From a virus: DNA of 64,000 bases. Numbering within the stretch: the stretch's first letter is position 1; the number at the start of each line of letters is the position of its first letter. The notes under the pieces were generated by a model that saw nothing but the letters and a program-made list of their open reading frames with translations, was not told the DNA's origin and ran no database searches. Both the position numbers and the translations under genes were made by a program. The stretch is taken from positions 33,463 to 97,462 of the IMG/VR virus record IMGVR_UViG_3300045902_000324; one strand, 5' to 3'. Positions 1-64,000 of this stretch are shown here, one piece after another.

Positions 1-3000
1 CACAAGCTAAGAAGTTTTCAGACCTGCTTGAGAAAAATCCGCAGTACGTCAAGGCACTATCGGCTCAGCTAAAGTCTGGGATTTCCACAGTGCTTGAAAA
101 CATTGCAAACCTGGCAGAGCAACTGCTGAATTACCTGATCGAGAATCCAGATGCAATCTCTGACATGATCGATCGGATCGGGGAACTCGGAAAAGCGCTC
201 GGCACTATCCTTAAGATGGCGGCAGACTTAACGATCGCGTTCGCCAACGCCGCCAACGCAGTGAGCGGAATAGGAGACAATGCAATCGCTAAGGCAGCGC
301 TGTCCATGACAGGGGTTGGACAGGGCGCCGGGATGATAGGCGCACTGACCAGCGGATACCAGACAGTGCGGGGCTGGTTCGGGGGTAACCAACAATCTGC
401 TGCAACACCCGTGGGAGCGATTGACCCGACTCAGACTGACGGCAGCGACAAAGAGGGGTTGAACAAAGCTCCTGTTCAAGCCAGAGCGGGCGCAACCAAA
501 GCGGCGGCGGCACAAGTCACCGCTGTGGACGAGGCATTGGCTGAAAAACTACGAGACATCTCCACCAACATATCTGAGTTCTACAACACGCTAAAACGTA
601 ATGCCGAAGAACTCGCGCTCACCATCAAGCAAACAGATCTGAATAACTCACTGCTGAAAGCTAAGACAGAGCTGACCAAAGCGCTGAGTGGATTTGGGGA
701 GTCATTCTTTGACGATTTCGTGGGTAGGCTGAGCGGGCTGATTGACAAGTTATTCGAGCCTCTTGAGAATTTTCTGACAGCGCAAGAGAAACTACTGTCT
801 GTCAACACACAGCTCCAAGACTCGCTAAACCGTGGCGCTGGACTTGCAGCAGGACTCAATGGCGCGATGCTACCGAGCGGTGCGCCGGGTGCGCCTGGTA
901 GCAGCGGCGGCTTTTACTCACCCCTGCAAGGGCGCTCCGTTCAAGACCTGGTGAACTACCAGGAATCCGCTGGGCAATCCTTCCGAGCAACCAGAAACCG
1001 TAGGTCTGGACGTGGACTACACAACGGGATTGACTTTGATAGCCGAGTTGGAGGCGGACGCGGCGCACAGGTTGTGGCCATGGAGGGCGGGACTGCATCG
1101 ATCCGGGCTATCGGCACCAACCAAGCTGGTGAACAGTCAATGCAGGTAAAAATCCAGTTCACCGACGAAAATGGCAGACCAATCGAGTACCAATACAACC
1201 ATCTCTCTGAGGCTGCGGTTCAACAAGCTCTCGGACAGACTTCAGGCACAACGCAGGTTAGAGCTGGGCAGCTTATCGGTACGGTCGGCGCGACCGACAA
1301 CCTATCGTCAGGCGCACACCTCGATGTCAAAATAAAAGTCGGAGACAACTACGTAGATCCACAGCAGTACATGGCGGCCCGGTCGGGCAGCGGGGGTTAC
1401 GCCGAAACAGCTGATCGCCGCAGAATCAACATTGGCGCGGCTTCCAGGGATGCTAGTCCCGCATCAGTCCCGACTGGTTCCAGTCCGGCACCCGCAGCTA
1501 GACCGACTGATACGCCTGCTCCTGCGGCATCCAGAGGTCGATATGTGCCACGAGGCGGAACGCTAAGTAGAGCGGAGCGTGTGCAGTCTGACCCGGATGG
1601 CGCTGCGGCAATAACGGCGACAGCCAACAGGCTAGGATTACCTGTGGATCAGTTCGCGGCGTTGATGTCGTGGGAGTCAGGCGGATCATTCAACCCAAAC
1701 GTGATGGGTGGCGACAACAACCAGTACCAAGGACTCATCCAGTTCAGCAGGGACAACCAAAACACCTATGGTATCCGGCAGGGGCAAACTATTTCTGAGC
1801 AGATGCCCGCGATCGAACGCTACCTGCAAGATAGAGGGTTCCAGCCGGGACAGCACGACATCCGCCACGCATATTCGGCGGTGCTGGCTGGCAACGCAGA
1901 CGAGCGGTACTGGAACAGACGAGATAGCAACGGCACGTCAGTTCGCAATGCTGCGCCAAAATTTCAGCAGGGCGATCACTACGAACGGGCGCAGCAGTTT
2001 CTACGAGATAGCGGTGTTCCAGTTGGTTCTGTGACGCAGGGCGGTGCTGCTCCAGTCATGACAGGTTCATCTGTCGATACCGGGGCCGCGCAGCTTCAGC
2101 TCAATTCTGCGATGGATCTAAGTACTCAAAACGCAGCACAGATGGCTGGGTCAGTTCGCTCAGAACTAGAGGCACAAAACCTCCTATCTTCTGCTGAGTT
2201 CGACGCGCTCATCTCAGATCAGCAGCGGGCACTTAATCGTGGCGTGGAGTCTGCCCAAGATTCAGCCAGGGGGATTGCGCGATCGCAGGAAGATATTCGG
2301 CTTGAGCTACTAGGGAACTCTCCATACGCCGAGTACGTTCGCCAAACCACACAGCAAAACAGGGCGTTCGAGGATGCCAATCGAGACACGCTCAAAGCTG
2401 TGGAGCGTGGTGAGAACAGCATTGGAGTTCTGACTCGTTCGAGGGAAGTCTTGCAAACGCAGATTCAGCGGGCGCGAGACATGGGAGTAGACTCTGGCAG
2501 TATTGCTCGACTGGAATCACTACTGCCTAACATTGATGAGGCGATCGCCGCCACACAGACAGAGCTGGATCGGATGCGTTCACAGCTTGACGAAGCAGAA
2601 GACTTATTCAAGCAGCGCAACGAAATGTTGGAGCGCGAATACAAAGCGGAAATGGATGCACGCCGCGCGGCCTCCCGGCAACGAACCGAAAATCTTCAAC
2701 TCACAATGCGGGCGGCTGAGCTATCGGATGCTGGCAATGATGTAGGTGCAGGATTCATCTCTCAGCAGATCAGAGAACGCGACCTGAATCAAAACTACGA
2801 AGAGTCCATGCGTCCTCTGCGCGAGGAACTGGAGGTCGTCAACGCTGAGATCGAAAAGATGCGCGAAGCTGGACTAGCTGTGGACAGCACGGCTGTGACG
2901 GTTGCCACAGAGCGGGCAGCGTACTTGGAAGAAATGCTCGACGGACTTGGCACACAGCGGTCGATCGAGATCGAGTTGAACTATCGAGAGATGGACAACA

Positions 3001-4106
3001 ATTTCAGATCGATGCAGGAGCGTCTATCTAGCGAACGAGACGAAGCTGCTGCTAACCTGCTCGAAAGTCAGGGTGACGTATTCGGCGCTGCGTCAATCCG
3101 CGAGCGTTCCGCCACAACTGCGGAAAATCAGCGATTCTCTGAACAGATTGCTCAGATCAACTCGTTCGCTGCGTCAGGACGTTATGCGCCAGAAGACATC
3201 ATGCGTATGCGGACTGAGGCAGAACAGCTTAATTCCATCAACCTCCAATCGATTGACGGGCAGTTCAAGGATCTTGGCGAGACAATCGGGGGTATCGCTC
3301 AGGGATCGCTAAACAATTTCTTCACATCCATCCTGAACGGCAGCAAGTCGGCGGGCGAGGCTTTCAAAGACCTCATCGGCAGTATGCTTTCCCAACTGGC
3401 CCAACTGGCAATCAACTCAGCGTTCGCAGACATTTTCGGCGGGGGGCTGGGCGGCGGCGCGGCTGGCGGTAGCAAAGGTAGCGGCATCTCTGGCATCCTT
3501 GGCGCAGTCATGGGCGGACTGGGCGGCGGTGGCGGCGGCAAAGACTTTGGCGGTACTGTCGCCAGTGTCGCGGCGGGTGGGGGCGGTGGAAAAGGCTGGG
3601 GCAGCTTGATCGGTACTGTCGCATCCGCTTTCCTTGGCGGCATGAAGGACGGCGGTTCTGTGGCAGACACCAGCAGCGCATTTTCCGAGGCACGTAAAAG
3701 CCGAGGCGCAATCGGTGACGCACTGCGGCGGGAAGGGCCGAACTCGATACTGTCAGCGCTCACCCCAGGCGAGGAAGTGCTGGACACAACAGAGGCCGGT
3801 ATCTATCGACGGATGTTCCCACGGGGTATCCAAGACACGCTGGCATCTGGTTTCAACGGTCGCGTAGCCAACTTCAAGCTTGGTGGCACGGTGGGCGGCG
3901 GTGGCAAGATGGCGTTAGCTCCATCGATCGCAGGCGGAGGCGGTGGGGTATCAATCAGCGCCCCAATCAACATGACGCTTGCAGACCGGGGTAAGGGGGA
4001 CGTTGACCCGGCTGAGTTTCAGCGGGCTGTGGACGCTCGCTTCCACCAGCTTGTGCAGCAAGAGTCTCGCCCAAATGGTTCACTCAATAAACTAGGACGC
4101 CGTTAA
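1..4106 (+). CDS. Tape measure protein with two cell-wall hydrolase-like domains (5' end outside window)
   Basis: The reading frame is open from base 3, so the start lies upstream; the GTG at 90 is internal. At least 1,367 residues are present. Numbering from the GTG at 90, an M23 (LytM-like) region lies near residues 300-420 with HNGID, a catalytic-type YNHLS and GAHLDVKI. The last normally reads HLHFE, so the second His, a zinc ligand in LytM, is Asp here. A lysozyme-like transglycosylase region follows near residues 505-640, with ALMSWESGG carrying the likely catalytic Glu. Long coiled coil-like stretches (about 690-1030) and a Gly-rich hydrophobic tract (about 1095-1190) are typical of tape measures. 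The protein should set tail length and help breach the peptidoglycan at DNA entry. It is followed after 2 bp by a gpM-like tail gene. Very sure of the class, less sure that the M23 part is active. Confidence 0.88.
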   Translation, partial: QAKKFSDLLEKNPQYVKALSAQLKSGISTVLENIANLAEQLLNYLIENPDAISDMIDRIGELGKALGTILKMAADLTIAFANAANAVSGIGDNAIAKAALSMTGVGQGAGMIGALTSGYQTVRGWFGGNQQSAATPVGAIDPTQTDGSDKEGLNKAPVQARAGATKAAAAQVTAVDEALAEKLRDISTNISEFYNTLKRNAEELALTIKQTDLNNSLLKAKTELTKALSGFGESFFDDFVGRLSGLIDKLFEPLENFLTAQEKLLSVNTQLQDSLNRGAGLAAGLNGAMLPSGAPGAPGSSGGFYSPLQGRSVQDLVNYQESAGQSFRATRNRRSGRGLHNGIDFDSRVGGGRGAQVVAMEGGTASIRAIGTNQAGEQSMQVKIQFTDENGRPIEYQYNHLSEAAVQQALGQTSGTTQVRAGQLIGTVGATDNLSSGAHLDVKIKVGDNYVDPQQYMAARSGSGGYAETADRRRINIGAASRDASPASVPTGSSPAPAARPTDTPAPAASRGRYVPRGGTLSRAERVQSDPDGAAAITATANRLGLPVDQFAALMSWESGGSFNPNVMGGDNNQYQGLIQFSRDNQNTYGIRQGQTISEQMPAIERYLQDRGFQPGQHDIRHAYSAVLAGNADERYWNRRDSNGTSVRNAAPKFQQGDHYERAQQFLRDSGVPVGSVTQGGAAPVMTGSSVDTGAAQLQLNSAMDLSTQNAAQMAGSVRSELEAQNLLSSAEFDALISDQQRALNRGVESAQDSARGIARSQEDIRLELLGNSPYAEYVRQTTQQNRAFEDANRDTLKAVERGENSIGVLTRSREVLQTQIQRARDMGVDSGSIARLESLLPNIDEAIAATQTELDRMRSQLDEAEDLFKQRNEMLEREYKAEMDARRAASRQRTENLQLTMRAAELSDAGNDVGAGFISQQIRERDLNQNYEESMRPLREELEVVNAEIEKMREAGLAVDSTAVTVATERAAYLEEMLDGLGTQRSIEIELNYREMDNNFRSMQERLSSERDEAAANLLESQGDVFGAASIRERSATTAENQRFSEQIAQINSFAASGRYAPEDIMRMRTEAEQLNSINLQSIDGQFKDLGETIGGIAQGSLNNFFTSILNGSKSAGEAFKDLIGSMLSQLAQLAINSAFADIFGGGLGGGAAGGSKGSGISGILGAVMGGLGGGGGGKDFGGTVASVAAGGGGGKGWGSLIGTVASAFLGGMKDGGSVADTSSAFSEARKSRGAIGDALRREGPNSILSALTPGEEVLDTTEAGIYRRMFPRGIQDTLASGFNGRVANFKLGGTVGGGGKMALAPSIAGGGGGVSISAPINMTLADRGKGDVDPAEFQRAVDARFHQLVQQESRPNGSLNKLGRR

Positions 4107-4108
4107 AA

Positions 4109-7100
4109 ATGCCAATCCCTATTTTGGAACTTGACCCGGATTGGGAGATTCAAGAAGTCTCCACAATCGACCAGTACAAGTCTGAGCTAAATGACGGGTA
4201 CAAGCAGACGGCAACCAAAAATCTACCGTCGAGCATTCTGTCATGGGAAGTCCGAAAGACGGGGCTGTCTCAGGCAAATCTAAATCTGCTACTTGGCCAG
4301 CTAGAGACATTCGCAGGTAGCACCCCGTTTTCGTGGCGTCCCACGGAAACCGTCTCCTATCGAGCCTACTTCTGCGACGAGTGGACGGTGATTTCATACG
4401 ACACGGATTGCTGGCAAATATCCGGCAAGTTCGTTCAAGACGTTGGCGGCGAGTGTGTAGAGCTGCTTGATCTGATCGACACCGTGGAGATCACAAACTG
4501 GCTGGCGGCAAGCGATGTCTGGCTAACCACATACACCCGAAACACCCTCCCACTTATCATGAACTCTGTGGCAGGGAAACCCTATCTGCTGGTCAACTCT
4601 TTTCACGATGTGCTGGGTCGCGGCGGATACTTTCCCGGCAGCGCCGGGACGACCGAAGGGCAGTTCCTCATGATCCGAGCCTGTATGGATGTGTTCAACC
4701 AGACAGGCATTGCATCATGGCGGCAGCGGGCGATCGACATGGCTGTCGCGCTAGAACCATCTCTGTACCGAGGGCAGACCGTACCTGCCGATCCAAACAC
4801 GCTTTGGCTCCCACACTGGGTGTTTAACGTCAAGGCTCCGTTCACATCAAAAGGACTAAACACAGCCCCCAACCCGCTCAACTATGGTTACTTCGATCTC
4901 CCTGTAACATTCACGGCAGGCGTAGGTCAGATCTCGGCTGGAGCACCTAACCAAGGCGACAAGCTATCTGATGTCTACAGCGTCTATGCGACCGGAGCAA
5001 AGCTGCTGTGGCAAAACGTATTCGCGCCAGTCGTGTTCGGCACCCAGTACCAAGTCGAATACTGGGTGGTCAACTTCATGCTGGGTGGACAAAACTTCAG
5101 GATCTACCCGTCCTCAGCTTCGAGCAACGGAGCACCACCACTCGCTACGACTGAGCCTGCGGGACGGATCAAGCTGACCACAGCGTTTACCGGGAGTCTC
5201 AAAGTTACCTACGCTGCTTACACTGGGAGCGTTATCGTTGCGAATCAGGTCTTTGACCCGTATCCGTTCTGGCGCACGTTGTTGCCAGGTGAAATCAACT
5301 CTGCGTTTGACGTTCACTGGTGGGCTTACGATGCGTACGTGAAGCTGGCGGCAACTACAGGTCTTCTCAAGTGGACGCAGGCGGCTGAGGCGACTCGTGT
5401 CAACACGATCAACACAGCAGTCGTCCAAAACCCAACAAACTGGTACAAAACAGAGGACAACCCAAATCCATTCGGCTACCCCGGCTCTCAGGCTATTCAG
5501 GTAGACAACCCAAACGGCTACACCGCCAGCAGGGAGACAGCGATCGCGGGGCTACTCAATACCCTAAAGCTGGTCGTTGCGGCGGCACCGGGCGGCACGT
5601 TTCCTAGCATCGAGGTTCAGAACTTCGCGGTTCAAGCGCAGATTAACGCGGCTGTAACGATCGAGGTGGCGATCGCGCAGACTACCACAGCGACGGTTCG
5701 CATTGCGCTGTCGCTATCGCCAAACGCATTTGACTTCAGCCAAACCTATTACGTTAACTGGCACGTCGAGGCGAACACAACGGCGCTTACATCAACATCG
5801 TTCATCCCAGAAAACTTCTTCCGCTGGGATAACAACCTGGTGTGGCATTTGTCGATTGCTGAAACGCCTATCTACGTGTTCTCTGGCGGCGGCGGCAGCG
5901 CAACAACAGGGACGTTCCAGGCTACGAACATCCCATACCTGGGGAAAACACTCAAGCAGGCTGTGGGCGAAATTCAGATGAACGCAGCAGCAGGCTTTGC
6001 TGGTGCAGGGTTAGTGCTCATCGGCAGACAAGTTAGACGCCCTCCACAACTCGCGTTCAGGACAGACAAGACCATCATCCTTCGGCTTACCGACGGCGAG
6101 GGGTACAAGTGGGACAAGGAGATCGCCAATACAGGCGGGTGGGTCTTTGTTCGGTATCCGTGGAGCGCCTTCGAGTTTTCACCTAATAACATCGGGGAGG
6201 AACCGCAGGCACCGGACACACAGAACGACATCCAAAATATCGAGTTCATTGCGGTCGCTGGAGAAGGGTTGACCACAGTGCGGATCTGGTGGGCATCCGA
6301 GGGAACCACCAACCCACCCGCCCAGCTTCCTATTCCGGCTCAAACATACAAAGCCGCCGTGGTGTCTAGAAACCGGAATGCTCATACTTTTTGGGTCGGA
6401 AACTTCCGCCCGGCAAACAGTCCGAGTGATCAACTAAAGTACAACCCCGGCGTCGTTCCTTTTACAGTAAACATCGTCAACGGGGTTGTGGATGCTTGGC
6501 GGGGACTGCCTTACATGGGCTATCAAGACCCAGAACTTTGGTTCAAATGGGGGCTTACGGATCGCTGCCAGCAAGTGCTTGACTGTCTCGATGCCGCTCA
6601 AGATGCATACGCGGCATCCACAGGGGTTGTAGGGGCGTTTGCTCCAGTTTTCAAATGGGGCTACTGGGACGGCGGCGACTACCTGGGCGGACTGAACACG
6701 TTTAGCTGGTCTGGGGCTGACCCGAATACAAGCTGGGGACAATACTTCTATCGTCCGTTAGAAGCGACTGCCAAATACTGGAGCCAGAACCCAGGCGATC
6801 GCAAAGCAGATCAAATCGTCATGCGAGGGCTTGCGATGCTGGACGCGCACTACCTAAAAAACAATACCAGCGTACCGTTTACTGATTTCCCACAGGGTGC
6901 TCCGCCATTCGCTGGCTACAACGATCCTGCTGCGTCAGCTCTGATTGGCCGAGCAGCCGTCTATGCAAATCTAGCTGGCGGCAGTCCGTCTATCACGCTG
7001 CGTGTCATCAACCGGACAATAAAACACCTCCAGAGCCAGTATGTCTCAACAGGTATCATGGCGGGCACCTGGAGCGCCGGGCAGCCAACCTTCGTCAGTG

Positions 7101-7219
7101 GAGGAACAATCTATCGTGAATTCTTTGGGTTTTGGCTGGCCGAGATCTATCTATACTTAGCACTCTTGCTCGAAAAGAAGAACGCCCTAGTGATGCCCCC
7201 TTGTGGCACACGAATCTAG
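4109..7219 (+). CDS. gpM-like minor tail protein with a large C-terminal domain
   Basis: Starts 2 bp after the tape measure stop. The first 115 or so residues resemble phage minor tail protein M: a repeated Trp/Phe pattern, FSWRPTE, then a Cys (YFCDEW) and WQISGKF, ending in a beta-rich stretch. Family members are usually 100-120 residues; this one is 1,036. The remaining 900 residues contain Gly/Ala-rich beta-like segments and, near the C-terminus, helical repeats rich in Trp and Tyr (DAYAAS, LAMLDAHYL, LIGRAAVYANLAGG) that remind me of alpha/alpha-toroid glycosidase folds. That resemblance is only an inference. As the fusion sits on a tail tip component it could be a receptor-binding or surface-glycan-degrading module. 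The stop codon overlaps the stop of the convergent prepilin-like gene in the palindrome CTAG. Confidence 0.65.
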   Translation: MPIPILELDPDWEIQEVSTIDQYKSELNDGYKQTATKNLPSSILSWEVRKTGLSQANLNLLLGQLETFAGSTPFSWRPTETVSYRAYFCDEWTVISYDTDCWQISGKFVQDVGGECVELLDLIDTVEITNWLAASDVWLTTYTRNTLPLIMNSVAGKPYLLVNSFHDVLGRGGYFPGSAGTTEGQFLMIRACMDVFNQTGIASWRQRAIDMAVALEPSLYRGQTVPADPNTLWLPHWVFNVKAPFTSKGLNTAPNPLNYGYFDLPVTFTAGVGQISAGAPNQGDKLSDVYSVYATGAKLLWQNVFAPVVFGTQYQVEYWVVNFMLGGQNFRIYPSSASSNGAPPLATTEPAGRIKLTTAFTGSLKVTYAAYTGSVIVANQVFDPYPFWRTLLPGEINSAFDVHWWAYDAYVKLAATTGLLKWTQAAEATRVNTINTAVVQNPTNWYKTEDNPNPFGYPGSQAIQVDNPNGYTASRETAIAGLLNTLKLVVAAAPGGTFPSIEVQNFAVQAQINAAVTIEVAIAQTTTATVRIALSLSPNAFDFSQTYYVNWHVEANTTALTSTSFIPENFFRWDNNLVWHLSIAETPIYVFSGGGGSATTGTFQATNIPYLGKTLKQAVGEIQMNAAAGFAGAGLVLIGRQVRRPPQLAFRTDKTIILRLTDGEGYKWDKEIANTGGWVFVRYPWSAFEFSPNNIGEEPQAPDTQNDIQNIEFIAVAGEGLTTVRIWWASEGTTNPPAQLPIPAQTYKAAVVSRNRNAHTFWVGNFRPANSPSDQLKYNPGVVPFTVNIVNGVVDAWRGLPYMGYQDPELWFKWGLTDRCQQVLDCLDAAQDAYAASTGVVGAFAPVFKWGYWDGGDYLGGLNTFSWSGADPNTSWGQYFYRPLEATAKYWSQNPGDRKADQIVMRGLAMLDAHYLKNNTSVPFTDFPQGAPPFAGYNDPAASALIGRAAVYANLAGGSPSITLRVINRTIKHLQSQYVSTGIMAGTWSAGQPTFVSGGTIYREFFGFWLAEIYLYLALLLEKKNALVMPPCGTRI

Positions 7220-7671
7220 CGAATCGGGCCGTTTCTATCACACACATATCGCACAATAGGGATCACGACATCATCTCCTGCTGCGATAGAACTACCGGGC
7301 ACTGTGTCTCTATCTGCGTTCAATCCGAAGAACGTGAACTGTGCAACACAAACACCATTGCTGCCGTGGTGGTCATAGTCGAGATCTGCTCCAAACGGCA
7401 TGTCGAGTCTGTCCACCCACACCGCCTCAAGTCCGGCTGGCGGCACGTTGCGATCTCGGTCGAGTGGGGGCTGACCCGTATCGGACTGGATCTCCAACAC
7501 CAGCGGTACCATATTTCTTGCTATCGACTGCGCCTCGGCATACAGAGCTTTGTTGCGCTGGTTCAAGTACGAGGGCAGCGCGATCGCAGACAGCACGCCG
7601 ACAATCGCAATTGTCACTAACAGTTCGATTAGCGTGAATCCTGGTTGACCATAATCAGTTCGTTCGTCCAT
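7216..7671 (-). CDS. Type IV prepilin-like protein
   Basis: 151 residues. The N-terminus is a textbook class III (type IVa) prepilin signal: a short leader ending in Gly11, then FTLIELLVTIAIVGVLSAIA, with Phe at +1, Glu at +5 and a hydrophobic helix of about 20 residues. PilD-type prepilin peptidase would cut after Gly11. The rest (Tyr/Asp-rich, with two Cys near residues 109 and 144 that could form the pilin disulfide loop) is compatible with a short pseudopilin or PilA globular domain. It is the last gene of the minus-strand tail operon, 48 bp after a tail fibre-like gene. Pilin genes are not usual phage cargo. A role as a minor pilin, decoy or pilus modifier is inference. Confidence 0.8.
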   Translation of the reverse strand: MDERTDYGQPGFTLIELLVTIAIVGVLSAIALPSYLNQRNKALYAEAQSIARNMVPLVLEIQSDTGQPPLDRDRNVPPAGLEAVWVDRLDMPFGADLDYDHHGSNGVCVAQFTFFGLNADRDTVPGSSIAAGDDVVIPIVRYVCDRNGPIR

Positions 7672-7719
7672 ATCAGAATAAATACTAGCGATCGGACTCC
7701 AAGAGGCGATCGCGGTTAA

Positions 7720-8382
7720 TTAGGTGAAGAACCGAATACCAGCGAGAGTAACTTGCTGAGGGTTCGCAGGAGAGCCAAGGGCGTTAAAGTTTATGGCTCC
7801 GTCCGTGCCGCATCCAAGAACGACGTTAGCATTTGTGCCAAAATTCTCGACCGGATATCGCATCGTACTGGATGGCCTGAACCCAACTGGCAGCGTGCAG
7901 ATTGCGCCAGCGGCAAAAGCTAGTGGTCTACTAGCATAGCCCCGCATCAGGACTTCTCCGCGAATTTTTGTATACTGACACGCCTGAAAGCCAGCAGCGT
8001 TAACCCAGCTATTCTGGAACGAAACCGCTGCCCAAACGGGTGCGCCATTGGTATCTGCAAGCTGCCAAAAGCCGCTGGCGTGAATAAACTCAGCCCACTG
8101 GGTTGATCCCAGTGCCAGAGTGCCGTTCAAACTGATGCCATTCGTGTCTTGGAACGCGATGACATTTGCGCCTGCATTGTGGACGCGAACTCGCTGTCCA
8201 TTGCTGCCACTGGCAATCTGAGGGTTAGAGGTCAGCGTGATGTTCGCTGTCGAGGTGACAGGACACACCTGAAACGCCACGCCTGACGTGATGGCGATCG
8301 TGGTTCCGGCGACCAGCGCTTGACTGGAGTTGAGGATCGGAGTGGCAGTGTCGCCGACAGCAGCTCTAATTGCTCCAAGCAT
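7720..8382 (-). CDS. Tail fibre-like or receptor-binding protein
   Basis: 220 residues, rich in Gly, Ala, Asn, Thr and Ser, with the low charge and repeated short beta-like segments of phage fibre tips. A segment with LPVGFRPSSTMRYPV resembles the conserved motif near the C-terminus of many tail fibre and collar proteins (sequence pattern only). The start ATG overlaps the stop of the 33-residue peptide gene (TAATG), so the two are translationally coupled. Position between J and the end of the tail operon fits an adhesin. No family can be named with certainty. Confidence 0.5.
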   Translation of the reverse strand: MLGAIRAAVGDTATPILNSSQALVAGTTIAITSGVAFQVCPVTSTANITLTSNPQIASGSNGQRVRVHNAGANVIAFQDTNGISLNGTLALGSTQWAEFIHASGFWQLADTNGAPVWAAVSFQNSWVNAAGFQACQYTKIRGEVLMRGYASRPLAFAAGAICTLPVGFRPSSTMRYPVENFGTNANVVLGCGTDGAINFNALGSPANPQQVTLAGIRFFT

Positions 8383-8483
8383 TAATCCTTCCTTTTGCCA
8401 ATCGCAATAATTTCAGCAACGCGCTCGATGATTGGCGTTATTTTCTTGAGCGCTTTACCCAGCCGCTTAAACAGTTTCTTCAA
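8382..8483 (-). CDS. Small cationic amphipathic peptide (33 residues)
   Basis: Starts at TTG 8483 with a good ribosome site (GGAGGG, 8 bases upstream) and stops in TAATG, the A of the stop serving the next gene. It begins 2 bases after the stop of the preceding gene, so it fills the gap exactly. The product has eleven Lys/Arg against three acidic residues, begins MKKLFKRLGKALKK, and continues with an isoleucine-rich helix. The pattern is that of a membrane-active amphipathic helix. No homologue is recognised. Coupling and ribosome site support real translation; function is unknown (membrane permeabilisation, tail assembly aid and chance are all possible). Confidence 0.55.
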   Translation of the reverse strand: MKKLFKRLGKALKKITPIIERVAEIIAIGKRKD

Positions 8484-8485
8484 GG

Positions 8486-9091
8486 CTACAGCCCTCCCCA
8501 ATAGAATTGCAAGGTTGTATTGGACGCAGCAGACGCCCGAATCCTAATCGTCTGCACAAAGAAGTCCCTGAAGTCGAATGCCAGAATCACCTTACCCGTT
8601 GTCGCATTTAGGGTGGTCGGATCAACACTCGCGCCCAGCGTGTCACCAGACAGCCGCAAGATTGAGTCTGACGGGGGAGCAGTGAAATGAGCGCCAGTGT
8701 TCAGATGGATCTGCATATCTGCACTGGCATTGCAGCGAGTTGATATCTCAAAACCGTTCAGGTTGGCTGCACCAATGTTATTCACCTGAAGCCGAAAGCG
8801 GGTCAGGGTGGGGATTTCGATAAAAGTGCCAGTGGATGCAGTGAGGGCGGTGCCGCCGACGACAGCAAGGTTCGTCGGGTTGCCGAACGATGCGCCTACG
8901 GCTGCTCCTGTGTCCACCTTGAAACGATCGCCTACTAGAGCCGTGGGAAGTAATGCCTGAATAGCAGCGGCGATCGCCGTCAGCGCCGGATCTCTGCGAA
9001 TCAAGTCATCCCCAGCCCCTCCGTTATCTTCCACCCGCATGGTGCGCGGGGTGTTCGTCCCGTCAATGTAAGTGCGTCCTACAATTGTCAT
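8486..9091 (-). CDS. Hypothetical tail-associated protein
   Basis: 201 residues, starting 2 bases after the EAL gene stop. The first 60 residues carry TYIDGTNTPRTMRV and an Ala-rich helix (about 36-46). The rest is Thr/Asn/Gly-rich beta-type sequence ending in FYWGGL. Composition and location between J and the fibre-like gene suggest a structural component such as a fibre connector or decoration protein. No named family is recognised. Confidence 0.5.
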   Translation of the reverse strand: MTIVGRTYIDGTNTPRTMRVEDNGGAGDDLIRRDPALTAIAAAIQALLPTALVGDRFKVDTGAAVGASFGNPTNLAVVGGTALTASTGTFIEIPTLTRFRLQVNNIGAANLNGFEISTRCNASADMQIHLNTGAHFTAPPSDSILRLSGDTLGASVDPTTLNATTGKVILAFDFRDFFVQTIRIRASAASNTTLQFYWGGL

Positions 9092-9093
9092 AG

Positions 9094-9888
9094 CTATCCG
9101 TTAGGGTCTACTTGACAATGCCCAATGTGCTCAGACAGTGGCGCAGGCATACCCACAGCGAAGCCCTGCAACAAAAGGTCGCACTGTGGGTATGGACGCA
9201 CCATCTCGTTCAACTCAGATATCAACGAGTCTGATTCGACCCACTCGGCAATACACAACAATCTAAGATCGTGACAAATGCTGAACAACCCTCGGATAAC
9301 AGCCCGATGTTTTGAGCTGTCCAGAACTCTAATCACAAACCCGCCGTTTATCTTTAGTCCGTCAATCTCTAGATTCACGATTGAGTCTAGATTTGAGTAA
9401 CCTATCCCAATATCGTCAAGCAAAATGGGAGACAATAGCGCCATACGCATCACGCTATCCCCAATTACTCGATAGTCGAGAGGCTGAGACTCAAGTACTT
9501 CTAGAATCAAACACGGCTCGATTAAACCGGACAGTACATCACCAACCCGGTCAGGTAAATCTTTATCGTGCAGTGATGCCGCCGTTAGATTAACTGTAAT
9601 TCTAATGTGCAGGTATCCACACGCTCTGAGCATCCGTAAATCATCGACAACTTGCCGCAACACCCAGGCATCAAGTGCGATCGCCAGCGTGTCAATTTCA
9701 AGAACGTCTGGAACGAACTGAGCCGCTTCAATGACACTCCCATCAGACCGGGACATCCGAATCAGAGCCTCAAACATTTTTGCAGGCTGCCCCAGTTCTG
9801 ACGGACGTTTTACTGGCTGATAGTAGACTCGCAAATCGCCACCGCCAGCCCGCAGTGCGTCCCACACTTTTTGTTGTATCTGGTTCAT
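9094..9888 (-). CDS. EAL-domain protein, putative c-di-GMP phosphodiesterase
   Basis: 264 residues, a single EAL domain without GGDEF, sensor or membrane segment. The ATG at 9888 is chosen because it overlaps the stop of J as TGATG; an in-frame start at 9969 would overlap J by 82 bp. Key catalytic positions are visible: EALIR (the EAL glutamate), VNLTAASL (Asn), LEVLES (Glu), LDDIGIGYSNL (normally DDFGTG), LKING (Lys kept, the usual Asp is Asn), AEWVE (Glu) and LLQGFAVG near the end. Active EAL enzymes hydrolyse c-di-GMP to pGpG using two metal ions bound by these residues. The pattern suggests an active, cytoplasmic enzyme that lowers c-di-GMP. It sits inside the tail operon, so it should be expressed late. 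Confidence 0.88.
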   Translation of the reverse strand: MNQIQQKVWDALRAGGGDLRVYYQPVKRPSELGQPAKMFEALIRMSRSDGSVIEAAQFVPDVLEIDTLAIALDAWVLRQVVDDLRMLRACGYLHIRITVNLTAASLHDKDLPDRVGDVLSGLIEPCLILEVLESQPLDYRVIGDSVMRMALLSPILLDDIGIGYSNLDSIVNLEIDGLKINGGFVIRVLDSSKHRAVIRGLFSICHDLRLLCIAEWVESDSLISELNEMVRPYPQCDLLLQGFAVGMPAPLSEHIGHCQVDPNG

Positions 9889-12587
9889 CAAACGAAAACT
9901 AGATTCTGGGATCTGGACATATCCAAACCACCTGTGATTGCTGCAATCACAGGCTGGCTGTTTACCCACAGCGAGGTGCGATTGTTAACATCAAGCACGG
10001 CGGCGCGACAGTAGTATGTTCCCCTGGTCAGATTCTCGAAACGACACTCATTGGTGCCTGCGGGCACTAGTCGAGTGTCCTGCCATACAATCCCATCGCG
10101 GGAATATTCAACATACACGCCGCGCAGGACGGACGCACTGGCTCCAACAACCCATCGGATGATCAACGTGTACTGCGGAGAAACAGACGGGTCAATCGCC
10201 TGTACAGCGATCGCCTGCCCCAAAACAGATTGAAGTGGTTCTACAACAGGTGGAATCGTAAACCGAGTTGGGGTCGGATCAATGGCTATATCATTCTCAA
10301 TGGCAAGCCATTTGTTCGCATCGTACTGGATGCAGTTGATGTCGATTTTTGTCGGGTCTTGCTGCGGGCGGACTGAGAGCACTCTAAACAGTTGAGCTTT
10401 CACCGAAGGCGACTGAATTACCCAATTCGATTCAGCCTGTGGGAGCTGCGAGAACGGCGGCCACACCTGTACCACATTTGACGTGACATTAACGCCGATC
10501 GTCCGGGTTTCGAGCAATCCGTTTGGCAACATGACAGAAAGCGTCATGCTCGTATTTACGGTGACTGTCGCGTCTAATCGAATCGTGTTAGAGTTAATAA
10601 CTTGTCCGATCAACCCGCCATAGCGAACGTTGGCAAAGTTTGAGTCTGCGACTTGAATCACTTCACCGGGTCGGCAGTATGCAGCGTAGCTTCGAGCGGT
10701 GAAACTTAGCGATCGCGTTTCATTCTTCGAGCTGTACAGAATCCATCTACTATTTCTAATCGCTAGAGATCTTGAGGTGCACCCAAAAAAAGCAACCTCA
10801 ACATCGCGGACACCATAGCGGTTGATCGCCTCAATATCCTCGACTACTTCCACAGCCCGTTGGTAATAGTCATTCGGGTCATTCCAGACACCTCTAACAA
10901 TCGTATGCCGAGTGCGGACAGCCGTTGAGGAATAAACGAAATCCCCTACCACATCAGCCTGTGTGAACTGATGATGACTCACCGGAGTTGGACGATCTTG
11001 CCAGAACTTTACGGTACCCTCCGCCCAGTATGCCCGCATGTGGCACGCCGAGCAAAAGGCGTTGATTACATCCCACGCTTTTTCAGCGGAGGCGATTTGA
11101 GTGTTGCAGGAATATCGGCGCTCAGATCCGCCGAATCCCGTAGGTACATACCCATTGTTATAAACAGACGCATCATACAGATCCCACTTGTCGATTAAAG
11201 AGTCATCCAAGTATCGACCCAGCCCATAGCGCCGATTTGTCAAAATGTCGAACAGTTGCCAAACCGGGTCACTGGTGGCTGTTGCAGGTGTATAGAAATT
11301 GCCGTCCCACACGCCTGAGAAGTTCAGCCCGCGATCGCCTGCGACAATAGCATTCGTGGGAATCCGAACACGCCGTCCACCAACTCGATACTGACGAGAC
11401 GGGATCGAGCTGAACTGGTCTGGGCTAAACTGAAGCCCGATATACGCTGTATACGGATAATTCAACTTATTGGTCGTGACCTCGGTATAGCTAATCCACC
11501 GAACCACCTGAATTGTGCGAGACGAGTTGGAATCACTTGAAATACGCCTCAGTCGGATCTGAAAATTGCCGACCGTACCAGACTGGTTGTTTACCTTGAA
11601 AGCGTGCTCAAACTCAGTCAGTCCACTAAACTTAGCTTTCAGATTTTTTCTGTAGCGAACTGTCCAGGGCGCGATGCCCTGCTTTATTTCGATCTGGTAC
11701 TCTACGTTCGTCCCCTTTACATCTCCATCCTCCTCATACTTCACGAGTTGGATGCCCAGGCGAACACGTATGACATCACACTCCGTGTTCACAAATGCGC
11801 GAGTCGCTGGGCCGGACGCATTCTTGATTTCAATATTTACAAAAGTCTCATTGCTGATCTCAACTCCTTCGTCTGAGATAATCTGCTGCGTTGCGTTCCC
11901 GCGCCGGAACTTATACCGGAAGCCCACAAAGTTGAGTGAGTTATTTGGGTTCTGGACAGGCGTCTCAGATAGATAAATCCCTTTACGAGCACCAATCAGC
12001 CCTTCAATCGGGCCCTCTGAAACAGCCTCCAAGACGTACGCTCTTGAGGTCGATCGCCCGTCGTCATCGGCCTCCTTTGGGCTGGACGCATTTTTTCCGC
12101 CGCCTCCGTTGTGAACACGCAGCCCATGTTCGCCAACCAGGAAGCTGTGGTAGTTCTCAACTCGCAGATTCCATACGGGTGCCACGCCACGCAGTCTAGA
12201 TCGCTCCAGAGGTCTAACCAGGTTTTCTCTATCAAATAGCGCAGCGTCTCGGCCAAGCTTGCCTATCTCCTGAAACGCCCCGCCATCGGTCAGAAACCAG
12301 TGGATCGGAGTTGCTGCTATGGTGCCGCCCCAGTAATCGTACTCCCACACCTCGTGGTTTCCGTGGAACTCTAGCGTTGCTTTGGCTACATGCAAATCGC
12401 CTTTTGAGTCAAACGCTGATACCCATGTACCCTCCGCCACATCCTGGATTTCTACAGTGCCATCTAGCGTGTGGATTAGCGTGCCGGACGGGAAACACCC
12501 CCCGCCTGATCCAAAAACAAGCCCGTCCACATGGCTTGACGGGATGGATGCAACAGCCTTAGTGCGGCGACGCCTAACCTTCGTCAT
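9888..12587 (-). CDS. Tail tip protein J (host specificity) with an embedded Hint domain
   Basis: 899 residues. ATG 12587 has an upstream GAGG and overlaps the end of the I gene by 14 bp; a start at 12602 is possible. It is homologous in order and appearance to lambda J: after residue 160, AYVLEAVSEGPIEGL and IYLSETPVQN match the J N-terminal hallmark, then the RISSDS and RYGLGRYLDD regions and a C-terminal fibronectin-like part. Residues 31-160 are a bacterial intein-like insertion flanked by Gly-rich linkers (see separate entry). J forms the tail tip and contacts the receptor. The stop overlaps the start of the EAL gene. Confidence 0.9.
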   Translation of the reverse strand: MTKVRRRRTKAVASIPSSHVDGLVFGSGGGCFPSGTLIHTLDGTVEIQDVAEGTWVSAFDSKGDLHVAKATLEFHGNHEVWEYDYWGGTIAATPIHWFLTDGGAFQEIGKLGRDAALFDRENLVRPLERSRLRGVAPVWNLRVENYHSFLVGEHGLRVHNGGGGKNASSPKEADDDGRSTSRAYVLEAVSEGPIEGLIGARKGIYLSETPVQNPNNSLNFVGFRYKFRRGNATQQIISDEGVEISNETFVNIEIKNASGPATRAFVNTECDVIRVRLGIQLVKYEEDGDVKGTNVEYQIEIKQGIAPWTVRYRKNLKAKFSGLTEFEHAFKVNNQSGTVGNFQIRLRRISSDSNSSRTIQVVRWISYTEVTTNKLNYPYTAYIGLQFSPDQFSSIPSRQYRVGGRRVRIPTNAIVAGDRGLNFSGVWDGNFYTPATATSDPVWQLFDILTNRRYGLGRYLDDSLIDKWDLYDASVYNNGYVPTGFGGSERRYSCNTQIASAEKAWDVINAFCSACHMRAYWAEGTVKFWQDRPTPVSHHQFTQADVVGDFVYSSTAVRTRHTIVRGVWNDPNDYYQRAVEVVEDIEAINRYGVRDVEVAFFGCTSRSLAIRNSRWILYSSKNETRSLSFTARSYAAYCRPGEVIQVADSNFANVRYGGLIGQVINSNTIRLDATVTVNTSMTLSVMLPNGLLETRTIGVNVTSNVVQVWPPFSQLPQAESNWVIQSPSVKAQLFRVLSVRPQQDPTKIDINCIQYDANKWLAIENDIAIDPTPTRFTIPPVVEPLQSVLGQAIAVQAIDPSVSPQYTLIIRWVVGASASVLRGVYVEYSRDGIVWQDTRLVPAGTNECRFENLTRGTYYCRAAVLDVNNRTSLWVNSQPVIAAITGGLDMSRSQNLVFV
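12108..12497 (-). other. Bacterial intein-like (Hint, BIL type A-like) domain inside J
   Basis: 130 residues from Cys31 to Asn160 of J. Block A is CFPSGTLIHT, block B has AATPIHWF with the TxxH pattern, and the C-terminal block reads NYHSFLVGEHGLRVHN, ending in the His-Asn pair used for cleavage. There is no homing endonuclease. The residue after Asn is Gly, not Cys, Ser or Thr, so classical protein splicing is not expected; this matches BIL type A domains, which cleave or splice by another route. Flanks are GSGGG and GGGGK, so both excision and cleavage would leave a flexible linker. Confidence 0.85.
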
Positions 12588-13167
12588 CGGAATCATCCTC
12601 AATCATGTACGACCGGATCGAGGCACTGAGCACCTGACTACCAACGAGCAGTTCTCCATACACGACTGGCAGACGACCCCCTTGAGTCGTCGTATTGACC
12701 CCGCCATTAAAAATTAACGATGGTTTGTTTTTTGCATCATTCGGGTCAGGTGCTTTGGGCTGGTTAAACAGTTCCATGATGCCGGACAGTGCCAGACTAC
12801 CCCCGATCAGTGCGACGGATGCCGCCGACAACCCCAGGAAGCCCACGCCAGTCGCACCCAAAACAACCAGACCGATTCCAAGCAAAATTTTGCCGAATGC
12901 CCCACCTCCACCCAATGGCGTTGGCGCTATCGTAATTGTCTGTTTTCCAGTCGGCATCGAGACGTGCTGTTGCTCAATAGCCCAATCCCCGACAGTAATC
13001 TGGAAACCTACCCCACGCTCATGCGCGACGACCATGTAGTTGCGAAATGTCGGGAACGCTGACTCAAGGGCCCTGATCGCTTCTTTCACCGATCCAACGT
13101 TTAATCGGATCTCAGAAATGAACCGATCTGCCAACTCATCTTTCAACACAACAGTCACCATCGGCAT
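12574..13167 (-). CDS. Tail assembly protein I-like
   Basis: 197 residues. The start overlaps the stop of the K-like gene (TAATG). The N-terminal 85 residues look like the ubiquitin-like domain of lambda I (MVTVVLKDEL, then a helix SVKEAIRALESAF). A Gly-rich hydrophobic hairpin follows near residues 88-130 (IGLVVLGATGVGFLG and SVALIGGSLALSG), then PKAPDPND and a C-terminal GRLPVVYGELLVGS motif typical of the family. It lies between K and J as in lambda-type genomes and should help assemble the tail tip. Confidence 0.82.
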   Translation of the reverse strand: MPMVTVVLKDELADRFISEIRLNVGSVKEAIRALESAFPTFRNYMVVAHERGVGFQITVGDWAIEQQHVSMPTGKQTITIAPTPLGGGGAFGKILLGIGLVVLGATGVGFLGLSAASVALIGGSLALSGIMELFNQPKAPDPNDAKNKPSLIFNGGVNTTTQGGRLPVVYGELLVGSQVLSASIRSYMIEDDSDDEG

Positions 13168-13994
13168 TACAAAAACGCCTCATGTCGAAAGGTAAACCGT
13201 GCAACCTCCTGCCAGTGCCCGCCGTACACTCTGGTTTCTGACAGGCGATCGCCGTTCAGCAAGTGCAGCAGCACCGGACGATCACCGACTTCCACAATCA
13301 CGCCGCAGTGGTGCGGAATCTCTGACTCGATAGCCATGATCGGTACGTCATACAGCCGCAACGGTTCAGTCGGATCGATTTCCACAAATCCGATCTGCGG
13401 CATATACTCTGTGAACGTGGCCCAGGCACCGCCACGTAGCTGGATAGCTGGCTCCGGTGCCCTATCAAAATCAGGCAGTTCAATATTTAAGAATCCACGG
13501 TAGAAATTCCGCAACAGCGTGTAGCAGTCCGCCCTCGCCCACACCCAGCGCCAGCCCAGGTAGAACTCTAAATCTGTTGGCTGCCCAATTCGGGGTTGCA
13601 GAGGAAACGGATTTAGCCCAGCAGGATCGTAAAAATCCCAAACCCTGTCCAACCTGTGGAACATGGCAATCGGATTCATCAACGCTCGTCCAGTGTTGAT
13701 GTCCATGTAAGACAATTCAGCAGGCTGCGTTTCAAGCACATGGCTGTGGTAAACCGATTGAACAGACATGCCGTTGTCAGACAATGCATCGTACGCCTTT
13801 CGGTCAAACGCAAAATAGTTGGCTGTGTCGCCAGCAACGTTTTGGAGCGGCGCGACCGTAAGCATTCCAGACGGGTCAACGCAGACAGCACCACAGATTT
13901 CCTCATCTGGGTTTTCGTCAGCGAGTGCTTCAATCTGCAATCGGATTTCGGATGAGTAGGGCAACATCTGTGATGGGCGAAACACCCTAGACAT
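13167..13994 (-). CDS. Tail assembly protein K-like (JAB/MPN peptidase plus NlpC/P60 domain)
   Basis: 275 residues. The N-terminal half is a JAMM/MPN domain: Glu of EEICG, the HSH motif (VYHSHV) and a downstream Ser/Asp pair. The C-terminal half is NlpC/P60-like, with the catalytic Cys in RADCYTLLRNFY and a His in PHHCGVI. The two-domain layout is that of lambda K, which processes or aids assembly of the tail tip and may cut peptidoglycan. It starts 13 bp after L and is coupled to I by TAATG. Confidence 0.87.
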   Translation of the reverse strand: MSRVFRPSQMLPYSSEIRLQIEALADENPDEEICGAVCVDPSGMLTVAPLQNVAGDTANYFAFDRKAYDALSDNGMSVQSVYHSHVLETQPAELSYMDINTGRALMNPIAMFHRLDRVWDFYDPAGLNPFPLQPRIGQPTDLEFYLGWRWVWARADCYTLLRNFYRGFLNIELPDFDRAPEPAIQLRGGAWATFTEYMPQIGFVEIDPTEPLRLYDVPIMAIESEIPHHCGVIVEVGDRPVLLHLLNGDRLSETRVYGGHWQEVARFTFRHEAFL

Positions 13995-14007
13995 TACCCA
14001 GCGGGCG

Positions 14008-14673
14008 CTAAAAACGTCTCAGTCCTGGGAAGCCGCCGAAAGGCAAAACTGAGTTTTTACCGAATCGTCTGGTGCAGGCTGTCACAGACTTTGAACAGTC
14101 ATCCAGCGACGGGTCTAAGGTTCGCTTATTGTCCAAAGTGAAATACGTGGTGCCGACATAACTGCACTCAGCGGAGCGATACACCCACGGGCACTTTGTA
14201 CCGCATGGTCGTCCCGGCACGGACTCGTCTACAAAGTCAATTGGTGCAGACAGCTCAAACTCCAGCATCTTTCCAGGGATCTCCTGAATACGCTGGCTGA
14301 TTACATACAGTCCGTCCAGCCTCAATGCTGCGGGATCTGCGGTTGTCTCTGAGTCGAGATATCGTTTCAGCGTCCGATAGACAGCTAGTCTGGCACCCTC
14401 AAGCCCGTCATAGTAATAGACCAGGTTGGAAATACCTTTCGTCGTGTCATCCACACGCAGCTTTGGTCTGGCTAACGACCCTTCAGATGACATCTCTTCA
14501 CCGGACAGTTCGCAATTTACTGGCGTGTATTGGACGCCGCCCATAACCACACCAACGCCAGCCGTAAAGTACGCCGTTTCTGCCAAGTTACGACGGTTGA
14601 AGTTTGTCATGCGAAACAGCGTCAGTACGGCATCATGTTCAAGCTGCTGAAGCGATGGGAAAAAAACTGTCAT
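14008..14673 (-). CDS. Minor tail protein L-like (iron-sulfur type)
   Basis: 221 residues, coupled to the upstream M-like gene by an ATGA overlap. The C-terminal third has the spaced cysteines of phage L proteins (CGTKCPWVYRSAECSYVG, then DDCSKSVTACTRRFG), which in lambda L ligate an Fe-S cluster, and ends in the typical NSVLPFGGFPGL. The N-terminal two thirds are beta-rich. Gene order M-L-K-I-J supports the call. Confidence 0.86.
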   Translation of the reverse strand: MTVFFPSLQQLEHDAVLTLFRMTNFNRRNLAETAYFTAGVGVVMGGVQYTPVNCELSGEEMSSEGSLARPKLRVDDTTKGISNLVYYYDGLEGARLAVYRTLKRYLDSETTADPAALRLDGLYVISQRIQEIPGKMLEFELSAPIDFVDESVPGRPCGTKCPWVYRSAECSYVGTTYFTLDNKRTLDPSLDDCSKSVTACTRRFGKNSVLPFGGFPGLRRF

Positions 14674-15014
14674 GGTGCGGGGGACCTTTCAAATTCTGCG
14701 GAGAACCCCCACAGCCCGACGGTTCCGTACCACTGCCAGCGCCATTGCGTGCAGGTATATTGAGCGTTCTGAAAAACAAACCGTCTTCCGTCACGCTCGA
14801 TTAGGAACGCCTGCACTTCCGTATATCGCGTCGTGTTGATTTGCACGAACCAGGTACGATCCGTCCGGTTCACGTCATACAAAACCGGGCGCTGCTGGAT
14901 TCCCTGAACTCGCGCCGATGGCGATCGCACTTTGGTGCGATAGCTGGACTCTCGTGCTATCGATATTGGGAATGTCGGGGGTGGCATTGCGTCGGGTATG
15001 GTCTTTTGAACCAT
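14670..15014 (-). CDS. Minor tail protein M-like
   Basis: About 115 residues, the size of phage gpM. Matching features are FVFQNAQYTCTQWRWQW and a terminal FSAEFERS. It heads the minus-strand tail operon. The start is unsure: ATG 15014 is listed, ATG 14987 and GTG 15026 are alternatives and none has a clear ribosome site. It is the second gpM-like protein in the window, the other being the N-terminus of the gene at 4109. It is divergent from the endolysin gene, leaving almost no intergenic space. Confidence 0.65.
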   Translation of the reverse strand: MVQKTIPDAMPPPTFPISIARESSYRTKVRSPSARVQGIQQRPVLYDVNRTDRTWFVQINTTRYTEVQAFLIERDGRRFVFQNAQYTCTQWRWQWYGTVGLWGFSAEFERSPAP

Positions 15015-15026
15015 ACCCACACACAC

Positions 15027-15758
15027 ATGGAACCCTTCAACCTTCAGTCGGCAAAGCCATTAGCGTTTCTCTCACCGGAACAAATCACATGGGTTCAGCA
15101 CCAACTAAAGCGAGGTGCATACCTGGAAAAAGTGGACGGCATCGTGGGGCCTGCCACACTGAACGCTCTAAAGTCGTTCAAATCTGATTTCTACCTTGAG
15201 CATCCAGAGTTGATCGGCAACACAACTCTCAAGGCTCTGTCTGAACTCGACCCACCGGATAAAGTCACTGAGCAAGCAACCGAGATTATTCTGACGGTGA
15301 ACGCAGCCGCCGGATCTAGAACAGGTCGATCCGCCACACTGCCGGGAGCTGGGCTGGTCTACGCAAACCAGTGGATCAGACCCGGCATCCCACTTACGTG
15401 GGGCGAAATGACTAAAGATATGACACGTCTCCCAACCGACAAAACAGTAGTCGCCAACATTGTCAACTTTGCCGCCGCATTTGGACAGATTCGAGCCAAG
15501 TTTGGTTCTCCTATTGCAATCACGTCTGGGTATCGCCCAAAGGCAGTAAACGATGCGATCGGCGGAGCATCCAAATCTCAGCACGTACCTGGCAAGGCTG
15601 CGGACATCCGCCCAGCTAACGGCGAATTCGACAAGCTCTTAGCAGTTCTCAAATCAATTGATGCGGTCGGAGGCATTGGGCTAGGCGAGAAAGCTGGCGG
15701 GTTTCTCCACGCAGATACCAGGGAGAAGCGAGTCATTTTTCCATACGGTAGCCGCTGA
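15027..15758 (+). CDS. Endolysin: peptidoglycan-binding domain plus M15 peptidase
   Basis: 243 residues from ATG 15027. The N-terminal 70 residues form a PG_binding_1 repeat (QHQLKRGAYLEKVDGIVGPA). The C-terminal half is an M15 (VanY/D-Ala-D-Ala carboxypeptidase-like) domain: ITSGYRPKAVNDAIGGASKS, then SQHVPGKAADIRP (zinc His and Asp) and GGFLHADTR (third zinc His). It should cut peptide cross-links of peptidoglycan at lysis. It overlaps the start of the next small membrane protein gene by TGATG, a typical lysis pair. Confidence 0.87.
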   Translation: MEPFNLQSAKPLAFLSPEQITWVQHQLKRGAYLEKVDGIVGPATLNALKSFKSDFYLEHPELIGNTTLKALSELDPPDKVTEQATEIILTVNAAAGSRTGRSATLPGAGLVYANQWIRPGIPLTWGEMTKDMTRLPTDKTVVANIVNFAAAFGQIRAKFGSPIAITSGYRPKAVNDAIGGASKSQHVPGKAADIRPANGEFDKLLAVLKSIDAVGGIGLGEKAGGFLHADTREKRVIFPYGSR

Positions 15759-15973
15759 TGCACAAGACAATCACCGTCGAATGGATTTTTCACGGACTGG
15801 CGATCGCCATGCTGCTGCGCGGGTTCTTCTCTGGAGCCGACATGATGCAGGAGGCTACCACAGCAGGGGTCATCATCGCGCTAGGTCGAGGATTGCCAAC
15901 CGAAAAGGTTGACCATGTACTCGACAAGTACGACCGTCCAATCTTTCCTAGCGACCCACCGGATGACGCCTGA
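15758..15973 (+). CDS. Small membrane protein, possible holin
   Basis: 71 residues, start overlapping the endolysin stop. One likely membrane segment (IFHGLAIAMLLRGFFSGA, residues 10-27), a second weaker one (AGVIIALGRGL), and a charged, proline-rich tail. Size and location next to the endolysin fit a holin or lysis-accessory protein, but no holin family motif is recognised. Confidence 0.5.
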   Translation: MHKTITVEWIFHGLAIAMLLRGFFSGADMMQEATTAGVIIALGRGLPTEKVDHVLDKYDRPIFPSDPPDDA

Positions 15974-16074
15974 ATCCAATTGGGAGAAATCCATTTTTAA
16001 TTGGGAGAAATGCCAATAGCCAGGCATGACAGACCACACTGTCAGCACGAATGACACACCCAATGACAGCCTAA

Positions 16075-16102
16075 AACCCTTGCCCACCAAGGGTTGTTTT
16101 TT
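16075..16102 (+). terminator. Intrinsic terminator in left arm
   Basis: Stem AACCCTTG / CAAGGGTT followed by GTTTTTT on the plus strand. It would end transcripts coming from the endolysin and small membrane protein genes. Confidence 0.75.
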
Positions 16103-16132
16103 ATCTGTCGAGAGTATCTGTCATGACCTGTC

Positions 16133-16544
16133 ATGGTGCTGTCAGAGCGTGTCAGACAGGCTGGAAGTATTGATATATATAGCGTTTGGCGACCTGTCAT
16201 GACTGTCTCGCAGTTTCACAATAAAGAAACGTGTAAAAAACGGCTGAAACAGGAGGAAAAGGGTTCAAATGTACTATCGCTGAGAGGGTCTGAGGTGCTG
16301 GCGGAAGCATCGGGAAACATAGAGGTGTCCACAGTCAAAAGAAAAGTGGAATGGAAAAGCCTTTCATATATTTCTCTAATTCTCTAGACCCATTTTTGAG
16401 TAGTACATTTGTATTTTTTATCCCTCTTTTAGCCCTCTCAGACACTATTTTTTTATTGCAAATGGGCGAGACAGTCATGACATGTGTCTCAACCCCTTGT
16501 GTGGTAACGGTTGTAGCCTGTCTGACTAGCTCGGACACACCCAT
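16133..16544. other. Pair of convergent small open frames, mirrored in the two arms
   Basis: Plus-strand frame 16133-16387 (84 codons) and minus-strand frame 16335-16544 (69 codons) are mirror copies that overlap at the centre. Their translations share SE-x-VRQA, VMTVS and NVL in the same order. The similarity may simply follow from the duplicated DNA. No clear ribosome site precedes either ATG. Coding status is undecided; they may be small DNA-binding proteins or non-coding. Confidence 0.3.
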
Positions 16545-16574
16545 GACAGGTCATGACAGATACTTTTTTGGAAT

Positions 16575-16603
16575 AAAAAAGAACCCTTGTATATCAAGGG
16601 TTC
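16575..16603 (-). terminator. Intrinsic terminator in right arm
   Basis: Stem GAACCCTTG / CAAGGGTTC with a run of six T on the minus strand (16575-16580). It lies downstream of radC and is the mirror copy of the left-arm terminator. Confidence 0.75.
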
Positions 16604-16703
16604 TAGCTGTCTCGCTCGTATGATGCGTGGTCTGACGGGTCTGCCTGTCACGCCTCTGTCAGGGCATTTCTCCCAATTAAAATCATATTTCTCCCAATTG
16701 GTT

Positions 16704-17402
16704 TTACTTGTTCCACAGATCTGCCTTTTCCTGTCTGAAGCTGTAAAACGTGTTTGCGCCAACTACGATGTGATCGAGCACTGGCAGATGCATTACCTTT
16801 GCTGCATCTAACATACGTTTTGTCAGTTCCACATCCTGTGGAGACGGGTCAGGGTTGCCAGAAGGGTGATTGTGCGCGATAACGCAGGACGCGCCGTTAG
16901 CCGATATAACAGCCTTAAACACTTGCTGGGGCGTGACAATGCACTCATCAACCGATCCTTGGCTGACTGTTTTTATCGAGATCACGTCGTATTTTGTAGT
17001 CAATACGATAACCACGAGTTTTTCTGTGGTTGCGTGCGCCAGATCGTATTTGAGTAGCGCGTAAATCGATTCTGGGTTGTTGATCCTGATTTTTCCGGGG
17101 CTTGCAAGAAAAACCCGTTTTCCAAATTCTGTAGCAGCAAGTAGCCTAGTGGCCTGAGCGCCCGTTAAGCCCGCTGTGGTCAGCTCGTAGTGGGATGAGT
17201 TGCGGAAGCGTGCCCACGCCTGTTCCTGGTCGAATAACCCAACGTTCAAGCAGATATTTTCGACGACAGAGGTTGCCGTTTCCACAGTGCAGCCAACAAC
17301 GGCTGAAATTAGCTCTGCGATCGCCGTAGCCTGCGGTTCATGTTGGACACGCAAGGTCGTCCACTGGGACTGCGATGAATCTGCGACTCTCCAAAATGAC
17401 AT
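16704..17402 (-). CDS. radC: RadC-like JAB-domain protein
   Basis: 232 residues from ATG 17402, chosen for the CAGGAG seven bases upstream. It has the C-terminal RadC JAB/MPN domain: IAHNHPSGNPDPSPQD with the HxH metal motif, Ser and Asp, then LPVLDHIVVG and FYSFRQ at the end. The N-terminal region has helix-hairpin-helix-like sequence. RadC proteins are common on mobile elements and phages; their exact biochemical role is unsettled. A terminator lies between it and the upstream gene, so it probably has its own promoter. Confidence 0.85.
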   Translation of the reverse strand: MSFWRVADSSQSQWTTLRVQHEPQATAIAELISAVVGCTVETATSVVENICLNVGLFDQEQAWARFRNSSHYELTTAGLTGAQATRLLAATEFGKRVFLASPGKIRINNPESIYALLKYDLAHATTEKLVVIVLTTKYDVISIKTVSQGSVDECIVTPQQVFKAVISANGASCVIAHNHPSGNPDPSPQDVELTKRMLDAAKVMHLPVLDHIVVGANTFYSFRQEKADLWNK

Positions 17403-17433
17403 GACTGAACTCCTGAGTGACGAAATGGCTATC

Positions 17434-17458
17434 AAAAAGCCGCCCTTCGGAGGGCGGC
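17434..17458 (-). terminator. Intrinsic terminator upstream of radC
   Basis: Stem GCCGCCCT / AGGGCGGC with a 4-base loop and five T on the minus strand. It ends the transcript of the short gene at 17476. Confidence 0.75.
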
Positions 17459-17475
17459 GTGGTGAGCGGAGCGGA

Positions 17476-17697
17476 CTACGGCAGATAATCCTCGATAATC
17501 TCCAGCAACTCCTCATAAAGCCCTGGTTGCCGGATCAAATTGACCAACACGCAGAAGTGTCTAACGTCCAGTGGACCTCGTTCAAAAGCGTTTTGAATGC
17601 GTCCCTGCCACTGGTTGGGGTACTCAAACATGCAACGAGCCGCCGCCGTAAAGGTGTCAAGTGCAGACGGGTCGTTGACGAGAGATTGAATAGACAA
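17476..17697 (-). CDS. Hypothetical protein, possibly truncated by an IS element
   Basis: 73 codons from TTG 17697; the frame stays open a few codons further into the IS element. Residues include FEYPNQWQGRIQNAF and an acidic C-terminal helix. The 5' end coincides with the left end of the IS200/IS605 element, and the gene on the other side (ruvC) ends at the right end of the same element. The original start may therefore lie on the far side or be lost. Not assigned to a family. Confidence 0.45.
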   Translation of the reverse strand: MSIQSLVNDPSALDTFTAAARCMFEYPNQWQGRIQNAFERGPLDVRHFCVLVNLIRQPGLYEELLEIIEDYLP

Positions 17698-17776
17698 CGA
17701 AGTCGCGTGTGTCCCTACCCTCAGCGAAGCGGGGTAGGGCTGTAAGCGAGGCTGTGTAGCGGAGCGGAGCAGCCAA

Positions 17777-18184
17777 TCAAGCTATAGGCGAGTCTTGAGC
17801 CTTAATGTATTCCTTAAGTTTCTCAATTGGCGCTCCACCTGTTGAAGCCACATAGTAAGAGCCTGACCAGAAAGACTGTTTTGTGTACCACTTTGAGAAC
17901 TCTTCAGAAAACTCTTTTTTGACCATGCGGCTAGTTGCCGCCTTGAGAGAACCTGCAACAGCGGCAATCGACTGTTTGGGATGAAAATCGACTAGCAGGT
18001 GAATATGATCCGCTTCTCCAGAACATTCCAACAATTCACAGTCCATCGTTCTACAGACTTGCCAGCACATTTCTCTAATCCGTTCCAGCATTGCAGCAGT
18101 AATTGCTTTGCGCCTGTAATGGGTAACGAATACGAAGTGTAACCGCACACTAAAAACACTGTGTGAACCCTTCCTAGCCTTCAT
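17777..18184 (-). CDS. tnpA: IS200/IS605 transposase TnpA (HUH/Y1)
   Basis: 135 residues, full length. HUH motif in EADHIHLLVDFHP and the catalytic Tyr in LKEYIKAQ. It cuts and joins single-stranded DNA at the element's end hairpins using the 5'-phosphotyrosine. All key residues are present, so it is likely active. Confidence 0.93.
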   Translation of the reverse strand: MKARKGSHSVFSVRLHFVFVTHYRRKAITAAMLERIREMCWQVCRTMDCELLECSGEADHIHLLVDFHPKQSIAAVAGSLKAATSRMVKKEFSEEFSKWYTKQSFWSGSYYVASTGGAPIEKLKEYIKAQDSPIA

Positions 18185-18218
18185 TGCAAATACCCCACCT
18201 GCAAGATATAATGCTCTT

Positions 18219-19472
18219 ATGATGACACGCAGAGTTACCTTTAGGCTGTATCCATCTGAAGCGCAAACGGCAAAGCTGTTTGAGGCTCGGAGGCTTCACG
18301 CCTATCTCTATAACGCTTGCGTTGAGCATCGTAAAACGAGCTATCAGAAGTTTGGCAAGTCCATCAGCTATTTTGATCAGCAAGCCGCGCTTGTACCGTT
18401 TAAGGCTGATTGGCAGGAGTATAGAGCGCTCAATCATGGCTCATTGCAAGCCACAGTGAAGCGGGTTGATTTTGCCTTCCAGCGCTTTTTCAAAGGACTG
18501 GGTGGGTATCCCAAGTTTCAAGCGATTCGCCGTTACTCTGGCTGGACATACCCTGATGCCCGTCAAGGCTTTAAGGTGCATTCAGACGGCAAGAATGGAT
18601 ACTTGGAATTGCGGGATCTAGGGCTAAAGCTCCAGATGCGAGGGCAAGCGCGAACTTGGGGCGCTCCCACGACTTGCACAATTGTCTATCGTAACGGGCT
18701 ATGGTTTGCCAGCATCACGGTAAATTGCGAGGTTGCGCGCAAAACCGGCAATGGCGCGGTAGGAATCGATTTTGGCGTACTGACGGCTGCGGCATTGTCA
18801 AATGGAACCAAGATCGAAAACCCGCGCTTCATTGCCAAAACGCAAGCCAAGGTTCGCAAAGCAAGCAAGGCAAAGCGTCGCAAGCGCTCACCCAATCTCA
18901 AGCAAAAAGTTAAAGCGTCAAAACGATGGAGGAAAGCGTCTAAGCGGGTATCAAAGCTGCAACGCAAAGTTGCAAATCAGCGGCAGAACTGGGTACATCA
19001 AGTCTCTACACAGATAGTCAGCAGTAATAGCTTGGTAGCGACTGAAAAGTTAAACCTCAAAGGGATGACTCGCAAGGCGAGGAAAGGAAAACGCAAGGCG
19101 CAAAAGTCAGGGCTAAACCGCTCCATTCTGGATGTTGGGATGGGGATGTTGCGCGCTGCGATTGCGTATAAGTTGGCGGAAGCAGGGGGTTTCTTTGTGG
19201 AGGTGCCGACGCTCACGGTTAAGCCTTCTCAGACTTGCCCCAGTTGTGGTCATCAGGAGAAAAAACCACTTGAGCAGCGAGTGCATCATTGCCAGCAATG
19301 CGGTTATGTGGAGGATAGAGATGTGGCGGCTGCTCAAGTCATGCTCAATTGGGCACGGGGTAAGGAACTTGCCTCGTCAAACGTGGATGGGTCTGGCTCT
19401 ACTGACTGCGGAAGCATGAAGCAACTAGCCCAAACGAAGCGTCAGAAACTCCTAGCTCAGCGAAGCGGCTAG
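18219..19472 (+). CDS. tnpB: TnpB RNA-guided nuclease (IS200/IS605)
   Basis: 417 residues. RuvC-type catalytic residues are visible in VGIDFG (Asp), VATEKLNLKGM (Glu) and VEDRDVAAAQV (Asp). A zinc ribbon CPSC...CQQC lies before the last one. TnpB proteins cut DNA guided by RNA from the element's right end and promote element retention. It is divergent from tnpA with 34 bp between. All active-site residues are intact. Confidence 0.93.
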   Translation: MMTRRVTFRLYPSEAQTAKLFEARRLHAYLYNACVEHRKTSYQKFGKSISYFDQQAALVPFKADWQEYRALNHGSLQATVKRVDFAFQRFFKGLGGYPKFQAIRRYSGWTYPDARQGFKVHSDGKNGYLELRDLGLKLQMRGQARTWGAPTTCTIVYRNGLWFASITVNCEVARKTGNGAVGIDFGVLTAAALSNGTKIENPRFIAKTQAKVRKASKAKRRKRSPNLKQKVKASKRWRKASKRVSKLQRKVANQRQNWVHQVSTQIVSSNSLVATEKLNLKGMTRKARKGKRKAQKSGLNRSILDVGMGMLRAAIAYKLAEAGGFFVEVPTLTVKPSQTCPSCGHQEKKPLEQRVHHCQQCGYVEDRDVAAAQVMLNWARGKELASSNVDGSGSTDCGSMKQLAQTKRQKLLAQRSG

Positions 19473-19966
19473 GAGTAGTTCATGCCTGTCTTTATTTTAT
19501 CACTATCACCAATCGTAACTGCGATCGCCAATCCATCCCAAGCGTCGTCTGTAGGATGCATGGTAGCCAAGTCAAACCGAGCCTTCATCACGTCGCGCAT
19601 TGCTGGCTTGGGCGTGTTGCCTTTTCCAGTAATTATCTTTTTTACCTCGCCAGGAGTCACCCACAGAGGGATTGCGCCAAATTCATACAGGGCGAGTGAT
19701 ACGGCTCCGAATGCCGAAACAACCTCAAACCCGCAGCGTGTGGTGCGGAGGTCTGGTTTTTCAATGGCGATCTGGTCTGGTTTCCATGCTTCTACCAGGT
19801 TCGTCACTTCATTTCCGAGCTGTTTCAGTCGCTCGACGTAGTGATCTTTTGGAGACGTGGTGATGATGCCGTGGGCCAGGTGCTCACATGACCCGTCTTT
19901 ATTTCTTTTTACAACGCCCCAGCCGAGCGTTGCATATCCAATATCGATTCCAACGTGAATAGCCAT
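19469..19966 (-). CDS. ruvC: RuvC-like Holliday junction resolvase
   Basis: 165 residues. Acidic active-site residues are in GIDIGYATLGWG (Asp), IAIEKPDL (Glu) and HPTDDAWDGLAIA (Asp pair). It should resolve branched DNA in replication and packaging. The start overlaps the stop of polA (TAATG). The last three codons and the stop lie in the right end of the IS element, so the original C-terminus may have been replaced by the insertion. All catalytic residues are upstream of that point. Confidence 0.88.
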   Translation of the reverse strand: MAIHVGIDIGYATLGWGVVKRNKDGSCEHLAHGIITTSPKDHYVERLKQLGNEVTNLVEAWKPDQIAIEKPDLRTTRCGFEVVSAFGAVSLALYEFGAIPLWVTPGEVKKIITGKGNTPKPAMRDVMKARFDLATMHPTDDAWDGLAIAVTIGDSDKIKTGMNYS

Positions 19967-21981
19967 TATTTCTCATCCCAGGATTTGCAACAGGTTGACA
20001 CCGGATCGATGTCCATCTCATCCGGTTGAATCGAGCTAACGAACAGTGACATCGCCGCCCGCATCTGCGTCTGGACGAACGTAGCGACCTCTTTCTTAAA
20101 CTCTTCCTTACACACCACGTCAAGCTCGTCGTGTGCCATGTTTGCCATGTACGCACCCCACTCAGGGTGTGCCAGGAACCCCAGGTATAGCCCAGCCATC
20201 GACAGTTTCACCACATCCGCCTCTGTGGATGTCCAGACGAACGAAACTGCGTCTGTCGCCTTTACTGAGGGCGGATCATTGGGGCGGTAGTCCGAAATCA
20301 TTTTCTGCATCCACAACCGCCGACCGCTCAACCCTCTGTTCTCACCGTAGACAACGCCGCCGAACTCGATTTCGATCTCATTGATGTCGTCAACGATAGC
20401 GTCCTGCTCCTCACTAAGATCCGCGTATGTTTCATGCCACGCCTTGGCTGCGTCTTTTGCAGCATCATCCGCAAGCTCAAAGCCTGCGTCAGTTAGAACG
20501 GTCGCCTGTAGCGTTTTCCAGCCCTGCTTATTCAGCGACCCGTAGTAGACGGGTTTAGCAGCGTTCCGCAGCTTTCCAGCCATTCGGAAGTTCTCATGGC
20601 TCTTGTCTTTACGCCACTTGGCGATATCGTCTACCGTCCAGTGTAGTCCCTGCGACTGGGCCAGCCGTGCTGCGATAATACAGTGGTTGTCATATCCGTC
20701 CAGATATGATTTCAGAATCACCTTGTCGGCACTGACCTGCGCCGCAATTCTGCTGTGGGCCTGGCTTAGGTCAGCAATGATGAGCACATACCCATCAGGT
20801 ACTCGAAAGATCGATCGAACCTGCGACAGTCCTAGCGCCCGTATCTCTGCGGGCATTTTCATTGGATTCGGCGGGTTCTGTAGGTTCACGTTCGGGAAAT
20901 TCTGCCGCTTGGGGTCTTTATCCCCACACAGCGATCGCCCAAATCCCTTTGGTCCAAGCTGACGAAACGCACCGCGCACGGCCCCGTCAAAGTATGCCTG
21001 CTTACATCCGCGCAAATAGTCGATGTATGTGGTCATCGACCGCCACAGCGAGAGCGCTTTTAGAGCGGGAATACCCCAGTGGGGAGCCAGCCCGTCCTGG
21101 TCGCTGCTGGTCAGGTGTAGACTGTACTTCTGATTAATAGCCGAGATCAGTTGCTTCGGACTGTCTGGGTTCACATGAGGAAAATCAGATTTGAACGGCG
21201 CGATAATGCCTTCGCATTCTGCCTGGTAGCGAACTATCAAATCGTCCAGCCTCGCCTCATCGACCGGAAACCCTCGGTATTCCATCTGCACGAATGCAGG
21301 CAGAGCAAGACACTCAGCATTAGCTGGGCCTGTTAGCAGATCACGCTCCAACATTTCGGTCAAACGGCTTTCAATCGTCAGCACGTCAAGGCAATCGGCG
21401 GCTGCGTAGTTCAACTGAGAGATCCGCAAATCCCAGCCCCAATCTGACTTTTGCGCCTGCTTGTCCATTTCAATCCCGCATCGGGCGGCGATCGCTTCTA
21501 GCCCGTGTCTAACCTGAACCAGCCCAGCCCACATCACCTGGGACAGAAGCATCACGTCGCGTACGTTCTGCGCTTGAATGCCGTACTTTACGAGCAGATA
21601 GAGGAGGTCGAATTTTAGGTTTTGCCCAACTTTTTGCACCTGTGGACTTTCCACAAGCTTTTTCAGGATCGAAAAGAACCCTGCGGTTTCTAGTGTCTTT
21701 GCGATCGCCTTTTTATCATCGTTGTGTCCGCCGAGATCTGCGATTATGCACCGTCCTTCCGGCAGTCCGATTTGGATGAGTCGAATGTGCCCCTTCCAGG
21801 GATTCAGCGCATCCTGAGCATTGTCGGAGGTACTGAACGTCTCAATGTCCAGACCGAAGCGATCGGACTGCTCCCAAGCTGTCAGTGCGGCATTCCAGCC
21901 TGCGTCACCGAATCGGACGATGCGGGGGTCTATTTCTACGTCTTCGGCAAAGAACAAAGATTGCTGGTTACTGAGCATCAA
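19966..21981 (-). CDS. polA: Family A DNA polymerase with 3'-5' exonuclease
   Basis: 671 residues, phage-like in lacking a 5' nuclease. The N-terminal DnaQ-like exonuclease shows FGLDIETFS, VGQNLKFDLLYL and YAAADCLDV. The polymerase shows motif A as IIADLSQAHSRIAAQVS (E. coli PolI has DYSQIELR, so the Glu is His here), motif B with RNAAKPVYYGS (Tyr at the O-helix position that is Phe in PolI, as in T7) and motif C as AHDELDVV. It is the likely replicative polymerase. Overlaps its neighbours on both sides, consistent with one operon from the primase to ruvC. Confidence 0.93.
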   Translation of the reverse strand: MMLSNQQSLFFAEDVEIDPRIVRFGDAGWNAALTAWEQSDRFGLDIETFSTSDNAQDALNPWKGHIRLIQIGLPEGRCIIADLGGHNDDKKAIAKTLETAGFFSILKKLVESPQVQKVGQNLKFDLLYLLVKYGIQAQNVRDVMLLSQVMWAGLVQVRHGLEAIAARCGIEMDKQAQKSDWGWDLRISQLNYAAADCLDVLTIESRLTEMLERDLLTGPANAECLALPAFVQMEYRGFPVDEARLDDLIVRYQAECEGIIAPFKSDFPHVNPDSPKQLISAINQKYSLHLTSSDQDGLAPHWGIPALKALSLWRSMTTYIDYLRGCKQAYFDGAVRGAFRQLGPKGFGRSLCGDKDPKRQNFPNVNLQNPPNPMKMPAEIRALGLSQVRSIFRVPDGYVLIIADLSQAHSRIAAQVSADKVILKSYLDGYDNHCIIAARLAQSQGLHWTVDDIAKWRKDKSHENFRMAGKLRNAAKPVYYGSLNKQGWKTLQATVLTDAGFELADDAAKDAAKAWHETYADLSEEQDAIVDDINEIEIEFGGVVYGENRGLSGRRLWMQKMISDYRPNDPPSVKATDAVSFVWTSTEADVVKLSMAGLYLGFLAHPEWGAYMANMAHDELDVVCKEEFKKEVATFVQTQMRAAMSLFVSSIQPDEMDIDPVSTCCKSWDEK

Positions 21982-22906
21982 TCTTCTCCGTAGTTGCCAG
22001 CGCCAGTGTGGACGGGTCAGTAATCCACGGCATCCAGCCGAAGATTCTCACCCAACCCAAACGGTTGATGCTTATGATATATGGGCGTTTCGAGTTCACC
22101 GCTTGAGCTGACGGGCTGGCGTGCGTCCAGATCACGGGATCTCCTAATCTCAGCAACACGCCATCTTTCCCGACGACCGAATTTGTCCACATCGGGGTCA
22201 ACTTGCGCTGATCCTCTGTGGGTACAAACGGAGCCTTGCGCCGCCTGGGTTTGCGCCGCGTAGATTTTTTGAACCCTGCGCCATGTACTGCTAGTTCGGC
22301 ACCGCTCGGTAGCGTGCCTACCTGTACGCCTGCAACACAGTTTTTCTCTACGGTGCCGTAGTAGTAATCAACACCTGAGTCACTCAGGACTACTCGGTTT
22401 TCAGGCGTGTAGGCGTCCCTGCCTACCAGAATCCACACCGGGGTGTTTCCATCTTTTCTAGCTTTAGTGGTGCGCTCTATCACATGGGTTGTGTCGATTG
22501 GCGAGTCCTGGATGATAAACAATGTTCTCGACCCGTTAGCCAGCTCCAGTAGCACGTTGTTTTTTCTATCCCTGGAGTCAAGTCCTACATTCAGTGATTT
22601 CAGTCCTACGAGGTCAGAAAACATCTCCTGTAGACACTGCTTGAAAAGCAACACAGTGTCATCTGTATCTACACAAAATCGATTGTCGCCTGCGTGCTCA
22701 AAATGCGGAATAGCGCATCCATCGCCTGTCTTCCGGTAATTCACATTCACCCATGCGTTCGCCTGAGACAGACAGTGTGGGCAGAATAGGGCATTGCTGC
22801 GGGCGAGTGACCGCATCTGGGCCCCAACCTTCAGGCTAGGCACACCTATCGCTACCTTCTTTGAGGGTGTGAACAGGATATGCTCACGAGTTACTGCTAC
22901 CAGCAT
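21968..22906 (-). CDS. CoiA-like nuclease
   Basis: 312 residues. The N-terminal part has a CPHC pair, then IPHFEHAGDNRFC, the CxxC...HFxH arrangement of CoiA-type competence nucleases. A region around residues 85-170 (LFKQCLQEMF, NGSRTLFIIQDS, TPVWILVGRDAY) looks like a restriction endonuclease-like fold. A basic patch (STRRKPRRRKAP) follows. It overlaps the primase gene by 23 bp and polA by 14 bp. CoiA in naturally transformable bacteria aids recombination of single-stranded DNA. The role here is inferred to be recombination or DNA degradation. Confidence 0.55.
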   Translation of the reverse strand: MLVAVTREHILFTPSKKVAIGVPSLKVGAQMRSLARSNALFCPHCLSQANAWVNVNYRKTGDGCAIPHFEHAGDNRFCVDTDDTVLLFKQCLQEMFSDLVGLKSLNVGLDSRDRKNNVLLELANGSRTLFIIQDSPIDTTHVIERTTKARKDGNTPVWILVGRDAYTPENRVVLSDSGVDYYYGTVEKNCVAGVQVGTLPSGAELAVHGAGFKKSTRRKPRRRKAPFVPTEDQRKLTPMWTNSVVGKDGVLLRLGDPVIWTHASPSAQAVNSKRPYIISINRLGWVRIFGWMPWITDPSTLALATTEKIDAQ

Positions 22907-25900
22907 ATTTTTTGAGGATCAGAGGTTCGAGTTCTAGGACTGGAGCACCCACAATGTCCGGCTGAAAGAGAATCGCGTTGAGTCCATCCTGGAACCCTAC
23001 GATTACACCTGTCATGCCGACAGATGCGGAGAAACCCGTTTCAGCAATCTCATCCAGTATTTCTTTGGCTTCGTCTAGGTGCAACGCAGAGATATCAATC
23101 GCAGCGCGATCGCCAACGGTGAAACCATAGCCGGACTCGGATGTTTGGGTGCCCGTTCCTATATCGTCTTCTGTTTGATTCTGTATGTCAATGGTTTCAT
23201 CGCACAAAGGCGATTCTTCTACGGGCGAAACGTCCTCCACAGGTTCGGGCGGTGGTGCATCGGGTGGAGCGGGAACGTCTGTAGCGTTCTGGGCAAAATA
23301 GGTCACGATGCCGCGATCATTCTCTTCAATACGCCCGCGTCCAGACTCCTGAAGCTGTTTCAAGATGCTTAACGTCAAATCACCAACGGATACACCACTC
23401 TCCTTGGCCATGCGCTGGAGCGTGGATATCTTGCGGTAAATTTCCCGCATCGTTACGCCGCCAGCAAAACTCTCTGCGTACTCCTGGATTCGGAACGCCA
23501 GCGATGTCGGTTCACCGCTCTCGTCAGCCCGTGCCTGCATTAGCAGGTTTTGGCGCAGGTAATACTTGCACAGCAAAATCGATCGCTCTAGCGTGGGAAG
23601 CTGGAGCAGCAGGTTGTCCTTAGACGGGTCAGCCGCGCACTCCATGCAGTGCAGAACCAAAGCTAAGCGGCAGACGTATGCCTTCAACTTTGCGATGAAA
23701 TTTCTGATAGCTTGCCTCTTCTCACGGAACCTGAGTTCGGCAAGGACGTTGTGGAACTGCACCAGCCTTCTATCGCTCTCATCCGTCAGCCGTACATCCT
23801 GCTGTGGAAAGGATTCCAGACCGTTGAAAATTCTATTCAATACCTCGTGTAGTGCATCCTTCTTGTCCTGCCGATTCTCTTTGTAGTCACGGTATGCGAC
23901 CTCTGATTTTGGCGCAGCAATCAAAAATCGGGCCCGCTTACCATTGTCATCGTCGGGATCTTCAAATACCTTTTTGGCTACACCGGGCTGAAGCCCACCT
24001 GCCATCGACAGACGCGGGTTATGGATGGCGAACGTGCGATCTTCGTCCATCCGGTTGACGCTGATCTGATTCGCGTCCCACAGCCCCAGCATGACCTCTA
24101 CGTCATCCCCGCCGCGAGACTTGTACTGGCCAAGACCTCGGATAATTCCGGCGAACTCGTCCTTTGCCCACAAGGTGCCCGCGTTCTTTGGTTGCTGGGA
24201 TAGCCCTTTTAGGACGGATTCAATTTGAGCGATGTCAAACTTGTAATTCCTGCGCCTCGGCGCTGTGGGCACATCCCCGTCACCGTCCCCGTCTTCACCT
24301 TTCTTACGTTTGCGAGACGTTGCCTGGGCATACTCTTCACGCGCTCTTTCATATCTCTCGTCAGCGAGTTTCTGTCTATCCTTAATCGGCTGAAGCATCG
24401 CGGATTCTGCGCGGGACTTACCGCCGCCAGACTCCTCAATGATCAAAGCCCAGATTACGGCTGGCTCTTTCCAGTGGTTGTTGTCCGTTGCACCTTCCTG
24501 CACAATCAGGTTCGTTCTGCCACCGATCATGGATGCCGCCGATGGCAATAAATACTGAAGCAGCATTACTGGGCTTATGCCCATGCGCTTTGCACGGAAA
24601 TCCATCGACTCCGCCAAGTCGCTAGGAAGCACGTCCTTTAACTCAACGTGCTGGTCTGCATACTGATACAGCTTGGCGATCTCCGAGCTGTCCACGAACA
24701 TATCGCGGTCAACCTCTCGGAGGTCGCATCGCACCCGGTACATTTGCAAAAGCGTCTGCGGGTTTCTCGCAGAGCGTTCTGCGATATCCAGGACTTCCTT
24801 AATCGCCTGTCCCTCATTCAGGTGCCGTTTTACCAGCGCGTCAATGCACTGGCTAACTTCTTCGAGCGTGTGGATGCGGCGATCGCCCCCGCCATTCCCG
24901 TTACCGCCATTTCCGTTATCCCCGCCTCCGCTGCCGTTGCTCCCACCGCTACCGTTCCCATTGCCGTTTCCTCCGGCTACTGGAGTACCGTTGCGGCTGG
25001 GCGGATCATACGGCACTGTGGACGGCGCACTTAGCGACGTTCTTATGTCCGCCGGGCACTTTTCCTGAAATAATTCTGGAACGAGGTGTTTCACTTTTTT
25101 CCACGCGGCTTCTTCGCCGCCCCCAAAGGTACAGGCAGGGCTGGCGGAGTTCCACCTAGCCGATTTAGCAATTCTCGTGGCGCGACCTGCGTCCACACCC
25201 ATCCGCTCTCCAGCCGTCACCGTCAGTACAATCGGGTCGCCCGTTGTGGGTATCCCGTTCGCGCTACACCAGTTCATCCAAGAAATCCACTCGTTGGCGG
25301 CAGCCGTTAGCGTGGCGCTGCGGTCTGACTCTGTATCGACCCCATTCAAAATGTCCTTAGACTTCTGACTACCTAGCCGTTCCAGAGCGATCGCATTTGG
25401 TGCATCGGACTGTGTGACCACTCCGTCAAACACGGCTGCTGATTTATTTTCAGAACGCCTAGCGTATAGCCCAATACTATCAAGCGTCGGTACTTCAATC
25501 AGAACCCCGAAGTTCTGAACAGTTTCGTACGCTCGTCCGCTGGGTCCCATAGTCGGGGACATGGCGCAGAAGCGTCCAACGGGCATCGCTTCGCCAATAT
25601 GCTTGCCACCTGGCTCAAACGCAAAATTTGTGAACGCGGGCTTTTCTACCACAGCGACATAGACATGCCATCCGCCGCCCTGCGTCCGCTCTAACCACGC
25701 GCTTTTCAGGACGGGATACTTCTCAAGCCACTCACCGAAAACGCGATCGCTTTCTTCCTGACTATCAAAATTCTTTGCGTCCCAGTCAATCGGGACAAAG
25801 TGCCTGCCATCCGGCAGAACAAAACCCAGCGTGCCTACACCATTCTTCGAGTTAGCAAACCAGCGCTGGACTTCTCCTGCGGTAGGCACTTTGTTCTGGT

Positions 25901-26129
25901 ACTTCGTGTGATAAAGCGGCTGCGGCACGCCCTTTGAGTCCAGCCAGCTTGGATTCTTGCCTGTGTAGCGAGGTAGCGCCTTTCCGTCCAATCCGACGAC
26001 TACCTTACCATCCTTTTTCAGCGGGTACTTCGTAGCGCTCTGTACGGGTGCAATTGGGAGAGCAGGTAGTCCAGCCGCCTGTAGCCACCTAACGGTTTCT
26101 TTTAACGCGGGTTGTTTTGTCAGAAGCAT
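22884..26129 (-). CDS. Bifunctional primase-polymerase fused to a DUF3987-like helicase
   Basis: 1,081 residues. The N-terminal PrimPol domain has FVPIDWDAKNF (catalytic DxD) and QGGGWHVYVAV (His). Residues about 380-415 are a Gly/Asn-rich linker. The second half is an ATPase like DUF3987: Walker A EESGGGKSRAES, Walker B-like TLWAKDEFAG, then LSMAGGLQPG. The C-terminus has helix-turn-helix-like and acidic segments. It should prime and unwind DNA at the phage fork. No ribosome site precedes ATG 26129, and a TTATACC-type -10 lies directly before it, so the mRNA may be leaderless. Confidence 0.85.
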   Translation of the reverse strand: MLLTKQPALKETVRWLQAAGLPALPIAPVQSATKYPLKKDGKVVVGLDGKALPRYTGKNPSWLDSKGVPQPLYHTKYQNKVPTAGEVQRWFANSKNGVGTLGFVLPDGRHFVPIDWDAKNFDSQEESDRVFGEWLEKYPVLKSAWLERTQGGGWHVYVAVVEKPAFTNFAFEPGGKHIGEAMPVGRFCAMSPTMGPSGRAYETVQNFGVLIEVPTLDSIGLYARRSENKSAAVFDGVVTQSDAPNAIALERLGSQKSKDILNGVDTESDRSATLTAAANEWISWMNWCSANGIPTTGDPIVLTVTAGERMGVDAGRATRIAKSARWNSASPACTFGGGEEAAWKKVKHLVPELFQEKCPADIRTSLSAPSTVPYDPPSRNGTPVAGGNGNGNGSGGSNGSGGGDNGNGGNGNGGGDRRIHTLEEVSQCIDALVKRHLNEGQAIKEVLDIAERSARNPQTLLQMYRVRCDLREVDRDMFVDSSEIAKLYQYADQHVELKDVLPSDLAESMDFRAKRMGISPVMLLQYLLPSAASMIGGRTNLIVQEGATDNNHWKEPAVIWALIIEESGGGKSRAESAMLQPIKDRQKLADERYERAREEYAQATSRKRKKGEDGDGDGDVPTAPRRRNYKFDIAQIESVLKGLSQQPKNAGTLWAKDEFAGIIRGLGQYKSRGGDDVEVMLGLWDANQISVNRMDEDRTFAIHNPRLSMAGGLQPGVAKKVFEDPDDDNGKRARFLIAAPKSEVAYRDYKENRQDKKDALHEVLNRIFNGLESFPQQDVRLTDESDRRLVQFHNVLAELRFREKRQAIRNFIAKLKAYVCRLALVLHCMECAADPSKDNLLLQLPTLERSILLCKYYLRQNLLMQARADESGEPTSLAFRIQEYAESFAGGVTMREIYRKISTLQRMAKESGVSVGDLTLSILKQLQESGRGRIEENDRGIVTYFAQNATDVPAPPDAPPPEPVEDVSPVEESPLCDETIDIQNQTEDDIGTGTQTSESGYGFTVGDRAAIDISALHLDEAKEILDEIAETGFSASVGMTGVIVGFQDGLNAILFQPDIVGAPVLELEPLILKKYAGSSNS
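24889..24990 (-). repeat. Low-complexity Gly/Asn-coding tract
   Basis: Short imperfect repeats of GGN and GGNG codons inside the primase-helicase gene. They encode the linker between the PrimPol and helicase domains and are prone to slippage. Confidence 0.7.
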
Positions 26130-26162
26130 GGTATAATTTAATTATTGATTATTGTTTTTTGA

Positions 26163-26206
26163 GTCCCGCCCAACCAGGCGGGATTTTTTTGTCCCCCTGG
26201 CGGGAC
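26163..26206 (+). terminator. Tandem hairpins, terminator-like on plus strand
   Basis: TCCCGCC / GGCGGGA followed by seven T, then GTCCC / GGGAC. The T-run is on the plus strand, while both neighbouring genes are on the minus strand. It could stop antisense transcripts or act as a leader structure for the primase gene. Confidence 0.45.
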
Positions 26207-26214
26207 ACTTTCTA

Positions 26215-26778
26215 CTAGGGTACACTCAACGGAACCTTCCGGTATGTCTTCACAGGATCACCACACTTCTTTTCCTTCCGCTGTGGAGGAAGCCTGCGGA
26301 TCACCTCAAAATCTTCTACAACAAAGCGATCGCCTTCCAACGCGCATGTGAACTGGGTGATTGTTCCAGCGATACTTTGAGGGATCTGTTCGCCTGTCAA
26401 TGTCAAGCTGAAATACTTCACACCTCCTTTCCGCTGATACAGAATCTTAACGGTGGCGCTAGATCTGCCAACGCGAGTCACCATTCCCTGCACCGTAAAC
26501 AAGTCTCTCTCGACTGGGGTGTGCCGATCTGGAGTACGAAGCGTGATCAACATCAGGGATAGCCCGTCTCGCCCCTGCCGTGGATAAGCCTTGAACTGCT
26601 GAGACTGTGTGGGAATACCGTCTCTTTCCAGCACTCGCACCAGCAGCTTGCCTAATCGGACGGGTCGCTTGTCTAGCAGCCACCCACAGCGTTCGTGTCT
26701 GGACAACACCCCGGTTACAAGTCCTGCGGCGCAGAAAAGCGAATCTCTGTCTTTTTTTGGAATTTCAAAAATCTGCAT
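26215..26778 (-). CDS. Hypothetical protein in the replication block
   Basis: 187 residues. The N-terminal 55 residues are mixed alpha/beta (CAAGLVTGVLSRHERCGWLL). The centre, LFTVQGMVTRVGRSSATVKI, looks like an OB-fold or single-strand binding strand pattern. The C-terminus is basic (RRLPPQRKEKKCG). It lies between the helicase and primase genes and has its own TACGATA-type promoter. It could be a DNA-binding accessory protein, but no family is recognised. Confidence 0.6.
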   Translation of the reverse strand: MQIFEIPKKDRDSLFCAAGLVTGVLSRHERCGWLLDKRPVRLGKLLVRVLERDGIPTQSQQFKAYPRQGRDGLSLMLITLRTPDRHTPVERDLFTVQGMVTRVGRSSATVKILYQRKGGVKYFSLTLTGEQIPQSIAGTITQFTCALEGDRFVVEDFEVIRRLPPQRKEKKCGDPVKTYRKVPLSVP

Positions 26779-26807
26779 ACGGATCCGAGATCTGACTGCC
26801 TGTTCTG

Positions 26808-26837
26808 TATCGTAACAAATGACTCAAATATAGTCAA
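26808..26837 (-). promoter_or_regulatory. Promoter, TTGACT-17-TACGATA type
   Basis: -35 at 26837-26832, -10 at 26814-26808, 17-bp spacer. It precedes the gene at 26778 by about 30 bp. Member of the shared motif family described in the findings. Confidence 0.7.
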
Positions 26838-26842
26838 TTGAA

Positions 26843-29764
26843 TCATTTCAAATTTTTTGAAACCAAGTCGGTGAGGGACATTCCGACAATCTTGTTTAGA
26901 CCCTTGTTCCCCTGTGGGCAGGTTGGGTCAATTAGGCAGGATGGGCACCCGAAATTACAGGCGCAGCTATGTGACAAGTCCAGCGATCGCTCACAGAACG
27001 TGACCATCTCCTCAAAGATGGATTGAACAGCACCGCTGCCGCCGGAACTGGTGTCATACAGCCGCACCTTGAAGGCGCTCCATCCGTTCGAGTCATAAAG
27101 CGGTGTCTCCGGTTCATCTACTCTTGCTTTTTTGGGTTGCTCAACCATAGCGTTTAGGTCATAACGGCTGAACAACGTCACCAGTGGCGTCGCAAACTTC
27201 ATGCCGTGGGCGAACGAATGCAACCCTAAAAACACTGGGTCAGCGTCCCACAGAGGGTCTGCCCCATCCGCCAAGGCAACGTTGAGATCACCATTGAATA
27301 TGTCAAGCGCTTTCGCTTTGGCAACCTCAACCTGCCGAATGATTTCCGAGCACATGTCCATGTCAAACTCGACCGACAAAACGGGTGCATCGAACCCGCT
27401 ATGATAGGGCGCTTCAAACGTTTCCATGTTCACTACAGTCTTTTTCTTGTGAGCTTTCATTTTCATCCGGCATGACGCACACGTATCTCGTTCCGTGCTT
27501 TGGTCTTTGTTGTGCAATCCGCAGTTGGAGCGCCCACAGCGATGCGTCGTGACTTCCTCGACTTCGTTATAGCCGAACGTGGTTCTCACCACTCGCCCCC
27601 AGTCAAGGCTGATCCGGATTCTCCCGGTCACATCCTCCAAAATCTTAGGCTCCATTAAACCTTTCAACGGAGTGACGTTGAGCGAACCCAAAGCTTGAGT
27701 TGAGTATTCAGGCTGATCGATTTTCTTCAGCCTGGCCACGCGCTTTTTCATATCCAACTCTTCGCTGACGAACCAATCGAGTCCATCATCTGAACCGAGC
27801 GAACTGGCTTTGTAAATTGCGCCTGGATACACCTCGCTGATAGCCAGGGCATCATCCATCTGCTCGATTTCATCACCTGTGGCGGCATCTTTTACCGATA
27901 CAGTGAACCCCCCCGTGCCGCGCATGTTCACCTCACCGTGAGGGTTAGTCTCCTTGCTGCTGACCATCCCTTGATCCACCGCCAGCGCTCCGCGAGTCAC
28001 CATTTTTTCTAGAACAGCACTGCCGATCCAGCCGAACGTTTCGGACACATGGCTTGCGGGCAGATACCCCTCTCTACCAGCGCAGGACAAGTGGCGTCCC
28101 ACTGTGATCGGGTAGTCAGGGTTCGACTCGGCAAACTCCGCAGCGCCGTGCAGCAGCAATTCAGGCTGTTTTGAGTAGTACGAGTCTAGGTAGTCGTTCG
28201 CTGAGGGGACGAAGATCACCAACCCCGGTGCCGTTCGCCCACATCGCCCCATGCGTTGCCGTGTGGACATGATCGAGCCACCATAGCCAGCCAGGATTAC
28301 AAACCGCAGATCGGGTAGATCGATCCCTGCTTCCAGCGCAGACGTGCTAATCACACAGCTTTTGTCCTTGGTAGACAGCGCCCTAATGATTTCGGCCCGG
28401 TCTTCAGTTTTGAGACTGCCGTAATAACCCATTACCTGCTGTCCGATATCTCGCCGCCCTTGCTTTGCAGACATTTCCTTGATCTGCGACACAAGAGATT
28501 TTGTACGATCTCGGCTGTTCGTGAACACGATGCCGCTCAGGTTCGCAGCGATCGCAGAAATTGCAGCACTGACAACCGTGGCATTTAGACTTTTCTGGGG
28601 CTTAAGTGCGAGGAACACTCGCCCTTTACTGCCTGCGGTAGACTTCTCCACAGAATGCAACCGACCTGGGCACTTATCCCAGCCCGCCAGCTTACAAGCA
28701 AGTTTTTGTGGGTTCCCGACTGTGGCAGACGCCACAATCCATTGAACTTTGCGCTCTGCGACCATTGTGGTCGGCAACGCAGATAGATACTCCCGCTCGT
28801 CAGCAGGCAACGGTGGCAATGCGTCTTCTAGTGCAAGAACGTCAACATTTCCTCGCATCATGCTCACCGTGTTCACAGCGCCACGGATGCGCCGACACAG
28901 GTTAATCATGTTTCCGCCGAACACGCCTCGGTACGTATGCCCTTCATCAATTACGATAAATTTCAAGTTCAAGAAGAATCGTCGCAATCCCTCCCACGCC
29001 TCTCCCTTAGTGACGTTGTTGAGCATCCAGTGGAGCACGTCTGGACTCATACAGAGGATGCGGCACGTATCAAGCAGCGCGGGCCGCCTGGCGCTAGGTA
29101 TATCGCCTGTGATGAGCGCGATGGGAACAGGTGTAGGTAACCTATTGTTAATCTCCGCCATTTTCGCGGATTGATCATTGGCAAGTGCCTTGATTGGATA
29201 GACGAACAGCGCTGTCTTGGTCGGGTCACGCAACAGCGCATCGAATATACCTGGAAGAAAACAACCTGTCTTTCCCGATGCGGTCGGTGTGAACAATCCC
29301 AATCCTTTTCCACAGCGGAGCGCCTCAAAGCTCTCAGCCTGGTGACGATAAAGCCGTGGAAAGGGCAATGCTCCTGCGACATCTGGATGAAGGTCTTCTG
29401 GAATCGGCACGTACTCTGCTGGCTGGGGCTGCTCTACTTCGACGTAATTAAGATCGCCTGACTCGACAAGTGCCCACGCAATATTCCGAAACGTCACCTC
29501 TTGAATTTTCTGAACGATTTCTTGGATACTCCGTTCTGTTGCGTCGAACCGAGGCTGGGAAATCACACCGTCAGCGATCGCATTTTCCCAATCCAGGACA
29601 ATACCGTTCTCGAAATACGCAAATCTTCCAACGATTGCTTGGCAGGTCTGGTTTCTGCCAACAGCGCCAATGAAAGCTGGTTTTTCGGGCGTCAGCCAGT
29701 CTGGGGGGTCACCTATCTCAGGTTCAGCCGTTGCTACGTTGATTAATTCGAGATCTAGATCCAT
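26843..29764 (-). CDS. DEAD/DEAH-box helicase with DUF1998-like C-terminal zinc domain (MrfA-like)
   Basis: 973 residues. Superfamily 2 motifs: TASGKTGCFLP (Walker A), VIDEGHTYRGVFGG (DEAH variant DEGH), SATVGNP (motif III), VFTNSRDRT, STSALEAGIDLP (motif V) and QRMGRCGR (motif VI). A CRMK/CGLH zinc cluster sits near residue 750, and the end has CNFGCPSCLIDPTCPQGN, the Cys pattern of DUF1998/MrfA helicases. MrfA acts in repair of DNA crosslinks in Bacillus. Large helicases of this type also occur in anti-phage and phage counter-defence loci. Own promoter upstream. Confidence 0.82.
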   Translation of the reverse strand: MDLDLELINVATAEPEIGDPPDWLTPEKPAFIGAVGRNQTCQAIVGRFAYFENGIVLDWENAIADGVISQPRFDATERSIQEIVQKIQEVTFRNIAWALVESGDLNYVEVEQPQPAEYVPIPEDLHPDVAGALPFPRLYRHQAESFEALRCGKGLGLFTPTASGKTGCFLPGIFDALLRDPTKTALFVYPIKALANDQSAKMAEINNRLPTPVPIALITGDIPSARRPALLDTCRILCMSPDVLHWMLNNVTKGEAWEGLRRFFLNLKFIVIDEGHTYRGVFGGNMINLCRRIRGAVNTVSMMRGNVDVLALEDALPPLPADEREYLSALPTTMVAERKVQWIVASATVGNPQKLACKLAGWDKCPGRLHSVEKSTAGSKGRVFLALKPQKSLNATVVSAAISAIAANLSGIVFTNSRDRTKSLVSQIKEMSAKQGRRDIGQQVMGYYGSLKTEDRAEIIRALSTKDKSCVISTSALEAGIDLPDLRFVILAGYGGSIMSTRQRMGRCGRTAPGLVIFVPSANDYLDSYYSKQPELLLHGAAEFAESNPDYPITVGRHLSCAGREGYLPASHVSETFGWIGSAVLEKMVTRGALAVDQGMVSSKETNPHGEVNMRGTGGFTVSVKDAATGDEIEQMDDALAISEVYPGAIYKASSLGSDDGLDWFVSEELDMKKRVARLKKIDQPEYSTQALGSLNVTPLKGLMEPKILEDVTGRIRISLDWGRVVRTTFGYNEVEEVTTHRCGRSNCGLHNKDQSTERDTCASCRMKMKAHKKKTVVNMETFEAPYHSGFDAPVLSVEFDMDMCSEIIRQVEVAKAKALDIFNGDLNVALADGADPLWDADPVFLGLHSFAHGMKFATPLVTLFSRYDLNAMVEQPKKARVDEPETPLYDSNGWSAFKVRLYDTSSGGSGAVQSIFEEMVTFCERSLDLSHSCACNFGCPSCLIDPTCPQGNKGLNKIVGMSLTDLVSKNLK

Positions 29765-29789
29765 AGCCAGTTCCGATTGGGTTCTCTAA

Positions 29790-29819
29790 TATCGTAACAA
29801 CTTGCAGTTTTTGTGTCAA
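29790..29819 (-). promoter_or_regulatory. Promoter, TTGACA-17-TACGATA type
   Basis: -35 at 29819-29814, -10 at 29796-29790, spacer 17. It serves the helicase gene starting at 29764. Confidence 0.75.
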
Positions 29820-29916
29820 TATGTTTTAATTTATTGAGCGGAATCCGCCATTTTATTGATCTTTGTGGTTTATATAAGATATATAACTAGTGTAGTATGT
29901 GCTTCTAGGAGTTCCC

Positions 29917-30534
29917 TTGTTAGAAAACCTTATTAAAAAGCTGTCCGATCATGTGGGCGGAGAGAGAGCTTTATCAAGATTGTCTGGAATATCGAAGTCC
30001 AGTTTGTCCAAGATAGCAACCGGGGAGTCCGATAAGCTCTCCCCGGAAAACCTGATAAGACTTGCTGAGACTACTCAACACTTGCTGGCAGACGGAAACC
30101 CTTTGCGAGATGAGATGGGACGAGATGTAGTCTACAGCGAGATCGAATTGATAGGGTTGGCATTTGGACTAGCGACGCCTCCCACACCAGTGGACTTATC
30201 CCCTGTAGCCGCATTCATTCGTGGAATACTTGCAGCACACGGGTACAATCCCTTTCAAAAATCTACTCTCGGTGCCGGAATTGACTGGTTCTTGGGACAT
30301 TGTGCATTGTCAAAACTAACACCGGAAGTTAAAGAACAAAGAACGCAAACAATCCGGCTGTTGATTCGAGGCGATATCCGTATCGAACCGACCGACCCGA
30401 TCTTGACTACTATCTCCAGAGCGATTAGCAAAATCGACGGAGTGCCGTCAATTACCCCACTCATGCTACGGTCGATGCTGACGGACTCGCCCACAGAGGT
30501 CGAGCATGTGGACGAGCCTTGCCTAACACATTAA
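29917..30534 (+). CDS. HTH (Cro/CI-type) regulator
   Basis: 205 residues from TTG 29917, chosen because AGGAG lies 5 bases before it; a GTG at 29899 is in frame but has no ribosome site. Residues 1-60 form a helix-turn-helix: GERALSRLSGISKSSLSKIA, then LSPENLIRLAETT. The rest has no recognised domain. It is transcribed opposite to the flanking replication genes and is the only repressor-like gene in the window, so it is a candidate lysogeny or plasmid-state regulator. An AT-rich promoter region (TATATAAGATATATAACT) precedes it. Confidence 0.7.
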   Translation: MLENLIKKLSDHVGGERALSRLSGISKSSLSKIATGESDKLSPENLIRLAETTQHLLADGNPLRDEMGRDVVYSEIELIGLAFGLATPPTPVDLSPVAAFIRGILAAHGYNPFQKSTLGAGIDWFLGHCALSKLTPEVKEQRTQTIRLLIRGDIRIEPTDPILTTISRAISKIDGVPSITPLMLRSMLTDSPTEVEHVDEPCLTH

Positions 30535-31196
30535 GCGCTTGCGCGTGCCCGCCAAAACTCATCCTGCCAACATGCCTGCTCTGCTCTGGATCGAGTAATT
30601 GTCACCACTTCTCGCTCTCCCCATAGGGATGCAGTTATGACTTTGCCCCAGTCACGACCTTGCCATTCGTGCGTGTACGTCATGCTGTGTGTCTTTACGT
30701 CTGGGTTTACTGAGTTAATTTCCAGCAAATCCAGTATCACTTTGAGGCGGCTGTATTCGACTACGTGAGCCATCGGATCAATCGCCTCACCTAAGATCTG
30801 ATCAATTGGCTTATAAAGAACCCGGTGATTCCCCAACCGTGGAGCGACATCTAGACACCGATAGCCGTCACTCCGTGAGTGTACATAGTACGTAGCGGAT
30901 TCGGTTAGGACTGATAGCAGGCTGGAATGTGACCGCATAAATTCAGATTCCATAGCACGCGCCTTGATAAAACTTCCGGGGCGGATATGGTCATAAACTT
31001 CACCGCCTACTATCAGTTCTATCCCGAAATGCGTACCGTTTAGTGTAGGGTACACATCACTGAGGAGATCTGCCGCTTCCTCAGAGGGCAACGTTAGCCG
31101 CAGTGTGTCGTTTTCTACATTTAGTCTCAAATCACTCAGTTTTATTTTGTAGTCGATCCTGAGTGCGTTTAGGGTTGAAATGAACGGATACAACAT
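30531..31196 (-). CDS. Hypothetical protein
   Basis: About 221 residues from ATG 31196; an in-frame ATG at 31232 would lie in the terminator hairpin. The N-terminus (MLYPFISTLNAL) is hydrophobic but short. The rest alternates beta-type strands (LRLNVENDTLRLTL, FGIELIVGGEV) and a helix SRLKVILDLLEI. Its stop overlaps that of the convergent HTH gene. No family recognised. Confidence 0.5.
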   Translation of the reverse strand: MLYPFISTLNALRIDYKIKLSDLRLNVENDTLRLTLPSEEAADLLSDVYPTLNGTHFGIELIVGGEVYDHIRPGSFIKARAMESEFMRSHSSLLSVLTESATYYVHSRSDGYRCLDVAPRLGNHRVLYKPIDQILGEAIDPMAHVVEYSRLKVILDLLEINSVNPDVKTHSMTYTHEWQGRDWGKVITASLWGEREVVTITRSRAEQACWQDEFWRARASA

Positions 31197-31215
31197 CAGC
31201 AAATATAGAAATAAA

Positions 31216-31238
31216 GCGGAGATCTCTAGCATCTCCGC
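31216..31238 (-). terminator. Hairpin, probable terminator
   Basis: Stem GCGGAGAT / ATCTCCGC, 7-base loop, followed on the minus strand by TTTATTT. Lies just after the gene at 31259. Confidence 0.55.
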
Positions 31239-31258
31239 CTGGGCTTGGCATACGCGGT

Positions 31259-32452
31259 CTAGTCTGAGACGTGGGGAGCATCGATGGTATCGTAAACGGG
31301 ATCGGCGTCTAGTCCGGTATCTTGACCAAACATTTCCACAAGTGGGACAAGTAGACTGTCGATTTTTTCTTCCGCGTCACGAATATATACGACCTCGATC
31401 TTGTGGGTTTCAATCCAGCCAATCAACCGATCAAACTTTTCAGGTGTGTCGGTTCGTTCTGCCAGATCATTCAAAGTTCTCCAGAACGACGTTTCCTCTA
31501 TTACCTGGGGAACGACGACCTGGGCAGCGCGGACATCAATCGGGCGATCGCGTTCAGGCTGCAACTGTGGAACCGCCATTGGCGCAGACCCCGTAAGCGC
31601 TGCCGCCTGCTGAACCCGCTGAGCCAACCCAAGGCGCTGTTGGCTCTGAATAATCATGGAAACGCTGGCGTAGTAGTCCGGGTCAAACTCAACAAAGATG
31701 TTGTGGTCTATTCTCGTGCTCCGTTCGCCCGTAATTACCATGCCGCCGCCATCACCCTTGATTCGCTTCCGCTGAGAGTTCGCTTGCTCTCGCCGCGAGA
31801 CGACAATCGGAATCCCCTGGAGAGACACAAAGAAATCTGGACATAGCTGGTTGACGCGCCGTATCGTCTCTCCGATCTGCATGAACGATCTGCCAATAGT
31901 CTGCACGTCGAACCACGCCCCGCTGTGTATCTTATAGATCAGCGGTTGATTCATCTCCGGGATTTCAACGTAGAACTCGACTTGAAGCCGAGCGCCACAT
32001 TCAGGCTTTTCAGCAGGGTGCTTCCCTTCCATGCAGCACTTGATCGGGCACCCTGTGGCATCTGTTGGATTGAACACCATGAACTGACCAGCGTGTTCTC
32101 GTGTCTGGAGCACATGTCTACCGTCGCACAATCGATTCAGCGACCCCTTGCCACCCTTTTTATCTGTTCCGTATAGCTTGAACGATGTTTCAAAGATTCT
32201 GTCAGCTTCATCGAAGGGCAGAATCGCCCTAAACGACTTCGGCTCCGGGCCAAACGCATCTGTCCACAGATCTGCCAGATGCTCGTATCCGTCTGCTGGA
32301 TGCAGTCGAAAGTAGTCACGGTCTTTGGGCATTTTGCGGCCGGCCGCTTCGGCTTCTTCTTTACTCTCACCTTTTTTAATCGTCGCGCCAATCGGAGGGC
32401 GCGGCGGGCCCTGCCGCTCTAGAAATTCTGTAACTTGTGCTAAATGGGGCAT
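31259..32452 (-). CDS. Possible recombination directionality factor-like or metal-binding protein
   Basis: 397 residues. The layout resembles the gp3-like recombination directionality factor family, often named 'hydrolase or metal-binding protein' in cyanobacteria: an N-terminal FRAILPFDEADRIFETSF, a region LNRLCDGRHVLQ, a Cys-rich CPIKCCMEGKHPAEKPECGA, then beta-rich LQVEFYVEIPEM and GAWFDVQTIGRSFMQIG. Such factors switch serine integrases from integration to excision. No integrase is in this window. The assignment is from memory of the pattern and needs a profile search. It starts 7 bp after the gene at 32460. Confidence 0.45.
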   Translation of the reverse strand: MPHLAQVTEFLERQGPPRPPIGATIKKGESKEEAEAAGRKMPKDRDYFRLHPADGYEHLADLWTDAFGPEPKSFRAILPFDEADRIFETSFKLYGTDKKGGKGSLNRLCDGRHVLQTREHAGQFMVFNPTDATGCPIKCCMEGKHPAEKPECGARLQVEFYVEIPEMNQPLIYKIHSGAWFDVQTIGRSFMQIGETIRRVNQLCPDFFVSLQGIPIVVSRREQANSQRKRIKGDGGGMVITGERSTRIDHNIFVEFDPDYYASVSMIIQSQQRLGLAQRVQQAAALTGSAPMAVPQLQPERDRPIDVRAAQVVVPQVIEETSFWRTLNDLAERTDTPEKFDRLIGWIETHKIEVVYIRDAEEKIDSLLVPLVEMFGQDTGLDADPVYDTIDAPHVSD

Positions 32453-32459
32453 GATTCAC

Positions 32460-32951
32460 CTACGCTAGTTTTCTCGACCATCGACCACCAGCAACCAAGA
32501 AATCCTGAACTGAAACGTAAACGCCGACAATCAGTGTCTCCCATGCCTGGGGTACTGCTTGATCTAGCGGCAGACTTAGATCCACAGCAATACTTGTGGA
32601 CGGGCTGACTGAGCTACGGTAAGGGCGCTCGATCTGCCAAGTCTGCGAAAACCCTAGTCTGACGTTCACGATTTCCATTCCGACAGCGATATCTAATGGG
32701 GAAATCAGGGTCGCAATTGTGGGCGGTTCATCGGGTTCTGGGGCACCATTCTTGTGGGTCGCCTTGGGGGACGCCCCACTGAGAATTGGCTTTGCCCCAA
32801 CCTCCAAAATTTTCCTAGCTAGACGCATCCCTTCCGAGTATACGTCGGCCCACGACTGCTCGGATTCAACTTCGATGAATACATCGAATTTTATTGGCTC
32901 AAACATCGACTGAGGACAAAACGTTCTCGCTAGAGTGACGGACGTTTTCAT
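32460..32951 (-). CDS. Hypothetical protein
   Basis: 163 residues. A Pro/Ala/Lys linker (GASPKATHKNGAPEPDEPP) divides an N-terminal half with FDVFIEVESEQSWADVY from a beta-rich C-terminal half. First gene after a TACGATT-type promoter and upstream of the directionality factor-like gene. No family recognised. Confidence 0.55.
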   Translation of the reverse strand: MKTSVTLARTFCPQSMFEPIKFDVFIEVESEQSWADVYSEGMRLARKILEVGAKPILSGASPKATHKNGAPEPDEPPTIATLISPLDIAVGMEIVNVRLGFSQTWQIERPYRSSVSPSTSIAVDLSLPLDQAVPQAWETLIVGVYVSVQDFLVAGGRWSRKLA

Positions 32952-32978
32952 GGGTGTGGTGAAAAAGTGGTTACATTT

Positions 32979-33008
32979 AATCGTAATCTTTTGGGCTATT
33001 TATGTCAA
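32979..33008 (-). promoter_or_regulatory. Promoter, TTGACA-17-TACGATT type
   Basis: -35 at 33008-33003, -10 at 32985-32979. It drives the minus-strand gene at 32951. The -35 overlaps the first codons of the divergent gene at 33002. Confidence 0.7.
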
Positions 33009-33391
33009 TCGGATTTGAACTCATATTGCTCCATCTGACTGCTGATTTCGTACTTCAGACTACATGGATGGCTACCAAGAAGCATACCTCTTTGTGGGCG
33101 GCAATCGTCCACGGTGCCGTATATACGGCTCCATTTCTGCTTGTGTCAATTGACCCGTTCGTGTTGTTCACATTGTTCTGGACGCACACCATTATCGATC
33201 ATTACCGGATTGCGTCTGTCGTTCCGCGATTCACAAACTGGTCTTGGACAGACTGGACGTGGCACGGCTGGCTAGACTATCGCAGTTACAACCCAAACGC
33301 GCAGCCAAGCTACTTCAGCGGCAGCCTTATGTGGCTGAACATTGCGATCGACCAAATTCTCCACCTGTGGATCATCTACTGGGTGTTTTGA
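33002..33391 (+). CDS. DUF3307-like membrane protein
   Basis: 129 residues, with three or four membrane segments. The motifs HLTADFVLQ and FWTHTIIDHYRI match DUF3307, an uncharacterised membrane family found in bacteria and phages. Conserved His and Asp within membrane helices suggest metal binding. The 3' end overlaps the convergent gene at 33376 by 16 bp. It is a lone plus-strand gene among minus-strand genes. Function unknown. Confidence 0.7.
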   Translation: MSIGFELILLHLTADFVLQTTWMATKKHTSLWAAIVHGAVYTAPFLLVSIDPFVLFTLFWTHTIIDHYRIASVVPRFTNWSWTDWTWHGWLDYRSYNPNAQPSYFSGSLMWLNIAIDQILHLWIIYWVF

Positions 33392-34080
33392 CTGATCTGG
33401 ATGCAATGATCCGGTGAGATGCCGCTGGCACCCCTCCGAGCGTAGTAATCCATCCACACCAGCCAGGGCACGTTCCCGACCAGATCTAGCCAGGAATTGT
33501 GCGGAGTACTCCCCATCCGCAGGCATCGAAACGCCAATACCCTCATAATCCGGGTGGCGTAGAAGTTCTGCCCTACAAACAGTTCTTGCGCCTGCCGCGT
33601 GGACTGGAGATTCACTGCAAAGCAGTGTTGCAGATCTATTGAGCAGTAGTTGACCAGCTTTCCTTGCACAAATCTACTCTTGACAGGCTTGCGGGATCGC
33701 CATGCCACAAATACTAGGTGCGACGAGTGGCGCAGGGTGCCGCGCTGTTTTGCGATTTCCTGCCTCGCCTTCACCTCGAACGCCCTGCGCCATGGATGGG
33801 AATCGCCAGTAGTCCCGGCTGTCGCTCGAAACTGGGCCAGGTTGACGCACAGCAGAAGCAAGTCTCGATCAGCAGTTTGCTCCACACATTCCCACAAGCA
33901 GACTAGCCCTGGAAACACATCGGGCTGATCGAACAATAGCCGTAACCCGCACCCGCTGTGGCTGTAACTTTCTACTGGCTTTTCAAGGGGTTGCCCGTCC
34001 TGCCGGAGTCCAACAACTCCGCGCAGCCAGTCCACCAGTCTCGATATCACATCTTGCATCGGAGATAGTGCCCCGAACAA
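33376..34080 (-). CDS. Hypothetical protein
   Basis: About 234 residues; the start at 34080 overlaps the GIY-YIG gene by nearly 100 bp, and ATG at 34059 is an alternative. Contains HSHLVFVAWRSRKPVKSRF and IDLQHCFAVNLQSTRQ, mixed alpha/beta. Last gene of the membrane and peptidase operon. The translation looks natural, but no family is recognised. Confidence 0.5.
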   Translation of the reverse strand: MFGALSPMQDVISRLVDWLRGVVGLRQDGQPLEKPVESYSHSGCGLRLLFDQPDVFPGLVCLWECVEQTADRDLLLLCVNLAQFRATAGTTGDSHPWRRAFEVKARQEIAKQRGTLRHSSHLVFVAWRSRKPVKSRFVQGKLVNYCSIDLQHCFAVNLQSTRQAQELFVGQNFYATRIMRVLAFRCLRMGSTPHNSWLDLVGNVPWLVWMDYYARRGASGISPDHCIQISQNTQ

Positions 34081-34453
34081 TCAGACCGAAAACAGCCAAA
34101 GCACCCGCAATCAATAGCCCGTGTGTGACTGCATCTTGAATGCTGAGCAGCACGCTCGGCGTCTCTTTTCTATAGTTCAACGGAGGAGAATACCGATCAA
34201 TGGCGATCGCCTCTTCGTGCTTTCGTCGCCGCTCGTTCAGATAGACTTTGTACCGGATATGCGTGACGCCATTTCTCTTCAGTTCGTCTGTCTTGTGGTG
34301 CGGGCCGTAGCCACTGTTGTCTGTCCAGCGCCGCCGCAAGTTGGAGGATTCGCCCACATATAGTAGGCGGAAACGACTGTAGCAGTAATAGACTCCGGGC
34401 TGAGCGGGTAACGTGTGACGATGTTTCCATGCAACCTGTTTAGTGGACATCAA
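33983..34453 (-). CDS. GIY-YIG nuclease-like protein with a membrane segment
   Basis: 156 residues. GIY-YIG core: GVYYCYSRFRLLYVGESSNL, the Arg/Lys-rich helix after it, and the Glu of RRKHEEAIAIDRY, with SPPLNYRKE. The first motif reads GVY and the second YVG, an accepted variant. After the nuclease domain (about 95 residues) comes a hydrophobic segment, HGLLIAGALAVFGLIVRG, so the protein is probably membrane-anchored with the nuclease on the cytoplasmic side. Start overlaps the stop of the M23 gene (34450-34453). A membrane-tethered nuclease could act on incoming DNA; that is inference. Confidence 0.7.
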   Translation of the reverse strand: MMSTKQVAWKHRHTLPAQPGVYYCYSRFRLLYVGESSNLRRRWTDNSGYGPHHKTDELKRNGVTHIRYKVYLNERRRKHEEAIAIDRYSPPLNYRKETPSVLLSIQDAVTHGLLIAGALAVFGLIVRGTISDARCDIETGGLAARSCWTPAGRATP

Positions 34454-35718
34454 ATTTTTTTATCCTGACACTGAGCTGATTTCTCTGGGTCGATTGTTCC
34501 GAACGTCTGGTCGCCCGATATCCCCGGAATAGCCGTTATGGGGTCTATAACTAATCCAGAGGTATCTGTTATCTCGAAATGTGAGTGCGGGCCAGACGAG
34601 TTGCCAGTGCTTCCCATCCGAGCGATCGCATCACCCTGGTCTACGGTGTCACCGACCTTCACCAGGTTCTCGGAGTTGTGTCCGTACAGTGACTTGGTGC
34701 CGTCAGCGTGCTTAAGAATCACCTTATTCCCAAGTCCATCGCCCACATCGCCCGAACTGATCACTGTGCCGGACTTCGCTGCCAGGATAGGCATACCGAC
34801 CGGGCCAGCCATGTCTATGCCGTAATGACACATTCTAAACTTGGGATCTTGATGGTCACGCCAACCAAACCCGCTAGTGAATATGGCACCTGGGACTGGG
34901 TTGATCCACCCGCCTCCGCCACTGCTCTTACCTGATGTTGTCGGCTTCTTCAGCGCCAACACCTTGTCGATCGCATCCATGCGCCGCTGCTGGTCTTGCT
35001 CAATCGTGATGCCGTTTTTGGTGATGCCTGGTGCATCGCCCTGGTAGCTTTCGACGCGGGCGCAAAGGATATCCCCCTTGCACTGCTTCAGGTACTTAGC
35101 GAAATCTGCTCCCGCCGCTGGCGATTGATTCAGTAAGTCTGCGGCATTCAGCCACACTTTAGGATCGTTAGGCAGCTCAGGAGCTATCGAATCAAGCTGA
35201 CCGCGCAGCCGCGTCAGTTGCTTTTGGTCTGCCGCCTCCGGAGAGGCAGCACCATGCTGATAAGAGAACGTCCCCATATTGGTAACGCCGTTGCCGGGGT
35301 CGGCATGGCTGCCATAGGCGCTGGTCTTGCCGCCGTCTGGGGTGCGAGTCCCCTCAGCATTGCCGACAGCGATCGCCACAAGCGAATCAGCCCCACCTTC
35401 AAACATCTGATCGATGCTGGTGGGCGCTGCTCCGGTATCAAGCTCCTGATCAGCCAGCTCTGCATCCGCCAGAGCACTAGCCGCCAGCGCATCAGGAACA
35501 GACAGCTTCGGTACTCCTGGCACTGCGTTATACGTCTGGATCATCCTGATCGCAACCAGCGACACCTTGTGTGGGGCTGTCAGGATCAGGATGAACGCGA
35601 TTGTCAGCGCCCCCATCTGGGCATACCAACCAAGCGGCGGGCGTTGCATCTCCTTCAGATCTTCAGGAGTGACCCGCCCTGTTACGTTGTAGGTCATGAC
35701 TTTTCTCGGCTTTGACAT
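34450..35718 (-). CDS. Membrane-anchored M23 peptidase 1
   Basis: 422 residues. One membrane helix near residues 31-50 (YAQMGALTIAFILILTAP), a long Ala/Asp/Gly-rich periplasmic stalk, then an M23 (LytM) domain from about residue 285: FTSGFGWRDH, CHYGIDMA (HxxxD zinc motif) and GPHSHFEI (HxH). All zinc ligands are present, so an active peptidoglycan endopeptidase is likely. Two Cys lie in the stalk. Part of the operon running from parM. Confidence 0.87.
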   Translation of the reverse strand: MSKPRKVMTYNVTGRVTPEDLKEMQRPPLGWYAQMGALTIAFILILTAPHKVSLVAIRMIQTYNAVPGVPKLSVPDALAASALADAELADQELDTGAAPTSIDQMFEGGADSLVAIAVGNAEGTRTPDGGKTSAYGSHADPGNGVTNMGTFSYQHGAASPEAADQKQLTRLRGQLDSIAPELPNDPKVWLNAADLLNQSPAAGADFAKYLKQCKGDILCARVESYQGDAPGITKNGITIEQDQQRRMDAIDKVLALKKPTTSGKSSGGGGWINPVPGAIFTSGFGWRDHQDPKFRMCHYGIDMAGPVGMPILAAKSGTVISSGDVGDGLGNKVILKHADGTKSLYGHNSENLVKVGDTVDQGDAIARMGSTGNSSGPHSHFEITDTSGLVIDPITAIPGISGDQTFGTIDPEKSAQCQDKKI

Positions 35719-35738
35719 TGACTGTGGATGATGACTAT

Positions 35739-35846
35739 CTACGGGCGCTGTCGCACGATCGCAGCGTTCATAAATACAGCTATGTATTCTTCAATCGTTT
35801 TCTGTTGGCGTTTCTGTGCCCAGCGCCGGGGGCGTACTTCTTTCAT
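35739..35846 (-). CDS. Possible small basic protein (35 residues)
   Basis: A short open frame in the gap between the two M23 genes, starting ATG 35846 five bases after the upstream stop. Strongly basic (MKEVRPRRWAQKRQQK), then a helix IEEYIAVFMNAA. No good ribosome site, so only a candidate. Confidence 0.3.
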   Translation of the reverse strand: MKEVRPRRWAQKRQQKTIEEYIAVFMNAAIVRQRP

Positions 35847-35851
35847 AATGT

Positions 35852-37075
35852 CTAAGGGGTTTCTGGTTCTGTCGTTGATTGCGGTTCAGGAGTTTGCTCC
35901 GGCTCCGGCGGTGCCTCATTTTCTGTGGGCACTCGTGCATCACCGGGTAACGGTTTTGCCACAGCGCCCGGTGTCTTGATTTTCAGGAATCTTTCGATCA
36001 GGTTGATTGTTGGCGGCGTGTACTCTCGATCGCCTTGCCAGTCCTGCCCGTCAATCTTGGCAACTTCGACATGAGCGTGCGGGCCAGTAGACGTACCTGC
36101 CTCCGGCGTTCCGTTGTCTGCGCCAGTGGTGCCTAGCAAAGTGCCGGGTTTCACCTCGCCATCTGGCACGTCAATCGTCTTCATGTGGCACACCTGCACC
36201 ATGTGCCCGCCTTCTTTCGGGAGCAGCAGCAAGACTTGTCCACATCCTCCTGTCTCAGCCGGGGTGCGAGTCTTTGCAGTGCCCGCAAATGGCATGAAAA
36301 TTTGAAAGCTTCCGCCGATGTCCACACCGTTGTGCATTGACGGCTGACCCGTCACAGGGTGCGTTCCCCGAAATCGCATGGTGTCCGTCACCTTCAACAC
36401 ACCTTGAGGCGAGTTGAAATCGATCAGCGACTCAACGCGAGTACCTTTGAAAGGATCGCCCGTGAATCCATCCGCAATGACATCGACTATGGCGTTCGAC
36501 GTATCGACTGGCACTGTGGCAATCCCCTGCACCAGCGGATACAGTACGCGCAGCCACAACGTCAGAATGACGATCGCCATCAGCATGTGCCGCATCAGCA
36601 CAAACTTTGACATGTAGCGCTTTTTGTTGACGAGCGCTTCAACCAACGTCTCCACCCAGGCGACAGACTCTTGCAACGGAGCCTGCACTTGAGCTAGATG
36701 TGCCGCCATGCGCGACTCTATATCGTTAGCGACTCCTTCAAGGTAGTCACCTCGCCCAGCCAAACGCTTTTTCTCAAAGTGCTGACGAATAGATTGTTGT
36801 CGCGCTTTACGACGAGCCTCTTTAGCCGCAGCAGCACTTGTCTCTTCAGCAAACGTTTCCATGTCTATCCAGTCGAAGCCCACAGACTCCGCCTGGTAGT
36901 CGTCAGTGTACCAGTTGGCAGGATACTCCTCTGCTACAACTTCAGCGTCACGAACGTCTTCTGGCGCATCATCGATCTCGCGGAAATCGGTGACACGTCT
37001 TGACGTATCTTTTGGTGCGGGCGTTACTGGCTCGAACGTTACGTCCTGAATGTCTGGGGGCTTAACTTTTGGCAT
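35852..37075 (-). CDS. Membrane-anchored M23 peptidase 2
   Basis: 407 residues. Cytoplasmic N-terminal 170 residues are acidic and then Lys/Arg/Ala-rich helical (AAAAKEARRKARQQSI). A membrane helix follows near residues 172-195 (LMAIVILTLWLRVLYPLVQG). The periplasmic part carries an M23 domain: MHNGVDIG, CHMKTIDV and GPHAHVEV. The tail is Pro/Glu-rich (PEPEQTPEPQ). All zinc ligands present. Own promoter at 37100-37130. Confidence 0.87.
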   Translation of the reverse strand: MPKVKPPDIQDVTFEPVTPAPKDTSRRVTDFREIDDAPEDVRDAEVVAEEYPANWYTDDYQAESVGFDWIDMETFAEETSAAAAKEARRKARQQSIRQHFEKKRLAGRGDYLEGVANDIESRMAAHLAQVQAPLQESVAWVETLVEALVNKKRYMSKFVLMRHMLMAIVILTLWLRVLYPLVQGIATVPVDTSNAIVDVIADGFTGDPFKGTRVESLIDFNSPQGVLKVTDTMRFRGTHPVTGQPSMHNGVDIGGSFQIFMPFAGTAKTRTPAETGGCGQVLLLLPKEGGHMVQVCHMKTIDVPDGEVKPGTLLGTTGADNGTPEAGTSTGPHAHVEVAKIDGQDWQGDREYTPPTINLIERFLKIKTPGAVAKPLPGDARVPTENEAPPEPEQTPEPQSTTEPETP

Positions 37076-37099
37076 GATTATACGCGGGGCTGCTTTACA

Positions 37100-37130
37100 T
37101 ATCGTCTATCATCTACCTTAACTTTGTCAA
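37100..37130 (-). promoter_or_regulatory. Promoter, TTGACA-18-GACGATA type
   Basis: -35 at 37130-37125, -10-like GACGATA at 37106-37100. The gene at 37075 follows within about 25 bp. Confidence 0.6.
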
Positions 37131-37156
37131 GCGTAATCCGTTGAAAATATGTTGGT

Positions 37157-37762
37157 TTAGTTGAAAAACTCGAAGGACAATGACCCGTTTTCTGCCTTAA
37201 CGTCTACAATCCCAAAGCCGTCGTCCACCAGAAAACGCCACCAGTTCGCCCCAAAAATACAGTTCGGCTCACCAAGCGCCGACTGCGCTTCGATCAAGTC
37301 AGCCATCCTAAGCTGCCCGCTCTCCCACAGGTCTTTAAGCTTGGATACTTTTGCTAGAGATACTCTGGACTCGGCATTCTGAACAGAACTCTGTGGGCAG
37401 GCCAGCAGCCTGTTATCTACAGCGGGGGACATCTGCTCTGCGGTTGTCGTTTGCTCTGGTGGCACCGGGGCTGGCACATCCTCGCCCTGATAGCGGGCAA
37501 TCGCACCACTCGCCTCTCCTGCCACTTTGCCACCAAACTCACCTAGCGCTTCATGGGCGGGTTTTGAGTTTTCATAATCGAAATCCTTCCCGTCAGCCGC
37601 CTGCACACCACTCTTTCCAATGGCAAGCAAAAACTTAAACGTTGGGGCGAGGTTGAACTTGCCGGGTGCCTGCGTCAACTCTCCTCCTACCCACCCTGCT
37701 ACGCCGATCAGAATGGCGATCGTCATGGCACCCACAAACCAATCATGTACTCGTCCTAACAT
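37157..37762 (-). CDS. Membrane protein of unknown function
   Basis: 201 residues from ATG 37762 with GAGGTGA upstream. A single N-terminal membrane helix (AMTIAILIGVAGWVGG, residues 12-27) and a periplasmic domain with three Cys, including LACPQSSVQ and PNCIFGANWWRF. Two Cys could form a disulfide. Between the peptidases and the other membrane genes of the operon. No family recognised. Confidence 0.6.
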   Translation of the reverse strand: MLGRVHDWFVGAMTIAILIGVAGWVGGELTQAPGKFNLAPTFKFLLAIGKSGVQAADGKDFDYENSKPAHEALGEFGGKVAGEASGAIARYQGEDVPAPVPPEQTTTAEQMSPAVDNRLLACPQSSVQNAESRVSLAKVSKLKDLWESGQLRMADLIEAQSALGEPNCIFGANWWRFLVDDGFGIVDVKAENGSLSFEFFN

Positions 37763-37816
37763 CTCTCACCTCTGTGGAAATCGAGTGGGCTGAAGACAGC
37801 CCATTTACTGTACGGC

Positions 37817-38182
37817 TTACGGCAGCGGAGCGGGATCGACTGGTGCTGGGAATAGCATGGGAGGCGCAACAATTGTGGCACCTGGCGGCTGAGCCTCCGG
37901 CAGCGGTGTTCCATCAGCGTTGGCAGCACCATCAAAGTTCGACGGGAGCAGGTTCAGCATCCGATGCACGAAGCATCCGATACTGCGGGCGTAGGAATCC
38001 TCGTTCAGGAAGTTGTGAGCGACCTGGCAGTTCCTACCCTGAACGCCCATCGCGGTATAGGTGATGATGCCACCGCCGGCCAACACCAGCAACGCGCAGA
38101 AGACACCTGCTGGTGTAAATCCGACGTTATCCCATAGGAAGTTGAAAACGTCACTGAATCCTACATTCTTGTTGTCGCGCAT
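37817..38182 (-). CDS. Small membrane protein
   Basis: 121 residues from ATG 38182, preceded by AAGGAG. One membrane helix (GVFCALLVLAGGGIITYT, residues 27-44), then a periplasmic segment with two Cys (GRNCQVAH, SIGCFVHRM) and a Pro-rich tail. Function unknown. Confidence 0.6.
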   Translation of the reverse strand: MRDNKNVGFSDVFNFLWDNVGFTPAGVFCALLVLAGGGIITYTAMGVQGRNCQVAHNFLNEDSYARSIGCFVHRMLNLLPSNFDGAANADGTPLPEAQPPGATIVAPPMLFPAPVDPAPLP

Positions 38183-38215
38183 CGATCTCTCTCCTTAGAT
38201 TTACAACTTTGAAAC

Positions 38216-39793
38216 TTACGCAGCCCAGGCTTGCTGAGTGTGCGTACGAGCGGTCATGTATGCTGCATCGCCGGGGGCAACGTCGAAGATCACCCGGATT
38301 GCCTTGTCTTGATGTAGCCCGTTGGACTGACACCAGGACAAGCGATCGCGCAGCACACCAAGGTCAAACGGTCGGTCAGGCGATAGCACAGACCATGTGG
38401 ACACTTCAGCCAGTTGCTCAGGGGTCAGCCCACGCAGCTTGGCTGCACGCTCCGGTGATAGCGTTACCGCTGGTGCTGCGACTGGAGCAGTGGCAACGGG
38501 ATCCGTCATCAACCCGGCTTTCTTTGCCAGCGTCAACGCCCTCTCGTTCTCGGAGCCAAACACTCCGATTTCTGGGTGAGCGTTTTTCAACGCCCACATC
38601 TTGCCGAACACGGCACCCATCTGCTTCGGCGTGATGTCTAGCGCTGTTGGAATCAGACCAACTGTGTCTGGTTGCAAGAAGAAGACACCCTCTGGGCGAC
38701 GGCTGTCTTCCAGCAAGTCTTCCAACAGTTCAGCAGTCTCTTCTGTGGCCGCCATCCACCCATTGCCGCGCAGCGTGTCTAGTGCGGTCTTGCCTTGAAC
38801 CCAGAACGTGAGAGCGGAACGGGCAGGGGCATCCTTGACGTAGAGCGCTTCCACAGTTGGGCTGGTCGCCCCGATCACTGAACCGACTTTTAGGCTGTGC
38901 CCAGACACGGCGATCGCGTTGAGAACCGTATCCATAGCAGCGGCTTCCTGCTTGTTCAACACGCTGCTTAGCTTGACAGCGGAATAGTCTTCGATGACTA
39001 ACCATAGTTCTGGCTGCTCACCCAGTTCCGCCACGCTCATCTGGTGTCGAGCCTTTAACACATCACCCACCAGCTTTACAGCAGACGCGACTGACGCATG
39101 TGGACGGACTACGCCGGGGACGCGCTGCAACAGTGATTCTCGCTGGCTGATGAGGATTGGGATAGCGCGGTCTGCGATCGCCGTTGTGAGGGCAGAAATG
39201 ACGCCGTTGCGGACATCGCGCTCACCGAGCACAACCACACCGCTAGGTTTTTCCGTCGCTTCCTCGAATGCGCCATAGATCGTTGCTACATCATCGATAC
39301 CGGAGTTCTCTACTACGTCATCCATCGGACTGGCGACATAGCTTGAGTACGATGCTTCAAAATTCGAGATCGGCGGCTGCGTGTACGTGACTGGCTGAGG
39401 ATCTGTGTCAAGTGACGCAAGCGCAGCATCCTGAGAAACTACCGGGGCCTGTTGTCTGACCACGATTGGGGCAGGCGTCTGCACTGGGACTACAGTGTCT
39501 TCTTCTTCCTCATCGAATACCTGACTCGTAGAAAAGTCAAGCGCTATACGCACAGTAGCACCAACTGCCATCAGCGAAACCAACGTCATCAACCACCACA
39601 GAGGGGTTCGCTTTGCGTAGACCTCGAAGCCCTGCACGGGCTGCCCCGCTTCGTTGGTGCGCGTGGACTGGCGAATCTGAGCATCGGAGTACAGGGTGGC
39701 TCCGTAGAGCAGGAGCAGGGATGATGCGCTCAGTGCTGCGGCCTGTAACATCTCGTCTAGCGACCAAGTTTTCTTGACGTTTAATTCGATCAT
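38216..39793 (-). CDS. Two-helix membrane protein with a large cytoplasmic domain
   Basis: 525 residues, start overlapping the upstream stop (ATGA). Two membrane helices near residues 15-35 and 65-87 enclose a short loop, an arrangement common in coupling-protein-type ATPases. The cytoplasmic domain begins with an acidic stretch (FDEEEEDTVVP). Near residue 188 is VVVLGERDVRNGVISAL, where a Walker A would sit in HerA/FtsK folds, but the GK(S/T) signature is missing. LWLVIEDYSAV is a Walker B-like strand. It might be a degenerate, non-hydrolysing ATPase relative. That is a weak inference. Confidence 0.6.
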   Translation of the reverse strand: MIELNVKKTWSLDEMLQAAALSASSLLLLYGATLYSDAQIRQSTRTNEAGQPVQGFEVYAKRTPLWWLMTLVSLMAVGATVRIALDFSTSQVFDEEEEDTVVPVQTPAPIVVRQQAPVVSQDAALASLDTDPQPVTYTQPPISNFEASYSSYVASPMDDVVENSGIDDVATIYGAFEEATEKPSGVVVLGERDVRNGVISALTTAIADRAIPILISQRESLLQRVPGVVRPHASVASAVKLVGDVLKARHQMSVAELGEQPELWLVIEDYSAVKLSSVLNKQEAAAMDTVLNAIAVSGHSLKVGSVIGATSPTVEALYVKDAPARSALTFWVQGKTALDTLRGNGWMAATEETAELLEDLLEDSRRPEGVFFLQPDTVGLIPTALDITPKQMGAVFGKMWALKNAHPEIGVFGSENERALTLAKKAGLMTDPVATAPVAAPAVTLSPERAAKLRGLTPEQLAEVSTWSVLSPDRPFDLGVLRDRLSWCQSNGLHQDKAIRVIFDVAPGDAAYMTARTHTQQAWAA

Positions 39794-40566
39794 TGGGCAC
39801 CCCCTGGCGCTCGGTTTACCAATTTCTGTGCAGCCTGCACTGTTGCTGCGAGACTAGCATTATATGCGTCGCTTTGGACTTGCCCGGTGCGGGCTTTCGG
39901 CGTACGTGTGGACGATGCGTTCGACCAATCCTGCAAAGCAGCCAGTACATCCAAGAAATTTCCTTCCGCAGCCCGAAACCGACTTGCGGTGTCTGCGTCA
40001 ACCCGAATCGCTTCTACCGTGGGCAGAGAAATCTGAACTTCGACTGGAGCACCCTGGTTAGCGGCCTCTACCTTATTCTGATACTCCGCCATCGTTGTCG
40101 CGTTCGGCTGCATCTGATACTTGGTGCTTGACTGGATAGCGACAGACCATGCGGTCAACTGCTCCATCAGGTAATGCCCCTCGGTTGGGTACAGATTTGA
40201 GTTCATGCGTGATTCTTCGCGGGCACGATCCAGCCACAGCTCGACCCGTCCTGTACGTACGTGCTGACCGATCAGTGCGGACTGAGTGCGGAAGTATCCG
40301 GCTGCACCAACAAACGTGGTGAACGCCTCCTGGTCTGCTGAGGCTTCAAGCGCGGCTGGCGTTTCACTTGCCGTTTTGTCAGTCGCCGCAGGCTGCAATA
40401 ACTGAGCCGCCTGAACAAACTCGCGCTTCTCGTGAACGAATAGGAATCCGGTGACTCCGCGCACCAGCAGCATAAACGTAACCAACCCACCGCCCAGGGC
40501 AGCCACAAACAGCAACCTCTGTAGGTGCTTTGCTCTGGGCTTTTCTTCAACGTTCGCATTAATCAT
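39790..40566 (-). CDS. Single-pass membrane protein
   Basis: 258 residues. A membrane helix at about residues 16-38 (RLLFVAALGGGLVTFMLLVR) and a helical periplasmic domain (EAANQ, TASRFRAAEGNFLDVLAAL). Coupled to both neighbours by overlapping start and stop codons. Unknown function, probably part of the same envelope complex as the flanking membrane proteins. Confidence 0.6.
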   Translation of the reverse strand: MINANVEEKPRAKHLQRLLFVAALGGGLVTFMLLVRGVTGFLFVHEKREFVQAAQLLQPAATDKTASETPAALEASADQEAFTTFVGAAGYFRTQSALIGQHVRTGRVELWLDRAREESRMNSNLYPTEGHYLMEQLTAWSVAIQSSTKYQMQPNATTMAEYQNKVEAANQGAPVEVQISLPTVEAIRVDADTASRFRAAEGNFLDVLAALQDWSNASSTRTPKARTGQVQSDAYNASLAATVQAAQKLVNRAPGGAQ

Positions 40567-40864
40567 CGACCTTCTCCCTCAACTGATAAAGGGCTACTAA
40601 TCCTGCTTGATCTTGTGACTTGGAGTATTCCGCCTCCAACAGTCTGAACTTATCCTCAAAGACTCTGTGGGCGGCGGACGCTTGCTCCTTTCGTGCGATC
40701 GCCGTGGTTGCTGCGCCTGCTGCCGCCCCTGCCGCTGCCCCAGTGCCGACCAGTACGAACCGTAGCGTGCTCTGAAACTGTGACTGCAATCCTAACTGGA
40801 GGCAGGCTACGAAGCTTAGGAACCCAACCACACCGCCCGCCGCCATTCCCACAATCGTCTTCAT
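40559..40864 (-). CDS. Small membrane protein with Gly/Ala-rich helices
   Basis: 101 residues, two predicted membrane helices (GMAAGGVVGFLSFVACL and FVLVGTGAAAGAAAGAAT) followed by a charged helix (EDKFRLLEAEYSKS). Start overlaps the upstream stop (ATGA). No family recognised. Confidence 0.6.
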   Translation of the reverse strand: MKTIVGMAAGGVVGFLSFVACLQLGLQSQFQSTLRFVLVGTGAAAGAAAGAATTAIARKEQASAAHRVFEDKFRLLEAEYSKSQDQAGLVALYQLREKVDD

Positions 40865-41052
40865 CTCGCATTTCCTCTCTGCGTCATCAATCCAACAGCG
40901 CCGCCAGCAATCAACCCGAACATGAATGCAGCAGACCGAGCACTATCAATCTGACTCTCTTTGACCTGATTGCTTTTGTTGGTGGACACAGACACTATCA
41001 ATGCGGAAATGACTATTAAAAAACCCAGTGCAGTGCCTACTAAAAATTTCAT
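40861..41052 (-). CDS. Small membrane protein
   Basis: 63 residues with two hydrophobic helices (FLVGTALGFLIVISALIVSV and FMFGLIAGGAVGLM). ATGA coupling to both the upstream ParR-like and downstream genes. Function unknown. Confidence 0.6.
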   Translation of the reverse strand: MKFLVGTALGFLIVISALIVSVSTNKSNQVKESQIDSARSAAFMFGLIAGGAVGLMTQRGNAR

Positions 41053-41363
41053 TCCCAGTCCTCCAGGGCAACGCCTTTAAGCACGCTATCCACAGATACA
41101 ATCGGGGCTGTGAAAACTTCCTCAACGATATCACCCGGTTCTTCTGTCTGGGGGGCAACCCTATTAGCCGCCTGCACTCTGCTCTTTGCTGCTGCGATCG
41201 CTGCGGGCAACGTAGCGTTCAGATGTCCCATCAGAGCGTGGTTGTGGGGCACTTGAAACCCGCGCTCTCTAGATAGGATTTTTACGTACTCGTCTAGCAA
41301 TCGCTTTACATCGGGGCTGGTAATACGATACCGAGCCAGAATTGTTTCGTTACTACCAGCCAT
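41049..41363 (-). CDS. ParR-like partner of the actin homologue
   Basis: About 104 residues; start GTG 41366 or ATG 41363, directly after the parM stop. The first 70 residues are helical and basic (RYRITSPDVKRLLDEYVKIL, then HLNATLPAAIAAAKSRV); the C-terminal 30 are acidic and end in EDWE. Size, position and the DNA-binding-like N-terminus with acidic tail fit ParR-type adaptors that link the filament to the centromere. No sequence match can be claimed by eye. Confidence 0.45.
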   Translation of the reverse strand: MAGSNETILARYRITSPDVKRLLDEYVKILSRERGFQVPHNHALMGHLNATLPAAIAAAKSRVQAANRVAPQTEEPGDIVEEVFTAPIVSVDSVLKGVALEDWE

Positions 41364-41366
41364 CAC

Positions 41367-42530
41367 CTATACCAACGCAAAGTACGGAACTTGACGCGCT
41401 CTCCCGGAAAGTTCGACCTCTTTCACGGGTAGTCCTACCTGGACTAAAAACGCTTCGTCCATCAGCCGAGCAGCCCCCTTAACGTTTGCTGTCTCCGGTT
41501 CATCCAGTGACACAAAGTTGAACCCTGTCTGGTTGAGCGCGGCGATCGCAGGGGCGAAATAATGGGAGCCACCGCCTAGCGTGAGCGTCCTGGCTCTCTC
41601 GCTACCCCAGTCAGCAGCAACTTCTGAATAAAGCGATGCGACCTGCATTGCCCAGTTACGCCGTGCTTTGGCTACAAACTCATCGAAGTGGATCGGGACA
41701 TCAGCGTTCGCTGAGCCATAAACGTATCGAGTACCCTTGGTAGCTTTTGTGGACTTCATGCCGTTTAGCAACCCGTCCAAAATCAGACCCGTGTCGAATG
41801 TTCCGCCTGGGAACATGCCAGCAGCTTTCATTTGCTGTCCGATTGCTTTGCCCAGGCTGTGAACGCCACCACGGGGTGAGTTGATTCGGGCACCTGGCAG
41901 CGGGCCACGGGAACCGACCACAGCGGTGATTGCGCTCAGACCGCCGATGTCCAAGTACGCATTCTTTTCTTTGGGGTTCATCACGCCCAAGCCGACTGCT
42001 TCGTAGTAGCCTGCCAGTCCTTCTGGCATCAGCACCAGCGAGTCCGGGCGAATCAGCACGTCCAGGCTGATCCCGTTGCGAACAACGTAGTGATGTCCAG
42101 TTAGCGCGGACTGGTAAGCCTTCAAAACTTCAGCGCTTGGGTCTGGGTGGAGAACCACCATCTCAACTACTTCGTAAGAAGTCGTCGAATCCATGTCAAG
42201 CATTCCAAGCGTGAAGAACAAGGCGCTACTGATTTTTCCAGCGCCGTTGCTGGTGTCGAGTTTGAACACTGGCAAGCGGGAATCAAAATCGTATGCACCC
42301 TCGCCAACCACAACGGTCTGCCCACCCCATAGCGTCTCTGATGGGCCGCCAGTGATATCCAAGTATGCCGAGGCTGGGGCGATCGCCACATGTGGAACCT
42401 CATAGCCAGGAAAGGCTACGAGCGAGTGAAACACGCGCTCAAGCACTTCACCAGTAGACATGTTATCAACGCGAACCAGAGTGCTTCTATTCCCAAAATC
42501 ACAGATGACTTTAATTTTTTCAGGCACCAC
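41367..42530 (-). CDS. parM: Actin-like plasmid segregation protein (ParM/StbA type)
   Basis: 387 residues from GTG 42530, with AAGGAG nine bases upstream; the frame upstream is open but crosses the promoter. Nucleotide-binding motifs of the actin fold: CDFGNRSTLV (phosphate 1), AYLDIGGLSAI (phosphate 2) and LTLGGGSHYF (adenosine). VVGEGAYDF and GLAGYYEAVG are also seen in ParM/StbA and Alp proteins. Such proteins form filaments that segregate plasmids or position phage DNA. Upstream direct repeats and the downstream ParR-like gene complete a type II partition layout. It heads the 33-42 kb operon. Confidence 0.85.
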   Translation of the reverse strand: MVPEKIKVICDFGNRSTLVRVDNMSTGEVLERVFHSLVAFPGYEVPHVAIAPASAYLDITGGPSETLWGGQTVVVGEGAYDFDSRLPVFKLDTSNGAGKISSALFFTLGMLDMDSTTSYEVVEMVVLHPDPSAEVLKAYQSALTGHHYVVRNGISLDVLIRPDSLVLMPEGLAGYYEAVGLGVMNPKEKNAYLDIGGLSAITAVVGSRGPLPGARINSPRGGVHSLGKAIGQQMKAAGMFPGGTFDTGLILDGLLNGMKSTKATKGTRYVYGSANADVPIHFDEFVAKARRNWAMQVASLYSEVAADWGSERARTLTLGGGSHYFAPAIAALNQTGFNFVSLDEPETANVKGAARLMDEAFLVQVGLPVKEVELSGRARQVPYFALV

Positions 42531-42552
42531 TGTGCTTTTCTCCTTAAAATTT

Positions 42553-42591
42553 TTGTCTGGTTCCAGGTGTGTCTTGTCCGGTTCCAGGTGT
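42553..42591. repeat. Two 18-bp direct repeats, 21-bp period, candidate parC/operator
   Basis: TTGTCYGGTTCCAGGTGT occurs at 42553-42570 and 42574-42591 with one mismatch. The 21-bp period is two helical turns. The repeats lie between the promoter and the parM start, where ParR-type proteins bind in type II partition systems. Confidence 0.7.
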
Positions 42592-42598
42592 CTTACAT

Positions 42599-42628
42599 AG
42601 TCGTAACGCTTTATCGTTAGTTTGTCAA
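42599..42628 (-). promoter_or_regulatory. Promoter of the parM operon, TTGACA-17-TACGACT
   Basis: -35 at 42628-42623, -10 at 42605-42599, spacer 17. Transcription would start next to the two direct repeats. Confidence 0.7.
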
Positions 42629-42672
42629 GCGTTTCTCTATAAATAGTGAAAATCTGTGGGCTTTTCTGCTTT

Positions 42673-43224
42673 TCAGCCTGTGAAGAGATACCATCCGTTT
42701 TGTGCGGCGTCTTCTGCAACACGCTTGAGCTGTGCGATAACTTCTGCATTAACGCGCCCGGTTCGTTCCACATACCAGCCGTCTGGCAAGTGTATCGACA
42801 ACACAATTGATCTGCCGCCCGATGGCACCGAGGCTTTTACGAGAAATGTCAGCTCTGGGTGCTGGATTGCACCAAGCCCCCCTACTAGGTTTATCCGAAC
42901 GCCGTGGGGCGAGTGCTTGGCGGGAGTATCCAGTTGAATACGTAGCTTGTACTCATCCGAACAGAAAAACACGGGGTTGCCGTTGGCAATCTTGACAATT
43001 TCTCCAAGCGGCTCAAACGCCTCTTGTAGAGCCTCGGTCAACCACGACAAGAACATCAACATCCCTTTTGGCGGTTTGGCGTATGCGGAATTTCGACCAG
43101 GGATTATCCGGGTCGGGTTTTTCTTGCTATCAATCTGAATCACATCCTTCACCAAAGACAAAAAGACACCATCGAAAAACGATAGTGCCTCAATTCTATG
43201 GCGAAACTTGTACAACTTGCACAA
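42673..43224 (-). CDS. Hypothetical protein
   Basis: Up to 183 residues. The first possible start, TTG 43224, overlaps the helicase stop as TAATTG; internal starts are possible. GRNSAYAKPPKGMLMFLSW, a helix EALQEAF and a beta-rich C-terminal half ending GWYVERTGRV...AEDAAQNGWYLFTG. Downstream of the helicase in the same direction. No family recognised. Confidence 0.5.
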   Translation of the reverse strand: MCKLYKFRHRIEALSFFDGVFLSLVKDVIQIDSKKNPTRIIPGRNSAYAKPPKGMLMFLSWLTEALQEAFEPLGEIVKIANGNPVFFCSDEYKLRIQLDTPAKHSPHGVRINLVGGLGAIQHPELTFLVKASVPSGGRSIVLSIHLPDGWYVERTGRVNAEVIAQLKRVAEDAAQNGWYLFTG

Positions 43225-45051
43225 TTAGACAGCTAGTTGCTTTGCCCCCCAGGTGGACACCTTTTGCGTTACCACCATTCTCAATTGTTGGTCAATATCT
43301 GGGTACTTGTTCAGAACGTCTTTCCCGAACTCAAGCTTTAGTTGAACCAATGCCCATTCTCCACAGTCCGTAGCCGTTTTCCAGCCACGCTTTACGAACC
43401 ACTCCTCTCTGGTATCCACAAGCTTTACCAGGTAGCCGCAGTACGCCTCGACATCAGAGCGATTGCAGTTTCCATCGAATACAGCACCCATTCTCCACTC
43501 TGGCAGCGGGCGATACTTCTCCCAATCCTTAGACGCAGGTTTCTGAGATCCCGACATTTTCATCACGGTCTTATAATTCGCCCATTCTGGCAGGTAGCCA
43601 TCGGCAAACGCTTTCTTTAGGAAGCGGACGTATGTACGGTGGTGCTTCTTGTCTTCGCCCTTCAGCAGAGCCACCATCTCACCCACTCGCTCAACCAGCT
43701 CTCGCTGTGGGAACTCATACCCACACTTGGGGCACGTCATCTGGAAGGCGTACATCAGGTTCCCGCAGCCGCCACCCAGTCCAGGAGGACACATTTTCAT
43801 AGGCGGGTCGCCCTCTCCCGGCGGACGTGGCTCGTCCAACTCGATCGGCACGTAGTCCTCTACAAAACCGTTCACGCCGTGTCTCACGACGTTACCTGCC
43901 TGGTCGAGGATCATGCAGTCAACTTTTCCGATATTTGGTGATGTCCGGCTACCTCTGCCGTACTTCTGCAAATGCAACGTCAACGACTTCGTTGGCGCAC
44001 AATCAAGAACGGCTTCGACTTCGGCAACATCAAAACCCGTGGTCAGCAATGCGACCGAAGATAGCACTCGAATCCGGCCAGACCGCAACAGCTCGAATTT
44101 TTCCTGCCTCTCGTCAAAATCCGCATCGCCGTCAATATGCATGGCGATCGGGCCGTTCCACACGGTTGCGAACTCTCGATTGAACTGATCGACTGTGTGC
44201 AAACTGTGATCGATGCCAGTGCAGAAAGCGATCGTCCGGCGAGGGTCGCCGGGGCGTTCTGCCCAAACCTTGTCTTTCCACGCCTCTACGCTGTTGCTCA
44301 CAGCGCCAGGGGTGTCGCACTTGGCTTGCAACTCGCCTTGGTTGTAGTCGCCCCCCGTGGTGCGAACATCAGAGACATCGATCGCTCGGTCTTTAGCAAA
44401 CCCATAGTACTGGAAGGGCACCAGCCCCTCTGCGAATCCAGTCTGCCGACCGATGTCGATCAGATCTCCCCAAGTCGGGCCAACAATTAGCTTGCTATAC
44501 CGCTGCTTTAACCCTTCCGTTTTCTTAGTGCGGAGCGGCGAGGCTGTAAGCCCTACTATCCATGCTTCAGGATACGCCTCGAAAACTTTTCTATATCCAG
44601 CAGATAGCGATGTGTGGCACTCGTCCACCAAGATGAGTCGAGCCTCTGGGGGGAATATGCCGCGACTCGCCATCGTCTGGATGCCGCCAACCATAATCAT
44701 GTGTTCTTTATCTACAAGGTGTTTCCACTGTGGCCCAGCCTTAATCACACGCGGCTCCTTCACGCCATATCGCTCTAGCGTGCGGACGGTCTGAGTTACC
44801 AAATTGTCCTGGTTCATCAAGAACATGGACGGGACACCCTGCTTTGCTGCGTTAATCATCAACGCAGCGGAAATCACTGTTTTTCCCGCGCCACACGGGG
44901 CGTAAACCACAGCGTTTCTGTTAATTCCAGGCACATCTCCGTCTTCCAACGGCTTGTCCTTTTCCTCAGCAATCCAGCTTTTTATCTGGTTCACCAGAGG
45001 GGTCTGATACCCTCTAAGCGACGGCGGTTGCATGGTTTCAATTATCGTCAT
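43225..45051 (-). CDS. Superfamily 2 DEAD/DEAH helicase
   Basis: 608 residues from ATG 45051, with TTGGAG seven bases upstream. Motifs: RGYQTPLVNQI (Q-like), APCGAGKTVISA (Walker A), LVDECHTSLS (DECH), VGLTASPLRT (motif III), VALLTTGFDVAEV and QKYGRGSR (motif VI). A zinc ribbon follows (CPPGLGGGCGNL...CPKCGYEFP). It resembles UvsW/SSL2-type phage helicases. Likely role in replication fork or recombination branch handling. Confidence 0.85.
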   Translation of the reverse strand: MTIIETMQPPSLRGYQTPLVNQIKSWIAEEKDKPLEDGDVPGINRNAVVYAPCGAGKTVISAALMINAAKQGVPSMFLMNQDNLVTQTVRTLERYGVKEPRVIKAGPQWKHLVDKEHMIMVGGIQTMASRGIFPPEARLILVDECHTSLSAGYRKVFEAYPEAWIVGLTASPLRTKKTEGLKQRYSKLIVGPTWGDLIDIGRQTGFAEGLVPFQYYGFAKDRAIDVSDVRTTGGDYNQGELQAKCDTPGAVSNSVEAWKDKVWAERPGDPRRTIAFCTGIDHSLHTVDQFNREFATVWNGPIAMHIDGDADFDERQEKFELLRSGRIRVLSSVALLTTGFDVAEVEAVLDCAPTKSLTLHLQKYGRGSRTSPNIGKVDCMILDQAGNVVRHGVNGFVEDYVPIELDEPRPPGEGDPPMKMCPPGLGGGCGNLMYAFQMTCPKCGYEFPQRELVERVGEMVALLKGEDKKHHRTYVRFLKKAFADGYLPEWANYKTVMKMSGSQKPASKDWEKYRPLPEWRMGAVFDGNCNRSDVEAYCGYLVKLVDTREEWFVKRGWKTATDCGEWALVQLKLEFGKDVLNKYPDIDQQLRMVVTQKVSTWGAKQLAV

Positions 45052-45113
45052 AGTGTCACTCCAATTGGTCAAGTATTTTATATAACTAGTATTATTTGTC
45101 TATAATCTAGGCT

Positions 45114-45404
45114 ATGGAATCACTCTCGATATCTGAGTTTCGGACAACTCACCGGAACAAGGCAAAACAACACATTCTCAAAGGGTTCGCCGTCGAACTC
45201 ACCTACTACAACCAACCTATAGCAGTGGCTCAGTCATACGCAACCACGGATACATCATCTGTGTGGAACGCTACAACACTGTCCCTGCAAGAGGCCGCCA
45301 CAGAAGGGGGGTTGCTCACGGAATCGTTGCTATCTGGAAAGCCCGTGGTAATAACCAGCGGACAATCCAAACGCCCGATAATCGCAATCACGCCTTTTGC
45401 CTGA
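45114..45404 (+). CDS. Phd/YefM antitoxin-like protein, internally duplicated
   Basis: 96 residues. Two halves read alike: SLSISEFRTTHRNKAKQHIL...VELTYYNQPIAV and TLSLQEAATEGGLLTESLL...VVITSGQSKRPIIAI, each like the Phd pattern of an N-terminal strand, a helix, then a strand with 'iT..gkpiav'. A TATAAT box lies 10 bp upstream. No toxin gene adjoins it. It may be an orphan antitoxin or a small DNA-binding regulator. It converges on the exonuclease gene with a 17-bp overlap. Confidence 0.5.
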   Translation: MESLSISEFRTTHRNKAKQHILKGFAVELTYYNQPIAVAQSYATTDTSSVWNATTLSLQEAATEGGLLTESLLSGKPVVITSGQSKRPIIAITPFA

Positions 45405-46083
45405 CCTGAAACGGCAGCGCTTCTAATTGCGAAACGCGAGACTGTGGGACGGACAGTTCCCAGCTCTTGTCTTTGGCATTCCAATGGAAGCCTGCCTCTT
45501 TCGCCTGATCTTTGTGCGCGAAATCGACCAGCGCGACAACCGTCACCTTTGGCTCCAGTGCCAGAGCGAGGCGATCGCCCATCTCCGGCGTTCGTTTCAT
45601 GACTTCAACCAACAGTTCACAATCTGCCAGTGCTCGATGCTGCTGGTCTGGGATTACCGCAACACCTTCGAGCAGTGCCAGCATTTGGAGTGCGACAGGC
45701 TTTCCAAGTACTTTGGTATTCTGCCACTCAATTTCTGTAGCCGAGCAGACCCACGGTGCGGTGAGCGTTTCTGCTCCGACAAACTGTTCCACAAACCCAC
45801 GGTCGAACATCTTGTTGTGCGCGATCACACAGTCAGCTTGCAAGAGCATCCACTTCAGCAATTCGATCGCTGCATTTGACAGTGCGCTCATGCGCTGCGT
45901 TGCGGCTGCGGGTATGTGGTTGACGTGCTCCATCGGATTCTCATCGACGGGAATGACTGTGGCAATCGACATTAACGGTGTTCTGGACTCGATCGAATAG
46001 AGCACTGCGGCAACTTCTACACATTCATGTATCGTCGGGTCATCACCTGTGGTTTCTGTGTCTAGGATTAGGGCTGTACGCAT
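45388..46083 (-). CDS. DnaQ-like 3'-5' exonuclease
   Basis: 231 residues from ATG 46083, which sits just after a TACGATA-type promoter. Exonuclease motifs: LILDTETTGDD (ExoI), CVIAHNKMFDRGFV (ExoII) and HRALADCELLVEV (ExoIII, HxxxxD). The C-terminal 50 residues (FAHKDQAKEAGFHWNAKDKS) match the short DUF5710-like 'GxxWxxxxKxW' module. It may proofread or process DNA ends. The larger frame back to 46191 crosses the promoter and the IS end, so it is not used. Confidence 0.82.
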   Translation of the reverse strand: MRTALILDTETTGDDPTIHECVEVAAVLYSIESRTPLMSIATVIPVDENPMEHVNHIPAAATQRMSALSNAAIELLKWMLLQADCVIAHNKMFDRGFVEQFVGAETLTAPWVCSATEIEWQNTKVLGKPVALQMLALLEGVAVIPDQQHRALADCELLVEVMKRTPEMGDRLALALEPKVTVVALVDFAHKDQAKEAGFHWNAKDKSWELSVPQSRVSQLEALPFQVRQKA

Positions 46084-46106
46084 TTCCGTCTCTTTGGTAC
46101 TCACTA

Positions 46107-46136
46107 TATCGTAGTCGAAAGACCTCATTAGGTCAA
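46107..46136 (-). promoter_or_regulatory. Promoter, TTGACC-17-TACGATA type
   Basis: -35 at 46136-46131, -10 at 46113-46107. The exonuclease ATG follows at 46083. Confidence 0.75.
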
Positions 46137-46197
46137 TGCATAGATCGATAGAGTTGACTTCTCCCCTCCTTGAAAGAGAGGGGATTCCCAAAGGATG

Positions 46198-47487
46198 CTA
46201 CGCAACGGGCTGAAGCCGCGTTGCTCCGCTTTTCCCTTGAGCTGTCACCCACAACTTAATGCGGGTGGGGGCAGTCAATGACCCCCTACCAACTCCGCTC
46301 AGACTAAATCCAAGCATCGTCGCTACTTTACGCAGGATGTTGGCAGCGCCATTACAATCCGCGTTGATGTACCAGTTCTGGGCAGTCCTGAACAAGCCTC
46401 GCTTCGTCCGCTTCCCCGATGACTTCCAGCTATCAGGTTTTTCACCGAATGTCGGCAAAAAGTCACCATCCACAAACGATGCTTGAGAGGTATAAGACTC
46501 CTCAGTTTCAACAAACTCTATCCCGTACTGCTCCGCCAGTTGAGCAATCCGCTCTTTTAGCCTTGCAGTTGGGATCTGCACAAACTTCTGATTGGTCTTC
46601 TTGCCCAGGTTGGAGCCGTCCTTTTGCCGCTGGTTCCAGCCAAATACAATCCGACCAATCCGGTTATCAATGCAATGGTCAATCACAATCCTAGCCGCTT
46701 TGTTCACTGCATCACGTATCTGCCGATTGCGCTTCTCAGTGAGTTGTGCAAGCCGCTTTGACCAAAAGCCTTGAGCCTTACCTTCTCTCAGTTTGGCAAT
46801 TTGCTTGTTGTACCAGCGGTTCAACGATTTGAGGTGGAGTCCATCCACAATGAAGCTGGTTCCCACGGTACTGACGCAGGTGAGCCAGTTATTTAATCCC
46901 GAATCGATGCCCAGCACCCGCATCGGGTCTACATCAGTCTGGATGGGGTTCAGTCGATAGACAAACTCAGTGTAGAAACACCCATTGCGCGGCAGAATCC
47001 GCAGTTCCTTGATGTCCTCAAATTTGAGATTGGAGGGCATGGGGACAGTGAACGAATCAATCTGAAACCATACTTTCACTAACTGCCCCAGCGGAACCCG
47101 GATCATCCCATCAATCAGCTTCAGCGCTTGTTTGGGATAGCTGACTACTGCCAACCCTCCCTTCTTGCGGTAATTTGGCATCCTGGGTTTCTCCGCCAGT
47201 TCTCCACCTCGCCACAGTTTCAACAATGCTCGGTAGGACTTAAACGACTCGTAGACCGAAATCAAGGTTTGCTGTGCAGCCTGGGAGTAAAGAGCTTGGA
47301 AGTGCTTACTGGTCTTGTATTCGTAACTCAGGCTGTGTTTGCCAATCCACTGCCCAGTCTTAAAGTGCAGTTGGCGAGCATAGTAGATGCCCTGATTGGT
47401 TAGCTTGTTTGCCTCAGAGCAGACAAAATCCATCACCCCCTTAAGTTCGTTATTGGGGTTGAGCAAAACTTGCTGACATCCAAACAT
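46198..47487 (-). CDS. tnpB: TnpB RNA-guided nuclease, zinc ribbon-lacking subgroup
   Basis: 429 residues from ATG 47487. Catalytic residues: LGIDSGLNN (Asp), FVETEESYTSQASF (Glu) and INADCNGAANILRK (Asp). The central zinc ribbon Cys pairs are absent; the subgroup with TSQASF and GKRTKRGLFR is known to lack them. A frame to 47592 exists but would run into tnpA. Probably active or recently so. Confidence 0.9.
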   Translation of the reverse strand: MFGCQQVLLNPNNELKGVMDFVCSEANKLTNQGIYYARQLHFKTGQWIGKHSLSYEYKTSKHFQALYSQAAQQTLISVYESFKSYRALLKLWRGGELAEKPRMPNYRKKGGLAVVSYPKQALKLIDGMIRVPLGQLVKVWFQIDSFTVPMPSNLKFEDIKELRILPRNGCFYTEFVYRLNPIQTDVDPMRVLGIDSGLNNWLTCVSTVGTSFIVDGLHLKSLNRWYNKQIAKLREGKAQGFWSKRLAQLTEKRNRQIRDAVNKAARIVIDHCIDNRIGRIVFGWNQRQKDGSNLGKKTNQKFVQIPTARLKERIAQLAEQYGIEFVETEESYTSQASFVDGDFLPTFGEKPDSWKSSGKRTKRGLFRTAQNWYINADCNGAANILRKVATMLGFSLSGVGRGSLTAPTRIKLWVTAQGKSGATRLQPVA

Positions 47488-47544
47488 GGTGAGTTTATGC
47501 AACAATTGTCTACAGCATAGCCCAGATAGACAAACAGGTGAACT

Positions 47545-47940
47545 ATGGACTGCCAGAAAAGCCGCAGTGCAACGCATTTGCTGAACTATCACTTTGTCTG
47601 GATTCCTCGGCGACGCAGACCTGTTTTACGAGGAGAAATAGCAAATCGGTGCAGGCAGTTGATATGGGAAGCAGCAGAGGAGATTGATTGTCAAGTTGTG
47701 TCGTTGGCAATTGAGCCGGATCATGTCCACCTCTTTGTTAACTGCCCTCCAACAATTGCGCCCTATCAAATCATCCATCGAATTAAGGGGCGAACTGCAC
47801 GGTTCCTCAGACAGGAATTTCCTAATCCATTAATGAAACTGCCATCCATGTGGACATCCAGTTACTTTGTCTCAACGGCTGGCAATGTTAGCAGTGAAAC
47901 AATTCAGCGCTACATTGAAGCTCAGGGCAAGAGTAATTGA
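47545..47940 (+). CDS. tnpA: IS200/IS605 transposase TnpA (HUH/Y1)
   Basis: 131 residues, full length. HUH motif EPDHVHLFVNCPP and catalytic Tyr in IQRYIEAQG. Divergent from tnpB with 57 bp between the listed starts. All key residues are present. Confidence 0.93.
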   Translation: MDCQKSRSATHLLNYHFVWIPRRRRPVLRGEIANRCRQLIWEAAEEIDCQVVSLAIEPDHVHLFVNCPPTIAPYQIIHRIKGRTARFLRQEFPNPLMKLPSMWTSSYFVSTAGNVSSETIQRYIEAQGKSN

Positions 47941-48029
47941 CCTTAGTAGGGGCTAAAGCCCCCTGAGTTGGCTGTATCCCCTCGCTGAAGCGGAGGGGTT
48001 TTAGCCTGCCCACATCACTCCTATAACTG

Positions 48030-48060
48030 TATCGTAGTCCTTTACACTTCTATGTGTCAA
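48030..48060 (-). promoter_or_regulatory. Promoter, TTGACA-18-TACGATA type, orphaned by IS element 2
   Basis: -35 at 48060-48055, -10 at 48036-48030. Downstream is ATAGGAG, then an ATG and three more codons before a stop inside the IS end. The gene it served is missing or displaced. Confidence 0.7.
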
Positions 48061-48196
48061 TTAATTAGATGCTGCGATAGACAAGGCTTTGAGCCATTTG
48101 TGGGAGAAGTGTCAGTCAGTAAGTGTCACATATTGAACAGCGGTATAGACGAGAATACGCCTACTTTTCAGCAGGCGTATCCATTGCGTACAGCCA

Positions 48197-48349
48197 TCAA
48201 CCGAGTTCGTCCGCCACCGCCTGATTCCACGCGAACGGGATTTCCAGCCAGATGCCGCCTTCTACCTTGTTAGTAAATGAGGACACAGAAAACACATGCT
48301 TATATTGATTCAGGATACCCGCTGACTTTTTCGTCCTTGGCACGTACAT
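48197..48349 (-). CDS. Small hypothetical protein
   Basis: 50 residues from ATG 48349, overlapping the upstream gene by 40 bp; an in-frame ATG lies at 48382. Natural-looking sequence: AGILNQYKHVFSVSSFTNKV, GGIWLEIPFAW. A hairpin (ATACGCCT / AGGCGTAT near 48152-48182) follows. The rest of the 48.06-48.2 kb stretch holds no gene that I can support. Confidence 0.4.
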   Translation of the reverse strand: MYVPRTKKSAGILNQYKHVFSVSSFTNKVEGGIWLEIPFAWNQAVADELG

Positions 48350-48627
48350 GTCTGAATCAGTTCCTTGCGTGGCGCATGGCACCCAGCCTCTCGCATCTGC
48401 CTGTGGATAGTCGATGTGTCATACCACCATTCTTTGTCATCCAAAAGCCGAACCGAGTTGACCGACACCGTGACGTTTTTGTTCCACACTGCAAGCGTCA
48501 CTTTTACTGATCCTGTGTTTGAAATCTGCGTGACAATCCCTACAGAAATCCCACACTCCGCCTCCAGGGATGCTCGTTTTCTGCCAATGATCTGAACTCG
48601 ACTACTAACTGTTATTTCACCTAGCAT
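48310..48627 (-). CDS. Hypothetical protein
   Basis: 105 residues from ATG 48627 with GAGGAGC upstream. Residues 1-65 are beta-rich (ITVSSRVQIIGRKRASLE, GSVKVTLAVWNKNVTV), like a small SH3 or KOW-type barrel. C-terminal part basic. No family recognised. Confidence 0.55.
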   Translation of the reverse strand: MLGEITVSSRVQIIGRKRASLEAECGISVGIVTQISNTGSVKVTLAVWNKNVTVSVNSVRLLDDKEWWYDTSTIHRQMREAGCHAPRKELIQTCTCQGRKSQRVS

Positions 48628-48701
48628 ATTGCTCCTCGTATCGGTTTGTGTGTGAGTGGATTTGTCAAGATACTGCGAGAAAAATTAAAGTCTACCTGGG
48701 G

Positions 48702-49010
48702 TCATATTTGCCCAACTTCCTCTTGTGCCGTGGATTCTGTTTTCCACTTAGATACGATCGCCAGAACTTCGTCCAGCACGGACTGGTTGCGGATATTGGA
48801 TAGCTCCAGCAGCGCCATCAGTGCTGTGCGTTTTATAGCGGCTACCTCAGCCTCGCTAGGTTGCGATACGCGCTCTACCTCTGAGTAGGTCAAGTCGGCA
48901 GCTCTGAGCCGGGCTGCTTCTGCTGCGTCTCGCTCTGTCGGAAACACAGCGTACCCCTCGTGATGGATTCCGGCGCTTGCAACGCCCCACGTTAGTTTGA
49001 ACTTCGGCAT
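48702..49010 (-). CDS. Hypothetical protein
   Basis: 102 residues with a GAGGT ribosome site. FKLTWGVASAGIHHEGYAVF, then a helix DAAEAARLRAADL and a second helix ALMALLELSNI. Four bases after the stop of the gene at 49015. No family recognised. Confidence 0.55.
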   Translation of the reverse strand: MPKFKLTWGVASAGIHHEGYAVFPTERDAAEAARLRAADLTYSEVERVSQPSEAEVAAIKRTALMALLELSNIRNQSVLDEVLAIVSKWKTESTAQEEVGQI

Positions 49011-49014
49011 GGGT

Positions 49015-49212
49015 TTAACCTCGCATAAACACTTTGATGACTTCGTAAGCTATCGCAACGCAGGATTGTTCTTGCGGGTGCTGTGACTGATGCATGTACA
49101 TTTCAGGAGCATCGTCCGGTACGACATAGCCCGAAGCCATGTAAATCAGCCGCGCTACTTTTTCCGCCACGCGACGCTTTTCAAAAATTCCAGTGAATTT
49201 GCCTCTTTGCAT
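49015..49212 (-). CDS. Small hypothetical protein
   Basis: 65 residues, GGAAGTG before the ATG. Starts FTGIFEKRRVAEKVARLIYM; contains a HQSQHPQEQSC stretch. Directly after dnaN in the same operon. No family recognised. Confidence 0.5.
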   Translation of the reverse strand: MQRGKFTGIFEKRRVAEKVARLIYMASGYVVPDDAPEMYMHQSQHPQEQSCVAIAYEVIKVFMRG

Positions 49213-49215
49213 TGA

Positions 49216-50352
49216 TCACTTCCTAATCTGCACAGGCATCACGATCGCAACGTTTTTCGTGTTCTCACCCCGAATGACGAACGGGGCTGTTCTCGTGTTT
49301 CCACAAATGTAAACTGTGTTGTCAGAGGAGAACGATTTAACAGCCTCCATCATGTAAACCAGATTCATTGCGAACTCCAGGTCGCTACTAGCGCAATCGG
49401 CTGCTACAACCTCCTGTCCGCTTCCCACATCAGCTACGTCCGCCGTGGCAATTACTGACTGGCTGGCGCTATCAACCTTCAAAGTAACAATGTTGTTATT
49501 TTTCTCGACTACCACAGCAATTCGGGACAAGGCATTAACCAGTTCCTTTCTGCCAACGGTAATCTTGTGGTCGAACTTGACTGGGATCAACTGACGGTAG
49601 TTCGGGTATTGCCCTTCAAGCAGTCGCGTATACACATCGAAGGTATTCATCGAAATCCAGAGTCCTGATTCAGTCAACTGAATCTTGCAATCGTCAGTGC
49701 CCGTGCCTTCCAGCGCAATACATTTCAACAACAACCTGACGGAACCGGCCGGGATCGTGAACTCGACGTTATCTCTAGCAATGTTGTTATCGAACTCCAC
49801 CGCCCACACGGTTAGTCGGTGCCCATCGGTGGCAACAAATTCGATGTCGCCAAGACCGGACTCATCTGTGGGCTTTATCGTAACGTGAATGCCAGTGAGC
49901 ACCTGCTTGGTGTTATCTCTCGATGTGCAGTAGACCGTTTTCTCAAAGCCGCTCCGCAGCAGATCAGCGGGGATATGGGCTGTCAGTGCGGCATCCTCAC
50001 TGACAGCGGGAATCTCCGGGAACTCTTCTGCTGGCATACCTTGAATCGAGTAGCTACTGCTGCCAGATGCGATCGTCGCCGCCAACTTGTTAGTGGTCAA
50101 ACCAATAGAACTGAGTCTGTTAGAAATGTCCCCCAGCAACTTAGCGGGTAGCGTGAGTGAGCCAGCTTCTTCTACCGAGGCAGGAACTTTGGCTCGGATA
50201 CCCTTAGACAAGTCGAATGCTGTGACGTAGATGGACTGGTCGGCGGTTGCCTCAATCAGTACGTTTCCCAAAATCGAGTGATTTGTATTGTTTGGAATAC
50301 AACCTGAAACCGTGGACAAGACATCAGATAAAGAGTCAATCGAAATTTTCAT
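49216..50352 (-). CDS. dnaN: DNA polymerase III beta subunit (sliding clamp)
   Basis: 378 residues, the normal length of a bacterial clamp. Three-domain pattern with FDLSKGIRAKVPASV, LTLPAKLLGDISNRL, YSIQGMPAEEFPEIP, FVATDGHRLTVW, and a C-terminal IVMPVQIRK (YVVMPMRL in E. coli). It should ring the DNA and tether a polymerase. A complete bacterial-type clamp on a phage is unusual; no clamp loader gene is in the window. Own promoter at 50380-50410. The downstream small genes share its transcript. Confidence 0.93.
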   Translation of the reverse strand: MKISIDSLSDVLSTVSGCIPNNTNHSILGNVLIEATADQSIYVTAFDLSKGIRAKVPASVEEAGSLTLPAKLLGDISNRLSSIGLTTNKLAATIASGSSSYSIQGMPAEEFPEIPAVSEDAALTAHIPADLLRSGFEKTVYCTSRDNTKQVLTGIHVTIKPTDESGLGDIEFVATDGHRLTVWAVEFDNNIARDNVEFTIPAGSVRLLLKCIALEGTGTDDCKIQLTESGLWISMNTFDVYTRLLEGQYPNYRQLIPVKFDHKITVGRKELVNALSRIAVVVEKNNNIVTLKVDSASQSVIATADVADVGSGQEVVAADCASSDLEFAMNLVYMMEAVKSFSSDNTVYICGNTRTAPFVIRGENTKNVAIVMPVQIRK

Positions 50353-50379
50353 GTGGAAAAGTAGTTTGGTGTTCTCTTA

Positions 50380-50410
50380 TATCGTAACTCTTGCCATCTC
50401 TGCCAGTCAA
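50380..50410 (-). promoter_or_regulatory. dnaN promoter, TTGACT-18-TACGATA
   Basis: -35 at 50410-50405, -10 at 50386-50380, spacer 18. Lies between the sigma-like gene and dnaN. Confidence 0.75.
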
Positions 50411-50414
50411 GTTA

Positions 50415-51404
50415 TTAGAGTTCATCGTCAGCCAGGAAGCTCACATAGTCTGCAAACAACAATCGAAGCGCCTTCTCTTCGATCTGCCGGACTCTCTCTC
50501 GACTCATTCCCCAATCAGCCGCGATGTCGGCTTGCGTTTGCTCTAGAAAGAACCTGCGTTTCAGTACCTCACGCGCGTCTTTCTGCTCAAGCGTGTCGAT
50601 ACGCTGTTCCACATCTTCTGGGTCTTCGTGAATCTGGGCATCCAGGATAAATCTCATTTTCTGGACGACCCGGTTTCCTGGGCCTGCGTTTCGTCCGGCT
50701 AGTCCCAGCACTTTCCATGTCGGGAGCTTCGCCTTACTGAGTATGTCGTCTACTTCCAGTCCTTCGACTTGTAATCGACGGACAATAATATGGGGCGGCA
50801 CGCCGATTTCTGACGCCCACTCTGCGATCGTCTTCGTCACGCCATCTTTGGTCAAGGCGACGCCATACTTGCTGTGGGCAGCATCGAGCGATTGCTGGTG
50901 CTCGATCTCCACCTGCTGGAGCAGCCGAGCGACTTGGGCGGCAGACATGTCTGACGTAACTCTGTTGAGCGCTTTGCGGCGTACAGTTCTGCTGCGCGAG
51001 TAGGCAAGTCGCTTCTGACGACGGACTTCTAGCTCATCTTCACTGAGTTCTTTTTTACTTCTCTTCCTGTGTCCTTCATAGCGCAAGTCTGCGTCCTTCC
51101 GCGCATCGGCTTGAACGAAGTACAGGTAGCATGTGCCACACATGCTACTCGTTGTCACTTTGCGATCGCACGATTGCGGGAAACCCTCAAGTGCCCGGTC
51201 AAACATCCGCTCTCGATCCTCTTCCTTAAACCGCCGAATAAACGGCTGCTCCAGCACGTCCTTTCTGACGACCGGATCGTTCTTATCAAGACCTCCCTCT
51301 ACCAGGGTTTCAATCCGCTCTACCATCAATCGAATACGTGGGCAATCTGGAACCAGATCACCCGGACGAGCCTTAGTTACATCAATGTTGTGCGCTCTCG
51401 GCAT
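50415..51404 (-). CDS. Sigma-like protein with only a region 4
   Basis: 329 residues from ATG 51404. The last 60 residues are a clear sigma-70 region 4: ARE-VLKRRFFLEQTQADIA, then WGMSRERVRQIEEKALRLL. No region 2 or 3 can be seen upstream. Instead there is a Cys cluster near residue 90 (SSMCGTCYLYF), a basic helical stretch (GHRKRSKKELSEDELEVRRQ) and a MerR or HTH-like IAEWASEIGVPPHIIVRRLQ. It may bind -35 elements or RNA polymerase as an accessory factor, like T4 or lambda regulators that use sigma region 4 contacts. Function inferred. Confidence 0.75.
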   Translation of the reverse strand: MPRAHNIDVTKARPGDLVPDCPRIRLMVERIETLVEGGLDKNDPVVRKDVLEQPFIRRFKEEDRERMFDRALEGFPQSCDRKVTTSSMCGTCYLYFVQADARKDADLRYEGHRKRSKKELSEDELEVRRQKRLAYSRSRTVRRKALNRVTSDMSAAQVARLLQQVEIEHQQSLDAAHSKYGVALTKDGVTKTIAEWASEIGVPPHIIVRRLQVEGLEVDDILSKAKLPTWKVLGLAGRNAGPGNRVVQKMRFILDAQIHEDPEDVEQRIDTLEQKDAREVLKRRFFLEQTQADIAADWGMSRERVRQIEEKALRLLFADYVSFLADDEL

Positions 51405-51448
51405 AGATATCCAAAAAATAAATGGGCAACGCTTTGTAGCTATTGCAC

Positions 51449-51478
51449 AATCGTATTGCACTATAGTGAGCTAGTCAA
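51449..51478 (-). promoter_or_regulatory. Promoter, TTGACT-17-TACGATT type
   Basis: -35 at 51478-51473 (within the end of the upstream gene), -10 at 51455-51449. Serves the sigma-like gene at 51404. Confidence 0.65.
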
Positions 51479-51815
51479 CTACGGGAACATCAGTCGGCTC
51501 CATCTCATAGCCCAAAGCCAGTGCCACATGTCGGGAACGCTCATCAGCCACACCTAGCGCTAGATCTAGATCAAACGGCGTATTCAAGCTGCGCTGAGCG
51601 ATCGCCTCCTCTGCCATACCCGATAGAAATGATAGCTTTATTGAGATGTCATCCAGATCTTGCATCATGACTCTAATTTCTTCTACAGATGCCGTCTGCG
51701 CCAGATCTATGAATGGGCGTAGCGCACCACTCTCACTAATCAACTCGTCCCGCGACTTTGTATCTAGATCTTCTAGATATCGCTGAATCATATTCTCCGT
51801 ATCAAAATGCTGCAT
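51471..51815 (-). CDS. Hypothetical acidic protein
   Basis: 114 residues from ATG 51815; ATG 51836 is also in frame. Mostly helical and acidic (MIQRYLEDLDTKSRDELI, VEEIRVMMQDLDDISIKL). Possibly a phage regulator, but no motif is recognised. Overlaps the upstream small gene. Confidence 0.5.
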   Translation of the reverse strand: MQHFDTENMIQRYLEDLDTKSRDELISESGALRPFIDLAQTASVEEIRVMMQDLDDISIKLSFLSGMAEEAIAQRSLNTPFDLDLALGVADERSRHVALALGYEMEPTDVPVVD

Positions 51816-51987
51816 ACATGTCCCGATATTGTTCAACGATCTGATTTGCTTCGTGTTCGTCTCTGACGTGGTGCTGCGTCTTCCATGTCGGTTCGGCGGC
51901 TGGGCCTTCCCACAATGCGACTCGCCAGAACCCAGCCCATTTTCCGACGTTTACCATCTCTACCTTCACATTTACTTTTACAATCAT
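51802..51987 (-). CDS. Small hypothetical protein
   Basis: 61 residues. Beta-hairpin-like start (MIVKVNVKVEMVNVGKWAG) and Trp-rich centre, then an acidic helix. No family recognised. Confidence 0.45.
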   Translation of the reverse strand: MIVKVNVKVEMVNVGKWAGFWRVALWEGPAAEPTWKTQHHVRDEHEANQIVEQYRDMYAAF

Positions 51988-52003
51988 GGTACACGCCTCA
52001 CAT

Positions 52004-52213
52004 TTAGAATCGGGTCTGACTATTGGTTTTTACAGCGCCCTGAGTCTTTGGCTTTAGAACCGTGTCGAATTGCTGTTGGCTACCGAAAAATTGAATATGC
52101 ACCATCTCTCCCTTTGTGATCATATGCGTAGCAGCGACTTCGCTTAGACGCTCAAACAATGTCTCTATGGAAGCTAGATTTTCTGGTCTGGCAAAGTTTA
52201 GTTGGATCATCAT
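52004..52213 (-). CDS. Small hypothetical protein
   Basis: 69 residues. IQLNFARPENLASIETLFER and GEMVHIQFFGSQQ. Start overlaps the previous stop (ATGA). No family recognised. Confidence 0.45.
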   Translation of the reverse strand: MMIQLNFARPENLASIETLFERLSEVAATHMITKGEMVHIQFFGSQQQFDTVLKPKTQGAVKTNSQTRF

Positions 52214-52440
52214 GCTAGATGGTATGTGGACGGTTCGCTACCTGCCCCTTTTTCGGGGGCGTCCTTGATAGCCGTGAACTCAACAGACAGCAGTTCTGTT
52301 CTGTAATTGGCGTACGCAGTTTTAATGCTCTTGGTGGCGCGGACAATTGCCTGCTCTCGATTGGATGTATCCAGACATAGAACCCGGTCTATGAATGAAA
52401 CGCCTGGGCCACGAACGTAGAAACGGATAATGTAGTTCAT
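52210..52440 (-). CDS. Small hypothetical protein
   Basis: 76 residues, beta-strand start (MNYIIRFYVRGPG), then a helix with NREQAIVRATKSI. Coupled to the next gene by ATGA. Confidence 0.5.
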   Translation of the reverse strand: MNYIIRFYVRGPGVSFIDRVLCLDTSNREQAIVRATKSIKTAYANYRTELLSVEFTAIKDAPEKGAGSEPSTYHLA

Positions 52441-52497
52441 GCGAATTACCGTACTGTGAGTGTGTCAACAGGAAGGGCGATCGCACCGCCCACAAAC

Positions 52498-53109
52498 CTA
52501 AGCAAGCACCGTGAACCGAGACAACAATTCTTCTACTTGCTGCTGCTTAGCGGGTGCCAGTAGTTCTCGAACTTTGTGGAAAACATACTCACCGGGTCTA
52601 TCCGACCAACATGTGTCTCGATAAGCTGCGTACTCTACCCGCAACCAGTAGGAATCGCCGGACGTTTCCAGACGGAGGCGGCTAAACCTGCAAGCCCGCT
52701 TCAGGATGGCAAGTTCTACCTCACAAAGCTCTACTCCAATAACGCAGCGCATCGTGTCGTCTGATTCCCACTGTCCGTACCATCCGCTCCACAGTGATCC
52801 TGATTGCAGAGTCATGGTTGGCAACCAATCCAATACTGCCAATCCTCGGCTTGCGTCGTCGTAGAATGCATCGATCTGCTTAATCACTTCCGCACTCTCT
52901 GTCATTCTGTGCTGGTGGTCTGCCAGATGCGCGTCATACCGAGCCTGGATTGCTTCGAGGTCTAGCAAAAGGTCGGTATCGTCAGGGTTTAACTGAAATC
53001 GAGCCGATAGTTCCTTTGCGTCTCGCTTGTCGTTCTCGATAGATTTGTCAGCAGCAGCTAATGCTTGCTTGCAGTTGAAATACCGGGTTCTGAGTTCTGA
53101 GAGTTGCAT
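52498..53109 (-). CDS. Hypothetical protein with coiled-coil start
   Basis: 203 residues. Residues 1-80 are a charged helical pair (LRTRYFNCKQALAAADKSIE, DLEAIQARYDAHL), probably a coiled coil. The rest has LRVEYAAYRDTCWSD. Driven by a TACGATA promoter and divergent from the ParB-like gene. No family recognised. Confidence 0.6.
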   Translation of the reverse strand: MQLSELRTRYFNCKQALAAADKSIENDKRDAKELSARFQLNPDDTDLLLDLEAIQARYDAHLADHQHRMTESAEVIKQIDAFYDDASRGLAVLDWLPTMTLQSGSLWSGWYGQWESDDTMRCVIGVELCEVELAILKRACRFSRLRLETSGDSYWLRVEYAAYRDTCWSDRPGEYVFHKVRELLAPAKQQQVEELLSRFTVLA

Positions 53110-53137
53110 AGTGGTAAGTAGGTGGTTCGATACCCAA

Positions 53138-53167
53138 TATCGTAACTCTGTACATATTTTATGTCAA
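53138..53167 (-). promoter_or_regulatory. Promoter, TTGACA-17-TACGATA type
   Basis: -35 at 53167-53162, -10 at 53144-53138, spacer 17. It lies between divergent genes. Confidence 0.75.
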
Positions 53168-53200
53168 TTGATTGGATCTGGGCACTATCCTCTTTTACCG

Positions 53201-53872
53201 ATGATCCAAGTCTTACCTGCCCAGCAAATATCCCCGTACCGTTTACAGCGGTATAGCGGCAACTCAAAAATCCACACGCCTAAGCAGATTGACCATATCT
53301 GTGGACTCATTACGGAGTTTGGGTTTACTGAACCGATTCATGTAAACGAGAATTACGAAATACTGGCCGGGCACGGTCGGCACATGGCAGCGCTTCAGCT
53401 CAAAATGGCGCTCGTCCCAATCATTCAGATCACGGGGCTAACCGAAAGCCAGCAGCAGACGTACCGTATCGCCCACAATCAGAGTCAACTCAGTACTGGC
53501 TTTGATTCGGACATACTAAAGTCCGAGGTACAAAGTCTGTGCTTCAAAGATTACGGCGTGGGGCTGCTTGGTCTGAGCGATCGCCAGCTCAAAGACTTAA
53601 AAATAACGGTGCCGGAACTACCGGATCTAGACAACCTGTCACTTGAGCCACTGCCCAAGGCACCAGTTGGAGGCAGAGTGTCGTCATCCAGGGTGTCGGC
53701 CCCATCCGCTTCGACCGCTCAGCCTGTTGTGGAGAGAACAGAGAGAATTATCCCCACTGCGGCGGCTATTGTGCCAGAAGCGAGGGAGTACATAGTCATG
53801 CGACTCAAATCCCACGACTGGGATAACGAAACGACAGCAGTCCTTCAGCAAATTGTCTCGCTTCTAGGCTAG
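53201..53872 (+). CDS. ParB/Srx-fold protein 1
   Basis: 223 residues from ATG 53201; earlier in-frame sequence overlaps the divergent gene. Residues 1-110 match the ParB N-terminal fold: VLPAQQISPYRLQRYSGN, FGFTEPIHVNENYEILAGHG, GRHMAALQLKM (the GxGR/H box II) and then IAHNQSQLSTGFD. The C-terminal part is a Ser/Pro linker and a short helix. In phages such free-standing ParB-fold proteins accompany DNA modification or recombination genes; newer work shows many bind or hydrolyse nucleotides. Function not known. Confidence 0.7.
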   Translation: MIQVLPAQQISPYRLQRYSGNSKIHTPKQIDHICGLITEFGFTEPIHVNENYEILAGHGRHMAALQLKMALVPIIQITGLTESQQQTYRIAHNQSQLSTGFDSDILKSEVQSLCFKDYGVGLLGLSDRQLKDLKITVPELPDLDNLSLEPLPKAPVGGRVSSSRVSAPSASTAQPVVERTERIIPTAAAIVPEAREYIVMRLKSHDWDNETTAVLQQIVSLLG

Positions 53873-54454
53873 ACATCCGTCAAGCGACTGCCGCAAATTC
53901 GCATGTATATCTTTCAATCGACGCGATACTGTGACCGGGCTACATCCCATATGGGTAGCAACCTGTTTGTATGTCCACCCCTGAAAATAAATCAGTTCTA
54001 CAATCTGCCGATCCCGTTCAGGCAACTCACCTACCGCTATTTCTACCGATCGGTGTGAATCCTGTATTTCCCTGTCTGGGAAGTCGATTGATCCGGACAG
54101 GGTATCGGTCGAATAGACAACTGTCCTCGCACCTTCACGGGGCGATCGCATTACGTCCATTCCGTCTCTGATAAAGTGGCGGATCTCCCCAGACAAGTGT
54201 TTATATACATAACTGGCAAACGGACACCCGTTATCGGGATCGAACACATCAATCAGGTCAAGCAACTTTAGAGATGCAATCTGATAGAAGTCGCCGTATC
54301 CGTACAAATTAGTCCGCTGTCCAACGCAGCACTGGGATGCAATTCTCTTAACCAGAGGGCTGTTTACCCAGGCAATCTCATTTCGGATATTCAGGTCTGA
54401 CCTTGTTGGCAAATAGGCACGAAACAATTCACGGTTCTTACGGGCGTAGTCCAT
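53864..54454 (-). CDS. Sigma factor of the sigma-70 family (SigF-like)
   Basis: 196 residues from ATG 54454; a start at 54499 would place a terminator hairpin inside the coding region. Region 2: LVKRIASQCC, YGDFYQIASLKLLDLI, PFASYVYKHLSGEIRHFIRD (2.3-2.4). Region 4: LPERDRQIVELIYFQGWTYK, then MGCSPVTVSRRLKDIHANLR. Like group 3 cyanobacterial or SpoIIA-type factors it lacks region 1. It would reprogramme host RNA polymerase to phage promoters. Its 3' end overlaps the ParB-like gene by 9 bp. Confidence 0.87.
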   Translation of the reverse strand: MDYARKNRELFRAYLPTRSDLNIRNEIAWVNSPLVKRIASQCCVGQRTNLYGYGDFYQIASLKLLDLIDVFDPDNGCPFASYVYKHLSGEIRHFIRDGMDVMRSPREGARTVVYSTDTLSGSIDFPDREIQDSHRSVEIAVGELPERDRQIVELIYFQGWTYKQVATHMGCSPVTVSRRLKDIHANLRQSLDGCLA

Positions 54455-54464
54455 TGGATGACCC

Positions 54465-54496
54465 AAAAAAGGAGTGTCCCGGACGCGGGACACTCC
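54465..54496 (-). terminator. Strong terminator just before the sigma gene
   Basis: 11-bp perfect stem (GGAGTGTCCCG / CGGGACACTCC), GACG loop, six T on the minus strand. It ends the small gene at 54519 and lies 10 bases before the sigma factor ATG, so sigma expression may depend on read-through. Confidence 0.85.
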
Positions 54497-54518
54497 CATT
54501 TTGTCATAAGCGTAAACC

Positions 54519-54707
54519 TTAGTAGACCTGACCTTGACGAGTCATATCCCACTTCCCAATCACGCTCTCTAGCGTAACTCGAAGCATTTCAGCATCTCCT
54601 GTCTCTGCGCCTAACGCAGCAGCAACATCATTCACTAGGTTCTTCACTGAATCTTTAACTACGGCAGCCTGGGCCGCGTTTCGCCCTCCGCCTCTATTGC
54701 GTGCCAT
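54519..54707 (-). CDS. Small hypothetical protein
   Basis: 62 residues. Basic N-terminus (MARNRGGGRNAAQAA), helical rest ending TRQGQVY. First gene downstream of promoter 54741-54770, followed by the terminator. No family recognised. Confidence 0.55.
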   Translation of the reverse strand: MARNRGGGRNAAQAAVVKDSVKNLVNDVAAALGAETGDAEMLRVTLESVIGKWDMTRQGQVY

Positions 54708-54740
54708 TTATCCTCCAGATTGTGTTAGCCTTAAGTCTAA

Positions 54741-54770
54741 CATCGTAAACCTGTTGCTTTGAAACGTCAA
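54741..54770 (-). promoter_or_regulatory. Promoter, TTGACG-17-TACGATG type
   Basis: -35 at 54770-54765, -10 at 54747-54741. It drives the gene at 54707 and overlaps the 5' end of the divergent WbqC gene. Confidence 0.7.
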
Positions 54771-55433
54771 CCTGCCAAAGTGATCATGATCACTCAGCCC
54801 ACATATCTGCCGTGGCTGGGGTACTACAGCCGGGTGGCGCGGGCTGACCACCTAATCTACTTAGACGATGTGCAGTGGCGACCACGTTACTTCCAGCATC
54901 GAAACAAGATCAAAACGAAAGACGGAGAGCGCTGGCTGACCCTGCCTGTCGAGAAGCATCAGAGCAGGGCAATGCTCTGCGACGTGCAATTGGCTGATGC
55001 AGACTGGCAATCCGAACATCTGCGGCTCATCCATGATGCGTATCGGAGCAGTCCGTACTTGGATGAACTACCAACGCTTCCACAGCAGAGAAACTTGTGC
55101 GATCTGAACATAGAACTCGACACCTATCTGCTATGTCTATTCGGACTTGACATTCCACGCACGCTGTCTAGCAAAATGAGCACGCATGATGCAAACCCGT
55201 CGGCAAGGCTGGCGGCGCTCACTAAATGCGTAGGCGGCACCCACTACATCGCTGGCGTGGGCAGCAGAGATTACCTGGACGAGTTCGAGTTCACTCGCCG
55301 CGACATAACAGTGATCTGGGACGACTGGAAGCATCCGGTCTATCCACAGATGCATGGTGACTTTATCTCCGGGCTATCCGCAATCGACCTACTTCTTAAT
55401 TGCAATGAATCAGAACGAGCATCATACATTTAA
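54759..55433 (+). CDS. WbqC-like protein 1
   Basis: 224 residues as listed from TTG 54759; ATG 54786 or GTG 54780 are equally possible. WbqC family hallmark at the start: MITQPTYLPWLGYYSRVARA, then DHLIYLDDVQW, HRNKIKTKDGERWLTLPVE and, near the end, YPQMHGDFISGLSAIDLLLN. WbqC proteins occur in O-antigen and other sugar clusters; I know of no firmly established reaction. First gene of a cassette with a PIG-L deacetylase and a second WbqC. Confidence 0.82.
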   Translation: MKRQPAKVIMITQPTYLPWLGYYSRVARADHLIYLDDVQWRPRYFQHRNKIKTKDGERWLTLPVEKHQSRAMLCDVQLADADWQSEHLRLIHDAYRSSPYLDELPTLPQQRNLCDLNIELDTYLLCLFGLDIPRTLSSKMSTHDANPSARLAALTKCVGGTHYIAGVGSRDYLDEFEFTRRDITVIWDDWKHPVYPQMHGDFISGLSAIDLLLNCNESERASYI

Positions 55434-56049
55434 GCGAGTGCTGGCGGTGGTCGCCCACGGGGATGACGAGGTGATCGGCTGCGGCGGCACCCTGGCCACG
55501 CTGAGCGATCGCGGGTCTTCTGTAATCGCAGTGATCTGCACGGGGCGTGGTCTGGACGAGGAGACGGATGCAGCAGCCACCCGTCTTGGTATTGAGAGCA
55601 TGATTCTGCCAATCACAGTAGACATGAACCTGTACGGCTATGGTGTAGCACGACTGGCGGACACCATTCTGGAGCACATCAGAAGGATTCGCCCATCCTT
55701 GATCATCACGCATTCAAGACATGACGTTAACCAAGACCACCGGGCTGTACATGACGCGGTGCTGGTGGCTGCGCGACCGCCTACTACAGATGCCCAACTG
55801 TGGGCATTCCGTGGCGAGGGATCTGACTGGGGCTGCGGGTCGTTTGGCACGTTCACTCCAACTATCTTTTTCGACATATCCAACGTGCTATACCGCAAAA
55901 CACATGCTCTGTCCGCCTATGAGAGCCAGCTCAAGTCAGCCCCACACCCACGAGCGATCGATAACGTTCGGACGCAGGCTAGATACTGGGGGTCGATAGC
56001 GGGCGTTTCTGCCGCAGAACCATTCGAGCTATTGAGAGCAATCCATTGA
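55405..56049 (+). CDS. PIG-L family N-acetylsugar deacetylase
   Basis: 214 residues from ATG 55405, overlapping the WbqC stop by 29 bp. Catalytic motifs: VVAHGDDEVIGCGG (the AHxDDE zinc and base motif), and HSRHDVNQDHRAVHDA (third zinc His). PIG-L/LmbE enzymes remove the N-acetyl group from GlcNAc-type sugars, free, lipid-bound or UDP-linked. The enzyme could make a free amino sugar which a neighbour then acylates. The 3' end overlaps the second WbqC start (TTGA). Confidence 0.88.
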   Translation: MNQNEHHTFKRVLAVVAHGDDEVIGCGGTLATLSDRGSSVIAVICTGRGLDEETDAAATRLGIESMILPITVDMNLYGYGVARLADTILEHIRRIRPSLIITHSRHDVNQDHRAVHDAVLVAARPPTTDAQLWAFRGEGSDWGCGSFGTFTPTIFFDISNVLYRKTHALSAYESQLKSAPHPRAIDNVRTQARYWGSIAGVSAAEPFELLRAIH

Positions 56050-56765
56050 AACTCGCCATCATGCAACCCTGCTACCTGCCGTGGCTGGGGTACTTTGACA
56101 AGATGAATCAAGCCGATATCGTAATCCATTACGACATATCTGCGTGGAGCAAGGGATCTATCTACAACCGAAACCGGATCAGAACTCGCACTGATCAAGG
56201 CTGGTCTTGGCTGACAGTGCCGACCCGTGCCAAGCTAGACACCATTCTCCACGCTGTGGAAATAGACCCCACCAAAACAAACTGGGCGATCAAGCACATC
56301 CGCCACATCGAGATGGAATATGCCAGGGCACCACATAAGACACTCCTCCAGCCCATCGCGTCAGCCCTACTATCTCGACAGTGGACATCTCTTTGCGATA
56401 TGAACATCGCCGCCATTGAAGCGATAGCAGGGCTGCTCATAGACAATCAGGCACCGATGCTCCGAGCCTCTGAGCTTGACATTCATTGGTCAAACGATCG
56501 CACCGAAAAACTGGTGCAAGTCTGCCAGCACATGGGCGCAGACACCTACGTTACTAGCGTGGGAGCTAGTGCTTTATATAATCTAGACGCATTCTCAACG
56601 GCAGGCATCAAGCTTGAGACACGTCAGCTTGGGCTGACTCATGCTCATCCGACATATCCACAGGTGCAGGGTGACTTCATGGAAAACATGTCGGCGCTGG
56701 ACATGCTGCTTCAGGTCGGTGCGGATAAGTCCTGCGAGTTGCTGGCGTCCATACCAGAAATTTGA
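56046..56765 (+). CDS. WbqC-like protein 2
   Basis: 239 residues from TTG 56046, one base into the PIG-L stop. Same signature as the first copy: LAIMQPCYLPWLGYFDKMNQ, DIVIHYDIS, YNRNRIRTRTDQGWSWLTVP and YPQVQGDFMENMSALDMLLQ. Clearly related to WbqC 1 but well diverged, so either old duplication or separate capture. The two may act on related substrates in a deacetylase-acyltransferase type cassette (inference). Confidence 0.82.
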   Translation: MKLAIMQPCYLPWLGYFDKMNQADIVIHYDISAWSKGSIYNRNRIRTRTDQGWSWLTVPTRAKLDTILHAVEIDPTKTNWAIKHIRHIEMEYARAPHKTLLQPIASALLSRQWTSLCDMNIAAIEAIAGLLIDNQAPMLRASELDIHWSNDRTEKLVQVCQHMGADTYVTSVGASALYNLDAFSTAGIKLETRQLGLTHAHPTYPQVQGDFMENMSALDMLLQVGADKSCELLASIPEI

Positions 56766-57109
56766 ACCCGCTTGTCTGGGCACGCTTCTTCTCCCTTCCA
56801 GCCGTAGGGGTGGATGCCGCACACTAGGCGATCGCCACCATGTGGGTTGTTCGACCCTACATAGTCCTTGCAGCCAGCGCACGCCCACATTGGAGCTTGT
56901 TCAGGGCGTACTCGAACAACGACATGCCCAAGAATCTGAGGGAACCCACTATCATACGGACGCACAGGTAAACCAAGGGCATCCCAGAGCTGTTCAACAA
57001 AGCATTCGTCACAAGCTGTCTCGCATCCCTGGGAGCAGAAAGCCAAACAGTTATTCCTAACTTTGACAGACCGCGCAGCGATCGCTCTTAGTCGTTCCGA
57101 AATATCCAT
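56711..57109 (-). CDS. Cys-rich small protein, possible zinc binding
   Basis: 132 residues. Cys clusters CLAFCSQGCETACDEC and CAGCKDYV, then LVCGIHPYGW and EACP. Probably one or two zinc or Fe-S sites. The start overlaps the upstream stop as TAATG; the 3' end overlaps the convergent WbqC gene. No family recognised. Confidence 0.6.
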   Translation of the reverse strand: MDISERLRAIAARSVKVRNNCLAFCSQGCETACDECFVEQLWDALGLPVRPYDSGFPQILGHVVVRVRPEQAPMWACAGCKDYVGSNNPHGGDRLVCGIHPYGWKGEEACPDKRVQISGMDASNSQDLSAPT

Positions 57110-58137
57110 TAAAACAACGTCTCCTGAATCGGCGGTCTATCCGCCATTTCTTTGCCAACCCAGTAGCCAGTCCAGATCTGGTGATACAGGTTTTGAGTGC
57201 TGTCCACAGCGCGATTTTCGATGCGGGATGCCTCCTCAATAAAGTGGATGACACTCCGCCCTTTAGCCCGGCCACGCGAGGTGTGCTGGTCTAGCGCATA
57301 GTCCGGGACTTCTAGTCTCGGCAATTCATCCGACGCCCGGAAAAAGCGATGCGCCCACTCCACAACATGCGTAGTTTGCTTGGATCGGCAGACCATCATC
57401 ACCGCCTGCGCCAGCGGCAGAAAGCAGTCCCCCTTTGTCTTGTCCTTGGCAACGAGCTGGGCGTTCGTCTCCTGGAGCGATCGCATCACGCTGTGGACAG
57501 TCGGATAATTCCCTAGATACGCAGACGCAAACAGGCGCAGTTCAAAGAACAGTAGCGACCACTCGCCCGCAACAGACCGTTTCCGAGCATCTGCTAACGC
57601 CTGCCACTCACATGTCGCCAGGTAATGCTGGAACGGCGTTAGTGGCATGTGCCCTTCCGCCATACCAACAAGCGGAGACGGAGGAGCCAGCGCTGATTCC
57701 GTTTCCCACGGATCGATAGACAGGGACAGCACATCGGCATCGCGAACCATAGAATCGATCTCAGTCGCGTTCTTCAAGGGAACTTCAGCAAACGTACAGC
57801 ACGCATCGCATACCTCACGGGACTTTTTGCTGCGACACAGCATCGACACTAAGTTCGTGTATGGATACATCAAAAATGTCAAGTCTTTGTTGCACTCCAC
57901 ACATAAAGTGTACAGCGCTTGAACTTCGTTTTGCACCCAAATGCTGGACAGTCCAATGTCCTCAACGGCGATAATTCGCATTCGCTTAAGCGCATACTCG
58001 CTGTAACCGGAAATTGCCATCTCGCGTGCCCAGTACAAAGCGTTGTACTCATTGCCGCGCCTGATTTCTTTTTGCAATGCAGATACAACCTCAGTGAGGA
58101 GATATCCGTTAGTCGTGCTAATGGGTCGATAGGGCAT
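57109..58137 (-). CDS. RarA/MgsA C-terminal-like protein without AAA+ core
   Basis: 342 residues. The N-terminal 90 residues match the C-terminal part of RarA/MgsA ATPases: TEVVSALQKEIRRGNEYNAL, YWAREMAISGYSEYALKRM, IIAVEDIGLSS. There is no Walker A or B, so the AAA+ clamp-loader-like core is absent. The rest is helical with a Cys pair (SREVCDACCTF). RarA works with sliding clamps and SSB at stalled forks; the fragment could be a clamp-binding or oligomerisation module serving the phage dnaN. Inference from the domain alone. Confidence 0.65.
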   Translation of the reverse strand: MPYRPISTTNGYLLTEVVSALQKEIRRGNEYNALYWAREMAISGYSEYALKRMRIIAVEDIGLSSIWVQNEVQALYTLCVECNKDLTFLMYPYTNLVSMLCRSKKSREVCDACCTFAEVPLKNATEIDSMVRDADVLSLSIDPWETESALAPPSPLVGMAEGHMPLTPFQHYLATCEWQALADARKRSVAGEWSLLFFELRLFASAYLGNYPTVHSVMRSLQETNAQLVAKDKTKGDCFLPLAQAVMMVCRSKQTTHVVEWAHRFFRASDELPRLEVPDYALDQHTSRGRAKGRSVIHFIEEASRIENRAVDSTQNLYHQIWTGYWVGKEMADRPPIQETLF

Positions 58138-58163
58138 GTGGAATCAGTGATAAGTGATTCGTA

Positions 58164-58194
58164 TATCGTAACTTTTAAGCATTCTTGCAGTCAA
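58164..58194 (-). promoter_or_regulatory. Promoter, TTGACT-18-TACGATA type
   Basis: -35 at 58194-58189, -10 at 58170-58164. Drives the RarA C-terminal-like gene and the Cys-rich gene. Confidence 0.75.
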
Positions 58195-58233
58195 GCGTAT
58201 TAGACTAGGATACGAGAAATTCATTGGAAACCT

Positions 58234-59139
58234 ATGCGCGTATTGATTACAGGCGGCTCCGGCTTCATCGGGTCAAATCTAAATCGGTTCTTTACAGACA
58301 GAGGGCACCAAGTCTATTCGATGGATGTGTTACGGGAGGACGATAACTTCACCACGCTCATTGGGGACGTTCGGAATTACTGCCGTGTCACAGAACTGGT
58401 GGCAGACGCGGATCTCGTACTGCACTGCGCGTCCCCCGTAGGGGTGGTGAACGTCACCTACAACCCGATGCGAACTGCGGATGTCATCGTCACGGGTACA
58501 GTGAACGTGACCAAGGCGTGCGTGATTCACGGGGTACGCCTGATCAACTTTTCCACATCCGAGGTCTACGGCGATCTTGGGCGGGCTGCTTGCGAAACGG
58601 ACAACTGTATTCTCCGCACCGACTCCCCTCGCTGGGTTTACGCCAGCGCCAAACTAACGGCTGAACACGTCGCTCAGTCTTGGGATCGTTCGACCACAGT
58701 TCGCCTGTTTAACGCAGCGGGGCCTGGTCAGGCGCAGGACATGGTTATCCCGCGCTTTATAACGGCGGCAAGGGCAGGCGATCCTCTACAGCTTTACGGC
58801 GGAGGCGGGCAAACTCGATGCTTTACCCACATACAGGACGTGTGCGAGGCGATCTATCGTCTCGCTGATACCGACGCCTCGTGTGGTCATGTGGTCAACG
58901 TGGGCAACCCTATGAACTCTACGACAATGATGAAGCTGGCAAAGCTCATTATTCAAAAGACGGGTGCCAGCTTGGATCAGCTTTACTACGCGCTCGGTAG
59001 AGAAGAGGGTGATATAGCGTTTCGAGAACCGAATATCGGAAAACTAAGGCGGCTGACCGGATGGCAGCCGCCTACGTCATTAGACCAGATTCTCACTGAC
59101 GCTGTGGACAGTGCGCGATCGCTCAGTCGGGCAAGCTAG
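58234..59139 (+). CDS. NAD-dependent sugar epimerase/dehydratase (extended SDR)
   Basis: 301 residues. Rossmann motif ITGGSGFIGSNL at the N-terminus, then STSEVYGDLG with the catalytic Thr/Ser, and YASAKLTAEH with the YxxxK pair. The C-terminal part contains LYGGGGQTRCFTHIQDVCEA, typical of UDP-glucose 4-epimerase or UDP-GlcA decarboxylase-like enzymes. It should remodel a nucleotide sugar. Substrate cannot be told from the sequence. Divergent from the RarA-like gene. Confidence 0.87.
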   Translation: MRVLITGGSGFIGSNLNRFFTDRGHQVYSMDVLREDDNFTTLIGDVRNYCRVTELVADADLVLHCASPVGVVNVTYNPMRTADVIVTGTVNVTKACVIHGVRLINFSTSEVYGDLGRAACETDNCILRTDSPRWVYASAKLTAEHVAQSWDRSTTVRLFNAAGPGQAQDMVIPRFITAARAGDPLQLYGGGGQTRCFTHIQDVCEAIYRLADTDASCGHVVNVGNPMNSTTMMKLAKLIIQKTGASLDQLYYALGREEGDIAFREPNIGKLRRLTGWQPPTSLDQILTDAVDSARSLSRAS

Positions 59140-59287
59140 TGAACGTGCAGCCTGGGGGCGGCGTCTGCGGATAGGGCGGGCACTGCTCTGAGGCTACACC
59201 GGGCTGGACAAGAGCGCTCAATACGGTCAAGAAGAACACAAAACTCCTCGTCAGGGCGATTGCGGTAGCCACTAAATTGTTTACCAT
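59123..59287 (-). CDS. Small secreted or membrane-associated protein
   Basis: 54 residues from ATG 59287 with AGAGAGG upstream. A hydrophobic N-terminal helix (LTRSFVFFLTVLSALV) followed by GVASEQC and a Pro-rich tail: a signal peptide pattern. Its end overlaps the epimerase 3' end by 17 bp. Last gene of the nblA operon. No family recognised. Confidence 0.5.
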   Translation of the reverse strand: MVNNLVATAIALTRSFVFFLTVLSALVQPGVASEQCPPYPQTPPPGCTFTSLPD

Positions 59288-59372
59288 GAACAAACCTCTC
59301 TATGGGGTATCGCCTGGGTTTCTGTCAAAAATCGCCCAGGCGGTTTACTCGGACTACAAAACTAGTCGATAA

Positions 59373-59519
59373 TCAACAGAACAATCGACGGAACACCTCA
59401 CCTGCGATCGCCAACATTTCTACTGCAACCCATCCCCAGCCGCCAATTCTGCGCTCGTGGTCAGCTATTCTTTCGTTCGCAACCTGTAGAGCGATCGCCC
59501 GTATCTCGTCTGGGGTCAT
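59373..59519 (-). CDS. Small hypothetical protein
   Basis: 48 residues. ATG 59519 overlaps the nblA stop (ATGA). Amphipathic, Trp-containing helix (DEIRAIALQVANERIADHE). Unknown function, co-translated with nblA. Confidence 0.55.
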   Translation of the reverse strand: MTPDEIRAIALQVANERIADHERRIGGWGWVAVEMLAIAGEVFRRLFC

Positions 59520-59698
59520 GTGCCTCCTCCAAGCTTCTGACGCAACAACGCCTTGCACGTGGCATCCTTAATCATCATCTGTTCGTACAGTTTCACTAAG
59601 AAGTGTTGAGCCTGCTCACGGCTCATGCCCTGGACAGTGGATTCAAACGACCGCAAACTGAATTGTTGCTCTAACGTAAGTTCTATTTTTCCGCTCAT
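59516..59698 (-). CDS. nblA: NblA-like phycobilisome degradation protein
   Basis: 60 residues, the usual NblA length. It reads IELTLEQQFSLRSFESTVQG, then MSREQAQHFLVKLYEQMMIK and DATCKALLRQ, matching the NblA consensus (SLEQQFSIRSF...AQxFLVKLYEQMxxREATY). NblA targets phycobilisomes for ClpCP-type proteolysis. Phage copies in freshwater cyanophages are thought to free amino acids or reduce light capture during infection. ATG 59698 overlaps the previous stop (TGATG). It is the clearest indicator of a cyanobacterial host. Confidence 0.93.
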   Translation of the reverse strand: MSGKIELTLEQQFSLRSFESTVQGMSREQAQHFLVKLYEQMMIKDATCKALLRQKLGGGT

Positions 59699-59979
59699 CA
59701 AAAATCCTCCGAATCACATCCAACACCGGAGCCAATCAACAATCGAAAGTACCCAGCCGCGATACTTTCATCGAAATCACCAAACTCAGGCGGCACTGCT
59801 CCATACTTAGCGGGCGATCGCATTAGTCCACAGCTCCAGCGATCGCCATCGTCTTCGAGGCACGGACACTGTGGATGCTTACCAAACAATTCGAGGCTTA
59901 CGGAACACTGCTCGGCTAGGCAACAGAGTCCACAACCGTTGCAAGGCAATCCGTGTTCTGGTTTAGAGGGTTTCTGCAA
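59698..59979 (-). CDS. Cys-rich protein, possible Fe-S or zinc binding (YkgJ-like)
   Basis: 93 residues. LPCNGCGLCCLAEQCS, then PQCPCLEDD and WSCGL: the CxxCxxCC pattern of YkgJ-type metal-binding proteins. Upstream of and coupled to nblA. Role unknown; redox or metal chaperone is conceivable. Confidence 0.6.
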   Translation of the reverse strand: MQKPSKPEHGLPCNGCGLCCLAEQCSVSLELFGKHPQCPCLEDDGDRWSCGLMRSPAKYGAVPPEFGDFDESIAAGYFRLLIGSGVGCDSEDF

Positions 59980-60217
59980 TTTTCTTCAGTGCCATAGTAA
60001 GCACCATGATTGTCTGGTCTTCAAGTTTTCTGAACCAAAGGATCGATTCTCGGCTCAAAGCCGTGTTGAAATTTGTACACAGATCGTCTGGTGCCATTCG
60101 AAGATCGACTGGTGTCTGAATCCAATCGACAAGAACGCCAATCATTAGGACTTTTTGATACGACGTGTCTCCTAGGGCATTAGGTTCTACTGCTGTGGAC
60201 GCGGTTGAAACAGTCAT
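59963..60217 (-). CDS. Hypothetical protein
   Basis: 84 residues, first gene of the nblA operon. Contains YQKVLMIGVLVDWIQTPVDL and MVLTMALKKIAETL. No motif recognised. Overlaps the next gene by 17 bp. Confidence 0.5.
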   Translation of the reverse strand: MTVSTASTAVEPNALGDTSYQKVLMIGVLVDWIQTPVDLRMAPDDLCTNFNTALSRESILWFRKLEDQTIMVLTMALKKIAETL

Positions 60218-60242
60218 GGGTAATTAAGTGATTCGTTTCGTA

Positions 60243-60272
60243 TATCGTAACTTTGATGCTCTATTAGGTCAA
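60243..60272 (-). promoter_or_regulatory. nblA operon promoter, TTGACC-17-TACGATA
   Basis: -35 at 60272-60267, -10 at 60249-60243. Followed after 25 bp by the first gene of the operon. Confidence 0.75.
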
Positions 60273-60284
60273 GTATCCCAGCAA

Positions 60285-60320
60285 TAAAAAAGGACTGACC
60301 AGAAAACCCCCCGTCAGTCC
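60285..60320 (-). terminator. Intrinsic terminator after the UDP-sugar dehydrogenase gene
   Basis: Stem GGACTGAC / GTCAGTCC, loop of 13, six T on the minus strand. It separates this gene from the nblA operon promoter. Confidence 0.8.
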
Positions 60321-60371
60321 CTTCACTTTTCACCTGAGTTCATCGTTACACGCTGGTTTAGCTATGTCAAC

Positions 60372-61622
60372 CTACAAACTCCAATATTGCAATCGATCTG
60401 GTGCAATATCTTGGAAGTGCCCTTCCACATCTGCGAATAGCGTGCCATCTGGTACATGCTCCAGGATGGTCGGAAGCTGCGACCGGAAAACAGAGTGGGC
60501 ACACAGGACGACTACTGCGGTCAGTCCGTGCGCGATGTTTAGTATGGAAGCTAGGTCTAATGGATAGAAACCGTTTTCCTGCAATGCATCTGGGCACACC
60601 ACTGGGTCATACAAATAACATTTCTCAATCGACGATGCGATCGCCAGCGCCATGCTGTTGCGCGTATCCCGCACGTTCGGCTTGAACGCGGCACCTAAAC
60701 ACAAAACATTGCCTCCGACGGCTGATACTTCGTCCCTCACCCTCTCGACAATGTAGTCAGCCATCCCATCGTTGCGGCTGCGTGCAGCTTCTACAACGAG
60801 TGGCTGGTCGGGCATGACCTTACGCGCCCAGTCCACAAAGAAAAGCGGGTCTACCGCGATGCAATGCCCCCCAACTAGCCCAGGGTAGAACGAGGCAAAA
60901 TTCCATTTTGTACCGCAAGCATCAAGAACATTCTGCATGTCCACGTCACTGCCGCAAGCGATAGAAAACTCGTTCATTAAAGCAATATTTACGTCTCTCT
61001 GAGCGTTCTCCAGCAGCTTGCACGCCTCCGCCTCCTTAATCGAGCACATGTGGACAGTCGGAGCCACAGATCTGTACAGATCACCAGCCCGTTTCTGGGC
61101 AGACGGGGTGTTCGCGCCGACAACCTTCGTCACCGTGGCAAGTGTGTGCATCATATCGCCTGGATTTACTCGCTCAGGCGAGTATGCCACATCGAAATCA
61201 TTGTGCCTAGCCGTAGAAATTACAGCGAAAACGCAAACGTCCTCTGTCACTCCGGGGTATACGGTGCTTTCCCAGATCACTAACCCACCCCGTGGAACGT
61301 GGCGACCCACAAGTGCTGACGCAGCAACCAACATGCTCAGATCAGGGTTCCGGTCATGATCGACTGGCGTTGGCACACAAACGATGAACACATTGCATCC
61401 ACCCAGGTCTGCTTCATCTGAAGTGATCACCATATCAATCTGTTGCGCTGATTGGAGAGCAGCCCCAGACACCTCCCCGTTTTTGTCATATCCAGACTTC
61501 AGCGCCAATACCCTATCGACGTTGGTATCATACCCAACAACAGTATTGCCCCCATCAAACAGGGCGATCGCCAGAGGCAACCCCACGTAACCCAACCCGA
61601 TAACTGCGATTTTTTCAGCCAT
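60372..61622 (-). CDS. UDP-sugar 6-dehydrogenase (UDP-ManNAc/GlcNAc type)
   Basis: 416 residues, the family length. IAVIGLGYVGLPLAIAL (NAD site), VCVPTPVDHDRNPDL, WESTVYPGVTE, LLENAQRDVNIALMNE, GLVGGHCIAVDPLFF with the catalytic Cys, and LCLGAAFKPNVRDTRNS in the third domain. It oxidises C6 of a UDP-sugar to a uronic acid in two steps. The pattern is nearer the N-acetylhexosamine dehydrogenases (WecC/TviB) than UDP-glucose dehydrogenase. Possible partner of the epimerase and PIG-L enzyme. Confidence 0.87.
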   Translation of the reverse strand: MAEKIAVIGLGYVGLPLAIALFDGGNTVVGYDTNVDRVLALKSGYDKNGEVSGAALQSAQQIDMVITSDEADLGGCNVFIVCVPTPVDHDRNPDLSMLVAASALVGRHVPRGGLVIWESTVYPGVTEDVCVFAVISTARHNDFDVAYSPERVNPGDMMHTLATVTKVVGANTPSAQKRAGDLYRSVAPTVHMCSIKEAEACKLLENAQRDVNIALMNEFSIACGSDVDMQNVLDACGTKWNFASFYPGLVGGHCIAVDPLFFVDWARKVMPDQPLVVEAARSRNDGMADYIVERVRDEVSAVGGNVLCLGAAFKPNVRDTRNSMALAIASSIEKCYLYDPVVCPDALQENGFYPLDLASILNIAHGLTAVVVLCAHSVFRSQLPTILEHVPDGTLFADVEGHFQDIAPDRLQYWSL

Positions 61623-61675
61623 GCCTGCTAATATCGAAATGTCCTTTATTCATTTTGTCATCTAAAAGTACAACT

Positions 61676-62320
61676 ATGGAACTATCCGATATCGAATCGT
61701 ATTACTCCAATCTATTCAATGAGCACGGCCCGAGTCATCTCGCCATTTCTTGGAAAGAAGATCGATCTAGTACAACCATGTACCAAGTCATGGCTGAAGA
61801 AGGAGGCAGCGACGCTATACAGGACAAGAAAATCTTGGACTTTGGTTGCGGATATGGTGGCTTTCTTGGGTTTCTGCTGGAACACTTGATTATTCCACGC
61901 CAGTACACCGGGGTCGAAATCGTACCAGAGTTCATCGAATACGCCAGCAACAAATACGCCATCAACAAATATCCGTTTGAGTTCATGCGACAGCATGAAG
62001 TTTCCAATGACAGAACATTCGATCATGTGTTCATTAACGGAGTGTTCCCGCTGCGACGCGGCTCCGATGAGGAGAGCAGGCTTACGTGGCAGAACACAGT
62101 GCGGTGGTGCCTAGAGCGATCGCCCGCAGTGTCGTTCGATTTCTTCTCCGTTGCGTCGGACTTCAGAAACCCAGATCGCTACTACGAACACCCTGGCATA
62201 GTGTGGGACTTCCTCAAGTCAATCGATGCACATGGACTCGTCAACATCAGGAACAACTATTTGATGTCTGACGCTCACAAGTGCCCATTCAGTTTTACTG
62301 TGACGTTCAAATCCTCATAG
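61676..62320 (+). CDS. Class I SAM-dependent methyltransferase
   Basis: 214 residues from ATG 61676. Rossmann motif I KILDFGCGYGGFLGFLLEHL, then YTGVEIVPEFIEYA (motif II acidic) and HVFINGVFPL. No DNA-methylase DPPY motif. Related small methyltransferases act on sugars, lipids or small molecules. Divergent from the dehydrogenase; ends convergently with the glycosyltransferase with a 6-bp overlap. Confidence 0.72.
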   Translation: MELSDIESYYSNLFNEHGPSHLAISWKEDRSSTTMYQVMAEEGGSDAIQDKKILDFGCGYGGFLGFLLEHLIIPRQYTGVEIVPEFIEYASNKYAINKYPFEFMRQHEVSNDRTFDHVFINGVFPLRRGSDEESRLTWQNTVRWCLERSPAVSFDFFSVASDFRNPDRYYEHPGIVWDFLKSIDAHGLVNIRNNYLMSDAHKCPFSFTVTFKSS

Positions 62321-63085
62321 CGGAATCGAAATCTGTATCTGGTAGTCGTGCTTCGCTTTAGCCCGCATAGCACCAACCTTCTGCGAGACGATGCGGGGGC
62401 CAAACAGATCCCGCATTAACTCAAATTCAAACTTAAGCTGACTCAGGTTCCGGTAATTGGCGTTACCCTCAGTGCCAGTAGCGGTTTCATTCGCCTCGAT
62501 TGCAAACCTATCATCCATAAAGGCTGTCCGGTGATGGTAGGCGTTGAGACAGCTTATCCAGAAATCCAGGTAGCACTTGATCTTTGGGTTGAACTTCAAC
62601 TTAGACCCGGACAAGATTCCCATGCCACAGAAATACATCCGTCCGGTTAGCCGAAACGGTCGCTGACCCCCATAACTCAGCGGGTTGCTGGTCGATGCAC
62701 CAGCCCCATACAAGAACGCGCCCATGTCGTGGCACATGTCCGCCCAGTGCTGTACCAGAGGTTCTGCGAGTTCTGGATCACATTCGCGTGCAGCCTTTTT
62801 TGTCTCAAAGCACCGAGTTATGCCTGTCACATCATCATCCAGAAAAAACACATCTCCACCGAGCAGATCTAGCACCCATTGTGCTTTTCTGCTTAGTCCG
62901 CCATCTACTCCGGTTTCAACCTCGTCCGGGTGTGCCAGGATCTCCACGCCAGGATTGTAGTGTCGGTATACGTCTGCCTGTGATTCTGCCACGCATAGCA
63001 CAGCATTCTTGAATGTACGCAATGTAGTGACGCGATCGGCACGCCCTCGACTCAAAATAACGGTTGTCTGCTTAGCTGCACCCAT
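62315..63085 (-). CDS. GT-A glycosyltransferase resembling TET/JBP-associated glycosyltransferases
   Basis: 256 residues. N-terminal SRGRADRVTTLRTF, then VYRHYNPGVEILAHP, GLSRKAQWVLDLLGGDVFFL and FLDDDVTGITRCF with the DxD/DDD metal site; FMDDRFAIEANE may carry a second acidic motif. The order matches TAGT-type enzymes, which glycosylate modified cytosine in phage DNA. The family call is from pattern memory. It is coupled to a ParB-like gene (TGATG), a partner common in DNA modification loci. No TET/JBP gene is in the window. Confidence 0.6.
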   Translation of the reverse strand: MGAAKQTTVILSRGRADRVTTLRTFKNAVLCVAESQADVYRHYNPGVEILAHPDEVETGVDGGLSRKAQWVLDLLGGDVFFLDDDVTGITRCFETKKAARECDPELAEPLVQHWADMCHDMGAFLYGAGASTSNPLSYGGQRPFRLTGRMYFCGMGILSGSKLKFNPKIKCYLDFWISCLNAYHHRTAFMDDRFAIEANETATGTEGNANYRNLSQLKFEFELMRDLFGPRIVSQKVGAMRAKAKHDYQIQISIPL

Positions 63086-63717
63086 CAGAAACTAATCTCT
63101 CCGATTTCCTGTTCCGCCATTTCGCTGCGGCTGTTCCACATATCTGTGAAACGGGCAACGGTCAAAACCCTTCCGGTGCCGACCATCTTGTTCGCTTGAA
63201 ACCCACGCTCACGTCTAAGCTGTAGCACCGTGGTCAGAAACGCCCAGTCTGTCTCGTTGTCCGAGATGATCAGCACATAATCGTGCTTCTCTCCGAACCT
63301 GGGCACAATCGGAAAACTCGGCTCATCTGAAACTTCCTTGGATAACTTGTTCTCCAGCGCGACGATTGCTGTGGGCGCAAAGCCGGGCGGAATATCCGAA
63401 CACTTTTTCAGCCCAGCCAACAGCCGATCATCATCCCACACAGCATTTCTGCCGATCTGATTGTCTGATAGCGCCCGCTCCACAGCCGTCGTATCGTCGT
63501 CTTCTACGAACGTTACGTCGATAGTATCCCAGCCCAGCTTGCGTGCAGCCATCACCATGTGGTTGCCAATTAACACCTTCATGCTGCTGCGTTGTACGAC
63601 AGCGGGGCGGTGCTGCCCAAATTTCTGAAGCGACTGCACGATCTCCGCTACTTTACCTTTGTTTGCATTGTCTGGGTCTAGTACCAGGGTATCGAGGGCG
63701 ATCGACTCTACTTCCAC
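63085..63717 (-). CDS. ParB-fold protein 2
   Basis: 210 residues from GTG 63717. ParB N-terminal signature: LDTLVLDPDNANKGKVAEIV, FGQHRPAVVQ, VLIGNHMVMAARKLGW (box II variant GNH), ALSDNQIGRNAVWDD. The C-terminal 90 residues (FGEKHDYVLIISDNETDWAF) are different from ParB 1. Free ParB-fold proteins next to glycosyltransferases and methyltransferases are typical of phage base-modification loci. Coupled to the glycosyltransferase. Confidence 0.75.
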   Translation of the reverse strand: MEVESIALDTLVLDPDNANKGKVAEIVQSLQKFGQHRPAVVQRSSMKVLIGNHMVMAARKLGWDTIDVTFVEDDDTTAVERALSDNQIGRNAVWDDDRLLAGLKKCSDIPPGFAPTAIVALENKLSKEVSDEPSFPIVPRFGEKHDYVLIISDNETDWAFLTTVLQLRRERGFQANKMVGTGRVLTVARFTDMWNSRSEMAEQEIGEISF

Positions 63718-63735
63718 AGCCGTACCTAAATGACT

Positions 63736-64000
63736 TCAGCGAACAGTACCCAGCCCAGTCCGTGTTGTCCACAGCGGCCGCAGCAAATTCCATTCCCACC
63801 AAAGATCTATAGATTTGCTGCACACCCCGTCATCACGCAAGATGCGTATCGACGAGCCATTGTCGAACCGGACAATATCTCTACTGAGGCTCGATATCTT
63901 TAACCTAGAATTTTGTCGAATTGTCCATGTTGCCAAATCGTAGCGTCTGTCTATCCACAGCCCTTGAGTATCGGGCACCCGTAGCACCGAATCGAGCTGT
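63736..64000 (-). CDS. Hypothetical protein (5' end outside window)
   Basis: At least 88 residues; the frame remains open to the window edge, so GTG 63987 is probably not the start. LRVPDTQGLWIDRRYDLATW, DIVRFDNGSSIRILRDDG and WWEWNLLRPLW. The NGSSI stretch is faintly like an ATPase or terminase segment but cannot support a call. In line with the ParB-like gene (18 bp apart). Confidence 0.4.
   Translation of the reverse strand, partial: QLDSVLRVPDTQGLWIDRRYDLATWTIRQNSRLKISSLSRDIVRFDNGSSIRILRDDGVCSKSIDLWWEWNLLRPLWTTRTGLGTVR

Follow-up and report, generated by a model that had tools for sequence, protein, structure and literature searches.

The mirror-symmetric element at positions 15976-16701 (copy 1) is one of two such elements in a phage genome, and both are non-coding, share motifs, one of them found nowhere else in that genome, and surround an AT-rich core. 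As the best explanation, in which we place about even confidence, copy 1 would belong to a pair of cis sites resembling replication origins in a cyanobacterial siphovirus, bound by an initiator and comparable to oriL and oriR of phage SPP1. Good support for copy 1 as a cis-acting DNA site, with putative dyad and iteron motifs for protein binding, comes from copy 2, the exclusivity of the motifs, the protection from transcription and the AT-rich core. The analysed window, a stretch of 64 kb, represents positions 33463-97462 of a virus record of 97,462 bp; positions refer to the window unless the record is named.

Two mirror-symmetric elements in one phage genome

The inverted duplication that a sequence-only reading of the window had described, centred at 16338/16339, proved to be real. 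In total, 217/363 mirrored positions match between the arms of copy 1, compared to 93 +/- 8 after composition shuffling (z ~15). An unbiased scan of all mirror centres of the 97,462-bp record gave a mean of 91 +/- 8.5 matches and a best background value of 133, and copy 1 ranked first by a wide margin. The mirrored alignment of the two arms is free of indels across the full length, and the exact register noted earlier thus holds for copy 1, whereas copy 2 has small indels. Arm identity amounts to 72% over 16071-16229/16448-16606 and 75% over 15973-16045/16632-16704, and the AT-rich centre (~16300-16376) is without symmetry.

Copy 2 was found both by homology search and by the mirror-centre scan, in which it ranked second (157/363 mirrored matches) as the sole other outlier of the record. 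It is located at record positions ~390-1125 (centre at 844), outside the window and therefore beyond the view of the sequence-only reading. On one side it is flanked by a leftward gene whose start near 345 lies some 50 bp to the left of the left outer box, and on the other by a ParB gene ending at 1336. The two copies are both intergenic, lie in inverted relative orientation, have diverged from each other and differ in their flanks. The recurrence of the layout in this diverged copy, the sole replicate and from the same genome, supports the earlier proposal that the layout is under selection. With respect to their relationship, one block (AGACAGGC..CCACACAA) in the right arm of copy 1 is most similar to the left arm of copy 2, and other blocks are common to both arms of one copy. 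Among the alignment columns that divide the four arms two against two (gap columns included), 31 group the arms within a copy, 17 follow the inverted match and 15 show the remaining split. This pattern suggests that an already mirrored element was anciently duplicated and then partly homogenised within each copy.

Small coding frames, one of which had been noted in each arm, were rejected. Similarity between the arms is about the same in all reading frames and copy 2 contains no frame matching the small frames of copy 1, which argues that they are non-coding; in addition, the mismatches between the arms of copy 1 show no excess at third codon positions. A search of the element against Rfam for structured RNA gave a sub-threshold chance hit and none above the gathering score. 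Likewise, no tRNA that could indicate a tRNA-linked attachment site is present within the 64-kb window.

Phased motifs, AT-rich core and transcriptional context

The features of copy 1 are listed below by window position and strand.

15976..16701, no strand: copy 1, the whole mirror-symmetric element, with the highest count of mirrored matches of all centres in the record
15978..15990, + strand: AATTGGGAGAAAT box 1 of the left arm; matches with at most one mismatch are confined to the two elements
15999..16011, + strand: AATTGGGAGAAAT box 2 of the left arm, 21 bp from box 1
16075..16102, + strand: inward terminator (stem 16075-16095), predicted to stop rightward transcripts from the endolysin side
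16117..16160, + strand: left iteron array CTGTCATGA / CCTGTCATGG / TGCTGTCAGAG / CGTGTCAGACA, spacing 10-11 bp (one helical turn)
16192..16211, + strand: left inner box GACCTGTCATGACTGTCTCGC, kept in 4/4 arms
16266..16277, + strand: left core box CAAATGTACTAT, with ATGTACTA kept in 4/4 arms
16362..16421, no strand: AT-rich core (76.7% AT), putative unwinding element
16400..16411, - strand: right core box TAGTACATTTG, facing the left core box
16466..16485, - strand: right inner box ACATGTCATGACTGTCTCGC
16517..16560, - strand: right iteron array, mirror of the left array
16573..16604, - strand: inward terminator (stem 16604-16580), predicted to stop leftward transcripts from the RadC/replication operon
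16666..16678, - strand: AATTGGGAGAAAT box of the right arm; matches with at most one mismatch confined to the two elements
16687..16699, - strand: AATTGGGAGAAAT box of the right arm, with matches confined in the same way

As the sequence-only reading had stated, AATTGGGAGAAAT occurs twice per arm (spacing 21 bp) together with four GTCATGAC words. Genome-wide, AATTGGGNGAAAT boxes with at most one mismatch are exclusive to the two elements; they occupy the outer ends of copy 1, and their positions in copy 2 are mixed. The word GTCATGAC is ~260-fold and TGTCATG ~88-fold enriched in the elements, and the motifs do not occur as arrays at other gene starts of the genome. Iterons of the CTGTCATGA type are spaced by 10-11 bp in 4/4 arms of both copies, forming arrays of about four steps per arm, the first two or three of which are near-perfect. 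Going inward from the iterons, TGTCATG(A)CTGTCTCGC follows after ~40 bp, then an A-rich run and finally the core box ATGTACTA, an order conserved in 4/4 arms; the inner box common to both copies reads GACCTGTCATG(A)CTGTCTCGC. The core of copy 1 (16362-16421) represents the most AT-rich of all 60-bp windows in the 97-kb record, and that of copy 2 reaches the 99.7th percentile of AT content. Both elements therefore combine what is expected of an iteron-type origin, namely short, helically phased repeats and an AT-rich region adjoining them. DnaA-box-like sequence is limited to one weak word (CTTTCCACA) in copy 2, with no consensus box in the elements, and no DnaA homologue is encoded in the record.

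Copy 1 is located between convergent genes. The endolysin gene and a short ORF lead into it on the left side, and the RadC gene, at the end of a long replication block, on the right. One inward terminator per arm had been noted earlier, and both stems were found (16075-16095 on the + strand and 16604-16580 on the - strand). With the flanking genes converging on these terminators, no neighbouring gene is left for copy 1 to regulate. In copy 2, the inward terminators are not kept, and there are weak outward promoter-like matches, including a mirrored pair overlapping the iterons. Across both elements, the frequency of promoter-like matches in the scan was near chance.

These data bear on the three roles proposed by the sequence-only reading, of which the replication origin fits best and the partition site is a live rival, whereas a double operator is a poor match for copy 1, given that both neighbouring genes end there. 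As a double operator, both arms would be occupied by a phage repressor or activator controlling divergent transcription. The mirrored promoter-like pair of copy 2 and the gene starting just left of its outer box would suit such a function, but the near-chance promoter counts, the inward terminators of copy 1 and the lack of similar motif arrays at other gene starts make it improbable.

We further considered the origin of the element itself. The contig IMGVR_UViG_3300044961_000417 covers the record from 22451 to ~75175, shows one difference over the compared parts and carries copy 1 unchanged. It may represent the same virus from a related sample and would in that case not be fully independent; its near-identity argues against a gross assembly error. 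Given the unchanged element in this contig and the differing flanks of copy 2, an assembly artefact or a dead transposon is unlikely. The presence of the same element in related genomes, raised in the earlier reading, was thus confirmed for one near-identical contig, but not for any diverged relative in the collections searched: pattern scans returned this contig plus chance hits, and protein scans with RadC, ParB, PolA, terminase, helicase and capsid gave no further relative. The mirror element and its iterons are also absent from Nodularia phage 2AV2 and two Oscillatoria plasmids, which are distant relatives with regard to PolA or ParM. A palindromic, MITE-like mobile element remnant that was inserted twice could account for two diverged, inverted copies at intergenic positions. 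We regard this as very improbable, since a target duplication is not apparent by eye, conservation resides in short phased motifs and not at the ends, the outer parts differ between the copies and the core pattern revealed no similar element in 2.9 million viral or 11.3 million genome contigs. Moreover, the AT-rich core and the terminators would be left unexplained.

Proposed origin-like sites and competing roles

For the preferred reading as origin-like sites, the inferred steps (binding of a protein, melting, action as origin or barrier) and the role of each copy would be as follows. A candidate phage DNA-binding protein would load cooperatively on the phased CTGTCATGA arrays and the inner boxes of both arms, and would bend or wrap the AT-rich core and thereby melt it. 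The melted core could then allow loading of the phage helicase/primase and polymerase, while the inward terminators would hold transcription off the core. Copy 2, about half a genome away, might be bound by the same protein and provide either an alternative origin or a fork barrier. In the latter case, the barrier could induce a change to concatemer (sigma) replication, in line with what has been proposed for SPP1 oriL/oriR. The phage encodes several replication-type genes (PolA, a sliding clamp, a DUF3987 protein matching a phage helicase family and DEAD-box helicases), and a RuvC-like resolvase gene was recognised from sequence reading only. No initiator gene was recognised among the proteins scanned with Pfam, PHROG and NCBIfam, many of which are without assigned function, and neither copy is located inside or beside a recognisable initiator gene.

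The closest comparison is offered by the origins of SPP1. Here, oriL and oriR are similarly organised, with repeats and an AT-rich unwinding element, and both are bound by gp38; replication starts at oriL, and according to the proposed model, gp38 bound to oriR stalls the fork and thereby sets off sigma replication (PMC6316719, PMC3485210). Shared with our virus are two similar, repeat-bearing, AT-rich elements per genome, of which one is intergenic with transcription signals on both sides (PMC6316719, PMC3485210). In contrast, the SPP1 origins contain direct repeats by description instead of mirrored arms, oriL lies within the initiator gene 38 whereas the elements described here are unlinked to a known initiator, and the origins are ~12-13 kb apart compared to ~49 kb in this virus. 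A second comparison is provided by herpesvirus oriL, a palindromic origin in which sites for the origin-binding protein flank an AT-rich spacer. The mirror-placed boxes around an AT-rich centre are alike, but herpesviruses belong to another virus realm, and the present elements have several phased iterons per arm and diverged arms as opposed to a near-perfect palindrome. To our knowledge, replication origins are hardly characterised for phages of filamentous and other non-marine cyanobacteria. The mirror pair would therefore provide a compact, sequence-defined and testable origin candidate in an orphan virus, and possibly a second example of an SPP1-style two-site switch from circle to concatemer.

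Partition (centromere) sites of a plasmid-like phage are the main rival, which we consider unlikely, though worth serious attention. A ParB CTPase or a ParR-like protein would bind the palindromes and iterons, and segregation would perhaps proceed via ParM. The ParB gene (record 1336-2445) adjoins copy 2 only, and its product has canonical-looking CTPase motifs (NPNQPRRSF, GERRFRA, ENVSRKDMT), with matches to Pfam ParB_N (E 3e-11) and to Spo0J/Noc structures (E down to 3e-12). This position suits a partition role too and counts against the origin reading. An actin-like ParM/StbA relative is encoded at 41367-42806 (phrog_691, E 6.5e-5; 25-28% identity to plasmid ParM). Furthermore, no match to a tyrosine integrase or resolvase was found in the record, which makes a plasmid-like, extrachromosomal prophage plausible. 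Palindromic or phased repeats are a feature of ParB/parS and ParR/parC systems, and centromere iterons of ~11 bp are known from R1 parC. Nevertheless, no ParA is encoded (no AAA_31/ParA in the record, in a search that detected 14/14 controls), and ParM is located ~25 kb from copy 1, unlike a parC, which lies beside parMR; the 21-bp repeat just upstream of ParM would be the likelier parC. The iteron lacks the form of a clean palindrome of the parS type (14-16 bp), and the motif matches no known parS. Further, the site occurs in two copies, and a centromere would need neither the most AT-rich stretch of the genome nor shielding from transcription. It is common for ParB proteins to occur as orphans without a ParA (PMC12704722).

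Instead of initiation, the element could serve recombination, dimer resolution, fork trapping or DNA packaging, to which we assign a low probability. Two inverted copies that would be antipodal in a circular genome suit opposed polar sites such as a fork trap, and a Gp3-like protein of the RDF family is encoded. On the other hand, searches of the record gave no match to a tyrosine or serine recombinase or to a protelomerase, and the terminase genes are located elsewhere. N15-type telomeres (tos/telRL) also have inverted repeats on either side of a centre, as in this element, but a perfect central palindrome and a protelomerase are both absent here; the imperfect centre excludes telomere resolution.

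Virus, genome layout and strand composition

The gene set of the record is that of a tailed phage (terminase, portal, capsid, tape measure, GpJ-like tip protein and endolysin), with several of these genes recognised from sequence and gene order alone. The terminase shows at most ~40% identity to any phage in the collection, and PolA is most similar to that of Nodularia phages (26%). TnpB of an IS200/IS605 insertion is 73% identical to TnpB from the cyanobacterium Rippkaea, and GCGATCGC words are present in the sequence. Based on these two features, the host is very probably a cyanobacterium.

When the end of the record is joined to its start, one frame stays open across the junction for ~200 codons and stops just before the next gene, an event with a chance expectation of about one in three. 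No known domain spans this junction (window 63717-64000 plus record 1-345). Consequently, a circular genome, or a linear record representing a complete circular or permuted genome, is plausible but unproven. The centres of the two copies are 48,957 bp apart in 97,462 and would, in a circle, fall within 226 bp of antipodes (chance ~0.005). A more specific, and in our view doubtful, idea is that a circular genome has two inverted mirror origins or fork barriers at its antipodes, with one protein starting forks at one site and stopping or restarting them at the other. We know of no such antipodal start/stop layout in tailed phages.

In GC skew, suggested earlier as a check, there is no reversal at either copy and the cumulative GC skew keeps falling. 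The change in strand composition typical of a bidirectional origin is thus absent, and long-term bidirectional theta replication from either copy is not supported; a one-directional or short-lived phage origin does not require such a change. At third codon positions, the + strand is C-rich in three of four gene classes, comprising both orientations in the first half and the leftward genes of the second half, and is approximately zero in the fourth, the few rightward genes of the second half. This C-richness irrespective of gene orientation is compatible with one-directional replication and hints at it. A scheme in which replication runs from an origin at copy 2 to a terminus at copy 1 was rejected, because the GC3-skew test was inconsistent with it, although 73% of the coding length is co-oriented with the scheme.

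Several other loci of the record deserve mention. In the region 34450-42806 (- strand), the ParM/StbA-like actin gene (41367-42806) precedes the gene of a 105-aa protein and a run of genes for membrane proteins and M23 peptidases. A comparable arrangement (ParM, hypotheticals, murein hydrolase) on two plasmids of Oscillatoria acuminata suggests a cell-envelope module linked to ParM. A possible parC is formed by two direct repeats of 18 nt (42553-42591), spaced by 21 bp and located immediately upstream of the ParM gene. Two unlinked proteins, encoded at 41049-41366 (- strand) and record 24793-25590 (- strand), have in common a 52-residue domain (46% identity; RYRITSPDV..VPHNHALMGHLNATLP), possibly a ParR-like DNA-binding domain. 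Beside the tail genes, we found an EAL-domain protein of the cyclic-di-GMP phosphodiesterase type (9094-9969, - strand) and a type IV pilin-like N-methylation protein (7216-7671, - strand). The GpJ-like tail tip protein itself (9888-12602, - strand) contains, close to the N-terminus, a Hint/intein-like stretch with a weak match to Pfam. Finally, two IS200/IS605-type insertions with TnpA and TnpB-like genes are located at 17777-19472, 0.3 kb beyond RadC and carrying the Rippkaea-like TnpB, and at 46198-47940, the latter identified by sequence reading.

Follow-up and report, generated by a model that had tools for sequence, protein, structure and literature searches.

What would a virus of bacteria do with a glycosyltransferase gene that is coupled to a ParB-fold gene and set among genes for the tailoring of sugars? 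This question is raised by 64 kb (hereafter the window, the whole stretch of DNA that was analysed) of the 97.5-kb record IMGVR_UViG_3300045902_000324, which comes from an uncultured virus of bacteria. The initial annotation had read the locus as a pathway that puts an unusual sugar on phage DNA (or on a surface polymer), and our profile searches recovered all the genes it had named, at or near where it had placed them. Together, the genes suggest that phage DNA receives sugar in a new way, although the enzyme that usually prepares the base was not found. In the initial reading, the membership of the TAGT family, the coupling with ParB and the tie with WbqC and PIG-L stand, whereas the TET/JBP or hydroxymethylase gene was not found and the dehydrogenase and the SDR are attached to the pathway by their proximity in this record only.

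The core enzyme is the TAGT GT-A glycosyltransferase (62315..63085, minus strand), which exceeds the curated cut-off of PF20691 (27.5 bits) with a score of 58.1 bits (E=1.5e-15) and so belongs to that family. In the family alignment it keeps the DDD (residues 83-85) and the other invariant columns, and its AlphaFold model (pLDDT 87) matches the fold of GT-A enzymes such as GnT-I. Its predicted function is the transfer of a sugar onto DNA bases. Single-sequence searches of viral contigs with this protein, the second WbqC-like protein and TerL gave no matches because the phage is remote from known phages; the relatives were reached by way of a weak match in phage Javan291 (E=0.7), a protein that Pfam identifies as a TAGT and that also has a ParB gene upstream, and then through the family alignment. 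The nearest relatives share 31-37% identity with the window enzyme.

The ParB-fold gene (63085..63717, minus strand; PHROG ParB E=1e-24) lies directly upstream of the TAGT gene on the same strand and overlaps it by 1 nt, as a two-gene module. The coupling noticed in the window is found again in 87 of 88 other non-redundant phage loci with at least 700 bp of upstream sequence, where a ParB gene stands within two genes upstream of the TAGT gene, mostly overlapping it, and the pair is usually followed by terminase-like genes. The window partner has a Pfam score below the cut-off (E=1.7e-4) and a Box-II-like region that reads GNHMVMA, without the usual arginine, and its best phage matches are the ParB domains of DNA methylases. 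A related ParB domain precedes the TET/JBP gene of phage Nigel, ahead of the terminase. The second ParB-fold gene, announced near 53.2 kb, was confirmed at 53027..53872 on the plus strand (PHROG ParB E=9e-35) and matches an HMM of the TAGT-partner ParBs (E=7e-23). The recurrence of the ParB-fold partner with modifying enzymes as diverse as TAGT, GT-B, TET and DNA methylase points to a general role in guiding or coupling.

The tailoring genes lie at most 9 kb from the TAGT gene. WbqC-like protein 1 (54759..55433, plus strand; PF08889 E=6e-57), a PIG-L/LmbE N-deacetylase with an AHGDDE motif (55354..56049, plus strand, start probably at 55405; PF02585 E=1e-19) and WbqC-like protein 2 (56046..56765, plus strand; PF08889 E=1e-53), which overlaps the PIG-L gene by 4 nt, form one run. 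The solved relatives of the PIG-L protein are diacetylchitobiose and BshB deacetylases, and the AlphaFold model of WbqC-like protein 1 (pLDDT 89) has a weak match to the HUP-class nucleotidyltransferases (E=0.02). The divergence of a mixed WbqC alignment was too great for scanning. The supposed UDP-HexNAc-type 6-dehydrogenase (60372..61622, minus strand; Pfam UDPG_MGDP_dh) bears out its name, with a GGHC motif and best matches to the UDP-ManNAcA dehydrogenase 4r16 and to Cap5O, and scores 262 bits against the TviB model, below the cut-off of that model. The so-called sugar epimerase (58234..59139, plus strand) is an extended SDR (PF01370 E=1e-43), but its identity as an epimerase did not hold: it scores about equally well with the models for UXS1/ArnA and for dTDP-glucose dehydratase, its best PDB match is UXS1, and the enzyme may be a nucleotide-sugar epimerase, dehydratase or decarboxylase. 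No relative of the dehydrogenase or of the SDR was found near TAGT in the other loci. The methyltransferase is indeed present, as a class I SAM enzyme (61655..62320, plus strand; PF08242 E=4e-8). All the cassette genes fit into 10.7 kb, on alternating strands and not as one operon; ParB-TAGT and WbqC-PIG-L-WbqC are the only overlapping runs, 6 kb apart on opposite strands.

It is in the relatives that these two runs are joined. The window TAGT falls in a subclade (support 100/94) with PIG-L in six of its ten loci and WbqC in four, against none of the 88 loci outside it, an enrichment whose Fisher values are not literal probabilities, the loci being phylogenetically related and the clade picked by its closeness to the window. 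PIG-L, WbqC, ParB and TAGT are there overlapping genes on the same strand, ahead of terminase-like genes, and the physical coupling of PIG-L and WbqC to ParB-TAGT recurs in several lineages of the subclade; the window itself lacks this four-gene operon. A homologue of the MgsA/RarA C-terminal-domain protein of the window (57109..58137, minus strand; PF12002 E=7e-9) is near TAGT in eight of the ten members. In locus L128, ATP-grasp and decarboxylase genes read by eye in the WbqC slot were left unconfirmed, the ATP-grasp match (E=0.017) being below the cut-off, and are disregarded here.

The association of WbqC and PIG-L with ParB-TAGT, which the initial annotation had found new, is strengthened further by an independent cluster in cultured Vibrio phages. 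V-YDF132 and PG28 carry the order PIG-L-WbqC-HP-MTase-WbqC-GT-ParB, and VH2_2019, whose host V. natriegens is a laboratory strain, has the same cluster, as judged by matches. As in the window, a PIG-L, two WbqC proteins and a methyltransferase accompany a glycosyltransferase coupled to a ParB-fold protein, whereas the Vibrio enzyme is a GT-B (Glycos_transf_1) unrelated to TAGT. Its gene overlaps that of ParB, and the cluster lies ahead of the terminase. Searches for TAGT and TET in V-YDF132 and PG28 found neither, and no restriction-digest data were found in the Vibrio phage papers.

How the acceptor base would be prepared is the point on which the locus departs from expectation. A TET/JBP or hydroxymethylase gene had been expected just outside the window, and neither family was found across the 97.5-kb record: the TET_JBP profile, whose sensitivity rests on one positive control (Nigel, E=4e-8), had no match, and no TS-fold hydroxymethylase was found in this record, which may be incomplete. 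The searches run on about 50 related ParB-TAGT records likewise found neither TET/JBP nor the TS fold; in MW202897, the TAGT gene adjoins a TS-fold pyrimidine hydroxymethylase. The ends of the contig join in frame, which would agree with a circular, complete genome, although no homologue of the joined ORF was found. If the record is circular, and not otherwise, the TerL gene (record positions 13254-14735) would be in the loose vicinity of ParB-TAGT; the window pair is not located just ahead of terminase genes.

The model we propose starts from what is directly established, namely what the genes are, how ParB is coupled to TAGT, and that relatives conserve a PIG-L-WbqC-ParB-TAGT operon, and we consider it moderately probable that they form a module for phage DNA hypermodification, in which a ParB-guided TAGT, PIG-L and WbqC act on an amino sugar. 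The ParB-fold protein would bring the coupled TAGT to the phage DNA, and the TAGT would transfer onto the base a sugar that is probably an N-acetylhexosamine or a derivative supplied by the nearby dehydrogenase and SDR. PIG-L, judging by its family, would strip the N-acetyl group from the nucleotide sugar or from the DNA-bound sugar. More speculatively, in view of their weak resemblance to HUP-class adenylyl/cytidylyltransferases, the WbqC proteins might activate an acyl or aminoacyl group for attachment to the amine that PIG-L exposes, and the methyltransferase may cap the product. Several observations count against the model: TET/JBP and the TS-fold hydroxymethylase were found neither in the record nor in the relatives searched, which leaves the acceptor unaccounted for; the cassette genes alternate in strand; the window TAGT has low identity to its nearest relatives; the WbqC fold match is weak; the ParB partner lacks the Box-II arginine; and the dehydrogenase and SDR had no relatives near TAGT in other loci. 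Could the widespread ParB-TAGT pairs glycosylate DNA with no need of TET/JBP or a TS-fold hydroxymethylase, by an undescribed acceptor chemistry, PIG-L de-N-acetylating a DNA-bound amino sugar and WbqC re-acylating it in the window subclade? We offer this extension tentatively and think it rather less probable than not.

DNA is in our best reading the likeliest target of the window pair, because similar ParB domains are found on DNA methylases and beside TET/JBP and because the characterised TAGTs act on DNA. The same facts weigh against the glycosylation of a protein, for example the terminase or another virion protein, to which the module's position beside terminase-like genes in most phages, the lack of any base-hydroxylating enzyme found with ParB-TAGT, and the likeness of the TAGT fold to protein and glycan GT-A enzymes such as GnT-I would lend themselves; we regard a protein target as very unlikely. 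It is only slightly less unlikely that the pair glycosylates DNA by itself with a host UDP-sugar, the dehydrogenase, the SDR and the methyltransferase, and perhaps WbqC and PIG-L, serving other ends. Most ParB-TAGT loci are indeed devoid of nearby sugar genes, and PIG-L and WbqC are confined to the window subclade, but their physical coupling to the pair in several of its lineages, and the compactness of the window cassette, argue otherwise.

Polysaccharide loci are the usual setting of WbqC and PIG-L, and the cassette, with its dehydrogenase, SDR and methyltransferase, might instead alter the O-antigen or capsule of the host or make a decoy, TAGT-ParB being unrelated to it. The mixed strands of the window genes agree with such a role, as do the IMG/VR contigs L014, L015 and L017-L019, in which WbqC occurs with PIG-L and/or a methyltransferase and without TAGT, some of them having GT-B enzymes; in L019, a homologue of the window methyltransferase follows WbqC. 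So does the gut contig MT838042, in which a WbqC match is accompanied by flippase-like, GT2-like, aminotransferase-like and epimerase genes (read by eye), and which was rejected as a phage relative since it resembles a bacterial polysaccharide locus. A surface role, however, would not lead one to expect the arrangement of the closest TAGT relatives, where PIG-L and WbqC share an operon of overlapping genes with ParB-TAGT and terminase-like genes follow; moreover, TAGT is the sole glycosyltransferase among the proteins scanned here (the smallest ORFs left out), which showed no flippase, polymerase or membrane glycosyltransferase near the cassette. We judge this role improbable.

If the DNA hypermodification model holds, sugar-modified DNA of a new class should exist; modifications of this general sort are known to shield phage DNA from restriction and CRISPR nucleases. 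Candidate genes are also at hand in cultured phages of Vibrio and Streptococcus, where the current annotation of PIG-L and ParB genes is lysin/lysis protein or DNA methylase. A literature search found no account of WbqC in phages, and a first functional setting for WbqC proteins could follow.

Among known systems, the phage loci with TET/JBP, TAGT and ParB reportedly described by Iyer et al. in 2013 share with the window the TAGT and ParB-fold genes, ParB standing beside TET in Nigel, whereas our searches detected no TET/JBP in this record or its relatives, and PIG-L and WbqC are added. The TAGTs of T2/T6 are characterised and use DNA as substrate (PMC13216743, PMC13390438). The T2/T6 enzyme, a beta-glucosyl-HMC-alpha-glucosyltransferase (PF20691), has in common with ours the Pfam family and a GT-A fold with DDD, at 17-26% identity, varying with the alignment; the T6 gene has dCMP hydroxymethylase, and not ParB, as a neighbour, whereas the window has a ParB partner and sugar-tailoring genes and no hydroxymethylase was found in its record. 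In the RB69/NP arabinosyl-cytosine phages, as in the window, a phage-encoded sugar-modifying cluster feeds a DNA glycosyltransferase, but the enzymes differ and the acceptor is made by a TS-superfamily enzyme (PMC13390438) not found in our record. The CmoX/CmoY pathway, in which a C5-carboxymethyl handle on the base is elaborated by an amide-forming ligase, has ParBc-domain genes in its neighbourhood like the window and, unlike it, no glycosyltransferase (PMC12783734). Finally, the window PIG-L shares its fold and the AHxDDE motif with the PIG-L/LmbE deacetylases BshB1 and diacetylchitobiose deacetylase, and is placed in a genomic setting that differs from theirs.

The phage module centred on the TAGT glycosyltransferase of the window is real and phylogenetically supported; its most likely product is a DNA base decorated with a tailored amino sugar. 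All the genes named in the initial annotation, which had proposed such a pathway, are present in the window according to gene calls and profile searches. The TAGT (62315-63085, minus strand) was correctly assigned to its family (PF20691, E=1.5e-15) and is the only PF20691 member in the whole record; it retains the DDD motif and 12 other family-invariant columns, and its AlphaFold model, built from 43 aligned sequences at pLDDT 87, resembles GT-A enzymes, among them GnT-I, KfiA and EXTL2. Its start is overlapped by 1 nt by the end of the ParB-fold gene ParB1 (63085-63717, minus strand). WbqC1, PIG-L and WbqC2 are mutually overlapping genes on the plus strand (54759-56765), and the dehydrogenase, the SDR and the methyltransferase lie between these two clusters, on alternating strands.

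The coupling of TAGT to ParB, also proposed in that annotation, is borne out by a wider sample. In Streptococcus phage Javan291 the two genes overlap by 1 nt, two genes before the large terminase gene. Scans with the Javan291 TAGT yielded contigs from bacteria or metagenome bins (six) and from viruses (80 kept), and another 80 rows came from a profile scan with the window TAGT at its head. The non-redundant set comprises 98 TAGT genes (<90% mutual identity), 88 of them with at least 700 bp upstream, and in 87 of these 88 a same-strand ParB-fold gene stands at most two genes upstream. Small- and large-terminase-like genes, assigned from position and length, usually follow. The ParB association was reportedly already noted by Iyer et al. 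in 2013. A tandem order, ParB-TAGT-TAGT, occurs in contig L138 (9240-10726) and about 15 similar loci, where the two TAGTs perhaps make a disaccharide. The Javan291-type loci are without any conserved sugar gene, and a search there for relatives of the window's sugar genes found none.

The main doubt was that the sugar genes lie near the TAGT by chance, and for PIG-L and WbqC it is answered by their conserved presence in related loci. The nearest relatives of the window TAGT (17 contigs, 31-37% identity) form with it a supported clade (100/94), whose loci carry PIG-L, WbqC, ParB and TAGT in this order, overlapping on one strand, often followed by a gene for an MgsA C-terminal domain resembling window 57109-58137 and then by terminase-like genes. 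Of the ten non-redundant clade members, six have PIG-L near the TAGT, four have WbqC there and eight the MgsA_C gene, versus 0/88 elsewhere for each; Fisher values on these counts are descriptive only, because the loci share ancestry. The window holds the same genes, but in two clusters 6 kb apart. The unusual link pointed out initially was thus well seen, and from this comparison of gene neighbourhoods the closeness of PIG-L and WbqC to the TAGT is very probably not accidental. No description of the PIG-L-WbqC-ParB-TAGT operon was found in the literature searched. In the related contig L128 (6958-8881), two other genes occupy the WbqC slot; by eye one looks ATP-grasp-like (Pfam E=0.017, under the cut-off), and this would agree with amide formation as the task of the slot.

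Several observations point to DNA as the target. The characterised TAGTs of T2 and T6 extend glucosylated hydroxymethylcytosine in DNA by a second glucose (PMC13216743, PMC13390438), and in MW202897 the TAGT adjoins a TS-fold pyrimidine hydroxymethylase. Among phage proteins, the window ParB best matches the ParB portions of genes that carry a DNA methylase annotation. In phage Nigel the TAGT-partner ParB profile hits (E=2e-13) the gene preceding TET/JBP, itself two genes before the terminase. The ParB partner is thus common to several DNA-acting enzymes. A survey of the ParB-CTPase fold found methyltransferase-domain fusions to be frequent in phages (PMC12704722). The TET/JBP or hydroxymethylase expected just outside the window was a wrong prediction as far as testable: neither a TET/JBP nor a thymidylate-synthase-fold enzyme was found in the whole 97,462-base record. 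Among 35 viral records and Javan291, many of the records being fragments, neither enzyme was found, nor was the TS fold in 14 more close relatives. The positive control, Nigel, was recovered at E=4e-8, under the curated cut-off, so that divergent dioxygenases could escape the TET/JBP search. These absences leave three options for the acceptor, which may depend on an unrecognised hydroxylase, on a host-made base, or on a new direct glycosylation.

Concerning the sugar, PIG-L deacetylases use N-acetylglucosamine compounds as substrates. A search by sequence for a solved relative of WbqC found none; its model (pLDDT 89) weakly resembles HUP-class nucleotidyltransferases and tyrosyl-tRNA synthetases (best E=0.02), a similarity that at most suggests that WbqC activates or ligates a group onto the freed amine. 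The dehydrogenase belongs to the UDP-N-acetylhexosamine class and the SDR is assignable to the extended family, no finer; both are linked to the other cassette genes by proximity only.

The linear 97,462-base IMG/VR record, of which the window is bases 33463-97462, encodes a phage terminase, head genes, a family A DNA polymerase, helicases and RadC. Its ends join into a single open frame of 202 codons (record L003 1-386 and window 64000-63736, both minus), for which a homologue was searched and not found; this in-frame join hints at a circular, complete genome. If so, a PAPS-reductase-like gene (L003 2841-3857, minus; phrog_424, E=7e-21) at the left end of the record and an additional ParB-domain gene (L003 1339-2445, same strand), both heading toward the contig end, would lie directly upstream of ParB1-TAGT. 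The record also carries a DUF4417 gene (L003 9443-10231, plus; PF14386, E=3e-40), a domain frequently fused to ParB folds in phages (PMC12704722), and the window two TnpB/IS605 OrfB-type genes (18219-19472, plus; 46198-47592, minus) and an adjoining pair of M23-peptidase-domain genes (34450-35718 and 35852-37075, minus), the second under the Pfam cut-off.

A second, independent case is provided by the cultured Vibrio phages V-YDF132 and PG28, to which VH2_2019 is closely related. Immediately before their terminase stand PIG-L, WbqC, an unknown gene, a methyltransferase, WbqC, a GT-B glycosyltransferase and a ParB-fold gene recognised by the TAGT-partner profile (E=1e-15). In the related phages SIO-2 and J26, two adjoining genes are kept at the cluster position, with a WbqC-like annotation in J26. 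In published Vibrio phage papers the PIG-L deacetylase (L006 19330-20007, L007 7711-8388, both Vibrio phage records) is named an endolysin or lysis protein, likely a misannotation. The Vibrio glycosyltransferase differs from that of the window in belonging to another family, GT-B and not TAGT, but it likewise overlaps its ParB-fold gene.
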